Positions 1 through 45,405 of a DNA stretch of 45,405 nucleotides are shown here, in pieces. A program made the translations under genes and the position numbers. Each line of letters starts with the position of its first letter. The first letter of the stretch is position 1. The notes under the pieces are model-generated. The model was not told the DNA's origin and ran no database searches. It saw only the letters and a program-made list of their open reading frames with translations. The stretch covers positions 1 through 45,405 of the forward strand of contig JAGPDF010000035.1 of NCBI GenBank assembly GCA_018057705.1. Reading direction: 5' to 3'. The DNA comes from Thermoanaerobaculia bacterium (GTDB taxonomy: Bacteria > Acidobacteriota > Thermoanaerobaculia > Multivoradales > JAGPDF01).

Positions 1-777
1 TTCCGCCGCGACCTCGCCATCTATCTGCGCGCCCTCGCGACGCTCCTCGTCGCCCTCGTCGCCTACACCAACCTCAAGTGCCGCCTGCTGCTCTTCCATC
101 CCCAGCTCTTCGACCGCATCTTCTGGAATCTCGACGACCTGCTGCACATGGGCGGCGGCGATTTCGTCGCCTGGGTCACGAGTCTCCACTCGCCGCCGCG
201 CACCGACCTGCTCCAGAGCGTCTATTTCTATGCCTGGGCGGCGCTCGCCCTGCCCCTCGCCGTCGCCATGGCGCGCTCCGGCGCCGCGCTGGTTCGCCGG
301 GCGCTCGCCGCCCTGGCGCTGTGCTACATCGTGGGGGTCTTCGTCTATCTGGCGTTCCCGAGCCTCGGCCCGGCCCTCGTCGAGAGCGGGCGCTACGCCG
401 CGCTCTCCGGTTCGCACGCCTTCGAGCTGCAGCAGTCGATGCTCAAAGCGCTGCGCTATACCGTGCAGAACCCGCAGGCGCCCGCCGCACCGTTCTTCGG
501 GCTCGCCGCTTTCCCGAGTCTCCACCTCGCGACCACCGCGCTCGGCCTCATCGTCGCCTGGCGCGTCTGGCGGCCGCTCCTCGTCCTGCTCGTGCCGTGG
601 AACCTCGCCATCGCCGCGAGCGCCGTCTACTTCGGCTGGCACTACGCGCTCGACATCTACCCCGGCCTGGCGCTCGCCGCGCTCGGCTGGTGGGCGGCCG
701 GACGACTCCTGCCGTCGCCCGCTGCACCGGCCGCCCCCGCGCCCCCCGCCACTCCCGGCGCCGCCGGGATCGGCTGA
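1..777 (+). CDS. PAP2-family membrane phosphatase / phosphotransferase, 5' partial
   Basis: The frame is open from the first base of the window, so the N-terminus lies outside it; 258 residues are visible before the TGA. It is a polytopic membrane protein. The two halves of the PAP2 active site are visible: FPSLHLATTA around residues 171-180 and GWHYALDIYPG around 212-222, giving the catalytic His pair and Asp. The spacing and hydrophobic pattern resemble the PAP2_3 group (Aur1/IPC-synthase-like), which transfers phospho-head groups between lipids or dephosphorylates lipid phosphates at the outer face of the inner membrane. The C-terminus is an Ala/Pro-rich tail. It is convergent with the FkbH gene, with 143 bp between them and no clear terminator. 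A second PAP2 domain of the same type lies at 7167. The substrate cannot be told from sequence. Confidence 0.8.
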   Translation, partial: FRRDLAIYLRALATLLVALVAYTNLKCRLLLFHPQLFDRIFWNLDDLLHMGGGDFVAWVTSLHSPPRTDLLQSVYFYAWAALALPLAVAMARSGAALVRRALAALALCYIVGVFVYLAFPSLGPALVESGRYAALSGSHAFELQQSMLKALRYTVQNPQAPAAPFFGLAAFPSLHLATTALGLIVAWRVWRPLLVLLVPWNLAIAASAVYFGWHYALDIYPGLALAALGWWAAGRLLPSPAAPAAPAPPATPGAAGIG

Positions 778-920
778 AGGCTCCGTCCGGTCCCCCGCTT
801 CCGCTGCACCAGAGAGTCGAGATGCCGGCCCTTGCCCGGCGTGGGGAGAAGGTACTCGCGCTCGCAGCAAGGGTCCGTCAGGGTCCGATCTCCAGGCGCG
901 CGAGGATCGACCGGCTCGTA

Positions 921-2780
921 TCATTCGCCCCCGGGGCCGCCGGAATCTTCGATGCGACTGGGGAGCGGTGGCGCTGCGCCGGCAAGCTGCCAGCGCGACT
1001 CTCCTTCGCGCAGGAATCCGAGCCTCGGGAACAGGTCGGCGATGACCTCGTTCTTCTGCGTAGGGTGGAAGGCAGCGGAGATCCCTGACAGATTTCGCTC
1101 CTGGCAGTGCTCGAGCAGGCGGTTGCGTATGAACTCCTCGGCACCGCGCGAAAAGACCCGGCAGCTCATCGTCCAGTTCAGGAGCACGAGCCGATCGCCG
1201 GCATACTCGGCGATGACGCACGACACGAGGCCGTGATCGACAAACCTGTCCCGGAGACGGAAGGCGAAGAGTGCGTGTGTCGGAGAGGCAAGGAATCGCT
1301 CGAGATCGGCGCGCTGGAACCGGGCGGTGGTCGTGTTGAACTGGTTCGTCTTGGCCTCGAGCTGCGCCAGGCGCTCGAGATCCACGGGCTGCGCGAGGGA
1401 GAGATGGCCCTCCATGCGCAGGTCCGCGAGGAAGCTCTCGAGATCCGTGGATGAGGATCGCAGACGCTCGGCGTCCGACCTCGATCTGTACATTTCGGCA
1501 CGCGCGATGTCCTCCGCCGTGAAAGTGTCACGGTCGAACAGATGGCGCGCTTCCACCTGGTAGGGAAAAAGGGAGGCCGAGCCCTGCAAATGAACGGTCG
1601 CGACTTCCGGTAGCTCACGGCGCACGAGCGCGCACTCGGCGGGGTTGTCGTCCACCAGGACGAAAGAGTCGAGGCCGAGATTGAGCTCGGCCGAGATCCT
1701 TCGCAGCCCGGAGGCCTTGTCGTCCCAGGAGCAATGAAAGACAGCGAAGTCCGCCTCGCGCAGCGGCATATGCGGGTGCTCACGAAACGGCTGCGCAGCG
1801 ATTGCCGGGTCGTTCTTGCTGCAGACTGCAAGGATAACGCCGCGCTGCTTCAGGCCGAGGAGATAGCGCGCGAACGACTCGAAGCCTTCACCGGCCGGCG
1901 AACCCGGGCCCAGGGCGACCCCGGACAACCCGTCGTCACCGATGACGCCGCCCCAGAGCGTGTTATCCAAGTCGGTGACGAGCACCTTTCGCGTGCGGTT
2001 CGCTGCGACCCGAAAGGCGCCCTGCACAAGACGGGCGTAGGAGCCGAGTTGGGAGGGATGAAGCGGCAGTTTCGCCAGATGATAGAGATCCGCCGGGCAC
2101 CACCTCTCGGAGCCGGCGCGCTGCGCCGCGGCACCGGTTTCCACCCAGGCTACGCGGCCACCCGAGCTCTCCCGGAGGCGCCGGTCGAGCGAGGCCACGA
2201 ATCCGGGACCGGACGCCGCATGGGCGTTCTCGGCGGCTCCGATGTAAGAGAGATCCGGGAGTTCGAAGGCGTGCTGAAGAATTCGGCAGCGGTGGCGCTC
2301 GATGAGCGTCGACCAGAGACCTTCGAGCTCGGCCACCTCCGCGTCGACGACGGACTGGACCTGCGCGCTGGTCGCGGTGGGGAGCGGCATCCTGGGCATG
2401 AGCTCCCGCCAGGAGCGCACGAGAAGCACGGTCTGCGGACCGAACCGATGAAGGCCCGATGTCGGATCCAGGATCTCCTGCCGGTAGGCACCAAACGGGC
2501 CCTCGTAGACGACGGCGAGCCGGCCCTCCTCCGCCAGGGCGCACCGAAGCGCGGGCAAGAGGAGTCCGGTCGTGCAGCCGCCGATCACAGCCACCCGTTC
2601 GACCGCGATCGCCGCGCCGGCGGTGTCGGCCGACAGGTGAGCAAGCAGGTCGCCTGCGGACTTGACGAGGACTGCAGTCCATGTCGCCTCGGCCAGAAGC
2701 CGTCGGACGGTGTCGAAGGCGGCGCCGGACTCTCCCGCCTCGAGGGCCCGGCGAGCGCTGCTGAGAGAATCCGTTTCCAT
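921..2780 (-). CDS. FkbH-family HAD-IIIC phosphatase / acyl-ACP loading enzyme
   Basis: About 619 residues from ATG at 2780. A TTG at 2828 would add 16 residues and overlap the carrier-protein gene by 13 bp, but the added N-terminus looks uninformative. Three parts are visible: an N-terminal SGNH-like region with GGCTTG near residues 67-72; the HAD-IIIC core with the nucleophile motif DLDNTLWGG near 270-278; and a C-terminal GNAT-like region near 470-590. Known FkbH proteins take 1,3-bisphosphoglycerate, dephosphorylate it and load a glyceryl unit onto an acyl carrier protein for methoxymalonyl or tetronate units. The gene lies 35 bp downstream of a stand-alone ACP gene on the same strand, which supports that role. 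No 3-hydroxyacyl dehydrogenase or PKS is nearby, so the loaded unit may be used directly. Confidence 0.85.
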   Translation of the reverse strand: METDSLSSARRALEAGESGAAFDTVRRLLAEATWTAVLVKSAGDLLAHLSADTAGAAIAVERVAVIGGCTTGLLLPALRCALAEEGRLAVVYEGPFGAYRQEILDPTSGLHRFGPQTVLLVRSWRELMPRMPLPTATSAQVQSVVDAEVAELEGLWSTLIERHRCRILQHAFELPDLSYIGAAENAHAASGPGFVASLDRRLRESSGGRVAWVETGAAAQRAGSERWCPADLYHLAKLPLHPSQLGSYARLVQGAFRVAANRTRKVLVTDLDNTLWGGVIGDDGLSGVALGPGSPAGEGFESFARYLLGLKQRGVILAVCSKNDPAIAAQPFREHPHMPLREADFAVFHCSWDDKASGLRRISAELNLGLDSFVLVDDNPAECALVRRELPEVATVHLQGSASLFPYQVEARHLFDRDTFTAEDIARAEMYRSRSDAERLRSSSTDLESFLADLRMEGHLSLAQPVDLERLAQLEAKTNQFNTTTARFQRADLERFLASPTHALFAFRLRDRFVDHGLVSCVIAEYAGDRLVLLNWTMSCRVFSRGAEEFIRNRLLEHCQERNLSGISAAFHPTQKNEVIADLFPRLGFLREGESRWQLAGAAPPLPSRIEDSGGPGGE

Positions 2781-2815
2781 GTCGCCCGCGGTGGCGCGCT
2801 CCGTTCGGGAACGCC

Positions 2816-3046
2816 TCAGACGTCGCAACCCTTGGCGCGCAGGATGCGGCGAAAATCACCCACCGTGCTCGCGGACATGAGGTCGTCCGCCGACATCGTG
2901 ACGCCGAACTCCTCCTCGAGAACTCCGGCGAGCATCACGTGATTCAGGCTGTCCCAGGTCTCGATGCTGCCGGGTCCGTCGGCGTCGGTGAGCTGCTCCG
3001 GATCGACGGCAAGTACCCCTGCAATCGCCTTCTCCAAGCGCGGCAT
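2816..3046 (-). CDS. Stand-alone acyl carrier protein
   Basis: A 76-residue acidic protein. The phosphopantetheine attachment site is Ser33 in the motif WDSLNHVML, followed by the usual helix II and an EEEFGV stretch. A longer open frame reaches 3241, but ATG 3046 is preceded by a GGGAGG Shine-Dalgarno and gives a normal ACP length. It directly precedes fkbH, so the pair probably forms a loading enzyme and its carrier, as with FkbH/FkbJ or glyceryl-ACP systems (known from those families; the pairing here is inferred). The gene is divergent from the methyltransferase at 3168, leaving a 121-bp shared promoter region. Confidence 0.9.
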   Translation of the reverse strand: MPRLEKAIAGVLAVDPEQLTDADGPGSIETWDSLNHVMLAGVLEEEFGVTMSADDLMSASTVGDFRRILRAKGCDV

Positions 3047-3129
3047 GTTGCCTCCCAACGGTTTGCGGCGGCGGCCTGCGGCCCGCTGGAGCTTCCGGCG
3101 GCTCGGGACTCGCGCCTCGTCTCGAGGAA

Positions 3130-3135
3130 TATACT
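3130..3135 (+). promoter_or_regulatory. Possible -10 box for the methyltransferase gene
   Basis: TATACT lies 32 nt before the GTG start at 3168, within the divergent region between the ACP and methyltransferase genes. No convincing -35 element is seen at 16-18 nt upstream. AGGAGG at 3158-3163 is the ribosome binding site that decides the start at 3168. Confidence 0.3.
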
Positions 3136-3167
3136 CCGTCCCGACCACGAGGCGAACAGGAGGCTCC

Positions 3168-4085
3168 GTGACGAGTCCGATCGATTTCTTGCGGATGTTC
3201 GAAGAGCGCGCGCCGGTGTTCGCCAAGGAGGCGCGGCGCACCTTCGAGGCCGAGCCTGCCTGCTTCGTGGAATTCGCCGCGCCGATGCTCGACTGGGCGG
3301 AAGTCGCGCTCGGTGAGGGCTTTGAAGATCGGCTGATCGAAGGCTACTGCGCCCTCGTGCTCGACATCAACCGAGGCCAGGTTGAGTACGAGAGGAGCGG
3401 CCACTTCCTCCACAGCAGCTACGAGGCGGTCCACGACGCCACCTACGCCCGCCCTGAGTTCATGGAGAGCTACCACTGGGGTGTCTACACGACGATGTTC
3501 GTCTGGCAACATCACCTCGCGCTTTGCGCCTTCTATCGCGACGCCTTTCTGGCGCCGCTCTCACGGCAGGGTGGGAGCGGCTCGATCGTCGACCTCGGGT
3601 GCGGCAGCGGGCTCTGGCACTGCCTGGCTCTTCGTCAGCTGCCCGGCTGGTCGGCGGTGGGCGTAGACATCAGCGAGACCTCTCTCAGTCACACTCGGCG
3701 CATGACCCGCCAGGTGATGGCTGGACACGAGATCGGCTACGCGCAGGCCGATGCCACGACGTGGCTGCCGGAGAGGGAGTTCGACGCCGGCATCTCCTCG
3801 TTCCTCCTCGAGCACCTGGAAGATCCCGCCGCACTCCTCGGGAATCTCTGCCGATGTCTCAAGCCGGGCGGGCTCGCCTACGTCAGTTGCGGTCTGACCG
3901 CCGCACAGATCGACCACATCTACGAGTTCAAGCGGGAATCGGAAGTGGTCGCGATGGCCGAGAGTGCCGGGTTTCGCGTCATCCAGACTTTCTCTTCGGC
4001 GCCCTCCCGGGTGCTGCCCAATCGCCGCTACCTGCCGAGATCGATGGGTCTCGTGCTGCAACGCAGGAAGACGGAGCTCTGGTAG
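3168..4085 (+). CDS. Class I SAM-dependent methyltransferase
   Basis: 305 residues from GTG at 3168, chosen because AGGAGG lies 4 nt upstream; the frame is open farther upstream but without a better start. The SAM-binding motif I VDLGCGSG is at about residues 141-148 and is followed by GVDIS, whose Asp should bind the ribose. FLLEHLEDP matches the motif of the MT11/MT25 class, and LKPGG precedes the later strands. The N-terminal 130 residues form a helical region of unknown role. It is divergent from the ACP-fkbH pair and may methylate a product of that pathway. In methoxymalonyl-ACP synthesis a separate O-methyltransferase (FkbG type) acts on the ACP-bound hydroxyl, but this protein is not clearly of that subtype. 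Confidence 0.8.
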   Translation: MTSPIDFLRMFEERAPVFAKEARRTFEAEPACFVEFAAPMLDWAEVALGEGFEDRLIEGYCALVLDINRGQVEYERSGHFLHSSYEAVHDATYARPEFMESYHWGVYTTMFVWQHHLALCAFYRDAFLAPLSRQGGSGSIVDLGCGSGLWHCLALRQLPGWSAVGVDISETSLSHTRRMTRQVMAGHEIGYAQADATTWLPEREFDAGISSFLLEHLEDPAALLGNLCRCLKPGGLAYVSCGLTAAQIDHIYEFKRESEVVAMAESAGFRVIQTFSSAPSRVLPNRRYLPRSMGLVLQRRKTELW

Positions 4086-4133
4086 GGCGCCGGCACCGGA
4101 CTGCCCCGGCAGCGATCTCCTGGCGGAGCTTGG

Positions 4134-4682
4134 CTAGGGCGCAAGCGAGGCGATGAATAGAGCCTCGAAACTCCCTTCTCCCATCTGACACAGTTCGACC
4201 AGGTGCGCCTGGGGGCTGAGGAAGAACTGGCACAGGTTCCCTCCGAAGGCTTCCGACTCGAAGGCCGGCAGCGGCACGAAGCGGTTCGACTTCATCTGCG
4301 CCCGACTCGCCTCGAGGTCCTCGACGAGAAAACAGAGATGGTAGAAGCCGTTCTGGAGATAGCGGGCGAGCTTCGCATTGCCTTCGAGCGGCGAGATCAG
4401 CTCGAGATAGAACCCCGGCCGGAGCTCGATGAAGCAGACCTCGACCTGCTGGGACTCGACCCGTACCGCCCGCGTTCGGCGCGCCAGCCCGAGCGCGCTC
4501 GCGTAGGAGGCGCAGGCGGCATCGAGATCGGCGACAGCGCAGCCGACATGGTGGGCGCTCGCGGCCAGCGGAAGAGGAAGCCCTAGCGGCACGGTGTCTC
4601 TCGAGAGCGCAACTGCACGGATCCACTCGGTATCATCGCCCGGCCTCGCCCGCTCTCCGACGGCGGCTGGCAAACAGGTCAT
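4134..4682 (-). CDS. VOC-family (glyoxalase/epimerase-like) metalloprotein
   Basis: 182 residues from ATG 4682, which overlaps the end of the FkbM gene by 50 bp. A GTG at 4592 preceded by GAGAG would give about 152 residues and may be the true start, since the domain begins only near residue 43. The two beta-alpha-beta-beta-beta halves carry a full set of metal ligands: His45 in HHVG, Glu94 in YLELISP, His115 in YHLCFLV and Glu163 in LVEL. This pattern is that of methylmalonyl-CoA epimerase and related isomerases rather than a bleomycin-binding protein. It lies in the same direction as the FkbM and MBOAT genes. It could epimerise or isomerise a short acyl intermediate; the substrate is unknown. 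Confidence 0.8.
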   Translation of the reverse strand: MTCLPAAVGERARPGDDTEWIRAVALSRDTVPLGLPLPLAASAHHVGCAVADLDAACASYASALGLARRTRAVRVESQQVEVCFIELRPGFYLELISPLEGNAKLARYLQNGFYHLCFLVEDLEASRAQMKSNRFVPLPAFESEAFGGNLCQFFLSPQAHLVELCQMGEGSFEALFIASLAP

Positions 4683-5424
4683 ACAGGTCGGTGCCTTCGA
4701 ATGTCGCCCCCTGCCGATGGGCGACTTCGAAGCCCTTTTCGCGAAGGAGCTCGGTGATGTGGCGCAACCGGTGCTCGACGTCGTGGACCTCGACGACCAC
4801 CTGGTCTATCTGGTGCCAATCGTCGCCCCGGAGTGATTCGAGCACGTCCAGCTCGGCTCGCTCCACGTCGACCTTCAGCAGGCCGACCCGTTCGACCCCG
4901 ACCTCGCGAAGGATGTCGGAGAGCGGACGGACGCGACAGGCGAACGGCTCGCCGACCAGACCGCGCGCTGCCAGCGTTTCGAGCGCCGCATCGGTCAGCT
5001 TCGAAAACCGGTTGCGCAGGAGTTGGACGACCAGGGCGCGATCCTGACCCGGCTCGGCGAACCGGCCGGAGAGAGCGCTGTTGGCCGGATAGAAAGTGAA
5101 CTCGACGGTGGCATCTTCGCGCCCGACGCCGCAGGGCAGCGCGACGCCTGGAATGTGATGCAACGCGAAGTTCGCTTCGAGGACCGAGAAGATCGGAGGC
5201 AGGGGCTCGAGCGACACGACCCGCACGCCCTCGGCCTCGCGACTCGCCTGAAGTGCGAAGAGCCCGACATTTGCGCCGACATCGACCACCGTGTCGCCGG
5301 GGTCCAGGGAGATTCCGCACTGGAAGTAGCTGCGCTCCTCGAACAGATCGGCGTAGAGCAGCAGCGCCTCGTTCCGGTTGAGACAGTGGAACTGCGTGCC
5401 GTCCGGCAGGCGGATCGTATCCAT
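4633..5424 (-). CDS. FkbM-family SAM-dependent methyltransferase
   Basis: 263 residues. The SAM motif VVDVGANVGLF is at residues 46-56, and SLEPLPPIFSVLEANF is the typical acidic-loop region of FkbM methyltransferases. LLKVDVERAELDVLES matches the conserved FkbM signature KIDVEGxE, with RA in place of GxE. Family members O-methylate sugars, polyketides or glycolipids. The gene is 15 bp downstream of the MBOAT gene and overlaps the VOC gene if that starts at 4682, so the three probably form one unit. The ribosome binding site is weak. The target may be a glycan or lipid hydroxyl modified by this cluster (inference). Confidence 0.85.
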   Translation of the reverse strand: MDTIRLPDGTQFHCLNRNEALLLYADLFEERSYFQCGISLDPGDTVVDVGANVGLFALQASREAEGVRVVSLEPLPPIFSVLEANFALHHIPGVALPCGVGREDATVEFTFYPANSALSGRFAEPGQDRALVVQLLRNRFSKLTDAALETLAARGLVGEPFACRVRPLSDILREVGVERVGLLKVDVERAELDVLESLRGDDWHQIDQVVVEVHDVEHRLRHITELLREKGFEVAHRQGATFEGTDLYDLFASRRRRAGEAGR

Positions 5425-5439
5425 CGATCTCAGCAGGCC

Positions 5440-6909
5440 TCAGCCCACGACGCGGGGGAGTGCATCCGCGAGGAATCGCAAGTGGTCGACGAGGCGCGTG
5501 TTGCGCATGTCCACGTAAAGCGTGGTGAGCAGGGCGAAGACGATCCAGACCCCGAGGATCGCCCGCCACTCCGCCAGCCGGCTCTTGGGCGCCTTGGCCC
5601 GGCCCATACGCCGGACCTGAGAGACGAAGATCGCCGACGCCAGGAGGAGGCAGTAGAGCGCGTGCCCCTGGGAGTCGACCAGGGTTCGCAGTAAACCGCG
5701 CTCGGCCAGCACATGCACATCGCGGAACAGATGGTAGACGAAGTTGCCGAAACCGGCCGCCGCGAGCGTCGCGACGAAGAGGGCGGTCTTCGGACGGCGC
5801 CGCGGGAGCGCGTAGAAGACCGGATAGAAGAAGCAGTCGACCAGAAGCTCCTTGAAGTAGTAATAGTAGCGATTGAAAAACTCCGAGACGCTCGTCGCGA
5901 GGAACGGCTTGTAGGTGTTGCGCCGGGCCTGGAAACCGGAAATCCGCGCGACCGCGATGAACTGATGGCCCCAGATCGAGAGCTTGAGTCCGGCGAGGGC
6001 CAACTCGAGGAACATCGCGCCCCAGTTGACCAGCCACGGGAACGGCTGACCGGCCACGCTGGCGCGAAATGCGATACCGAGCGGAGGTATCGGCAGCGAC
6101 AGCGGCAGCGTCGCTCCTCCCGGCAGCGGGCTGCCGAAAAAGAGCGCGCGCAGAAGGGCTGCCGCGACCGTCAGCAGAAGCGACCACCAGAGGAGCTTCA
6201 GCCCCTTCAGCTGGCTGATCGCCAGCGCCTCCGGATCCTTCGCCTCGATCAGGTCGACGTAAGCGGCGCCTTTCGGAAACGGCGTGTTCGTCGACCCCCA
6301 GAACGGGTGAAACAGACCGAGCTGCTCGACGAAGCCGCGCTGACTGTTGCGCCGAAGGTCGAGCAACGTGTAGGCGAAGAACCAGAGGTAGGTGCCGAAC
6401 GCGAGCGCGAACGCCCAGCCGGAGACCCAGATGAGTCCGTGCGACGGCGAGTGGAGCAGGAGCGCCAGGAGCGCCCCATGGAACGCGAGCAGCGCCCACA
6501 CCGGCTGGCGGGCAGGCCAGATCGCGGGTCGGCTCCGGAAGAGCCAGTGAACGAGGGCGCCGAGGAGCAGAACCGCCGCGAGGATGCGCAGCCGGAAGAC
6601 CCCGAAGTCGCCGAGCCCGACGCCTTCGTCCAGCTGCGGCCGCAGCGTGGCGAGGACCTGCCAGGGAACGTCGACATGCACTCCAGCCCAGTAGAGCGCC
6701 CCGAACAGCAGAATCTTGCGGCGATGCGCCGCGAAGAGCGTGACCAGGACGAGCACGATCGCCGTGTCGACGAACTGCGTCCCGCGGAGGCTCACGCGCA
6801 GAAGGAACAGGAAGAGCGCGACCAGGACGACGCGTCCCCAGGCGGCCTGGGCGAGCCGGATCACGACCGGGTTCTCGTCGATCGCGGGGACGAGTCGAAA
6901 TCGGCTCAT
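5440..6909 (-). CDS. MBOAT-like membrane O-acyltransferase
   Basis: 489 residues from ATG 6909; an open frame extends upstream but is Arg-rich and unlike a membrane protein N-terminus. There are about ten hydrophobic segments. The region at residues 318-395 follows the AlgI/DltB pattern: ARISGF, then SVSEFFNRYYYYF (341-352) in place of the usual SxxEFWRRWHIS, then FFYP, then GFGNFVYH (386-393) in place of GLWHG. The usual catalytic His positions therefore read Tyr and Asn, with one His (393) a few residues later. The family moves acyl groups across or within the inner membrane onto glycans, lipids or peptides. It is divergent from the PAP2 fusion gene and upstream of the FkbM and VOC genes. 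Membership is inferred from these blocks, and activity is not assured. Confidence 0.65.
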   Translation of the reverse strand: MSRFRLVPAIDENPVVIRLAQAAWGRVVLVALFLFLLRVSLRGTQFVDTAIVLVLVTLFAAHRRKILLFGALYWAGVHVDVPWQVLATLRPQLDEGVGLGDFGVFRLRILAAVLLLGALVHWLFRSRPAIWPARQPVWALLAFHGALLALLLHSPSHGLIWVSGWAFALAFGTYLWFFAYTLLDLRRNSQRGFVEQLGLFHPFWGSTNTPFPKGAAYVDLIEAKDPEALAISQLKGLKLLWWSLLLTVAAALLRALFFGSPLPGGATLPLSLPIPPLGIAFRASVAGQPFPWLVNWGAMFLELALAGLKLSIWGHQFIAVARISGFQARRNTYKPFLATSVSEFFNRYYYYFKELLVDCFFYPVFYALPRRRPKTALFVATLAAAGFGNFVYHLFRDVHVLAERGLLRTLVDSQGHALYCLLLASAIFVSQVRRMGRAKAPKSRLAEWRAILGVWIVFALLTTLYVDMRNTRLVDHLRFLADALPRVVG

Positions 6910-7148
6910 CGAGGTTCGAGTGGAGGCCAACGACTCGCCGGAGCGGGCTCGCCCGCGCGGCCGCGCGACATCGGGCTGCACTCGCTCGTGATCATCGGAA
7001 TAGGGCCGTCGGTTGCCTGTGGGCGATCTGGCTTCGACGCTATCACGGCGTCTCCGGCGGCGACGCGTCGGGCCGTCCGCCGCACGAGCCCCCTCGAGCA
7101 CCCGCCGCCACTGACGCTCGACCGGAGTCGAGCGCGAAGTGCGTGGAC

Positions 7149-7154
7149 TAGAAT
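7149..7154 (+). promoter_or_regulatory. TAGAAT -10-like box before the PAP2 fusion gene
   Basis: TAGAAT lies 12 nt before ATG 7167. There is no Shine-Dalgarno and no clear -35. If used, transcription would begin almost at the start codon. The same hexamer occurs before selA and before the toroid gene at 42608. Confidence 0.3.
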
Positions 7155-7166
7155 CCCCCGGTCCCC

Positions 7167-10100
7167 ATGTCATCCCGTCCCTCGCGCACGATCGAGATCG
7201 ACAAGGCGCTGATCGTCGGCGCGCTCGTCCTGCTCGTGACGCTGGGCTGGATCACCGGTGCGCCGGTCTTCGAGCCGTTCGGACAGGGCCGGCTGACCTA
7301 CATGACGGTGCTGGCCCTGCCGATCGTCGGCGCCCTGCTCCTGTTTCGACGTGCGTCGCCCGGCCTCCGCCATCTGGTGGGCAGCTGGTGGCCGGTGGTC
7401 GCCATACTGGCGGTCTACGAGAGCCTGAAGCACATGCACGCCAACAGGATCACGCAATGGCTCGGCATCGAACCGAAGGACGCGCTGATGCTGCGCATCG
7501 ACGAGGCCCTCTTCGGCAAGGCGCTGCCCTTGTGGATGGACTCGTGGACGGCGACCTGGTTCCAGGAGTTGATGACCTTCTGCTACATCTGGATCTACTA
7601 CCTTTGGCCGGTCGCGCTGCTGTCCGCCGCCTACCTCGCCCACCGCGACGACCTCTTTCGCAGACTCCGCCTCGGGCTCGTCTTCGGACTGCTCGGCGGG
7701 TACGTCCTCTACATCTTCGTCCCCGTCGCCGGTCCGCTCTATCTGATCGGCGACCGCTTCCAGCATCCGATCCCCGGCCACTCCCGGCTGGAGACCCTGT
7801 TCTTCGACGCCCTGCGGTTCAACTGGGACTGCTTCCCGAGTCTGCACACAGCCATTCCCTGGCTCCTGACGGTCTTGATCTGGAAGTGGCTGCCGCGTTG
7901 GGTGGTCTTCTTGTCGGCAGTCCTCGCGAGTGCCGTCACGCTCTCGACCGTCGCTCTCCGAATCCACTACGGCGTCGACCTCCTCGCCGCCTTCGTCTGG
8001 GTCGGAATCGTCTTCTACGCCGTTCAACGCGCCTCCCGGTCCGACTACGGTCGTCTGCGACTGCGCTTCGGAAGCGCGCGTCGGAGTGCCACGGCGAAAT
8101 CCTCGCCGGCCCGCGGCGCACTAGGCAGAGCGGCCGCGACCATCGGTCTCGTCTCCGGAGCGAGTCTCGTCGCCCTCCTCGTGCAGGAGCGCTGGTCGGA
8201 GCTCTGGGTCTCACGTCCACTGCTGGTCAGCGGAGTCTGCTTGGCGGGTGCGGCGTTCGGAGTGGCTCTGGGGCTGAGCTGGGCTTCGCGCCTGCGCCCG
8301 CGGTCGCCGAGCGTGAGCTCGTCGCGCATCGGCGCGCTCGCCTGCCTTGGGATAGCCGGAGGAATCGCTCTCCTCGGCTCACCGGTTCCGACGCTCGCCG
8401 TCGCCGACGGCTCCGTGCGGTCGATTGCCTGGACGATTCTGCTCGGCGTCGCCTTCGGCGTCGTGCTCGGTGAGGCGCGGAGCTTCGTACGGGAGCTGGG
8501 ACTGCGGCGCGACATCGAGATCGTCGCGCGCTGGTCGGCTCTCGGCGCGTCGGCAGGCGCCCTCTTCTTTCGGTCCGAACTCTTTCCGCGGCTGGGCTAC
8601 GGCGACTCGCTGCTGGTCGCGGCGCTACTCGCGGCGCTGGGCGCTTTCCTGGTGCTGCGCCGGGATATACCCGTTGCCGCCCTGGAGCCTGGGGTGCAAA
8701 GTGGGAGAGCGGATGGGCCGTGTCTCGTCCTGCTCGGCACCGCAGGCGCGATTACCGGCGCGTTGATCCCCGCCTGGACGTATCTCTACGGCGCCGCGCT
8801 GGGCGACTCATTCCTTGCGTTCGGCACCGTGCTGACTGCCGTCGCGCTGGCGGCCTGGATCGCGGGACCGCTGGCTCGCCGGGTGGTTGGAGCCAGTCGG
8901 GCCAGCGGGGTCGCCGGTAGGCCGGCGCCCGAGCGCGCCGCCGCCGGCTTGCTGGTACTCGGCGCGGTCGCGCTCTCCGCGACCTGCTTCCTCTGGGATC
9001 AAGCACCATTGCTCCTGGCCCGGGCCGCATCGAGGACCCAGTCGCTGGTCGCCGTCGATCGAGCCCGGGAAGTGGCGGTCGGTCTCCTGGCCTTCCTGCC
9101 GGCGCTCTTTCTCGTGAGCGCGCTCCGGGCGCTTTCCGGAAGCGACGCGGCGAAGAGCTCCGGCCGATCCGCCGCTCTCGTTCCAGCGAGCATCGCGCTC
9201 GGGAGCGCGCTGTTCGTCTCGGTCCTTTTCGAGCAGCTGGGCACGCGCGCCTCCCTCGCCTGGTTGGCGCTCTTCGGAGCCGCGGTCGGCACTGCCACTT
9301 TCCTTCGCGGACCCATCCGGAGGATGCATGCTGTCGCGGCTGCCCTGGCGATGCCGCTCCTCGGAATCGCTTTCGTGGCCTGGCAGACGTTGCCGTACGC
9401 CGCAGGAACCTCGATGGACATCGGCCGCCGTCTCTTTTCGCAGGCGAGCACCGGTCCGATCGTCGAGGATGCCGTGGCCGGTTTCGTCGCCAGGTTCGAA
9501 GCGCCTTCCGGAGCGGACCCCGAACGCTGGTCGGTAGTCGGCAACGGCCGCGTCCTGGCCCAGAACGCGGATCCTGCCGCGGCGCCGGCCGTGGAGCTGG
9601 CAAAGAGCGCGACGAGCTCCGTCCGCCGGGCGCTCGTCCTCGGGGCGAGCCCCGCGCTCGCCCGGGCCCTCGCCGACGCCGGCGTGGCAGATGTCGAAGT
9701 GGTCGAACCTTCGGCCGAGGCGCTCGATCTCGCGAACCCGCCCCATGGCTTGGGCGGGAAGACCGCGGACGTCGCAGCTTCGATTCCGACGAATGCCCGG
9801 GTCCGGCTGCGCTCCGCCAGGCCGGCCGATCTGGTGATCTCCCGCGTTCACGACTATTGGCTGGGTCTCTCCAGGGGGGAGCTCACCCGAGAGTTCTACG
9901 CCCTCGTCCGGGCGCGACTCGACGGGAATGGGGCCTTCGTCCAGGCGATCGACCTCGACGCCATGGGTCCGCGCGAGCTGCCATCGATCGTGGCAGCGAT
10001 CGCGGCGGAGTTCCGATCGGTGAGTCTCTGGATCGCCGACGGCAACCTCCTGGTCCTGGCTCTGCCGGAGGCCCGAAGCGGTGCGCGGGAGAGTCCGGCT

Positions 10101-10361
10101 TCCCTGGGTCCGCCCCTGCTGAGCCCCGAGCTGACCGCACTATGGCTGGCGGCGGAGGGACCGGAGGTGAGCAGCGACCGCAGTGGATCCCTCGAGCTCG
10201 GGAGCCGGAACTACCGACTACTGGGCAGCCTCGCGGAGAAGACCCCAGCAGCGCTGCGGGCGTCGATCGCGCGTCGCATGTTGCCCGCCGGAGCGGCGCT
10301 GCCCACCTCGTCCGGCGCACCCGCCTCCGCCGCGCCGCTCGCAGCGCCCGAGAACCCGTAA
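7167..10361 (+). CDS. PAP2 phosphatase fused to a polytopic membrane region and spermidine-synthase-like domain
   Basis: A 1064-residue protein in three parts. Residues 1-290 are a complete PAP2_3 domain with CFPSLHTAIP (222-231) and RIHYGVDLL (265-273). Residues about 310-755 form a long run of hydrophobic helices like the MFS-type half of bacterial fused MFS/spermidine synthases. Residues about 755-1000 are soluble and resemble a polyamine aminopropyltransferase: a beta-rich entry, then LVLGASPALARALADAGV near 822-840 followed by VEVVEPS. The canonical glycine-rich nucleotide loop is replaced by GASPA, so the SAM-type site is probably degenerate. The C-terminus is Ala/Pro-rich. The start is ATG 7167 without a Shine-Dalgarno. 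The combination suggests a lipid-head-group enzyme with a regulatory or transport half; function unknown. Confidence 0.75.
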   Translation: MSSRPSRTIEIDKALIVGALVLLVTLGWITGAPVFEPFGQGRLTYMTVLALPIVGALLLFRRASPGLRHLVGSWWPVVAILAVYESLKHMHANRITQWLGIEPKDALMLRIDEALFGKALPLWMDSWTATWFQELMTFCYIWIYYLWPVALLSAAYLAHRDDLFRRLRLGLVFGLLGGYVLYIFVPVAGPLYLIGDRFQHPIPGHSRLETLFFDALRFNWDCFPSLHTAIPWLLTVLIWKWLPRWVVFLSAVLASAVTLSTVALRIHYGVDLLAAFVWVGIVFYAVQRASRSDYGRLRLRFGSARRSATAKSSPARGALGRAAATIGLVSGASLVALLVQERWSELWVSRPLLVSGVCLAGAAFGVALGLSWASRLRPRSPSVSSSRIGALACLGIAGGIALLGSPVPTLAVADGSVRSIAWTILLGVAFGVVLGEARSFVRELGLRRDIEIVARWSALGASAGALFFRSELFPRLGYGDSLLVAALLAALGAFLVLRRDIPVAALEPGVQSGRADGPCLVLLGTAGAITGALIPAWTYLYGAALGDSFLAFGTVLTAVALAAWIAGPLARRVVGASRASGVAGRPAPERAAAGLLVLGAVALSATCFLWDQAPLLLARAASRTQSLVAVDRAREVAVGLLAFLPALFLVSALRALSGSDAAKSSGRSAALVPASIALGSALFVSVLFEQLGTRASLAWLALFGAAVGTATFLRGPIRRMHAVAAALAMPLLGIAFVAWQTLPYAAGTSMDIGRRLFSQASTGPIVEDAVAGFVARFEAPSGADPERWSVVGNGRVLAQNADPAAAPAVELAKSATSSVRRALVLGASPALARALADAGVADVEVVEPSAEALDLANPPHGLGGKTADVAASIPTNARVRLRSARPADLVISRVHDYWLGLSRGELTREFYALVRARLDGNGAFVQAIDLDAMGPRELPSIVAAIAAEFRSVSLWIADGNLLVLALPEARSGARESPASLGPPLLSPELTALWLAAEGPEVSSDRSGSLELGSRNYRLLGSLAEKTPAALRASIARRMLPAGAALPTSSGAPASAAPLAAPENP

Positions 10362-10403
10362 CGACGCCGTCGTCCGGCGGGCAAGCAGGTACACTTCGCC
10401 GCG

Positions 10404-12413
10404 ATGCGGACGGCAAGAGAGGCAACTCCCGACAGCCCGCCGTTGCCGGTCGTCTTCGGCGCCGGACTACTCTACGCCGCACTGCTCTTCTGGGCCTGCG
10501 GCTTCCGGCTGGTGCCGGCGCCGCCGACGCCCAGCGCTTTCGTCGTCCTCGCCCTCCTCGCTCTCTTCCTGGGTCTCGCCCACGGCGCTCTGAGCGCCCT
10601 CGCCGCGACCCTGCTCTCCCGTCTCCCGGGCCTGCGTCGCTGGCCGCTGGGCATCGACTTTCTGGTGGCGCTCGGGCTCGGCGCTTTCTACGCCTGGCTC
10701 GCCCTCTCGCTCTGGAAGTTCGCCATCGCCCGCGCGCACCTGCGCTTCGAAGACCTCTGGTTCATCATCGGGAGCCTGCGCCAGTTGGCCGACGAAGCGA
10801 GCGCGCGGGAGCGACTCATGCTGTTCGCGACCCTCCTCGCCCCGGTCGTCTTCGCGCTCGCCCTGTTCGCCGGGTTCTCCGCGCTGCGCCGCGCGCGACG
10901 CCGGAGCGCGGCTGCAGCCACCGCGCCGGCCTCGATCCCGTCGCTCCTGCTGCTCGCCGGTATCGCGATCTTCGCCCTGGCTCTGCTCTGCTGGCGCTAC
11001 CCCTACGCGCGCACCGTCGCCGGGACGCTCGCGCCGGAGACCAGCTGGCTTGCCCGGCAGTGGTCCGGAGTCACGGCGCTCGCCCGGCTGACCGGCAACG
11101 CTCCGCCGCTCGCTTTCACGCCCGATCCGCAGCGCAGCGCGCGCATCGCCGACCCCCGGCCCTTCGCGCCTGCCGCCGGCTTCCAACGCGACAACGTCGT
11201 CATCGTGATGCTCGAGTCGGTGCCCTGGAGCCGGCTGTTCGGACCGCTCGCCCGGCCCGAGGCGACGCCGCGCATGAACGCTCTCGCCGCCGAGTCGATC
11301 GTCTTCGCGCGCACCTACGCCACCGCGACGCATTCCGACTACGCCCAGACCTCGATCCTCGCAGCTCTCCATCCGCGCAAGTTCGAGCGCCACGACTACT
11401 TCATCGACCTTGCCTATCCCCGCACCCTGATCTGGGATCTGCTGCGCCCGGCGGGCTACCGCACCGCCCTCTTCTCCTGCCAGAACGAGAGCTGGGGGAA
11501 CATGCAGGCTTTCCTGCGCACCCCGGGACTCGAGCTCTTCCGCCACTCTCCTGACTGGCCGAATGCCCCTCGGCGCGGCGAGGGCACCGAGTCGAAGGTC
11601 TTCGAGCCGACCCCCGTCGCGGCCTTCGGCGACTGGCTGCAGGAGGCGAAGACGGGCCCGTTCCTCGCCTACCTCAATTTCCAGGCGACGCACTATCCCT
11701 ATGTCCTTCCGCCCGGGACGACGCCGCTCTACGAGCCGGAAGCGATCGACTTCCCGACCACCTTCCTTTTCTACCCCGCCGACAAGATCCCGGTGATGGA
11801 GAACCGCTTCTACAACGCCCTGCACGTCGTGGACACCGCGGTCGGCGAGGTCGTGGACCGCCTCCGGGAGGTGGGCGCCTGGGAGCGCACGGTCCTCCTC
11901 GTGGTCTCCGACCACGGCGAGGCGTTCTACGAGCACGGCGTGCCGACCCACGGCACGATGCTCCTCGAGGAGCAGATCCGCACCGCGGCCTTCCTGCGGT
12001 TGCCGGGGGCCCCGCCGCGCGTCATGACCGAGCCGGTCTCGGTGCTCGACCTGGTACCGGCGGTGACGGAGCACCTCGGCTTCGCCCCGCACGGCAACTT
12101 CCAGGGACGCGCCGACATCCTCGCACCCGATTACAGCGCCCAGGGCCGCCCCCTCCTCTTCACCATCCAGGGCATCACCCAGGAGGACGCCGTCCTGCGC
12201 GACGACTGGAAGCTCCTCCTGAACCGCGACCGCCGCGAACGCGCCCTCTTCGACCTCGCGACCGACCCGCTGGAGCGCGAGAACCTCGCCGCCGCCGAAC
12301 CCGCGAGGCTCGCCGACCTCGAGCGCCAGCTCGACGCCCTGCTCCAGGAGCAGCTCGCCTACTACCGCGAGCGCGGTTGGGAGAGCGGCTGGTACCCGCC
12401 CAGGCTGCCGTGA
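10404..12413 (+). CDS. LtaS/sulfatase-type membrane phosphotransferase
   Basis: 669 residues: about five N-terminal transmembrane helices (to about residue 220), then an extracytoplasmic alkaline-phosphatase-superfamily domain. Metal and active-site motifs are visible: VIVMLESVPW near 266-275 (metal-binding Glu), ATHSDYAQTS near 308-317 (candidate Ser/Thr nucleophile) and SDHGEAFYEHG near 502-512 (Asp/His ligands). The layout matches lipoteichoic acid synthases, phosphoethanolamine transferases and periplasmic sulfatases. The C-terminal tail with LFDLATDPLERENLA is typical of sulfatases. It lies 42 bp after the PAP2 fusion gene. Likely roles are transfer of phosphoglycerol or phosphoethanolamine to a surface polymer, or sulfate ester cleavage. 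A TACACT box lies 8 nt before the ATG and there is no Shine-Dalgarno. Confidence 0.8.
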   Translation: MRTAREATPDSPPLPVVFGAGLLYAALLFWACGFRLVPAPPTPSAFVVLALLALFLGLAHGALSALAATLLSRLPGLRRWPLGIDFLVALGLGAFYAWLALSLWKFAIARAHLRFEDLWFIIGSLRQLADEASARERLMLFATLLAPVVFALALFAGFSALRRARRRSAAAATAPASIPSLLLLAGIAIFALALLCWRYPYARTVAGTLAPETSWLARQWSGVTALARLTGNAPPLAFTPDPQRSARIADPRPFAPAAGFQRDNVVIVMLESVPWSRLFGPLARPEATPRMNALAAESIVFARTYATATHSDYAQTSILAALHPRKFERHDYFIDLAYPRTLIWDLLRPAGYRTALFSCQNESWGNMQAFLRTPGLELFRHSPDWPNAPRRGEGTESKVFEPTPVAAFGDWLQEAKTGPFLAYLNFQATHYPYVLPPGTTPLYEPEAIDFPTTFLFYPADKIPVMENRFYNALHVVDTAVGEVVDRLREVGAWERTVLLVVSDHGEAFYEHGVPTHGTMLLEEQIRTAAFLRLPGAPPRVMTEPVSVLDLVPAVTEHLGFAPHGNFQGRADILAPDYSAQGRPLLFTIQGITQEDAVLRDDWKLLLNRDRRERALFDLATDPLERENLAAAEPARLADLERQLDALLQEQLAYYRERGWESGWYPPRLP

Positions 12414-12448
12414 GGTCGCGATCGCCCCCCCGGACAGGGGCCGGCGGG

Positions 12449-14152
12449 CTAGGGAACCGTCTGCAGCGCCCGCGCCTTCAGGACCTCCAGATTGTGCCGC
12501 GCGAAGCGGTTTTCGGGGTTGAGCTCGAGGGCCCTCGCGAGCTCGCGCTCGGCGGCTGCGCGCTCTCCCAGCGCGAGCAGCGCCCCGCCGAGGTTGGCGT
12601 GGGCGTCGTCGGAGTCGGGGGAGAGGGCCACTGCGGCTTCGAAGCGGGAGCGGGCGGCCGCGTAGTCGCCGGCGCGGGCGGCGAGGTTCCCCAGATTCAG
12701 CGTCGCGGAGAAGTTCGCCGGATCGGCGGCGAGTGTCCGTTCGTAGTGTGCGGCGGCATCCGCGAGGTCGCCACGCTCCTCGGCCAGGCGGCCGAGGTTG
12801 AAGTGGACGAGCTCGGTCCGTGGCGGGTAGCCGGGCAGGTGCGGCGCCAGCCAGAGGATCGCGACGCCGGCGAACATCGCGCCGGTCTGCCGCCTGTCGC
12901 CACGGGCGAAAGCCTCGGAGGCGCGAGCGAGCGGTATCGCCGCGAGCAGCAGCAGCCCCGGTACCGCCGGCAGGCGGTAGCGCGAGAAGACGAAGAACGC
13001 CACCACCGAGAGCATCCAGCCGAGCTCGAAGAGCAACACCGGCGACCAGAGAGCGAGGCGCCGGCGCTCGAGCAGCAGCCCCCAGAGCGCAAGGAGCGCC
13101 GCGGCGCTCCACTCGAGCCCCGGCAGACGCAGCGGCCAGGAGATCGTCTTCATCCAGTAGTAGTCGACCGCGTCGGGCCACTCGTAGCCGCTCCAGTAGA
13201 GCCCGAGCTTGGTGAACTGCAGGCGAACGAACGCGATCGGCTCGGCGCTCGCCCACGACAGAGCGCGACGCAACCAGTAGCCGGAAACCTCATCCGCCGC
13301 CAGTGGCCGACCGACCGCCTGCTCAGCGAGAATCCGCGCCCCCTCCCGCTCGTAGGAAGGAACCTGCTTGCCCGGCACCAGCGGGCGATAGGTCCCGTCG
13401 GCCGATGGGTTGTTGCCGATCCAGAAGTTGACCCCACCCTGCGACGTCGTCGGCAGAAAGCCGCCACCGAGCGCCGCGTTCCGCGAAGCGACAACCAGCA
13501 GCGGCAGCGTCAGCCCGAGCAACAACAGACCACACCGCCGCAACGCGAACAACCACCCTTTACCGGTCCTTTCGCGCCACGTGAGCAGCAGCAGAAACGG
13601 TGCGACCAGCAACATGTTCTCCCGCAGCAAGGCGAGAAATGCACCGACGAGACCGACCGCAAACCACACCGACGGTCGCTCGCTCGCGCGAGCCTTCAGC
13701 AACAGAAAGAGAAGTAGACAGACCGCGGAGACGGCGAAGCTCTCTTTCAAGAGCTGCACGTCGTAGAACCAGAACGGCGTGTAGAGAGCGAAGAGAAGTC
13801 CGGTGGCTCCCGCGGCGCGGGGGCCGGCGAGTGCCTCGGCGGCACGGATCAGCGCCCAGCAGCCGAGGACGGCCACCGCGATCTGCAGCAGGTAGACCGA
13901 AAGCGGCGCCGCGGCCGCCAGGGGGACGAGGCGATAGACGACGGCGACCAGGTAGGGGTAGAGCGGCGCCTGGAAGAACGGCGCGCTCCCCAGCCAGTCG
14001 CCGGCGGCGATCGCCCGCGCCCAGCGGTCGTACTCCTGGCTGTCGAGCGCCAGTTGGCCGACGAACGGAGCGTCGCGGACGGCGAAGAGATGGGCGAGCC
14101 GGAGGAGCGCCGTCGCGGCGAGCAGCGCGAACAGGCTCCTCCGGGAGAGCAT
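12449..14152 (-). CDS. GT39-like membrane glycosyltransferase with C-terminal TPRs
   Basis: 567 residues. The N-terminal 440 residues are a GT-C fold membrane protein: the first loop holds LDSQEYDRWA (residues 36-45), the acidic motif expected to bind the polyprenyl-phosphate sugar donor, followed by about ten helices. Residues about 449-565 hold three tetratricopeptide repeats (HFNLGRLAEERGD, TLNLGNLAARAGD, HANLGGALLALGE). The start codon overlaps the stop of the DegT gene (ATGA), so translation is coupled. It probably adds a sugar to a lipid, protein or glycan on the periplasmic side, with the TPRs recruiting a partner. It is convergent with the LtaS-like gene. Confidence 0.8.
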   Translation of the reverse strand: MLSRRSLFALLAATALLRLAHLFAVRDAPFVGQLALDSQEYDRWARAIAAGDWLGSAPFFQAPLYPYLVAVVYRLVPLAAAAPLSVYLLQIAVAVLGCWALIRAAEALAGPRAAGATGLLFALYTPFWFYDVQLLKESFAVSAVCLLLFLLLKARASERPSVWFAVGLVGAFLALLRENMLLVAPFLLLLTWRERTGKGWLFALRRCGLLLLGLTLPLLVVASRNAALGGGFLPTTSQGGVNFWIGNNPSADGTYRPLVPGKQVPSYEREGARILAEQAVGRPLAADEVSGYWLRRALSWASAEPIAFVRLQFTKLGLYWSGYEWPDAVDYYWMKTISWPLRLPGLEWSAAALLALWGLLLERRRLALWSPVLLFELGWMLSVVAFFVFSRYRLPAVPGLLLLAAIPLARASEAFARGDRRQTGAMFAGVAILWLAPHLPGYPPRTELVHFNLGRLAEERGDLADAAAHYERTLAADPANFSATLNLGNLAARAGDYAAARSRFEAAVALSPDSDDAHANLGGALLALGERAAAERELARALELNPENRFARHNLEVLKARALQTVP

Positions 14153-15267
14153 CAGCTCCGGCTGGCGAAGAAGCCGCGGATCTCTTCGCAGGCGCGCAGG
14201 ACCTCGCTCTCCTCGAGCTCCGGGTACATCGGCAGGCAGAGCACCTCGCCCCCGGCCCGCTCGGCGCGCGGCAGCGCCGGCGGCACCGGCAGCAGTTCTG
14301 CCATGGCCTTCTGTCTGTGGAGCGCCGACGGATAGTGCACCGCCGAGGCCACGCCGTGGACCTTGAGGTACTCCTGCAGGGCGTCGCGATGCGCGGTGGC
14401 GACCGTCATCTGGTGGTAGACGACCTCGTCTTCCGGGTCGTCCGGCGGGAAGCGCAGGTCACCGACGCCGGCGAGCGCCTCCTTGTAGAGCGCCGCGAGC
14501 TTCCGGCGGTGGGCGTTGTCGCCGTCGAGGAGCGGCAGCCGGCAGTTGAGCACCGCCGCCTGCAGGCTGTCGAGACGGCTGTTCGTGCCGATCTCGACAT
14601 GCGTGTAGCGTTCGCTCTGGCCGTGATTCGCCAGCCGGTAGACGCGCTTCATGAGCTCTTCGTCCATCCCCGAGATCGCGCCACCGTCGCCGAAGCAGCC
14701 GAGGTTCTTGGTCGGATAGAAGCTCCAGGCCGCGAGGTCGCCCAGAGTGCCGACGCGCCGGCCGCGGCGCCGGGCGCCGTGCGCCTGCGCCGCATCTTCG
14801 ATCAGGAACCAGCCGCGGCGCCGGCAGATCTCGCCGACGCTCGCGGTGTCGAACGGCCGGCCGTAGAGATGGACGCCGATGACACCGGCGGTCTTCGCCG
14901 TGGCGCGGCGCTCGAGCTCCGCCGGATCGAGATTGTAGGTCGCGGCGTCGATGTCGCAGAAGACCGGCACGCCACCGGCGAGCACCACCGCCTCGGCGGT
15001 GGCGAAGAAGCTGAACGCCGGCACCAGCACCTCGGCTCCGGGAGCGAGCCGCAGGGCGCGCAAGGCGATGACCAGGGCGTCGGTGCCGTTGCCGACGCCG
15101 ACCACGGCGGCGGCGCCGAGGAAGCCGGTGAAGGCGCACTCGAGCTCCTTGACTTCCGGGCCCTGGATGTAGGAATTGCCGTCGAGGATCTTGTTCCAGC
15201 GTTCGCGCAGCTCGCTATCGATGCGCTTGCGGGCGCGGGTCAGGTCGAGAATCGGGATCGTGGTCAC
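14152..15267 (-). CDS. DegT/DnrJ/EryC1/StrS-family sugar aminotransferase
   Basis: 371 residues from GTG 15267. GGAG lies 4 nt upstream, and the GTG overlaps the stop of the preceding glycosyltransferase as GTGA. A longer frame to 15333 has no better start. This is a PLP-dependent fold type I enzyme: GNGTDALVIAL (residues 59-69) binds the cofactor phosphate, FLIEDAAQAHGA (154-165) holds the conserved Asp, and Lys187 in SFYPTKNLGCFGDGG forms the Schiff base. Family members transaminate nucleotide-linked keto-sugars to amino-sugars, here probably for a surface glycan. It sits between two membrane glycosyltransferases and is translationally coupled to both. Confidence 0.92.
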   Translation of the reverse strand: MTTIPILDLTRARKRIDSELRERWNKILDGNSYIQGPEVKELECAFTGFLGAAAVVGVGNGTDALVIALRALRLAPGAEVLVPAFSFFATAEAVVLAGGVPVFCDIDAATYNLDPAELERRATAKTAGVIGVHLYGRPFDTASVGEICRRRGWFLIEDAAQAHGARRRGRRVGTLGDLAAWSFYPTKNLGCFGDGGAISGMDEELMKRVYRLANHGQSERYTHVEIGTNSRLDSLQAAVLNCRLPLLDGDNAHRRKLAALYKEALAGVGDLRFPPDDPEDEVVYHQMTVATAHRDALQEYLKVHGVASAVHYPSALHRQKAMAELLPVPPALPRAERAGGEVLCLPMYPELEESEVLRACEEIRGFFASRS

Positions 15268-17066
15268 GGGGACTCCGCAGGAAGGGGGAAGGCCGCATCG
15301 TCCGGAACCGCAGCGAGCGGTTGGCGGGTCCACGGCGTGTCGTACAGGGCAATCATCTCACCGCCCATGGTGATGTTGTCGCGAATCCCGACCGAGCGCA
15401 GCAGATGGAAGCGCTCCGGGTGCGCGGCGGGATAGGGAAACCAGTCCGGGAAGACGATGACGAAGTCCGGCCGGCGCTCCTCGAGGAGGTCGACCAGGAC
15501 CTCGCCGAAGCCGACTCCGTGGGCGGCCGCCGCCTTGCGCCGCGTCGTGACCTCGGGGGTCATCAGCCCCACGAGGTCGAGGATCCGGTTCGGCAGGAGG
15601 TACCGGAAGGCGCCGACGTCGTTGACTGCGAGCAGCGCGTCGGGGGAGAGCCGGGGTCCGAGCCAGCGCGCCAGGGCGACGTTGCTGTCGCGCACGTTGG
15701 CGCACGAGGTGAGGTAGCGGCCGAATCCGGAGGCGAGCGAGAAGAGCGCCGGGGCGACGAGCAGCAGAAGCAGCAGGGCGCCGGCGGGCAGGCGTCGCCC
15801 CCCGAACCCGACCGAGCGCCAACGGGCGAGCGGCAGTTGCGAGAGCGCCAGGAGGCCGAGCAGCACCACGCAGGGCAGCAGCGGGAAGAAGTAGCGCCCG
15901 AAGTTCCCGACCGCGACCTCCCTTCCCGACGAGAGCATCGCCGAGGCGAGCGGCAGAGCGAGCGTCCAGAGCGCGAGCAGCAGGCCACGGTCCCGCGGAC
16001 CGCCGAACCGGCGCACCGACTCGACGACGCCACCGAGCGCGAGCAGCGTCATCCAGGGCTGCGACGTGAAGAGGATCCCGAAGATCGCTTGCAGCAGGCG
16101 GCGATCGGGGAGGAGCCCCGGCCCGCCCGAGCTCTTGGCGGCGAAGGTGGTGGGCAGCAGCGAACCCGACATCTGGTGGAAGGCGAGGCCGACCGGGACG
16201 ACGACCAGCAGCGTCAGGAGCAGCCCCTGGAGAACCCCCGTCCAGTCGGCCCGCGACGGCAGCGCGAGGCGCAGGCCGGGCTCGCCCGCGGAGTCCCGCG
16301 ACGGGGCCGATGCGGCCTCTGCCTGCGATGCGGTCGACGCGACTGCCATCGGCAGCGGTCGCAGCAGGCGGTCGGCGGCGGCGAGGAGGGGCAGCAGCAG
16401 CCCCTCGGGGCGGGCAAGCGCCGCCAGGCCGAAGAGCAGAAACGAGAGCGGCGGCAGTGCCTTCTCCGATGGATCGGGCGGCTGGGCCGGCTCGGCGCGC
16501 TCGAGCAGGTGCCGGTTCATACCGGCGAGCATGAGCAGGACGAAAAGGTTCACCTCCATGCCCGAGATCGACGACCAGACGAGCCAGTCGGTCGCCGCCA
16601 CCAACCCGGCGGCTACTGTGGCGAGCGCCGGCGAAAAACCCAGCCGCCGGCCGACCGAATAGACCAGGAGCACGGAGGCCGTATGAGCCGCGACACCGGC
16701 GAGCTTGGTCCACAGAAGGAGCGAACCGGGAAGCGCTGCGAGGAGCCCGAGGAGCGCCGTCCAGAGCGGCGCGGTCGTGCCGGCGACGAGCTCTTGCGGG
16801 TTGAAGGCCAGCCCTTCGCCGTGCGCGAGGCTGCGCGCGAAGACGAGGTGGATCCAGCTGTCGTCGAGCGGGAACTGCCAGTCGCCATCGAAGAGCCAGG
16901 CCTCGGCAGCGAGAAAGGCGAGCGGCGGGAGGAGGGCGAGAAGCAGGAGAAAGGCGACTCTCCCGCGGCCCGGCCGGAAGCGACCGAACGCAGCAACGGG
17001 CAGGACGCCGGCAGAGCGACTCAAGACCGCGCCATGATAGCCGAGCCTTCTTCGTCGGCAGCCCAT
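15264..17066 (-). CDS. GT-C family membrane glycosyltransferase
   Basis: About 600 residues from ATG 17066, which has GGGGGA just upstream; a TTG start about 15 codons later is possible. The open frame continues to 18227 but overlaps the divergent peptidase gene there. Some ten transmembrane segments are seen, and the first periplasmic loop has FPLDDSWIHLVFARSLAHG (residues 65-83) with the paired Asp 68/69 of GT-C enzymes. The C-terminal extracytoplasmic part contains NDVGAFRYLLP and DLVGLMTPEV, common in bacterial ArnT-like and mannosyl-type transferases. It is the first gene of a coupled three-gene unit with DegT and the GT39/TPR protein. The donor is probably a polyprenyl-phosphate sugar. 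Confidence 0.8.
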   Translation of the reverse strand: MGCRRRRLGYHGAVLSRSAGVLPVAAFGRFRPGRGRVAFLLLLALLPPLAFLAAEAWLFDGDWQFPLDDSWIHLVFARSLAHGEGLAFNPQELVAGTTAPLWTALLGLLAALPGSLLLWTKLAGVAAHTASVLLVYSVGRRLGFSPALATVAAGLVAATDWLVWSSISGMEVNLFVLLMLAGMNRHLLERAEPAQPPDPSEKALPPLSFLLFGLAALARPEGLLLPLLAAADRLLRPLPMAVASTASQAEAASAPSRDSAGEPGLRLALPSRADWTGVLQGLLLTLLVVVPVGLAFHQMSGSLLPTTFAAKSSGGPGLLPDRRLLQAIFGILFTSQPWMTLLALGGVVESVRRFGGPRDRGLLLALWTLALPLASAMLSSGREVAVGNFGRYFFPLLPCVVLLGLLALSQLPLARWRSVGFGGRRLPAGALLLLLLVAPALFSLASGFGRYLTSCANVRDSNVALARWLGPRLSPDALLAVNDVGAFRYLLPNRILDLVGLMTPEVTTRRKAAAAHGVGFGEVLVDLLEERRPDFVIVFPDWFPYPAAHPERFHLLRSVGIRDNITMGGEMIALYDTPWTRQPLAAVPDDAAFPLPAESP

Positions 17067-17147
17067 AGGGTCCCCCGCGATACCGCCGAGGTCTCCAGCA
17101 GATCCCCCGAAGCTCCCCGGAGCTCGGATGCTAGAGTCGATTTTCCG

Positions 17148-18608
17148 ATGCAAAAGGCCGCGCCGACCCCCTCCGAGCGCCTGGTTCGCAACAGCGCTCG
17201 CGCGGCGCTCTACCTCGCGCTCCTCGCGACCGGTCTCGCGGTCAAAGGCCTGCTGCTCCTCGCCCATCCGCCGGTGCCGGCGGAGATGCGCCGGATCGAC
17301 GAGCTTCAGCGGCAGTGGAGCGGCGTCGACTTCCTGAAGCTCCCCGAGGTGCAACTCCTGCGCGAGTACATCGCCATCGACACCAGCGAGCCGGACGCCA
17401 ACGAGCTCCCGGGCGCCGAGTTCCTCGCCGGCCAGCTCGCCGCCGCCGGCCTCGCCCCGCACGTCGAACGGCTGGCCGGCGGTCGCGCCAACGTCTGGGC
17501 GTTCGTCGAGGGCGAGGATCCGCGGGCGATCGTGCTCGCCGGCCATATCGACGTCGAACCGGCGCGGGCTTCCGAAGGCTGGAAGTACCCGCCGTTCGGC
17601 GGCGTCATCGACGGCCCCTGGATGTACGGCCGCGGCATCTACGACATGAAGAGCCTGACGATCGCCCAGCTGCTCGCGACGATCGATGTCGCCCGCCGGG
17701 CCGCGGCGACCGGCAGGAAGCCGAAGCGGTCGGTCCTCTTTCTCGCCACCTCCGGAGAGGAGGTCGGCAGCGAGACCGGCACGCGCTGGATCCTGCGCGC
17801 CCATCCCGAGCTCGTCGCCCGGATGGGGGTCGTGCTCACCGAGGGCGGCGTCGTCGAGGCGACCTCGGGCGACGAGATCAAGTACTGGGGGATCGAGTTC
17901 GCGCAGAAGCGCTTCACCGAGATCGTTTTTTGCAGCGCCGACGCCTCGAAGCTCGGCGCCCTGCGCGCGGCCATCCTGGAGCGCGATGCCTCCGACCCCG
18001 TGACCCCGGTCTCGGAGCCGGTCCAGCTCTTCCTCTCGCACTACGGGCCGACGCGCGGCCTCGGCTCGTTCCAGGCCTGGCTCGCGGATGCGGCGGCGAC
18101 CCTGCGCGACCCGCGCGCCTTCGACCGCCTGACGCCGTTCATGAAAGCGCTCTTCCGCAACGAGCTCGTGCCGTTTCCGGTCGAGCCCGATCCGGCCGGC
18201 GGCTACCGGATGCGGCTCTTCGTCCATCTCCTGCCGGAGGCCGACCGCGCAAGTGTCCTCGCCGATCTCCTGCCGGAGTCACTGACCCTGGGCACGACCT
18301 ACCATATCGGCGAGGATCTCGGAGCGCGGGCGCCCTCGCCGGTCGACTCGGCCGACTTCCGGGTCCTGCAGCGGGTCATCGAGGAGCACTACCCCGGAAC
18401 CGTCGCCGGGCCCTACTTCCTCCCCTGGGCGGCGACCGATTCGCGCTTCTACCGCGACGCTGGAATCCCGAGTTACGGCTTTTCGCCCTTCCTGATCGCC
18501 GTCACCGATACCATGGGGATCGCGCGCGCCAACGAGCGCATGCCGATGCCGGGGTTCGTCCAGGGGGTGGCGATCTACCGGCAGGTGGTGAAAGAGCTGG
18601 CCGAGTAA
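17148..18608 (+). CDS. M20-family peptidase paralogue with degenerate active site
   Basis: 486 residues with one N-terminal transmembrane helix (about 18-40), so membrane-anchored. The M20 core is clear: His133 in LAGHIDVEP, Asp166 in GRGIYDMKS, Glu204/Glu205 in SGEEVGSETG and Glu232 in LTEGG. Two conserved features are missing. The lid-domain GxxGHAS loop is absent: compared with the paralogue at 19473 about 13 residues are deleted after QKRFTEIVF. The last metal ligand, His in HxPDER, is Ala459 in IARANER. The domain is otherwise full length and in frame, so this is not a simple pseudogene. It may be monometallic, a binding protein, or act on unusual substrates. TAGAGT lies 10 nt before the ATG and there is no Shine-Dalgarno. 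Confidence 0.85.
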   Translation: MQKAAPTPSERLVRNSARAALYLALLATGLAVKGLLLLAHPPVPAEMRRIDELQRQWSGVDFLKLPEVQLLREYIAIDTSEPDANELPGAEFLAGQLAAAGLAPHVERLAGGRANVWAFVEGEDPRAIVLAGHIDVEPARASEGWKYPPFGGVIDGPWMYGRGIYDMKSLTIAQLLATIDVARRAAATGRKPKRSVLFLATSGEEVGSETGTRWILRAHPELVARMGVVLTEGGVVEATSGDEIKYWGIEFAQKRFTEIVFCSADASKLGALRAAILERDASDPVTPVSEPVQLFLSHYGPTRGLGSFQAWLADAAATLRDPRAFDRLTPFMKALFRNELVPFPVEPDPAGGYRMRLFVHLLPEADRASVLADLLPESLTLGTTYHIGEDLGARAPSPVDSADFRVLQRVIEEHYPGTVAGPYFLPWAATDSRFYRDAGIPSYGFSPFLIAVTDTMGIARANERMPMPGFVQGVAIYRQVVKELAE

Positions 18609-18628
18609 CACTCTTTGCCGCGAATGGG

Positions 18629-18646
18629 TGACAGTTTTTGTCGACA
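18629..18646 (+). promoter_or_regulatory. Candidate activator site upstream of the pilin promoter
   Basis: TGACA, a 5-nt spacer, then TGTCGACA form an imperfect inverted repeat about 60 bp upstream of the sigma-54-type element at 18705. TGTC/GACA half-sites are known for PilR in Pseudomonas, so this is a plausible enhancer for the PilR-like protein encoded at 34088. Assignment is by position and half-site only. Confidence 0.35.
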
Positions 18647-18704
18647 TTGCGGGAGGGTCGGATAGAAAGCACCTGTTTCCAATCACTTGCGAGGGCGTCC
18701 TCTT

Positions 18705-18720
18705 TGGCACCGGCCCTGCA
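18705..18720 (+). promoter_or_regulatory. Sigma-54-type -24/-12 promoter of the pilin gene
   Basis: TTGGCAC, then CGGCC, then CTGCA, with the GG (18706-18707) and GC (18718-18719) exactly 10 nt apart as sigma-54 requires. Transcription should begin near 18731, giving a leader of about 58 nt before ATG 18789. Pilin genes are classic PilR/sigma-54 targets, and a sigma-54 activator is encoded in this window. Confidence 0.7.
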
Positions 18721-18788
18721 ATCTCCTCTTGACGGACAGCCTTCGGAATTCACCGTTGGCAGCAGTTCCCAAGGCACGAGGAGAGAAC

Positions 18789-19349
18789 ATGATTCAGAAA
18801 CTCCGGAATCGCCAGCGGGGCTTCACACTGATCGAGCTTCTGATCGTGGTGGCCATCATCGGTATCATCGCCGCCATCCTGATCCCGAACTTGATCGACG
18901 CCCTGCAGAAGGCGAAGCAGAAGCGCACCATGGCCGACATGCGCAACGTCGGCACGGCCTGGCTCTCGTGGGTCACGGACGTCGTCTCCGGCGCCGCGGC
19001 CGGCCAGGGTGTCACGACCTGGTCCGGTACTGATTACCTCACCATCACGCATTCGGAACTCTTCCAGACCCTCCATCCGTCGACGACCTTCTTCTACCTG
19101 AACGAGCTGCCGAAGAGGGACGGCTGGAAGAACAGCTACGCCTACGGCTATACCCAGAATCCGCTCGGCTCGCAGGTCATCGCGATCGGCAGCCGCGGAC
19201 GGGACGGCGCCACGAATGCGGCCACTCCCCTGGCCGCTAGCATCACCATTGGACCGTTCACCCCGACCAAGTACGACGAGGACATCATCTGGGCCGACGG
19301 CTTCTTCGTTCGCTGGCCCGGCGGCGCCGACACCGGCGGCGGCAGCTGA
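18789..19349 (+). CDS. Type IV pilin / GspG-like major pseudopilin
   Basis: 186 residues from ATG 18789, preceded by GAGGAGAG. The class III signal is RQRG cut before FTLIELLIV (Gly11/Phe12), with Glu at mature position 5. The C-terminal half contains KRDGWKNSYAYGYTQ and a later GSRGRDGATN, the pattern of the GspG pseudopilin family, where this loop often binds calcium. It is therefore closer in fold to a T2SS major pseudopilin than to a classic PilA, although its regulatory context is that of a pilus gene. It stands alone between a sigma-54-type promoter and a strong terminator, consistent with high expression as a major subunit. It should be processed by the prepilin peptidase at 23413. Confidence 0.9.
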   Translation: MIQKLRNRQRGFTLIELLIVVAIIGIIAAILIPNLIDALQKAKQKRTMADMRNVGTAWLSWVTDVVSGAAAGQGVTTWSGTDYLTITHSELFQTLHPSTTFFYLNELPKRDGWKNSYAYGYTQNPLGSQVIAIGSRGRDGATNAATPLAASITIGPFTPTKYDEDIIWADGFFVRWPGGADTGGGS

Positions 19350-19376
19350 CCTTCGCATTTCACAACTGAATTCCCC

Positions 19377-19409
19377 GAACGCCGCGGTCCTCCGCGGCGT
19401 TCGTCTTTT
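19377..19409 (+). terminator. Rho-independent terminator after the pilin gene
   Basis: A perfect 11-bp stem (GAACGCCGCGG pairing with CCGCGGCGTTC) with a 4-nt loop is followed by GTCTTTT. It lies 27 bp after the pilin stop codon and isolates the pilin transcript from the following peptidase operon. Confidence 0.9.
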
Positions 19410-19472
19410 GGGGCGACTCCCCTCGGGCTCCTCTCGTCCAGCTGCTGCCGGCTTCTATAGACTGCCTTCACT

Positions 19473-20954
19473 TTGCGCCCGGTACCGAGCTCCTGGCTGG
19501 CCTTCCTGCTGCTTGCCGCCACAGGTGTCGGCGCCGCTCCGGCGGCGAGCGATCGCGCGGTCCGCTCTCCGGCCGCGTCCCTCCTCGCCGCCTATCTCGC
19601 CGTCGACACGACGAATCCTCCCGGCAACGAGCGCGCCGGAGCCGAGCTCCTCGCCCGGACGCTCGCCGAAGCCGGCATCGAGTCACAGCTGCTGGTCTCG
19701 CCGCGCGGCCGGGTGAGTCTGCACGCGCGTCTCGAAGCGACCACCGCAGGAACCCGCGCGGGCGCGCTCCTCCTCCTGCACCACATCGACACGGTGCCGG
19801 CGGGACCCGGGTGGCGACACCCGGCGCACGGCGGCGAAGTGCATGCGGGCGAGCTCTGGGGGCGCGGCGCGATCGACGCCAAAGGGCTCGGCGTCGCCCA
19901 CCTGATGGCGTTCCTCGAGCTCGCGCGCTCGCCGCAGCCGCGCCGCCGTGCGGTCGTCTTTCTCGCCGTCGCCGACGAGGAGGCGGGCGGCGGCGAAGGC
20001 ACCGGCTGGCTGATCGAGTCGCATCCCGAGCTCTTCGCGGACGCCGCCGTGGTGTTGAACGAAGGCGGCGTCAACAAGGCGGTCGCGGGCCGGGCGCTCT
20101 TCTGGGGCATCGAGGTCGACCAGAAACGGCCGCTCTGGCTCGAGGTCGCGGCGACCGGCCGCCCCGGCCACGCCTCGGCCGCGAACCCCGAGAGCGCCAC
20201 GCACCGCCTCGTCGCCGGGCTCGCCCGCCTGGTGGCGGCGCCGCGACCGCGGCGGGTCACCGCGGCGGCCGCCGACTTCATCACCGCGCTCGCCCGTTTC
20301 GACCCGCAGGCGCGGGGTGCGCTCGCCGAAGTACGCGCCCTCGGGGCGCTGCGCGCGGCCGGGGGTCCGGGAGAGACGGCAGATGCGGATCCGGCGGGAG
20401 CCGGCGCGGCGCAGCCCCTCTCCCTGCCCGGCTTCGAGAGCCTGTTGACCGACACCCTGCAAGTCACCACCCTCGCCGGCTCCGAACGGATCAACGTCGT
20501 CGCCGGCGAAGCGCGCGCCGGCATCGACGTCCGGCTCCTGCCGGACACCGACGAGAAGGCGTTCGTCGGCGAGGTCGAGCGGATCCTCGGTCCCGGGTTC
20601 ACAGTGAACGTTCGCCTCGGCTCGAAGGCCACCCCTCCCTCCTCTTCGACCAGTGCCGACTACCGCACCCTCGCCGCGGCGCTCGCTGCGCCGGCGCCCA
20701 GCGCCCAGCCTGCGCCGGTTCCCGTCGTGCCGGCCTTCATCCCGGCGTTCACCGACTCGCGTTTCTTTCGCGCCCGCGGGATTGCGGCTTACGGTCTGCA
20801 GCCGTTTGCGCTCGACGGCCTGCTCCTGCGCAGCATCCATGCACCGGACGAGCGCATTCCGCTCACCGTCCTCGACCGCGGCGTCGAGACCATGACCCGC
20901 GTGCTGCGCGCGCTGGCCTCCGCGCCGCCGGCCGCCGACCCCGCGCTCCCATGA
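19473..20954 (+). CDS. M20-family metallopeptidase, secreted
   Basis: 493 residues from TTG 19473. Residues 1-25 look like a signal peptide ending in GAAPAA. The zinc site is complete: His104 in LLHHIDTVPA, Asp135 in GRGAIDAKG, Glu169/Glu170 in ADEEAGGG, Glu197 in LNEGG and His456 in IHAPDERIP. The lid-domain His233 sits in TGRPGHASAANP. It resembles carboxypeptidase-S/PM20D1-like enzymes that hydrolyse peptides or N-acyl amino acids. The paralogue at 17148 shares flanking sequence such as FWGIE and QKR but lacks key residues. No Shine-Dalgarno is seen; TATAGA lies 11 nt upstream. It overlaps the YfhO-like gene by 4 bp and heads an operon that includes prepilin peptidase and PilS. Confidence 0.88.
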   Translation: MRPVPSSWLAFLLLAATGVGAAPAASDRAVRSPAASLLAAYLAVDTTNPPGNERAGAELLARTLAEAGIESQLLVSPRGRVSLHARLEATTAGTRAGALLLLHHIDTVPAGPGWRHPAHGGEVHAGELWGRGAIDAKGLGVAHLMAFLELARSPQPRRRAVVFLAVADEEAGGGEGTGWLIESHPELFADAAVVLNEGGVNKAVAGRALFWGIEVDQKRPLWLEVAATGRPGHASAANPESATHRLVAGLARLVAAPRPRRVTAAAADFITALARFDPQARGALAEVRALGALRAAGGPGETADADPAGAGAAQPLSLPGFESLLTDTLQVTTLAGSERINVVAGEARAGIDVRLLPDTDEKAFVGEVERILGPGFTVNVRLGSKATPPSSSTSADYRTLAAALAAPAPSAQPAPVPVVPAFIPAFTDSRFFRARGIAAYGLQPFALDGLLLRSIHAPDERIPLTVLDRGVETMTRVLRALASAPPAADPALP

Positions 20955-23461
20955 CGCCGGCGGCGCCGCTCGGGAGCGGCCGCGGGCGGGCGCTGCGTGT
21001 CCCGCTCCTGCTCGGTGCCCTCCTCGCTCTCTTCTACGCACCGCTCGCCGACCCGCAGGCCGTCCTCGCGACGCGCGACATGGTCGAGTACCACCTGCCG
21101 ATGCGGACCGCCTTCGCGCACCTCGCGAGCGTCGGCCTGCCGCAGTGGGACCCGTTCGCGCACGGCGGCCAGCCGCTGCTGTCGAACCCGAACTACGGCG
21201 CTCTCTATCCGCTCTCCTGGCTCGCTCTGGTCTTCCCGCCCGCCATGGCGCTCAACCTCCTCGTGCTGCTGCATGCCGGGCTCGCCGCCTGGGGGGCGTT
21301 CCGGCTGGCGCGCCGGCTCGGTGCCGGAGCGAGCGCGGCGGTGCTCGCCGCCGTCGCCTACGCCTGCGGGCCGACCTTCCTCGCGCTCCTCCACACCCTG
21401 ACCATCGCTCTCGCGATGAGCTTTCTGCCGTGGGTGATGGAGTTCGCGCTCGCGGTGCTCGACCCGGCGCCCGGGCAGCGGACGCGGCGCGCCTGGTACG
21501 GGCTCTCCTTCGCGCTGACGGCGATTCTCATCCTCGGCGATCCGCTGCTCGTCGCCATGACGCTCGTCACCGTCGCGGCCTTCGTTCTCGGCAGGCCTCG
21601 CGCGCGTCTTCTCCGGCTGCCGCAGATCGCCGGCGCGTTCGCTTTCTCGATCGCCCTCGCCGCCATCCAGCTGGTCCCGATGCTGGCGCGACTCGCCGAC
21701 TCGCCGCGCGCCGCCGGACTCGACTGGCGGCAGGCGACCTCCTGGTCGCTTCCCTGGCAACGCATCGCCGAGCTCTTCTTCCCGAGGTTCTTCGGCGATG
21801 CCACGCGTCCCGAGCTGGCGCTCTTCTTCGGCTGGGGAATCCACGATCGCGACTACCCCTACCTGGTCTGGATCGGGGTCGGACTGCCGCTGCTGCTGCT
21901 CAGCCTCGCCGCCTGGCTGCGCCGCGACACGCCGGAACGGGCCACCTGGGCGCTGATGACGCTGGCCGGGATCTTCCTCGCCCTGGGTCGGCACAACCCG
22001 CTCTACCAGTGGGCCTGGAGCTACCTGCCCGGTGTCGACAAGCTGCGCTTCCCCGAGAAGTTCCTGCTCCTCGCGCTGACGGCGGCGGTCTTCGCGGGCG
22101 CCCTCGGCTGGCAACGCCTGCTCGACCAACGCGACGAGCGCGACCCCGCGAACCCGGAGCGCCGCGGCCGGGCCCTCGCCGCCGAGCTCCCCGCGGCGCT
22201 CGCGGCGCTCCTCGTCCTCGCCGCCCTGGGGCTCGCTCTGCTCGCCTTCTTTGCGCCGCAGCTCATCGCCTGGTTCGCGCGGTCGCACGCCGGCCTGCCG
22301 CTGGTCGACGAGACCCTGCAACGGGCGCTCGGCTTCTACCGCCGGGAGAGCCTCCTCGCCATCGGCTTCGCGCTCGCGACCCTGGCGCTCTTCGCCGCCG
22401 CCCGCTTCACCCGGGCCCCCCGGCGACGGCTCGAGGGCGCCGCCATCGCGCTGGTCGCGCTCGAGCTCTGGACGTACGGCCACGCCCTGGTGCGCACCCT
22501 GCCCGCGGCCGCGCTCTTCGCTCCGCCGCGCCTGGCGCGCGAGCTGCCGCCCAGGGCTCTGCGCCTGTTCTCGGACGAGCCCTACCGGCGCGACAAGACC
22601 GAGCTCGTCGTCACCGCCGGAAATCCCCGCCTGCGCTGGGCGCGTGCCCCGCTCGAACGCCTCGACTCGCGGGCCGCGAATCTCCTCGGCTACTCCTACG
22701 CGCTGGACAAGGACTACGATCTCTCGCTGACCCGGTCGGCGGCGCGGGCGGTGCGCTTCTACGAACAGGTGCGGCGGTTCCCCGAGCTCGAGCTCCATCT
22801 GCTCGGCGCCTGGAGCGTCTCGCACATCGTCGAGCGCAAGTCCGCCGAGGAGCTCCTCGAGGAGGCGAAGCGGCTCGGGCCGACCCTCGCGCCGTCGATC
22901 TCCCCCGTGCGCCTGCGCGCCAACCCGTTCGCGCTGCCGCCGTACCGCTTCGTCGCAGGCGGCCTGGTCTTTCCGGACGCCGCGATCGCCGAGCGCGCGG
23001 CGGCGCGCGCCCATCTGCCGTTGAACGCCCGCGAGTTCCTGATCGCCGACTCGCCGCTGCCGCCGCTGCCCGTCCTGCCCTCCGGCCGGCTCGACGACGC
23101 CCGCATGGTGAAGGTCGTGGATCGCGGCAGCGAGCTCCGGCTGACCTATGCGGCGCGCCATGCGGCACTGCTGGTGGTCGCCGCCACCTACGACACCCGC
23201 TGGGATGCGGCGTCGGGAGAGCAGAAGCTGCCGGTCTACGAAACCGCGGCCGGTTACATGGCGGTGCTGGTGCCGGCCGGCGAGGGCGAGGTTCGGATGC
23301 GCTTCCGCGATCCCTGGGTGAGCCTCGGCGCGGCGATCACCGCCACGACGATCCTCGTGGCGTTCTGGTTCGCGGCGCGCTCGCGACGGCGCTGCCATAC
23401 AATCGCGCCACCGTGCCGCCGATCGAGTTCTTCGTCGTCTACGCCGCCCTCGTCGGCCTGA
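20951..23461 (+). CDS. YfhO-like multi-pass membrane protein (GT-C type)
   Basis: 836 residues with about a dozen transmembrane helices in the first 510 residues and a large extracytoplasmic C-terminal part. The first loop has LATRDMVEYHLP (residues 39-50), an Asp in the position of the GT-C donor-binding motif. DPFAHGGQPLLSNPNYGALYPLSW is typical of bacterial YfhO/DUF6044-like proteins, which glycosylate lipoteichoic acid or other surface polymers in Gram-positive species. The start overlaps the upstream stop (ATGA). The last 49 bp overlap the prepilin peptidase gene in another frame, and the Ser-rich tail is a by-product of that overlap. Its place in a pilus operon may mean pilin or surface glycan modification; this is inference. 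Confidence 0.75.
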   Translation: MTPAAPLGSGRGRALRVPLLLGALLALFYAPLADPQAVLATRDMVEYHLPMRTAFAHLASVGLPQWDPFAHGGQPLLSNPNYGALYPLSWLALVFPPAMALNLLVLLHAGLAAWGAFRLARRLGAGASAAVLAAVAYACGPTFLALLHTLTIALAMSFLPWVMEFALAVLDPAPGQRTRRAWYGLSFALTAILILGDPLLVAMTLVTVAAFVLGRPRARLLRLPQIAGAFAFSIALAAIQLVPMLARLADSPRAAGLDWRQATSWSLPWQRIAELFFPRFFGDATRPELALFFGWGIHDRDYPYLVWIGVGLPLLLLSLAAWLRRDTPERATWALMTLAGIFLALGRHNPLYQWAWSYLPGVDKLRFPEKFLLLALTAAVFAGALGWQRLLDQRDERDPANPERRGRALAAELPAALAALLVLAALGLALLAFFAPQLIAWFARSHAGLPLVDETLQRALGFYRRESLLAIGFALATLALFAAARFTRAPRRRLEGAAIALVALELWTYGHALVRTLPAAALFAPPRLARELPPRALRLFSDEPYRRDKTELVVTAGNPRLRWARAPLERLDSRAANLLGYSYALDKDYDLSLTRSAARAVRFYEQVRRFPELELHLLGAWSVSHIVERKSAEELLEEAKRLGPTLAPSISPVRLRANPFALPPYRFVAGGLVFPDAAIAERAAARAHLPLNAREFLIADSPLPPLPVLPSGRLDDARMVKVVDRGSELRLTYAARHAALLVVAATYDTRWDAASGEQKLPVYETAAGYMAVLVPAGEGEVRMRFRDPWVSLGAAITATTILVAFWFAARSRRRCHTIAPPCRRSSSSSSTPPSSA

Positions 23462-24186
23462 TCGTCGGCAGTTATCTGAACGTCGTCGTTCACCGGTTGC
23501 CGCATCAGCAGTCGACGGTGGTGCCGCGGTCGCGCTGTCCGCAGTGCGGCGCGGCGATCCGGGTGCGCGACAACCTGCCCGTGCTGAGCTGGCTCCTGCT
23601 GCGCGGGCGCTGCCGGGACTGCGGCGCGCGGATCTCCGTGCGCTATCCGCTGATCGAGCTCCTGACCGCGGCGCTCTTCGCCGGTGCGGTGCTGCGCTTC
23701 GGCGTCACGCCGACCGCCGCCGCGGGCGCGCTCTTCTCTGCGGCGCTTCTGGCGCTCGCGGCGATCGACGTCGAGCACTTCCTGCTGCCCGATCGGATCA
23801 CCCTCCCCGGCATCGGGCTCGCCCTGGCCGCGCAGCCGCTCCTCGTCTGGGGATCTCTCGCCGGAGCCCTCCAGGGCGCCCTCGTCGGCGCCGGCATCCT
23901 GCTCGTCATGGCGGGTCTCTGGGAGCTCCTGCGCGGGGTCGAGGGGATGGGATTGGGCGACGTCAAGATGCTCGCCATGATCGGCGCCTTCCTCGGCGTG
24001 CACGGCGTCGTCGTGACCCTCGTCTTCGCCTCGTTCGCAGGCTCGGTCGTCGGCATCACGCTCCTCGCCCGCGGCTCGATCGAGCTCCAGGGCAAGCTCC
24101 CGTTCGGTCTCTTCCTGGCGCTCGGCGGTGCCATCGCGCTCTTCGCCGGCGAGCCGCTGACGCGGGCCTACCTCGCCCTGCTATGA
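23413..24186 (+). CDS. pilD: Prepilin peptidase / N-methyltransferase
   Basis: 257 residues from GTG 23413. The N-terminal cytoplasmic domain has two CxxC pairs (Cys42/45 in CPQCG and Cys67/70 in CRDCG), the zinc-bound module of bifunctional enzymes that cleave the leader and methylate the new N-terminus. The two catalytic aspartates are Asp119 in AAIDVEHFLLPD and Asp183 in GMGLGDVKMLA. Seven to eight membrane segments are expected. It should process the pilin at 18789 and the PilV and PilW prepilins downstream. The gene overlaps its upstream neighbour by 49 bp and its downstream neighbour, the histidine kinase gene, by 4 bp. Confidence 0.95.
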   Translation: MPPIEFFVVYAALVGLIVGSYLNVVVHRLPHQQSTVVPRSRCPQCGAAIRVRDNLPVLSWLLLRGRCRDCGARISVRYPLIELLTAALFAGAVLRFGVTPTAAAGALFSAALLALAAIDVEHFLLPDRITLPGIGLALAAQPLLVWGSLAGALQGALVGAGILLVMAGLWELLRGVEGMGLGDVKMLAMIGAFLGVHGVVVTLVFASFAGSVVGITLLARGSIELQGKLPFGLFLALGGAIALFAGEPLTRAYLALL

Positions 24187-26081
24187 CCCGCGGTCGTGGC
24201 CTGCGGCGGGACGCGCCGATCCTGCTGCCGGCGTCGCTCCTCCTGCTCGCGATGCTGGCGTCGGTCACCCTGATGTCGTACCGCGCTGCCATCGCCCGCT
24301 TCGCGGCCGAGCGCGAGCAGGCAGCGCTCCGGCTGGCGATCGGACTCTCGGAGGCGGTCCGGCTGTCGAAGAGCGACGAGATCGGCGTCCTGGCGCGGTG
24401 GCTGCCGCCGGGCGCCGGGGTGGCGATCTCCGACGTGCGTGGGGGAGTGCGTTCCACGGCCGGATCCGCCGGCGCCGAGATCGCCGCCTCGCCCGCGCCG
24501 CGCTCCGCCGGTCTCGCGACGCCCCACGTCGAGGGCTTCGGGCAGCGCGCCGGAGAGGATCGCGCCGGCGGCCCGGCGGCGGAACGCATGCGCGCCTTCG
24601 TGCCGTTCGAGCGCGGTGGGCAGCGCCTCCTTCTGCGCCTCGAGGTTCCCGAGCCCGCCCTCTTCGCCCAGCAGCGCAGCCTCCGCGTTCTCACGCCGGT
24701 GGTCTTCGGCCTCTCGGCGGCCGTGGCGCTCCTCGCCATCCTCTTCCTGCGCGCCCTGGTGCGCCCTTACGAGGAGCTGCTCGAGAAGGCCCGTGCGATC
24801 TCGCCCGCCGGAGCTCCGGCGGCGACTCGCGAGCCCGCCACCGGCCGCGGCGACGATGTCGAGTTCCTGCTCGCGACCTTCGATCGCGCCCTCGCCGCGC
24901 TGCGCACCGAGAGCGGGCAGGGGGCCACCAGTGACGACCTTTCCGCCGTCGAGCGCACGCTCGGGCCGCAGCTCGAGAGCGGCCTCCTGATGTTCGATCG
25001 CGACGGCCGCCTGCTCGCCGCCAATCCTGCCGCGCTCGAGCTGCTCGGCGCCGCCCCCGCGGCGGGCGGGCCGTCGACCGCGGCCCGCGCCGAAGCCGCG
25101 CTCGCCGCGCACGCCGGGCTCGCCGCCGTCCTCTCCTCGGCGATCGCCGAGCGGCGCTCGATTCCGCGCGCCTCGGTCGCGATCGAACGGGCCGGGCACA
25201 GGGTGGAGCTCGGACTGACCCTGCAGGCCCTGCGCCGCGAAGGCACACCGGCGCCCGGGGCGAGCGCTTCGAGCGCGACGGACGCTGCCGTCCGGAGCGA
25301 CCGGACCGTCGCTGGCGCCGGCTTCCTGGTGCTCTTCGCGGACGTCACCGACCTCTCGCGCCGCGAAGCGGAGGAGCGCTTCGCGGCCGGTCTCGCCCAA
25401 CTCGGCGAGCTCTCCGCAGGTGTCGCGCACGAGCTGCGCAACAGTCTCGCGACCGTGCAGGGCTACCTCGGCCTCGCGGCCCGGCGGACCCTGCCGCCGC
25501 AGGCCGCCGAGGAGATCGCCGAGGCGCGCCGCGAGGCGGCCGAGCTCGCCCGCATCGTGGACGATTTCCTGACCTTCGCGCGGCCCGGCTCGGGCGTCCT
25601 CGAACCGGTCGGGCTCGCCGCCCTGCTGGCGCGGGCGGCGAGCGATCCGGCGCTCGCCGGCGTCGCGGTCGAGCTCGCGCCGGCGGACCCTTCCGTGCCG
25701 GCGATTGCCGGCGATCCGCATCTGCTGCAGCGTGCCTTGCGCAATCTCCTGCTCAACGCCGCCCAGGCGACGCTTGCCCATGCGGACGACGCGCAAGCCG
25801 GCGTCCCGGCTGCCGGCAGGGCTCCGATCGTCGTTGCGCTCCGCCGCGACGGCGCCGCGGCCGTGATCACCATCGACGACAGCGGCGGCGGAATCTCTGC
25901 CGAGATTCGCGACCGCCTGTTCGAGCCGTTCGCCTCGGGGCGGGCGGGCGGGGCCGGACTCGGCCTCGCGCTGGCGCGCCGCATCGTTGTCATGCACGGC
26001 GGCAGCCTCGCGCTGCTGCCGCGCGAGCCGCACGGGGTGCGCGCCGAGATCCGGTTGCCGCTTGGCAATTCGGCTACCTAA
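24183..26081 (+). CDS. pilS: PilS-like sensor histidine kinase
   Basis: 632 residues. Transmembrane segments near 13-33 and 176-196 enclose a periplasmic sensor region rich in Ala/Gly. A HAMP-like linker, a PAS-like domain (about 255-400, with GLLMFDRDGRLLAANPAALELLG) and a kinase core follow. The H-box is AHELRNSLATVQGYL with His416. The N-box is NLLLNAAQAT, the G1 box IDDSGGGIS and the G2 box GAGLGLALARRIV. The HELRNSL form is typical of kinases that partner NtrC-class regulators, and the best partner is the regulator at 34088. It overlaps pilD by 4 bp. The symbol is by role and context; other NtrB-like kinases look alike. Confidence 0.85.
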   Translation: MTRGRGLRRDAPILLPASLLLLAMLASVTLMSYRAAIARFAAEREQAALRLAIGLSEAVRLSKSDEIGVLARWLPPGAGVAISDVRGGVRSTAGSAGAEIAASPAPRSAGLATPHVEGFGQRAGEDRAGGPAAERMRAFVPFERGGQRLLLRLEVPEPALFAQQRSLRVLTPVVFGLSAAVALLAILFLRALVRPYEELLEKARAISPAGAPAATREPATGRGDDVEFLLATFDRALAALRTESGQGATSDDLSAVERTLGPQLESGLLMFDRDGRLLAANPAALELLGAAPAAGGPSTAARAEAALAAHAGLAAVLSSAIAERRSIPRASVAIERAGHRVELGLTLQALRREGTPAPGASASSATDAAVRSDRTVAGAGFLVLFADVTDLSRREAEERFAAGLAQLGELSAGVAHELRNSLATVQGYLGLAARRTLPPQAAEEIAEARREAAELARIVDDFLTFARPGSGVLEPVGLAALLARAASDPALAGVAVELAPADPSVPAIAGDPHLLQRALRNLLLNAAQATLAHADDAQAGVPAAGRAPIVVALRRDGAAAVITIDDSGGGISAEIRDRLFEPFASGRAGGAGLGLALARRIVVMHGGSLALLPREPHGVRAEIRLPLGNSAT

Positions 26082-26087
26082 GGTAGC
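26073..26087. repeat. 15-bp perfect palindrome across the pilS stop codon
   Basis: GCTACCT, one central A, then AGGTAGC. It covers the TAA of the kinase gene and lies about 95 bp upstream of the sigma-54-type promoter at 26181. No T-run follows, so it is not a normal terminator. It could be an operator or enhancer site. Confidence 0.4.
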
Positions 26088-26180
26088 AGACCTCTCCCCG
26101 CGTTCCGCCCCCCCTGCCGGAGTGCCAGGCAGAACTGTTGGAAACACGAGCCTTAGCACGCTCCGCAGGCGCCCCCGCAG

Positions 26181-26197
26181 TTGGTATCGGAGTTGCT
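26181..26197 (+). promoter_or_regulatory. Sigma-54-type -24/-12 promoter of the pilVWXY1 operon
   Basis: TTGGTAT, then CGGAG, then TTGCT. The GG (26183-26184) and GC (26195-26196) are 10 nt apart. The -12 half is perfect and the -24 half deviates at two positions. Transcription should begin near 26208, 22 nt before ATG 26230. Confidence 0.6.
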
Positions 26198-26229
26198 CTA
26201 CTTCTCCCTGACCTCCGAAGGAGAACTTC

Positions 26230-26808
26230 ATGCAACCTGTCCGGAACGGCTCGACAGCCCCGTGCCCCCCTCCCCGCTCGAGCGAGGCCGGCTTCTCGGT
26301 CATCGAGGGGCTGATCGCGGCGCTGCTGTTGCTCGTCGTCACCCTCGGCATCCTGCCGCTCTTCTCGCGCGCCATGAACAACAACGTCAAGGGCAACGAC
26401 TCGACGCGGCAGTCGAACGGCGCGACCGACTCGCTGGAGTCGGCGGAGGCCCTGCCGTTCAACAGTGGCGCCCTGTTCGTGGCCGGCGGCAGTACCTCCG
26501 TCGTGGTGAACGAGACGCTCGCGCTCAAGAAGATCGCTTCGCCCACCGGCGGACCCGACCAGGCGATCTCGAACCTCTGGGAACTGCCGGCCGACCTCGG
26601 CACCGACGATCTCCAGATCATGAATCGTCAACGCACCGTGCGCCAGTTCAGTTTCGACGACTTCGTCGACAACCAGACCTTTGACAACCCGCTCGACGGT
26701 GACGTCGAACCACGGCTGATTCATTTCAAAGTCGTCGACGTCACGATGCAGGACGCCTCCGACGCCGGGGCCATTCCTTACCAGCTGCGCGTCATCCAGG
26801 CGTACTGA
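26230..26808 (+). CDS. pilV: PilV-like minor prepilin
   Basis: 192 residues, with AAGGAGAA upstream of ATG 26230. The leader is unusually long (21 residues, Pro/Ser-rich) and ends SEAG before FSVIEGLIAALLLLVVTLGI, with Glu at mature position 5. The SVIEGLIA form and the short globular domain match type IV pilus modification protein PilV / GspI-like minor pilins, which prime pilus assembly together with PilW, PilX and PilY1. It is the first gene of the pilVWXY1 unit, 12 bp from pilW. Confidence 0.85.
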   Translation: MQPVRNGSTAPCPPPRSSEAGFSVIEGLIAALLLLVVTLGILPLFSRAMNNNVKGNDSTRQSNGATDSLESAEALPFNSGALFVAGGSTSVVVNETLALKKIASPTGGPDQAISNLWELPADLGTDDLQIMNRQRTVRQFSFDDFVDNQTFDNPLDGDVEPRLIHFKVVDVTMQDASDAGAIPYQLRVIQAY

Positions 26809-26820
26809 GGAGAGCCCCGA

Positions 26821-28122
26821 ATGCCCTCGAATCCGCAGAACTCCCGGCAGGCCGGTTTCTCCCTCATCGAGCTCCTGATCGGCATGCTGATCGCGGTCGA
26901 GATTCTCGTCGCCGCGCTCACCATTTTCGACGTCCACAACCGAATGGCGCGGGTCCAGCTGCAGATCACCGACATGCAACAGTCGCTCCGCGTCGCGCAA
27001 TACGACATGGTGCGCACTACCCGCATGGCCGGGCGTGGCGGGCTGCCTGCCGAATTTCGCGTCGACAACGACGACATCTCCGTGCCCTGGCTGCGCGGAC
27101 TCGCGGTCGAGGTGCGCGATAACGTCCTCGAAGGCGGTGACGATCAGGTCGCGCTCGGCATCGACGAACCGGTGGCCCAGCCCGGCACCGACATCCTCAC
27201 CGTACGCGGCTGCCTCTCGGGTCTCCTGTTCCAGATGGACCCGACCGATCCGACCGACTTCACCGCCACGACCCTCACCATCAACCGGGATCTCCCCAAC
27301 GGCCGTTCGCAGGATCTCGCGCAGCTCCTCGAGCCGGGTTTCTCGAGCCCGATGCTGCTCCAAAGCTCGGTGAGCCGCGGCCAGTACGTGGTCGCCGAGG
27401 TCGCGAGCGTCGCAGGAAACGCGACGAGCGTGGTCTTGACCATCACCTTCGCGTCGACGCTCTCGCCGCCCAATCCGCTCGTCGTCGCCCTCCCGGCGGG
27501 ATTCGTTCCCGGCTTCGCCTGCGCGCTCGAGGAGTACCGCTACTACGTGCGGCCGACGAATATCGCCGACGCGAACGGCGATATCCAGCTCAGCCCGAAG
27601 CTCGCCCGGGCGCGGATGATCCCGGGCACGGAGCTCCCCCATGACGAGGACGACGCCAATCTCTCGCTCGACTTGGCCGACGAGATCTTCGACCTCCAGG
27701 TCGCGCTCGGCTTCGACACTGATTACGACTCCGCCGGCAGCGGCGTCGGCTCGTTCGACGACGACGTCGATTCCCTGGGCGTCGACGACGTCTTCTACGA
27801 GGGTGTCGACGACGATGCCCGCTCTACCGACGACTGGCTCGGCAACTCGAGCTCGGACAACCCGGCTGCGACGCAGTACCGGGTGAACGCCGCGATCGCG
27901 GCGCGCCCGGTGCGGCTCTACTACGTCCGCATCTCCACCCTCGGCCGAACGGCGCGGCGCGATGCGAAGTATGCCGCCCCGGACTTCGATCCCGTGGCCG
28001 GCGAGGACTTCATCGAGAACAACAACTACGACGTTGATCCGGCGAGCTACTTCAAGACCCCGGAGAACCGCCAGTTCCGACATCGGCTCCTGCGGACCGT
28101 GGTCGACCTGCGCAACATTTGA
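26821..28122 (+). CDS. pilW: PilW-like minor prepilin
   Basis: 433 residues, with GAGGAG upstream. The prepilin site is RQAG before FSLIELLIGMLIAVEILVA, with Glu17 as mature Glu5. The following QLQITDMQQSLRVAQYDMVRTTRMAGRGG helix is typical of PilW. At 433 residues it is longer than most PilW proteins. The extra length includes an Asp-rich stretch at about 273-345 (for example FDDDVDSLGVDDVFYEGVDD) that could bind calcium. It probably forms part of the tip complex with PilV, PilX and PilY1. Confidence 0.88.
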   Translation: MPSNPQNSRQAGFSLIELLIGMLIAVEILVAALTIFDVHNRMARVQLQITDMQQSLRVAQYDMVRTTRMAGRGGLPAEFRVDNDDISVPWLRGLAVEVRDNVLEGGDDQVALGIDEPVAQPGTDILTVRGCLSGLLFQMDPTDPTDFTATTLTINRDLPNGRSQDLAQLLEPGFSSPMLLQSSVSRGQYVVAEVASVAGNATSVVLTITFASTLSPPNPLVVALPAGFVPGFACALEEYRYYVRPTNIADANGDIQLSPKLARARMIPGTELPHDEDDANLSLDLADEIFDLQVALGFDTDYDSAGSGVGSFDDDVDSLGVDDVFYEGVDDDARSTDDWLGNSSSDNPAATQYRVNAAIAARPVRLYYVRISTLGRTARRDAKYAAPDFDPVAGEDFIENNNYDVDPASYFKTPENRQFRHRLLRTVVDLRNI

Positions 28123-28172
28123 GCCAGTGAGCCACTGATCCATTCGAGCCACCGAGACGATCGAGGCCCCTT

Positions 28173-28787
28173 ATGAATAGAACATCCGCTTCTCCCGACG
28201 CCCGCGCCGACCGCCGCTCTGAAGCCGGCAGCGCCTATCTCGCCACCCTCCTCGTGTTGGTGGTGCTCACCATCCTCGGGCTCTCGCTCGCGGTGGTCAC
28301 CCAGACCGAGGTGCTGATCGGCGGCAGCGAGAAGCAGGCGACCCGCCAGCTCTTCGCCGCCGGTTCGGGTGTCGAGCTCGCCGCGGCCCACGAACTGGTG
28401 AGCCGCGACTCGGCGAGCCACCGGATGCGGCTCGGGCAGCGCACCGAGGACGTTCTGGGGCAGGACACGGTGATCGGCGATGACATCTGTTCCTCGCCGT
28501 ACATCCAGATCGCCACCGGCGTCTGCAACCTCTGCGCGATGAATCAGGACACCGAGTACGCCGCCGTGCAGTACGGCGTCACCGTCAACGCCCTGCGCCG
28601 CGGCGACGCCACCCTCGGGGCGAAGAAGTCGGTGGGCGCGGTCATCGCCCTGGAACCCTGGCAGCGCAGCTTCGCCGGTTTCCAGTTCGGCGGTGACGCG
28701 CCGCTCCAGACCCCCGACGACCTGACGATCGATGTCGATACGACGACCGAAGTCGACCCCTGCGAGGGTCTCTACCTCAAGATCTAG
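28173..28787 (+). CDS. pilX: PilX-like minor prepilin
   Basis: 204 residues from ATG 28173. A long leader ends RRSEAG, followed by SAYLATLLVLVVLTILGLSLAV. There is Ala rather than Glu at mature position 5, as expected for GspK/PilX-type subunits that sit at the pilus tip. The globular part has clustered cysteines (DDICSS, GVCNLCAM, DPCEGL) that may form disulfides. It lies 50 bp after pilW and 18 bp before pilY1; the gap before it contains three GAGCCA words of no clear meaning. Confidence 0.8.
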   Translation: MNRTSASPDARADRRSEAGSAYLATLLVLVVLTILGLSLAVVTQTEVLIGGSEKQATRQLFAAGSGVELAAAHELVSRDSASHRMRLGQRTEDVLGQDTVIGDDICSSPYIQIATGVCNLCAMNQDTEYAAVQYGVTVNALRRGDATLGAKKSVGAVIALEPWQRSFAGFQFGGDAPLQTPDDLTIDVDTTTEVDPCEGLYLKI

Positions 28788-28805
28788 CGTTCCGGAGAAC
28801 CGACC

Positions 28806-31800
28806 ATGAAGATCCGAACCTCGAAGCTCCGATTCTCGCTCGCCCTCGCGGGAACGCTCGCTGCGACCTTGACGGTGACCGGCATGCCGCTGTCCGCCGA
28901 CGATCGCGACATCCTTCGCGAGTCGACGACCAAGCCCTACCTCTTCGTCATCCTCGACACCTCGGGCTCGATGAACTGGGCGCCGAGGTGCACCGCGGCG
29001 GATGTCGCGGACGGCGACTGCACCTATCTCTGCCCGACCGGCGACTGTGCGGTGCCTCGCGACGGCGACGACCCGGCGTCGAAGTTCCGCCAGTCCAAGG
29101 AAGCGCTCTACGAGGTGTTGAAGGAGGTCGACGACATCGACCTCGGCTTCGCCACCTACAACTCCGACGATCTCGGAGTGACCAACAAGCACTGGCTCTA
29201 TAAGGTCATCACCGGGGAGCCTCAGATCACTCTCGAGTCCGGGGCGGGATACCCCCTGCACGGCACGGACGAGGTCTTCGGACCGGCGATTGCGTGCGAC
29301 CGCGGCGATGGCGACGACAATGAGATGGGTTGCTTCGCGACCAGCGATCGCGCCGCAGATACCACAGACATCTGGGAGATGACCAAGGTCCGGCGGCTGC
29401 CGAAGTTCGGGGTCAATCCCTCGGCCGCGACCACTCCGGTGAGCTTCTACATTCGCAACGCCAATCAGGTCTACTACGTCACCTACAGCGGCGCGACCCA
29501 GGCCTACGACAGCGAGATCCTGGTGCACGTGCGCGTGGACCGCTGCACCGGCACCCCGACGAACGATCCTTCGAACGGCTGCAACGCCGCCAGCGAGCGC
29601 ACCCTGCAGGGCCAACTGGACATCCGGTACTCCCTGGTCGGCGACTTCATCATGTGGGACTTCAACGTCCGGCGAACCCCGGTCGTCGGATCCTCTGGCA
29701 ACGGCTATTTCAACGCGACGTTTTCGACTTCGGGCAACACTTGCACCGGCCTCGACCCCAATTCGGACACCGGCTCCGACGATTACCTCGGAGGGAACTT
29801 GAAGCAGCTCACCGGCCCGCCGAGCAATCCGGCCGCCTACTACAACCCCACGGGTACGGCGAACGACTGGCGCTTCGAGTACGGCGACTTCGTGCCGCTG
29901 TCGTGGACGCTGAGCAACAAGGACCAGCTCCTGAATCGCCTGGCGCCGCGGCTGAACGGCGGCGATCCGGCGACCGACCCGGAAGCCTTCGGAAACGCCA
30001 CCTATCTGAAAGATCTTCGGGACGGCGCAGAGGCGTTCCTTCGCGTCAAGGACCTCTCCTACAAGCCGCTGATTCCGAGCGGCTCGACGCCCCTGGGGAA
30101 CTCGCTGAGGAGCTTCCGCAACTGGTTCAAGGGCTGCGACGTCAGCAACAGCGCCTGCAACACCTCCACCGGATGGGACGACTTCGCGGCGGCCAACGAC
30201 CCTTCGTGGGGCTGTCGACGGAAGTTCATTCTCCTCCTGACGGACGGAGACGAGACCTGCGGCGGCGCTCCCTGTGCCTATGCCGACATCCTCGATGACA
30301 CAGAAGACGGCAATGGCGACGGCGTCTCGACCTATGTCGTCGCCTTCGGCGTGCCGACCGGAACGAATACCCTCAACTGCATGGCGGCCGATGGCGGAAC
30401 CACCGCGCCGATCCTGCCGCAAAACAAGGAGCAGCTCGTGGAGGCCCTGAAGGGCATTTTGAGTCAGATCCGCGAGGAGGCCTCCGCCTTCGCCTCCGCA
30501 GCCGTGCCGCAGGTGCAGGCCAACGCCACCGACAAGATCTTCCTGTCGAGCTTCACGCCACTGGGCGATGCCGGCTTCTGGGCCGGCCGTATGGACTCCT
30601 TCCTCAAGCCGCTGCCGCTCGACGATCTGGGGCGTCCCGATCGCTCGATCCTCTGCGACTCCGACACCAAGGCGAGCTGCTTCCTCTGGGATGCCGGCGA
30701 TGTGCAGGAGGGCCACCAGGGTGGTGCCGGGACGTACGCCCCCCAGGGACTCCTGCTCCAGGCGCCGCATCCGGACGATGTCGACGCCGTCCCGCCGTTC
30801 GACGCCGGCGAGCTCCAGCTCGGAACGGGCGCCGACGAACGCCGCGTCGTTTACACGCAGTACTCCGCGCCGGGCAACCGCAAGCTGTTCACCTACCCCA
30901 CGACGGCCGCCGAGAAGTACGACCTTTGGGACGGCTTCGAGATCGGTTACGTCGTCGGCAACTCCGCCTCGGAGACGGCGGCGGACGAACGCGCGAATAC
31001 CGTCATCACCCAGGTGCTGCTCGAGAAGGAAGGGTCGGTCGAGGTCGGCACTGTCACCACGCCGGTCACCTACCTGCTCGGTGACATCTTCCACGCCGAT
31101 CCACTGGTGATCAACAAGCCTTCGAACTTCACCTACTACACGAGCGATCCCTACCAGAACAAGGCGCTCTGCGGCGTGGCTACGGATCCGAACCGCTCGC
31201 CCCCGACCTCGTACAAGTGGTTCGCCGACCGCAACGTCTGCCGCCGCACTCTGCTGCTCACGGCATCGAACGACGGCCAGTTGCACGCCTTCGATGCCGG
31301 GATCTTCCGCGATCCGCCGTCCGGCAGTGCCGAGTGCCTCCTGCCGGCGAAGGACCTCGACGGCGATGGCACCGCCGAGACCGACGAGTTCAGCGACGGC
31401 ATCGTGGACTACGACGAAGACGACGCCGTCGAATCGGCGACAGAGCACGTCCTCGACGGCGCCTACGACAACGGCACCGGGCGCGAGATCTTCTCGTTCA
31501 TTCCGCGGGCGATGCTCGAGCCGGTTCGAACCCTGGTGGAAGAGCAGGATCGCAACAAGGGACCCTGGGGGATCGACGGCAGCCCCCGCGTCGATGACTT
31601 CTTCATCGACCCGCAGGCCGCCGAGAACGGCTCGACGACCTGCGCCGACCGCGAATGGCGGACCGTGCTCATCGGCGGCTATCGCGAAGGCGGACCGGGA
31701 TACTACGCCCTCGACGTCACGCAGCCCGACACGCTCGACGACGAGAACGTGCCCCAGCCCACCGCCGGCTACACGCCTTCCTGCTTCGACGGCGGCGCCG

Positions 31801-33188
31801 ACTGCGGCAACGTGCCCTATCCGTCGGTGCTCTGGGAGTTCCAGGACAAGCAGAGCGTTCAGGTGAGCGCCGGCATCTGGATCGACCTCGAGCTCGACGA
31901 GGATCTGAACAACGAGCGTGATCTCGGCGACTCCTGGAGCAAGGCGACGACCGGCAGGATCCGCGTCTGCACCGGCGCCTGCGGAGCCAACGAGACCGAG
32001 GACCGCTTCGTCGCCATCTTCGGCGGCGGACTCGGCGACGATCCGTTCTACCCGCGCGGCAACTTCATCTACATGGTCGACATCGAGACCGGCAAGACGA
32101 TCTACAAGAAGCGGGTGATCGGCTCGATCCCGGCCGACATCGCGGCTGTCGACGTCAACGGCGACTCCTACATCGACCGCCTCTATTTCGGCACCACCGC
32201 AGGCTTCATCTACAAGGTGCAGCTCGAGACCTCGGCGGGATCGCCGATGCACCTCGCGAGTCAGGTCTTCCAGACGCGCAGCGCAGGAGTCAACTACAAC
32301 TTCACCGCCGAGCGCCTGCGCGGGCCGTTGACGGAGGTCAAGCGCTACGATCCGTTCCAGATCTTCTCGACCGGCGGACGGCCGATCTACCAGGAGATTG
32401 CAGCCATCTACGTCGCCCATCGCAATCGCGTGGCGCTCGCAGTCGGCACCGGCAACCGGTGGAATCTGTGGCAGTTCGACGGCCAGACCGGCCGCTTCTA
32501 CATGCTGCTCGACAACGACACCTCGAACTCCACCGGCGCGTTCGTCGACACCGACCACGACGGCGTGCTCAACATCACCTGCAGCGGTTGCACCCAGCCC
32601 CTGACCGAATCGAAGTACGAGACGATCGCGCCGGACGATCCCAACGATGCAGCGACCGCGGTCAACCTCCTGTACGACGGTAACGGCAGCGGGAGTCTTC
32701 CGGGCTGGATTCTCACCCTCGCGGCGGACGAGAAGGTCATCACGGAGACGTTCTCGCTCGCCGGCATCAGCATCTTCACCTCGTTCCAGCCGACCGAAGT
32801 GGCGAACGACGACGGCACCTGCAGCCGGGCCGGCAGAAGCCACATCTTCATCGTCGGGACGGTAACGGCACTCGGCTACAGCATTCCGACCAGCGGTGAC
32901 CTCTCCGACCGGCAGCGCTACACCGAGGTTCAGCAGTTCACCACGCCGCCCTTCGTCGAGCAGAGCGCCACCAAGAATCCCGAGGCCGGCGGCGGTTCGG
33001 ACGACCACGCCGACTACATCACCGAGTCCCTGGGCCTCATCCGGGACGAGCTCAAGTCGCTGCAGTCGACACGATGCCGGTATGCGAATTACACTCAGAA
33101 CATCAAGACGATCCGCTCGGACACCGGCCTGGTCTTCATCGCCCCGGTGCCGCTGTGCATCGACCCGACGAGTTGGAAGGAGTTCTGA
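28806..33188 (+). CDS. pilY1: PilY1-like pilus tip adhesin / retraction regulator
   Basis: 1460 residues, at the long end for the family. A signal peptide of about 31 residues ends MPLSA. A von Willebrand A domain begins at once, with the MIDAS motif DTSGSMN (Asp51, Ser53, Ser55). The C-terminal half is a PilY1 beta-propeller with repeats such as RTVLIGGYREGGPGYYALDV. Two acidic loops look like calcium sites: DLDGDGTAETDE near 851-862 and DVNGDSYID near 1115-1123, the latter equivalent to the known PilY1 calcium loop. Many cysteines point to disulfides. It works with the minor pilins just upstream in assembly, adhesion and surface sensing. The stop overlaps the next start. Confidence 0.92.
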   Translation: MKIRTSKLRFSLALAGTLAATLTVTGMPLSADDRDILRESTTKPYLFVILDTSGSMNWAPRCTAADVADGDCTYLCPTGDCAVPRDGDDPASKFRQSKEALYEVLKEVDDIDLGFATYNSDDLGVTNKHWLYKVITGEPQITLESGAGYPLHGTDEVFGPAIACDRGDGDDNEMGCFATSDRAADTTDIWEMTKVRRLPKFGVNPSAATTPVSFYIRNANQVYYVTYSGATQAYDSEILVHVRVDRCTGTPTNDPSNGCNAASERTLQGQLDIRYSLVGDFIMWDFNVRRTPVVGSSGNGYFNATFSTSGNTCTGLDPNSDTGSDDYLGGNLKQLTGPPSNPAAYYNPTGTANDWRFEYGDFVPLSWTLSNKDQLLNRLAPRLNGGDPATDPEAFGNATYLKDLRDGAEAFLRVKDLSYKPLIPSGSTPLGNSLRSFRNWFKGCDVSNSACNTSTGWDDFAAANDPSWGCRRKFILLLTDGDETCGGAPCAYADILDDTEDGNGDGVSTYVVAFGVPTGTNTLNCMAADGGTTAPILPQNKEQLVEALKGILSQIREEASAFASAAVPQVQANATDKIFLSSFTPLGDAGFWAGRMDSFLKPLPLDDLGRPDRSILCDSDTKASCFLWDAGDVQEGHQGGAGTYAPQGLLLQAPHPDDVDAVPPFDAGELQLGTGADERRVVYTQYSAPGNRKLFTYPTTAAEKYDLWDGFEIGYVVGNSASETAADERANTVITQVLLEKEGSVEVGTVTTPVTYLLGDIFHADPLVINKPSNFTYYTSDPYQNKALCGVATDPNRSPPTSYKWFADRNVCRRTLLLTASNDGQLHAFDAGIFRDPPSGSAECLLPAKDLDGDGTAETDEFSDGIVDYDEDDAVESATEHVLDGAYDNGTGREIFSFIPRAMLEPVRTLVEEQDRNKGPWGIDGSPRVDDFFIDPQAAENGSTTCADREWRTVLIGGYREGGPGYYALDVTQPDTLDDENVPQPTAGYTPSCFDGGADCGNVPYPSVLWEFQDKQSVQVSAGIWIDLELDEDLNNERDLGDSWSKATTGRIRVCTGACGANETEDRFVAIFGGGLGDDPFYPRGNFIYMVDIETGKTIYKKRVIGSIPADIAAVDVNGDSYIDRLYFGTTAGFIYKVQLETSAGSPMHLASQVFQTRSAGVNYNFTAERLRGPLTEVKRYDPFQIFSTGGRPIYQEIAAIYVAHRNRVALAVGTGNRWNLWQFDGQTGRFYMLLDNDTSNSTGAFVDTDHDGVLNITCSGCTQPLTESKYETIAPDDPNDAATAVNLLYDGNGSGSLPGWILTLAADEKVITETFSLAGISIFTSFQPTEVANDDGTCSRAGRSHIFIVGTVTALGYSIPTSGDLSDRQRYTEVQQFTTPPFVEQSATKNPEAGGGSDDHADYITESLGLIRDELKSLQSTRCRYANYTQNIKTIRSDTGLVFIAPVPLCIDPTSWKEF

Positions 33189-34018
33189 TGCCGAAGACTC
33201 TTCGCACCGCGCTGTTGACGGCGACGAACCTCGCTTTCGGACTGGCCGTTCTCTCGACGGCTGGCCCGTTGCAGGCCGACTGGCTGGTAACCCGAGACGG
33301 CGCCCGCATCGAGACCAAGGGCGCCTGGAAGGTGGACGGCCGGCGGGTCCTCTTCACCGTGCCGAACGGCACGCTGTCGATGATCCGCACCGACGAGGTC
33401 GATCTCGACCAGAGCGCCCTCGTGACCACCCAGGCCAGGGAGGCGCCGGTGGCTCCGGTGCCGGTCGTGAAGGAGAAGAAGGAGCCGGTCCTGCGCCTGA
33501 CCGAAAAGGACATTCCACCGGTCAGCGCGGCGGCGCTCGCGGACGACGAAGCTGCCAGGGCCGCCGGTATACCTGGCAAGGAGGGCGACGTCGACTCGGC
33601 CCAGGAGGCGGCGACGTCGCCGCTCGAGGTGATCTCGTGGGAGAAGACCGAGAACGCCACCGGCGACGGCCTCGAGATCTTCGGTACGATGAAGAACGGC
33701 AGCCCGAATATCGTCACGACGCCGACCCTGATGGTGGCGATCTACGACGCCGACGGGGGTCTCCTCGCGACGAACAACGGCGAGGTCAACTCGCCGCAGA
33801 TCCAGCCCGGCAAGACCGCCAACTTCCGGGTCGCCTTCCCGGGCGTCCCCGACTTCGCCTCGGTGAAGTTCGATGCCCAGGGGCGGGGATACAAGCCGCG
33901 GGTCGAGAATGCCGGCGTCGACGAGACGGAGCCGGCGGAGTACGAAGATCCCGCCGAGATGCCGACCGGCGACGAATCCGCCACCGACTTCGAGACCGAA
34001 GAGCCGCCGTCCGAGTAA
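33188..34018 (+). CDS. Exported FxLYD-like protein of the pilus operon
   Basis: 276 residues from ATG 33188, which overlaps the pilY1 stop as TGATG; AAGGAG lies 6 nt upstream, so translation is coupled. A signal peptide ends near residue 30 (GPLQA). The N-terminal part has DWLVTRDGARIETKGAWKVDGRRVLFTVPNGTLSMIRTDEVD, a small SH3-like or SPOR-adjacent domain seen in exported proteins. Residues about 145-245 (SWEKTENATGDGLEIFGTMKN and so on to VAFPGVPDFASVKF) resemble an FxLYD beta-sandwich. The tail is acidic. I do not recognise a named pilus protein; by position it is a candidate accessory or stabilising factor for PilY1. Confidence 0.75.
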   Translation: MPKTLRTALLTATNLAFGLAVLSTAGPLQADWLVTRDGARIETKGAWKVDGRRVLFTVPNGTLSMIRTDEVDLDQSALVTTQAREAPVAPVPVVKEKKEPVLRLTEKDIPPVSAAALADDEAARAAGIPGKEGDVDSAQEAATSPLEVISWEKTENATGDGLEIFGTMKNGSPNIVTTPTLMVAIYDADGGLLATNNGEVNSPQIQPGKTANFRVAFPGVPDFASVKFDAQGRGYKPRVENAGVDETEPAEYEDPAEMPTGDESATDFETEEPPSE

Positions 34019-34042
34019 GGTCTTCCTGCCGCAGCAACCGCG

Positions 34043-34073
34043 AAGGGCCGGCGATCGCCGGCCCTTTTCTTTT
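34043..34073 (+). terminator. Rho-independent terminator of the pilVWXY1 operon
   Basis: AAGGGCCGGCGATCGCCGGCCCTT is a 24-nt perfect palindrome that can form a stem of about ten base pairs, followed by TTTTCTTTT. It lies 24 bp after the stop of the FxLYD-like gene and before the convergent pilR stop. Confidence 0.9.
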
Positions 34074-34087
34074 CCCTCCGCTCGCCC

Positions 34088-35455
34088 TCACTCGCGATAG
34101 CGCGGGTAGCCCTTGAGGTCGTACTCCTCCACCCGCCGCAGCAGGGTGCGGTAGCTCATCCCGAGGGCCGTGGCGGCGATCCGCTTGTCCCCCCCGGACT
34201 CGCGCAGCGCCCGTCGCAGGCGCTCGCGTTCGTCCTCGGGAGAACCCTCGCCGGCCTCGCCCGGCGCCGCAACGCTCCCCCCCGTCGCGCCCGCTCCGCC
34301 GCCCTTCCGACCCAGGAGCCGCGCGATCTTCTCCGCCGACAGGCGTTCTCCCGGGGCGAGGATGGCGGCGCGTTCGAGGACGTTCGCGAGCTGCCGGACG
34401 TTGCCGGGCCAGGGCTCGGCGGCGAGGAGCGCCAGGGCATCCGGCGCGAGCTCGAAGGGTGCGAGTTTGAGACGCGCGGAGAGCTCACCGGCGAGGTGGC
34501 GGGCGATCGCTGCAATGTCGCTCGCCCGTTCGCGCAGCGCCGGTAGCTCGATCGGGAAGATCTCCAGACGGTAGAGAAGGTCGGGCCGGAACTCCCCGGC
34601 CGCGACCATCTCGCCGAGCTTGCGGTTCGTCGCCGCGACCAGCCGGACGTCGGCGGTCAGGGTCGTGCTGCCGCCGACGCGCTCGAAGCGTCCGTCGTCG
34701 AGGACCCGGAGGACCTTCGCCTGCACGCCGAGCGGCAACTCGCCGACCTCGTCGAGCAGCAGCGTCCCGCGGCTCGCGAGCTCGAACCGCCCCGCGCGGC
34801 GGCGGTCGGCGCCGGTGAAAGCGCCCTTTTCGTGTCCGAAGAGTTCGGCTTCGACCAGCGTTTCGGGGATTGCCGCGCAGTTGACCGCCACGAACGGCCC
34901 CTCACGCCGCGGCGACAGGGCGTGCAAGGCGCGCGCGAAGAGCTCCTTGCCGGTGCCGCTCTCGCCGGTCAGCAGCACCGTGCTCTCGGTCGGCGCGACC
35001 CGTTCGAGGGCGCGGATCGCGGCACGCAGCAGCGGATGCGAGCCGACGATTGGCGGCGCACCGGGGGGGGCGAAGATCGGCGGCGCCGCCGGCTCTTCGA
35101 CGAGGCCCGCGACGAGCGCGAAGAGGCGATCGATGTCGACCGGCTTCTCGAGGAAGTCGGCGGCGCCGAGCTTCATCGCGGCGACGGCGGCCGCCACCGA
35201 TCCGAAACCGGTGAGCACCAGAACCGGCGGCGGCGGCGTGCGCTCGCGTGCCAGGGCCAGCACATCCAGACCGCTGCCGTCGGGCAGCATCAGGTCGGTG
35301 AGGACGAGGTCGATCGGCTCGGCCGAGGCCAGATGGGTCCGCGCCTCCGTGAGGTCGCCGGCCGCGGCGACGGCGTAACCTTCGCCGCCGAGTGCCCGCA
35401 CCAGCATCCGGCGCAACGATTCGCGGTCTTCGACGACCAGCAGCCGGAGCGCCAT
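34088..35455 (-). CDS. pilR: PilR-like NtrC-class sigma-54 response regulator
   Basis: 455 residues. The receiver domain has phospho-acceptor Asp54 in VLTDLMLPDGSG, Thr82 in LTGFGS and Lys104 in LEKPV. The AAA+ domain has Walker A GESGTGKE (164-171), the sigma-54 contact loop GAFTGA (211-216) and Walker B LLLDEVGEL. The C-terminus is a Fis-type helix-turn-helix (AATALGMSYRTLLRRVEEY). It is a full sigma-54 activator and the obvious partner for the kinase at 24183 and for the promoters at 18705 and 26181. It lies 8 bp downstream of selA on the same strand, so it may be transcribed from the selA promoter. The symbol rests on context. Confidence 0.88.
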   Translation of the reverse strand: MALRLLVVEDRESLRRMLVRALGGEGYAVAAAGDLTEARTHLASAEPIDLVLTDLMLPDGSGLDVLALARERTPPPPVLVLTGFGSVAAAVAAMKLGAADFLEKPVDIDRLFALVAGLVEEPAAPPIFAPPGAPPIVGSHPLLRAAIRALERVAPTESTVLLTGESGTGKELFARALHALSPRREGPFVAVNCAAIPETLVEAELFGHEKGAFTGADRRRAGRFELASRGTLLLDEVGELPLGVQAKVLRVLDDGRFERVGGSTTLTADVRLVAATNRKLGEMVAAGEFRPDLLYRLEIFPIELPALRERASDIAAIARHLAGELSARLKLAPFELAPDALALLAAEPWPGNVRQLANVLERAAILAPGERLSAEKIARLLGRKGGGAGATGGSVAAPGEAGEGSPEDERERLRRALRESGGDKRIAATALGMSYRTLLRRVEEYDLKGYPRYRE

Positions 35456-35463
35456 GACGGCTG

Positions 35464-36870
35464 CTAGCCTCCCGCCGCCAGCGCGCGCTCGACGGCGCTC
35501 GCCAGGGTTTCGTCGTCGGCCGGGTCGAGCGTCCGCAGATCGAGCCAGAAGCGGCCCTCGCGCAGGGCACCGAGCACCGGCGGCGCCTCGCCGCTGCCCC
35601 GCCGGAGGCGCGCGGCGAGCTCCGGCGTCGAGACGGCTCCCGGCAGGGCGAGAGCCGGGCCGGAAATCGGGATCTCGGGTGCCGCCCCGCCACCGACGAA
35701 AGCCGGGGCCTGGAGGATCTCGGCGCCGAGACGGGCGGCGAGCGGCCGCAGGCGGCGTTCGAGGTTCTCCGGAGACTCCCAGAGCCGGTCGATCGGCAGC
35801 GGCCGGCGAGCCAGGTGGAGGCGCAGGACCCCGTCGAGAGCCGCGGTCACGAGGCGGCCCGGACGCACCGCGCGGTAGATCGGATGCCGGGCGCAGGTTT
35901 CGACCAGGTCGCGCCGGCCCAGGAGGAGCCCTGCCTGGGGCCCGCCCAGGAGCTTGTCGCCGCTGCCGACGACGAGGTCGGCGCCGGCCGCGAGGAGCTC
36001 GGCCAGGCTCGGATGCCCTGCGAGGGCGGCGGCCTCGGCCGAACCTGCCGCGGGCGCCGGCGGCCGCAGCAGGCCCGCCCCTTCGTCGACGAGCAGCGCG
36101 ATGCCGCGGGCGCGCGCCAGCGCGGCGAGCGCCGGCGCCTCGACCGCGGCGACGAATCCGGCGATGCGGAAGTTGCTGGCGTGCACCTTGAGCAGCAGCG
36201 CGGTCGCCGGACCGATGGCGCGTTCGTAGTCGGCGAGGCGGGTCCGGTTCGTCGTCCCGACCTCGACGATCTTCGCTCCCGACGCCTGAAGGATCTCCGG
36301 AATGCGGAACGAACCGCCGATCTCGACCAGCTCGCCGCGCGAGACGACGACCTCGCGCCCCTGCGCCACCGCCGACAGCGCGAGCAGCAGGGCCGCGGCA
36401 CTGTTGTTGGTGACCCGCGCCGCCTCGGCCCCGGTGAGCGCGGTGAGCAGCCCCTCGAGCCGGCCGGAGCGCTCGCCCCGGCGGCCGGTCGCAAGATCGA
36501 GCTCGAGGTCGCAGGCGGCGGTCTGCAGCCCGACGAGTTGCGCCGCGACCTCGGCGGGCAGGGGGGCGCGACCGAGGTTGGTGTGCAGGAAGATCCCGGT
36601 GGCGTTCAACACCCGTCGCAGTGGCATCCCGAACCGGCCCTCGAGACGTTGCCGGAGGTCCTCCGGGAGCCTCTCCAGGCGCTCGTCGAGCTCCGCCTCG
36701 CCGAGGCGGCCGGCCGCGAGCGCCTGCCGGAGCTCCGCGAGCGCTTCCCGCACTTGGGTGGCGAGCGAGTCCGTTCCGTATAATGTCTGGAGCGACTTGA
36801 CTCGTGGATCCGCCAGCACGCGATCGACCGCAGGAAGCTGCCGGCGGCGATCGGAATCCACGGAAGACAT
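35464..36870 (-). CDS. selA: L-seryl-tRNA(Sec) selenium transferase
   Basis: 468 residues from ATG 36870. This PLP enzyme converts seryl-tRNA(Sec) to selenocysteyl-tRNA(Sec) with selenophosphate. The N-terminal tRNA-binding domain has LPAVDRVLADP (12-22). The core has NATGIFLHTNLGRAPL (89-104), and Lys306 in GSGDKLLGGPQAGLLLG is the Schiff-base lysine. The length matches bacterial SelA. selB and selC, often adjacent, are not in the window. A TAGAAT box lies 14 nt before the ATG. The gene is divergent from the gene at 36904, with starts only 33 bp apart. Confidence 0.95.
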   Translation of the reverse strand: MSSVDSDRRRQLPAVDRVLADPRVKSLQTLYGTDSLATQVREALAELRQALAAGRLGEAELDERLERLPEDLRQRLEGRFGMPLRRVLNATGIFLHTNLGRAPLPAEVAAQLVGLQTAACDLELDLATGRRGERSGRLEGLLTALTGAEAARVTNNSAAALLLALSAVAQGREVVVSRGELVEIGGSFRIPEILQASGAKIVEVGTTNRTRLADYERAIGPATALLLKVHASNFRIAGFVAAVEAPALAALARARGIALLVDEGAGLLRPPAPAAGSAEAAALAGHPSLAELLAAGADLVVGSGDKLLGGPQAGLLLGRRDLVETCARHPIYRAVRPGRLVTAALDGVLRLHLARRPLPIDRLWESPENLERRLRPLAARLGAEILQAPAFVGGGAAPEIPISGPALALPGAVSTPELAARLRRGSGEAPPVLGALREGRFWLDLRTLDPADDETLASAVERALAAGG

Positions 36871-36884
36871 CGGTCGTTCCGCCG

Positions 36885-36890
36885 ATTCTA
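36885..36890 (-). promoter_or_regulatory. TAGAAT -10-like box before selA
   Basis: On the minus strand TAGAAT lies 14 nt before the selA ATG. It sits inside the 33-bp divergent gap and touches the AGGAGA ribosome binding site of the opposite gene. No -35 is evident. Confidence 0.3.
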
Positions 36891-36903
36891 GGAGATCCGG
36901 CCC

Positions 36904-37605
36904 GTGAATCCCAGAAAGCCCACCGCCAGCCCCGCCCGCCCCGGACCCTCGGGGTCCTCCGGGCCCGCCGCTCCCTTCGGAAGCTCCGCGGGCCGTGGCG
37001 TGCGCGGCGACCGGACGGGGGCGGCGCCGGCAGCGGGCAGTCCGTCGGCGACTCTGCAGCTCGACCTGGTCGCCGACAGCATCGAGAAGTACAAGATCGA
37101 GTTCGAGCGCTTCCTCGCCGGGGCGACGATGGTGCCTCCGGAAGAGCGCCGGTTGCGTCTGGTCCGTGAGCTGCGTGAGCTGCGGAGCGCGAATCTCCGG
37201 ACCTCCGCCGACCAGTTCCGCCTGGCCTCGATGGAAGCCCGCTTCAACAGTTACTCCGAGCTCTTCAACCGTCGGCTCCGCGATCGCGAGGAGGGCCGCG
37301 GCGTTCGCCCGCAGCGCGTGAGCGTTCCGCCGGCCGAGCGCCGCCTCGACGCGGCGGCCGGCGTGGTGGTCAGCGACCGTCTCGAGCCGGCGGCGGTCGA
37401 TGCGCTCTACCAGACCCTGACCCGCCGCCCCGACGGGGCCTCGGGCACGAGCGGCCCCCCGGCGATGGAGCTCGCCGCCTTCCGCGGCTATCTCTCGCAA
37501 CAGATCGAGTCGATCCGGCTCAAGACCGGCTGCGAGGCGGTGCAGTTCCGCATCGCCACCGAGGATGGCAAGCTCAAGCTGAAGGCGAAGCCGGTCAGCA
37601 AGTAG
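36904..37605 (+). CDS. Conserved protein, possible MXAN_5187 C-terminal-type domain
   Basis: 233 residues from GTG 36904, with AGGAGA 8 nt upstream. The first 50 residues are a Pro/Gly/Ser/Ala-rich, probably disordered tail. Residues about 58-125 are a helical segment (IEKYKIEFERFLAGATMVPPEERR, then FRLASMEARFNSYSELFNRRLRDREEG) that I associate with the MXAN_5187 C-terminal domain of Myxobacteria. A second conserved block runs from about 150 to 230 and ends in a Lys-rich tail. No enzymatic motif is visible. It is followed after 44 bp by a TPR protein gene, with which it may be co-transcribed. Function unknown. Confidence 0.65.
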   Translation: MNPRKPTASPARPGPSGSSGPAAPFGSSAGRGVRGDRTGAAPAAGSPSATLQLDLVADSIEKYKIEFERFLAGATMVPPEERRLRLVRELRELRSANLRTSADQFRLASMEARFNSYSELFNRRLRDREEGRGVRPQRVSVPPAERRLDAAAGVVVSDRLEPAAVDALYQTLTRRPDGASGTSGPPAMELAAFRGYLSQQIESIRLKTGCEAVQFRIATEDGKLKLKAKPVSK

Positions 37606-37649
37606 TCGAATCGACGCCCGAGCCAACCGTTTCCTGAAAGGACTCGCCC

Positions 37650-38711
37650 TTGCGCAAGCTCATCCGTTCCGTCGCCGCCATGCTCGCCGGCGCCGCGCTC
37701 TTCGCCGCTCTCTCGTACGCTGCGGCGCCCAGGAACCTCGGTCGCGCCATCGAGGTGCAGCGCGCGCTCGTCGCCGAGCGGCCGACGGACTCTTCGGCCG
37801 AGAACGACCTCGGGAACCTCCTCGTCCTGGCCGACGACATGGAGGGCGCCGAGCAGGCCTACCGCCGGGCTCTCGAGCTCGACGAGACGAACGCCTCGGC
37901 GCACTTCAACCTGGGCCTCCTCCTGCAACAGCAGGGCGAGCGCAAGCAGGCGCTGAAGGAGTTCGAGCGCACCCTCGAGCTCGATCCGCGCCACGCCTGG
38001 GCGCAGTACCAGATCGGTACGATCCTCCACGCCCAGGGTAGCGAATCCGCGGCGCGCAAGGCCTACGCCAAGGCGCTCGCGCTCGATCCGGACCTGGGCA
38101 ACCCGCGGGTCAATCCGCACCTGATCGACAACGAGCTCGCGACGGCAGCGATGCTCTACGCCTACCACCACTATCGCGATGAGCTCCTGCCCGCGAAGGA
38201 GTACGAGGAGCCGGCGCGCATCGCCGGCGTGCTGATCGATCGGCCCGCGGGCGGCACCCAAGCGGGCGAGGCGGGCGTCGAGGCCGCAAGCGGCGCTGCG
38301 GGCGGATTCGTGCGCGGCCCCGAGACCGCCGGCGCGAGCGGCGAGGCGGTCGCCGAGGGCCTGCCGACGGAGAAGGTCGAGCCGCCGGACGACGATCCGA
38401 CCGCGGACTCCGAGTCGCGGACGCTGTCGAACAAGGATCTCGACCCGTCCCGCGCCTCGAACCAGATCGTCGGTGGCGGCGTGCCGGCGCGAGCCGGCGC
38501 CGCCGGCCGCACCACCGGCGGCCAGATCACCTCCGGCAACCGCGGCCGCACCCGCGACGCCCAGCCGACCCCCCTGCGCCCCACCCTGCGCGGCCCGACG
38601 GGCAGCGGCTCGGCGCCGCTCGCGCCCGTGCCGCCCACCACCTTCCAGCCGACCGGCGACAGCACCGGCATGATCGAAGTCCGCCTGGTCGAAATCGACG
38701 AGTGGAGCTGA
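37650..38711 (+). CDS. Exported TPR protein with disordered tail
   Basis: 353 residues from TTG 37650, with AAAGGA 7 nt upstream. A signal peptide or single anchor covers residues 1-26. Three tetratricopeptide repeats follow at about 45-150 (ENDLGNLLVLADDMEGAEQAYRRAL, HFNLGLLLQQQGERKQALKEF, QYQIGTILHAQGSESAARKAY). From about residue 185 the protein is Gly/Ala/Pro/Thr-rich and probably unstructured. A protein-protein scaffold in the periplasm is likely. The stop lies only 6 bp from the convergent YchF stop, and no terminator is seen. Confidence 0.75.
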   Translation: MRKLIRSVAAMLAGAALFAALSYAAAPRNLGRAIEVQRALVAERPTDSSAENDLGNLLVLADDMEGAEQAYRRALELDETNASAHFNLGLLLQQQGERKQALKEFERTLELDPRHAWAQYQIGTILHAQGSESAARKAYAKALALDPDLGNPRVNPHLIDNELATAAMLYAYHHYRDELLPAKEYEEPARIAGVLIDRPAGGTQAGEAGVEAASGAAGGFVRGPETAGASGEAVAEGLPTEKVEPPDDDPTADSESRTLSNKDLDPSRASNQIVGGGVPARAGAAGRTTGGQITSGNRGRTRDAQPTPLRPTLRGPTGSGSAPLAPVPPTTFQPTGDSTGMIEVRLVEIDEWS

Positions 38712-38717
38712 GAACTT

Positions 38718-39785
38718 CTACACGTTGAACCGGAAGTTGATGACGTCGCCGTCGGCGACGATGTACTCCTTGCCTTCGAGGCGGAGCAGGCCTTTGTCGC
38801 GGCAGTGGGCGAGGGTCTTGTGTTCGAGGAGGGCCTGGCAGGCGACGACTTCGGCGCGGATGAAGCCGCGTTCGATGTCGGAGTGGATGGTGCCGGCGGC
38901 CTCCTTGGCGTGGGTGCCGCGGCGGATCGTCCAGGCGCGGACCTCGTCCTCGCCGACGGTGAAGAAGGCGATTCTTCCCAGGAGATCGAAGCTCGCGCGC
39001 AGGACGCGGTCGAGCGACGGCTCGGTGAGGCCGAGGTCGCCGAGAAACTCCTTCTGCTCGGCGGCGGTGAGGCGCGAGATCTCCTCCTCGATCGGCGCCG
39101 AGACGACGATCGCCGGATGCTTCGCCACGTCGATGCCGAAATCGCTCGGCGCCGCCGTCGCGACTTGCGGCTCGCCGACGTTCAGCACCACCAGCATCGG
39201 CTTCGCCGTGAGCAGCTGGTAACCGCGCAGCAGCCGCTCGTCGTCGGGGTCGAGGCGGAGCGTGCGCACCGGGCGCTCCGCCTCGAGCGCCGGCAGGACG
39301 ATCTCCTTGAGGAGCTTCCTCTCGCGCTCCTCCTCGGGCGCGCCGCCGCGCTTGGCGGCCTTCTCGAGACGGTCGAGGCGGCGCTCGATCAGCGAATGGT
39401 CCGAGAGGATGAGCTCGAGGTCGAGCGTGTGCACGTCGCGCAGTGGATCGACGCTGCCTTCCGAGTGCGCGATCTCCGGGTCTTCGAAGGCGCGCACGAC
39501 GTGGATCAGCGCGTCCACCGTCTTCAGCTTCGCGAGGTCGAGGCTCTCCGCCCCCTCGCCCTTCGAGATGCCCGGGATGTCGACGTACTCGACCGTCGCT
39601 GGCGTGTACTTCTTCGGATTGAACAGGTCACGGAGCGTCGCGAGCCGCGGGTCGGGCACCTTGGCGATGCCGATGTGGGTGGCGTCCGAGGCGAGGAACT
39701 TGCCCGTCGCCTCGCGCGAGGCGGTGAGTGTGTTGAAGAGGGTCGTCTTGCCGACTTTCTGGAGACCGAGGATTCCGAGCTGCAT
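38718..39785 (-). CDS. ychF: YchF/OLA1-family P-loop ATPase/GTPase
   Basis: 355 residues, full length for YchF. The G1 loop is GLQKVGKTT (residues 7-15), the G3 region VDIPGISKG, and the G4 position reads VLNVGE, where YchF/OLA1 proteins have NxxE and prefer ATP. A coiled-coil insert lies at about 130-165. The C-terminal TGS/DUF933 region ends DGDVINFRFNV, as in the E. coli protein. The family binds ribosomes and is linked to stress and translation control. TATTCT lies 7 nt before the ATG and no Shine-Dalgarno is seen. Confidence 0.93.
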   Translation of the reverse strand: MQLGILGLQKVGKTTLFNTLTASREATGKFLASDATHIGIAKVPDPRLATLRDLFNPKKYTPATVEYVDIPGISKGEGAESLDLAKLKTVDALIHVVRAFEDPEIAHSEGSVDPLRDVHTLDLELILSDHSLIERRLDRLEKAAKRGGAPEEERERKLLKEIVLPALEAERPVRTLRLDPDDERLLRGYQLLTAKPMLVVLNVGEPQVATAAPSDFGIDVAKHPAIVVSAPIEEEISRLTAAEQKEFLGDLGLTEPSLDRVLRASFDLLGRIAFFTVGEDEVRAWTIRRGTHAKEAAGTIHSDIERGFIRAEVVACQALLEHKTLAHCRDKGLLRLEGKEYIVADGDVINFRFNV

Positions 39786-39809
39786 GGCAGGCAGAATACC
39801 AGTCCCGCC

Positions 39810-41153
39810 TCAGCCCGCGAGCACCCGGAGCCCGCTCACCAGCATCGACGGCGCGCCGAACATTCCGTCGCCGGGGACGAAGGAGAGGTCGCGCCCGAGC
39901 TCGCGGATCCCCGCGAGGAGGCCCGCGACGTCGCCGCAGAGGCGGACGCGGCCGAGCGGAGAGACCGCACGGCCGGCCGCGAGGTGGAGCCCCGAGACCG
40001 CGACCTCGAAGGCGAGGCTTGACGGATCGATCCGCACGGCGCCTTCGGCGTCGAGCAGGTAGGCGCCGGCACCGCCCGCTTCGACGAGATCGGCAACCGG
40101 CGTGGGGCCGGGCTCGACGAAGAGGTGGGTCGGCGCGCGGCGCGGCAGGTCGCGCCAGCTCGCCCGGCGTGCGCAACCGGGAACGGCGGCGCGGCCGGCC
40201 TCCCACCACGCAAGGAGCGGCTGCACGAAGCGGCCCTGCTCGACGAGACGGACCCGTCCGCTGGGCAGTCCTTCGCCGTCGACCGGCGAGACCAGGACGC
40301 CCTCGGCGAGCCGCCCGTCGTCCACCAGGCTGAGCGCCGCGGAAAAGGCACCGAGCGCCAGCAGGCGGTCGCTCGCCGCCGGTCCGAGAAAGAGCGGCGC
40401 GAGCGCTTGCACGAGGCGCGCCGCGAGCGGCGCCGCAAGAAGGAGCGGCAGCCCGGGGGCGACGACTCCGGTCGCCGACCGCTCGCCGTTGTCGGCCAGG
40501 GCGCTCAGCCGATCCGCCAGCCGCAGCGCGAGGGCGCGCGGCTCGAAGCGCCGGGCCTCGCGCTCGGCACCTTCGAAGAGACACCGACGCCCGCGATCCT
40601 CGACTTCGAGCCGCAGGTAGGCGGCGCGGGCCCGCGACTCGGCGCGCAGGCCGCTGGTCGAGAGCAGCGTCCACTCCGCGGCGCCGTCCTCGAGCCAGGC
40701 CTGCCGGAGCCGGCTCCCGGGAAGCTCCCGCCGCAGCTCGCGCTCGATCGAGGAGAGGAGCGTAGCGGCGACCGACTCCGTGGCGAGCGGCGTGTCGAAC
40801 TCGGCCGGCGCGCTCCATGGCCCACCGCCGGCGTCGAGAACCGTCCCGCCGGCCGCCATCGTCGGGTCGGGCAGGCGCAGCGGATGCGGGCTGGGCTCCG
40901 GGAGCTCGAGGCCGGGGTCGGCGCTACCGGTGGCGGCGCAGAACAGTGATCGTCGCCGGTCGCCGGCGCGCAGCGCCCAGCCCGCCTCGGTAGCCATCGC
41001 CTGGGTCATGCGCACAGAGCCTTCCGGGTCGACCCCGCCGGCCTCGCGCACAAAACGCCGGCTGCGGCCGCTCTTCTCGAAAATCTCGGCCTCGGCAAGT
41101 CCCCGCCGCCCGAGGTCGGCGAGCAGCGCTTCGGCGCCCGGGCTGGGCTTCAT
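39810..41153 (-). CDS. tldE: TldE/PmbA-like subunit of the TldD/E metalloprotease
   Basis: 447 residues from ATG 41153, which overlaps the tldD stop (ATGA). It has the TldD/PmbA fold but no HExxxH, as expected for the non-catalytic subunit. Recognisable parts are the N-terminal SGRSRRFVREAGGVDPEGSVRM, the central GLPLLLAAPLAARLVQAL and the C-terminal GDGMFGAPSMLVSGLRV, which matches PmbA ends. TldD/E is a heterodimeric protease that processes unfolded peptides, microcin B17 and other RiPP leaders. It is more divergent than typical PmbA, so confidence in the exact subfamily is moderate. Confidence 0.8.
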   Translation of the reverse strand: MKPSPGAEALLADLGRRGLAEAEIFEKSGRSRRFVREAGGVDPEGSVRMTQAMATEAGWALRAGDRRRSLFCAATGSADPGLELPEPSPHPLRLPDPTMAAGGTVLDAGGGPWSAPAEFDTPLATESVAATLLSSIERELRRELPGSRLRQAWLEDGAAEWTLLSTSGLRAESRARAAYLRLEVEDRGRRCLFEGAEREARRFEPRALALRLADRLSALADNGERSATGVVAPGLPLLLAAPLAARLVQALAPLFLGPAASDRLLALGAFSAALSLVDDGRLAEGVLVSPVDGEGLPSGRVRLVEQGRFVQPLLAWWEAGRAAVPGCARRASWRDLPRRAPTHLFVEPGPTPVADLVEAGGAGAYLLDAEGAVRIDPSSLAFEVAVSGLHLAAGRAVSPLGRVRLCGDVAGLLAGIRELGRDLSFVPGDGMFGAPSMLVSGLRVLAG

Positions 41154-42544
41154 CGCCCGCCTTCCCGGCTCTCGCCGCGTCCGGCGCTCCTCACGAGCCC
41201 ACTGGCGATCTCCATCCCGGCGAGGACCAGCGACGGCGCCGTGGCCCAGACCGCGCGGCGCTGCCCGCCCTTGGCGCACCAGCCGGCTCCGGCGGCCTGC
41301 GCGTCGTCGCCGACGGCGACGACCGCCGCGAGCAGCTCTGGCACGCGGCTGCGGATGCGGAACGGACCGCAGCTCTCGGCCTGCGCGCCGTCGCGGATGA
41401 TGCGACCGCAGGGGGCATGCAGCACGACCTCGCCGGACTCAGGGTCGAGCGACCCCTGGTCGAGCTCGGGCACGAAGAGTCCGCCCTCGGCGGCGGCGAA
41501 CATCGCCGAGGCGTCGGCCCCGCCTGGCAGCAGCTCGAGGTGATGGGTGCGTGGCAGCGGCGTCTGGTGGCGGCTGCCGCGAAAACCCGAGCCCGGCATC
41601 AGCTGCTCGGAGCGCGTCGCGTGCAGGGCGTCCGCGATCGGCTGGTCGACCCGGCCACCGCGGATCAGCCAGCGGCGCACGACCGCCTGCCCCTCGTCGT
41701 CGGTCGTCCGGTCGACACCGCGCGGCGCGCGGCGCGGATCGTCGAGGACGTCGAGCAGCGGACGGCCGGCGGCCGGCGCCTGCCGGAGCTCCGCCGCTCC
41801 GGCCGCGCTCCGGTAGCCTTCGCCGGCGGCGCCGGCGGCGAGGAGGTCGGCTTCGAGAGCATGGCCGACGGCCTCGTGCAGCATCACGGCGGTCGCCCCC
41901 GGCGAGAGCAGCAGCGGGTAGCGGCCAGGGGCTGGCGGCGGCGCCTCGCGCGCCCGGAAGCGGGTCACCAGCGCCCGCGCCACGCGTTCGGCCTCGCCCG
42001 CCTGGAGCGCTGTCGCCAGGGCTCCGTAGCGGCCCCAGGGCATCTCGACATCGAGGCTGTAGAAGACCTCGCGTTCGCCGTCGGGAACCCAGCGCGGCCC
42101 GACCACCTGCAGATCGCGGCGATGCCAGCGCGTAGTCAGGCGGAAGGGGAAGGCAACGTGATGCCTGCGGATGGCGCGCTCGAGCTCGGCTGCGAAGTTG
42201 CGCAGCGTGGCGATCGGGACGGCGGGGATGGCAAGCGGGTCTCCGGCTGCGAGCTCCGGCTCGACCATCGCCGCGGGCTGGGCGCGCGCCACCTGGCGCA
42301 GGGCGCTCGCGAGACCGGCCCCGCTGATCTCGTCGCGGCTCGCGAGCCAGGCGCGGGGACCGCGCACCAGGCGCACCGCGAGACCCTCCTCCCGCCGGAT
42401 CCGCAGGCCGCAATTCGCCTCGGCCGGCGGCCACTCGGCGTCGATGCGACGTTCGAAATAGACCTCGGCGAGATCGCCCGGTTCCGTGGCAACGGCGGCG
42501 AGCGCCCGCGCCACTGCCGCTGTGTCGAGCTTCGCCCAGGTCAT
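41150..42544 (-). CDS. tldD: TldD-like zinc metalloprotease subunit
   Basis: 464 residues from ATG 42544. The active site is MLHEAVGHALEAD, with zinc ligands His223 and His228 and catalytic Glu224. Later, GWCAKGGQ carries the Cys that acts as the third ligand region in TldD. PGSGFRGSRHQTPLPRTHHLEL matches the conserved TldD block (G-R-x-P-x-x-R-M-x-N class) with changes. It probably pairs with TldE, encoded immediately downstream with a 4-bp overlap. It is divergent from the toroid gene at 42608. Confidence 0.88.
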   Translation of the reverse strand: MTWAKLDTAAVARALAAVATEPGDLAEVYFERRIDAEWPPAEANCGLRIRREEGLAVRLVRGPRAWLASRDEISGAGLASALRQVARAQPAAMVEPELAAGDPLAIPAVPIATLRNFAAELERAIRRHHVAFPFRLTTRWHRRDLQVVGPRWVPDGEREVFYSLDVEMPWGRYGALATALQAGEAERVARALVTRFRAREAPPPAPGRYPLLLSPGATAVMLHEAVGHALEADLLAAGAAGEGYRSAAGAAELRQAPAAGRPLLDVLDDPRRAPRGVDRTTDDEGQAVVRRWLIRGGRVDQPIADALHATRSEQLMPGSGFRGSRHQTPLPRTHHLELLPGGADASAMFAAAEGGLFVPELDQGSLDPESGEVVLHAPCGRIIRDGAQAESCGPFRIRSRVPELLAAVVAVGDDAQAAGAGWCAKGGQRRAVWATAPSLVLAGMEIASGLVRSAGRGESREGGR

Positions 42545-42585
42545 TCCGCGGCGATTGTCCCACAGCGCGGCGGGGCCTTCCCGCC

Positions 42586-42591
42586 TAGAAT
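42586..42591 (+). promoter_or_regulatory. TAGAAT -10-like box before the toroid gene
   Basis: TAGAAT overlaps a possible ATG at 42590 and lies 16 nt before ATG 42608. It favours 42608 as the real start, because a promoter -10 would otherwise be inside the coding region. No clear -35 is seen. Confidence 0.3.
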
Positions 42592-42607
42592 GCACACGGA
42601 ATCCGCT

Positions 42608-43555
42608 ATGCCTGCCGCCGCCGAACCGTCCGCGTCCCTGCTCTCGACCCTGCACGAGAAGCTCGCGCTGCGGGCGCTCGCCGACGGCAGCGCCAGCGCC
42701 CAGCCAGGCGAGAGCGAGAGCTCCGTCGAGGCGACGGTCTGGCGTGCCCTCGCCCTGCGGCTGGCCCGAACCGACGCCGCGGCGAGCGCACAGGCGGCCG
42801 CCGAAGCCGTCGCCCGTCTGCAGGGCCCCGACGGGCGGGTGAGCCTCTCGGCGCTCCATCCCGGCGCCTACAGTCCGACTTCGGTGGCGATTCTCGGCTG
42901 GCACGGCCGGCCTGAGTTCGCGGGCGCGCGCGAGCGCGCGGTCGCCTTCCTGCTCGAGCATCGGGGCGACCACTTCCCGCGCTCGCCCGAGAGCGCGCTC
43001 TCCATGGACACCGATCTCGCAGGTTGGCCCTGGATCGACCGCACCTTTTCGTGGGCCGAACCGACGGCGCTCGCTCTCCTGGCACTCGAATCGGTTGGCG
43101 AGGGCGACCATCCCCGGGCCCGCGAAGGGCGCGCGCTCCTGCTCGATCGCCAGATCGCTTCCGGCGGCTGGAACTACGGCAACGCCCGCGTCTTCGGCTC
43201 CGATCTGCGGCCGGCGCCGGAGTCGACCGGCCTGGTGCTCGCCGCCCTGGCCGCACACACTCCGGCGGCTTCGGTCGCCAAGAGCCTCGCCTATCTCGAA
43301 ACGGTTGCTGCGACGGTGCGCACGCCGCTCGCCCTGGGCTGGGCCTGCCTGGCGTCGAACGCCTGGGGTGCGGCGCGCGGTGAGGCGCGGCTTCGGTCCG
43401 ACCCGAAGACGGATCCCGGCCAGGCCGCCGCGATCCACGAGACCCTGGCGCGCGAGAGCCGTTACGGCAGCTACGACAGCGCCGACCTCGCGCTGCTCGC
43501 GGTCGCCGCGGCGTCGCCGCGCGGCCTCCTCGACGCCCTCCGGGAGTCGGCTTGA
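42608..43555 (+). CDS. Prenyltransferase/squalene-cyclase-like alpha-alpha toroid protein
   Basis: 315 residues from ATG 42608; an ATG at 42590 would add six residues. The protein is built of helical pairs with QW-like repeats, such as VARLQGPDGRVSLS, LLDRQIASGGWNYGN and LARESRYGSYDSADLALL. This is the pattern of the terpenoid cyclase / protein prenyltransferase toroid. The DxDD motif of squalene-hopene cyclase is absent and the protein is about half the size of a cyclase, so it is probably not a cyclase itself. No signal peptide is seen. The stop overlaps the TTG start of the DUF362 gene (TTGA), so the two are coupled. Confidence 0.7.
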   Translation: MPAAAEPSASLLSTLHEKLALRALADGSASAQPGESESSVEATVWRALALRLARTDAAASAQAAAEAVARLQGPDGRVSLSALHPGAYSPTSVAILGWHGRPEFAGARERAVAFLLEHRGDHFPRSPESALSMDTDLAGWPWIDRTFSWAEPTALALLALESVGEGDHPRAREGRALLLDRQIASGGWNYGNARVFGSDLRPAPESTGLVLAALAAHTPAASVAKSLAYLETVAATVRTPLALGWACLASNAWGAARGEARLRSDPKTDPGQAAAIHETLARESRYGSYDSADLALLAVAAASPRGLLDALRESA

Positions 43556-44568
43556 GCCGCGACTGGCTGGTTTCGCGGCAGCCGTCGCGGCGCGAGCTGC
43601 TCGCCGCCTCCGCGATCTTCGCCACCGGCACCCTCGCCGGCTGCCGGCGCGATCTGCGGCCGCGCGTCTGCGTCGCGCGCGCCGCTTCGTACGCGGTGGA
43701 CCTCGAGCCGATCCTGCGCGAGGCGCTGGTCGCGACCGGCATCACACCGGCCGCGGTCGCCGGGAAGCGCATCCTGCTCAAGCCGAATCTGGTCGAGACC
43801 GCGACCGGCGCCGGGCATATCAACACTCATCCCGAGGTGGTGCGCGCCACGGCCCGGGCGCTCGCCGCCTTCGGCGCCGCCGAGGTTCTGGTCGGGGAGG
43901 GTCCGGGGCACCGCCGCGACACGATCCTGGTGCTCGAGGAGTCTGGGCTCGCGCAGGTGCTCGTCGACGAGAAGCTGCGCTTCGTGGATCTCAACCGTCA
44001 GCGCGGCTTCGCCGTCGCGAACGCCGGCGGAAAGTCCGGCCTGGTGCGGCTGACGCTGCCGGTGGTCCTCGCAGAGATCGACTGGATCGTCTCGCTCGCC
44101 AAGCTGAAGACTCACCACTGGGCGGGCGCGACGCTCGCGATGAAGAACCTCTTCGGCCTGATGCCCGGCAGCTTCTACGGCTGGCCGAAGAACGTCCTGC
44201 ATTACGCCGGTCTTCAGGAGTCGATCCTCGACATCAACGCCACCGTGCGGCCGCAGTTCGCCATCGTCGACGGCATCGTCGGCATGGAGGGGGACGGCCC
44301 GATCTTGGGCACCGCGAAGACCGCGGGCGTCCTCGTCGTCGGCACGAACCTCCCCGCGGTCGATGCCACCGCGGCGCGGGTGATGGGGCTCGACCCGGCG
44401 CGCATCCGCTATCTCGCCGCAGCCGGCGGCTGGCTGGGCCCGATCGCCGAAGAGGCCATCCACCAGGTCGGCGAGACCCTCGCCAGCGTGCGCACGCCGT
44501 TCGAGCTCGTCGACAGGATCCCGGCGCACAAGGATCTGCTCGACAAAGAGTCCGGCGCCGGGTATTAG
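43552..44568 (+). CDS. DUF362-family exported protein
   Basis: 338 residues from TTG 43552. The N-terminus has SRRELLAASAIFATGTLAGC (12-31), an Arg pair with a hydrophobic stretch and a lipobox ending at Cys31, so a Tat-type lipoprotein is likely. The body matches DUF362: LLKPNLVE, then INTHPEVVRA, VGEGPGH, WIVSLAKLKTHHWAGATLAMKNLFG and IVDGIVGMEGDGP. No ferredoxin-type Cys clusters are present, unlike longer DUF362 proteins. The biochemical role of the family is unsettled. It is coupled to the toroid gene upstream, which suggests a joint function. Confidence 0.85.
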   Translation: MSRDWLVSRQPSRRELLAASAIFATGTLAGCRRDLRPRVCVARAASYAVDLEPILREALVATGITPAAVAGKRILLKPNLVETATGAGHINTHPEVVRATARALAAFGAAEVLVGEGPGHRRDTILVLEESGLAQVLVDEKLRFVDLNRQRGFAVANAGGKSGLVRLTLPVVLAEIDWIVSLAKLKTHHWAGATLAMKNLFGLMPGSFYGWPKNVLHYAGLQESILDINATVRPQFAIVDGIVGMEGDGPILGTAKTAGVLVVGTNLPAVDATAARVMGLDPARIRYLAAAGGWLGPIAEEAIHQVGETLASVRTPFELVDRIPAHKDLLDKESGAGY

Positions 44569-44601
44569 GGATCAAGGCTGCAACGAAGGCTGAGGCTGGA
44601 A

Positions 44602-44707
44602 CGCGATCGATGCGGTGCGCTGCGCTCGACGCATCCTACCTTTCAGAAACGGGTGAGAGTCTCCAGCCCGTAGGATGCGGTAAGCGAAGCGCACCGCATC
44701 GATCGCG
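44602..44707. repeat. REP-like long inverted repeat (106 bp)
   Basis: Two 38-bp arms, 44602-44639 and 44670-44707, pair with four mismatches. The outer 19 bp (CGCGATCGATGCGGTGCGC) are perfect and the inner ends read GCATCCTAC / GTAGGATGC. The loop is 30 nt. GTAGGATGCGGT...GCGCACCGCATC is a motif type seen in dispersed intergenic palindromes (REP/BIME-like) of many proteobacteria. It fills the 177-bp gap between the convergent DUF362 and lipoprotein genes. No T-run follows either arm. Confidence 0.8.
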
Positions 44708-44745
44708 TGCCGAATCCATCAGCGACCGTCACCGGTCTCTCGCGA

Positions 44746-45219
44746 TCAGAACTCGAGGTGGAAACGCGAACCGGCGGCGGCCGGTTCGACGGTGAAACGG
44801 AGCTTGCGGCCGGCCTTCGTCCAGTCGCCGGGCGCGCCCGCCTGCCAGCCGGCGGCGCCGAGCTTCCGGGTCATCGCCGAGCGGACCGTCGACACCTCCG
44901 CCGGCGAAGCGAAGGCGACCCGGTAGCCGCCCTCCGGACGCGCGGTGAAATCGACCAGACTCGAGGGCCGGTAGACCGGAATGTCGGGCGGAAAGCCGTC
45001 GGGCAACGCGCCGGCCATGGCGTTCGGATCGGCGCGCCGTTCGATCCGATCCTCCGCCGTCGAGAGGGCGGCGTCCGGCGCGGCGGTGACCTCGACGGTC
45101 GCGAGCTCCTGCGACCTCTCGGCTGCGGGCGGTGGAGCGGGAGAGCAGGCTGCACCCAGCAGGAGAGCCGACGAAAGGACGGCTGCACGAGCCACCCGAC
45201 GGACCCATCGCGCCGCCAT
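44746..45219 (-). CDS. Small lipoprotein of unknown function
   Basis: 157 residues. The N-terminus MAARWVRRVARAAVLSSALLLGAAC is a lipoprotein signal with lipobox LGAAC, lipidated at Cys25. A Pro/Ala-rich linker follows. Residues about 70-157 form a compact domain with PDGFPPDIPVYRP and YRVAFASPAEVSTVRSAMTRKLGAAGW, like small exported domains that follow a PDFP-type motif in environmental bacteria. No catalytic motif is seen. The ATG overlaps the stop of the DUF190 gene (ATGA), so the two are coupled. Confidence 0.75.
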   Translation of the reverse strand: MAARWVRRVARAAVLSSALLLGAACSPAPPPAAERSQELATVEVTAAPDAALSTAEDRIERRADPNAMAGALPDGFPPDIPVYRPSSLVDFTARPEGGYRVAFASPAEVSTVRSAMTRKLGAAGWQAGAPGDWTKAGRKLRFTVEPAAAGSRFHLEF

Positions 45220-45405
45220 CAGCCGGCCGACTCCGCTTCCCGCCGCGACCGGTACACCAGCACCTTCACCTCTTCGAGCGTCACCATCCCGTCCTCGATC
45301 ATCGGGTCGAGCTCGGTGAGAAACGGTTCGATGCGTTCCCTTCGATCCACGATCTCGACCACGATCGGCAGGTCCTCCGAAAGGCGCAGGATCGAGGCGC
45401 GGTGA
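45219..45405 (-). CDS. DUF190-family protein, C-terminal fragment
   Basis: Only the last 62 codons lie in the window; the 5' end is beyond base 45405. The visible sequence contains LPIVVEIVDRRERIEPFLTEL and DGMVTLEEVKVLVYR, the C-terminal half of DUF190 proteins (PII-like ferredoxin fold), which often sit beside CrcB/Fluc fluoride channel genes. The stop overlaps the start of the lipoprotein gene. Whether crcB lies upstream cannot be seen. Confidence 0.8.
   Translation of the reverse strand, partial: HRASILRLSEDLPIVVEIVDRRERIEPFLTELDPMIEDGMVTLEEVKVLVYRSRREAESAG

Follow-up and report, generated by a model that had tools for sequence, protein, structure and literature searches.

We report that a single reading frame in the window, by which we mean the whole 45,405-nucleotide stretch analysed here (contig C35 of an uncultured Acidobacteriota genome of 5.08 Mb in 177 contigs, 96% complete), encodes a three-part fusion protein, P0001, in which an Aur1-type PAP2_3 module with an intact active site is followed by a 12-helix MFS fold and by a spermidine-synthase-like (SpdSyn-like) domain that has lost its nucleotide motifs. 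This architecture is rare rather than unique: the earlier note counted none with an N-terminal PAP2 enzyme among the known fused MFS/spermidine-synthase proteins, and the same build is present in five other genomes. Tentatively, and with somewhat less than even confidence, we read P0001 as an Aur1-type enzyme of lipid head groups that is anchored to an MFS translocator and whose SpdSyn-like domain is dead. The features of the window on which this reading draws are as follows.

1..777, + strand: second PAP2_3 gene, truncated at the left end of the contig (ortholog comparison with G001, a genome of the window's genus)
7167..10361, + strand: PAP2_3-MFS-SpdSyn-like fusion protein P0001, 1064 aa (frame, profiles, model)
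7188..8039, + strand: Aur1/IPC-synthase-type PAP2_3 module, residues 8-291 (profile, fold, invariant residues)
8040..8093, + strand: Arg-rich linker, predicted cytoplasmic (charge count)
8094..9317, + strand: 12-helix MFS fold, residues about 310-717 (VIA Z, positive-inside pattern)
9318..9377, + strand: additional helix 13 at residues 718-737, predicted to take the C-terminal domain outside (model, hydrophobic segment)
9444..10091, + strand: degenerate SpdSyn-like domain, residues about 760-975 (Foldseek 1uir, NF037959)
9642..9656, + strand: GASPA replacing the Gly-rich nucleotide loop, residues 826-830 (alignment with 36 relatives)
10404..12413, + strand: membrane-anchored sulfatase/alkaline-phosphatase-superfamily protein, just downstream of the fused gene (PF00884, 1.1e-31)

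The frame at 7167-10361 (+) is open across 1064 codons and occurs once in the genome. By itself this is weak evidence, because spurious frames are common at the window's 70% GC (they reach 1653 aa), and we looked to composition and homology for support. Third-codon-position GC (GC3) stays at 0.80-0.89 through all parts of P0001, with 0.89 in the PAP2 part and 0.80-0.83 in the later parts. A profile of relatives built without P0001 matches residues 423-968 in this frame (3e-31; 8e-17 for the SpdSyn part and 2e-8 for the second MFS half) and has no match in any other frame, while for residues about 300-423 (the first MFS helices), which are not significant by sequence, the support comes from the structure model alone. 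One fused relative, P0005, is collinear with P0001 over nearly its full length (E 5e-106), which makes a frameshift unlikely, and on the homology seen across the frame we rejected a frameshift or assembly artefact as the source of the fused gene. An AlphaFold2 model of P0001 (68-row alignment, pLDDT 84, pTM 0.74) resolves three folds. The three-part observation of the earlier note, an uninterrupted frame joining a PAP2_3 domain, an MFS-like membrane region and a domain like polyamine aminopropyltransferases, is thereby confirmed. PHROGs gave no match, and a PAP2-MFS-SpdSyn fusion was not described in the open papers covered by our literature search.

The five further three-part PAP2_3/MFS/SpdSyn proteins are each encoded in one frame: P0002 (L073/L097), P0003 (L098), P0004 (L099), P0005 (L100) and P0006 (L101), with Acidobacteriota, Aminicenantes and two Myxococcota among the hosts. 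Their PAP2_3 and Spermine_synth matches all lie above the Pfam cut-offs; the five have intact SpdSyn motifs and score 82-124 bits with NF037959 (fused MFS/spermidine synthase; cut-off 40). Across 396 sampled Acidobacteriota genomes both parts occur in one frame only in the genomes G000 and G094; the 149 genomes of the window's class yield G000 alone, among the matches listed; and full-length matches in 379 Myxococcota genomes are confined to G499 and G501. The window's genus and family gave no close ortholog of the fused protein, and a first scan of genome contigs with P0001 alone as query gave no match. Unfused MFS-SpdSyn relatives are widespread. L011 and L017, two fusion-like candidates with PAP2 in long frames, turned out to be standalone genes within long open frames. 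Separately, a 1240-codon frame at L131 (2764-6483) carries PAP2 motifs at its C-terminal end and may be merely an over-long open frame.

The middle region adopts a 12-helix MFS fold in the predicted model, where residues 313-715 match SLC37A4/G6PT1 with VIA Z 33.8 over 354 aligned residues. The Pfam MFS profile has no match in P0001; P0002 and P0004 score above its cut-off. Known fused MFS/spermidine synthases (NF037959; PRK03612) share with P0001 the order of MFS core, helix 13 and SpdSyn fold, from which P0001 differs in its additional N-terminal PAP2 module and its lost nucleotide motifs. The 13th hydrophobic helix is present in 37/37 rows of the alignment (mean hydropathy between 1.3 and 2.7; L177 and L187 have the weakest segments), and a positive-inside pattern likewise holds in 37/37, Lys/Arg being denser in the loops that are cytoplasmic if the MFS N-terminus is inside, although in a few rows, L049 and L054 among them, the difference is small. 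From this charge pattern and the conserved helix 13, the SpdSyn-like domain is predicted to lie outside the cytoplasm, on the same side as the PAP2 site. An extracytoplasmic nucleotide-binding domain in the intact relatives is hard to explain and counts against the reading we prefer.

The C-terminal domain of P0001 has a SpdSyn fold (Foldseek best match 1uir, 3.4e-5), and NF037959 matches its residues 830-957 at 3.2e-5 with 22.8 bits, below the cut-off of 40. As the earlier note had read, GASPA stands in place of the glycine-rich nucleotide loop; all 36 compared relatives have a Gly-rich loop there. Among the 37 rows only P0001 lacks both this loop and the D-G-R (D-x-R) motif, a few of the rows varying at single motif positions. 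The relatives keep the loop, the strand-2 acid and D-G-R, and of these P0001 keeps the acidic strand-2 residue.

This degeneration brings in the main rival to our reading, namely that only the PAP2 module works in P0001 and that the MFS-SpdSyn part is a decaying remnant whose frame survives by chance or because this part anchors the protein in the membrane. Identity between P0001 and P0005 is 53% in PAP2 as against 24-27% in MFS and 21% in SpdSyn, a pattern that is reversed between P0002 and P0005 (26% in PAP2, 51% in SpdSyn). The end branch of P0001 has a length of 6.79 on the MFS-SpdSyn tree (median 0.59) versus 0.62 on the PAP2 tree; the lower GC3 beyond the PAP2 part points the same way, and a standalone PAP2_3 protein of the same clade exists (L171). 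The MFS half of P0001 is also fast-evolving, suggesting that transport may be impaired. However, the frame runs on for about 750 more codons that show a coding pattern, the MFS and SpdSyn folds are confident in the model (though aided by the alignment of relatives), and the strand-2 acid and helix 13 are retained. We consider decay on this scale a serious alternative that is nonetheless somewhat unlikely.

The enzyme of the reading we prefer, a head-group transferase tethered to a translocator, is the N-terminal module. PAP2_3 (PF14378) matches residues 110-284 (6.4e-14, 52.6 bits against a curated cut-off of 27), and His227, His267 and Asp271, the His-His-Asp active site, are invariant across 51 PAP2_3 sequences, in agreement with the intact site described by the earlier note. 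When the module was modelled separately (pLDDT 88), its closest structure matches over residues 5-302 were IPC synthase (9vj4, Z 19.1) and Aur1 (9ivc, Z 18.8), followed by LpxE (Z 13.9), with matches to PgpB-type enzymes as well; phmmer with the PAP2 part against PDB sequences gave a chance match only. The fold shared with Aur1/inositol phosphorylceramide (IPC) synthase takes in the whole module including its first helices, and both also have PSLH and HYxxxD, the active-site motifs typical of PAP2_3, the difference being that the module of P0001 is fused to MFS and SpdSyn-like domains. Lipid head-group chemistry, one half of the coupling that the earlier note had envisaged, is thus supported by this fold. 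A lipid-phosphate phosphatase (PgpB/LpxE-like) with a fused transporter and no transferase activity would use chemistry common to the PAP2 superfamily and would be consistent with the LpxE and PgpB-type matches, but Aur1/IPC synthase matches more strongly and over the N-terminal helices as well, and we regard a phosphatase as improbable.

As to which head group a transferase of this kind would handle, BT_1522 of Bacteroides was picked by homology to yeast Aur1 and assigned to phosphoinositol dihydroceramide synthesis (PMC9246714); we liken it to the P0001 module through the Aur1 relationship. Inositol-phosphate synthase (PF01658) has no match in the 96% complete window genome, which suggests that phosphoinositol is not the obvious donor and that another head group is more likely, inositol uptake being possible.

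The other half of the earlier note's idea, a polyamine-like ligand, is not supported. P0001 shares the fold of SpeE (PDB 1uir, 6qmm, 1inl), in which an Asp of the glycine loop leaves the carboxyl group of SAM no room, so that dcSAM is selected (PMC1282579). At this position the fused relatives have Thr (GxGTG in all five) and P0001 has GASPA, and the catalytic Asp pair of SpeE is replaced by Glu/Ser in the fused relatives (E-x-S-S-x-W) and by SRVHDYW in P0001. The one AdoMet decarboxylase family searched, PF02675, was detected in 0/6 fusion genomes, the window genome included (four of the six have no completeness figure), as against 4/4 searched genomes with unfused relatives. Polyamine synthesis by the fused proteins is unlikely because PF02675 was not detected in these six genomes. 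Despite the clear fold and the motifs retained in the relatives, a polyamine-linked protein, in which a polyamine-like ligand bound or made by the SpdSyn-like domain would be coupled to lipid chemistry, is very improbable given these substitutions, the missing decarboxylase and the predicted location of the domain outside the cytoplasm. For the three-part proteins, that predicted location and the lack of a detected AdoMet decarboxylase argue against an annotation as 'spermidine synthase'.

The association of the two gene types extends beyond the fused proteins. Unfused PAP2_3 and MFS-SpdSyn genes adjoin in G370 and G494 (both convergent), at L105, L152 and L115, and in G001; in G478 they are divergent and about 600 bases apart or less. 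Several of these pairs, being convergent or divergent, are not operons, and where the genes are split over frames (the L152 MFS-SpdSyn gene and the L115 pair) a broken fusion is possible. Seven of 72 scanned MFS-SpdSyn loci have a PAP2_3 match, a count without a chance rate that includes two fused loci (the window and P0002) and G370 twice, leaving four distinct unfused cases. In G001 the PAP2_3 gene is a 79% ortholog of the window gene at 1-777 and is preceded by an unfused MFS-SpdSyn gene, of which a 78% ortholog ends contig C80 of the window genome. Judging from these G001 orthologs, the left edge of the window probably continues into C80, and the fused gene would then have an unfused MFS-SpdSyn/PAP2_3 pair about 7 kb upstream.

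Both domain trees bear on the origin of the fusion. On the MFS-SpdSyn tree P0005 falls within a set of unfused proteins, most of them from the window's class, and P0002, P0003, P0004 and P0006 make up a separate group; placing all fused proteins in a single clade is rejected (p 4e-54) in a test that left out the window row, its branch being too long, and we are unsure where the window's own MFS-SpdSyn part belongs. The PAP2 tree puts the window's module together with P0005 and the standalone gene L171, and here a single clade is rejected less strongly (p 0.027). The trees are quick ones, with groups named only after the first trees were seen. As the fused proteins do not form one clade on either tree, at least two fusion events would be the simplest reading; a single fusion with later splits keeps a residual probability.

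The gene setting fits surface lipid or glycan modification but points to no particular product. Among the neighbours in the window are two methyltransferases, one of them FkbM-type, an FkbH-like gene, a PMT-TPR protein and a DegT aminotransferase, and orthologs of the last two (52% and 63%, respectively) lie beside an unfused MFS-SpdSyn gene in G004, a genome of the same family. A CDP-alcohol phosphatidyltransferase gene follows the fused gene at L101. A link between the sulfatase-superfamily neighbour and the fused protein is putative. A conserved sulfatase neighbour was rejected: the window and L100 have an alkaline-phosphatase-like gene nearby (the L100 protein has no Pfam or NCBIfam match), and at the other fused loci the neighbours that we tested included none.

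Several further observations concern genes near these loci. At L121 (1169-5140) a standalone cluster comprises a PAP2_3 gene, an LtaS-like sulfatase-superfamily protein (assigned by eye) and a second PAP2_3 gene. In the window, 5443-7173 (-) encodes a membrane protein of 577 aa that matches no Pfam or NCBIfam family and whose called start overlaps that of the fused gene on the opposite strand. Two consecutive M20-peptidase frames occupy 15321-20951; the first matches only in residues 739-1091 of 1095, and its start is probably wrong, since the match is confined to the C-terminal third. The intervals 18687-19346, 26821-28119, 28806-33185 and 34091-35455 contain pilin-like genes bearing N-methylation motifs, a PilY1-like protein of 1460 aa and a sigma-54 response regulator. 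A SelA-like L-seryl-tRNA selenium transferase (35467-37626) suggests selenocysteine use in the window genome.

Taking P0001 as a tethered head-group enzyme, the Aur1-type PAP2_3 module would most likely act at the periplasmic face, where it would transfer a phosphate-linked head group on a membrane lipid, and the MFS domain would most likely bring either that lipid or the donor of the head group through the membrane to the PAP2 site. The SpdSyn-like domain would sit on the same outer side, with a nucleoside-type pocket kept in the intact relatives; in P0001, where the pocket is lost, it may be a structural or regulatory part at most. Computation shows the three folds, the intact PAP2 site, the lost SpdSyn motifs, the repeated fusion and the neighbouring positions of the two gene types, and from these we infer the topology, the cargo and direction of transport, a transferase in place of a phosphatase, and the class of substrate. 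Genes that are fused repeatedly in the same order usually serve one process. That the same three-part build appears to have arisen at least twice suggests that its parts probably cooperate on surface lipids and not in polyamine making. More broadly, it is conceivable, if unlikely, that throughout the MFS/SpdSyn family an outside SpdSyn-like domain, an Aur1-type phosphotransferase and an MFS flippase make up one lipid head-group export-and-transfer machine, of which P0001 would be a natural version with that domain catalytically dead. The fusions link the MFS/spermidine-synthase fusion family, which is uncharacterised and has several copies in many of the genomes considered here, to Aur1-type lipid head-group enzymes, and this link gives the family a testable job.
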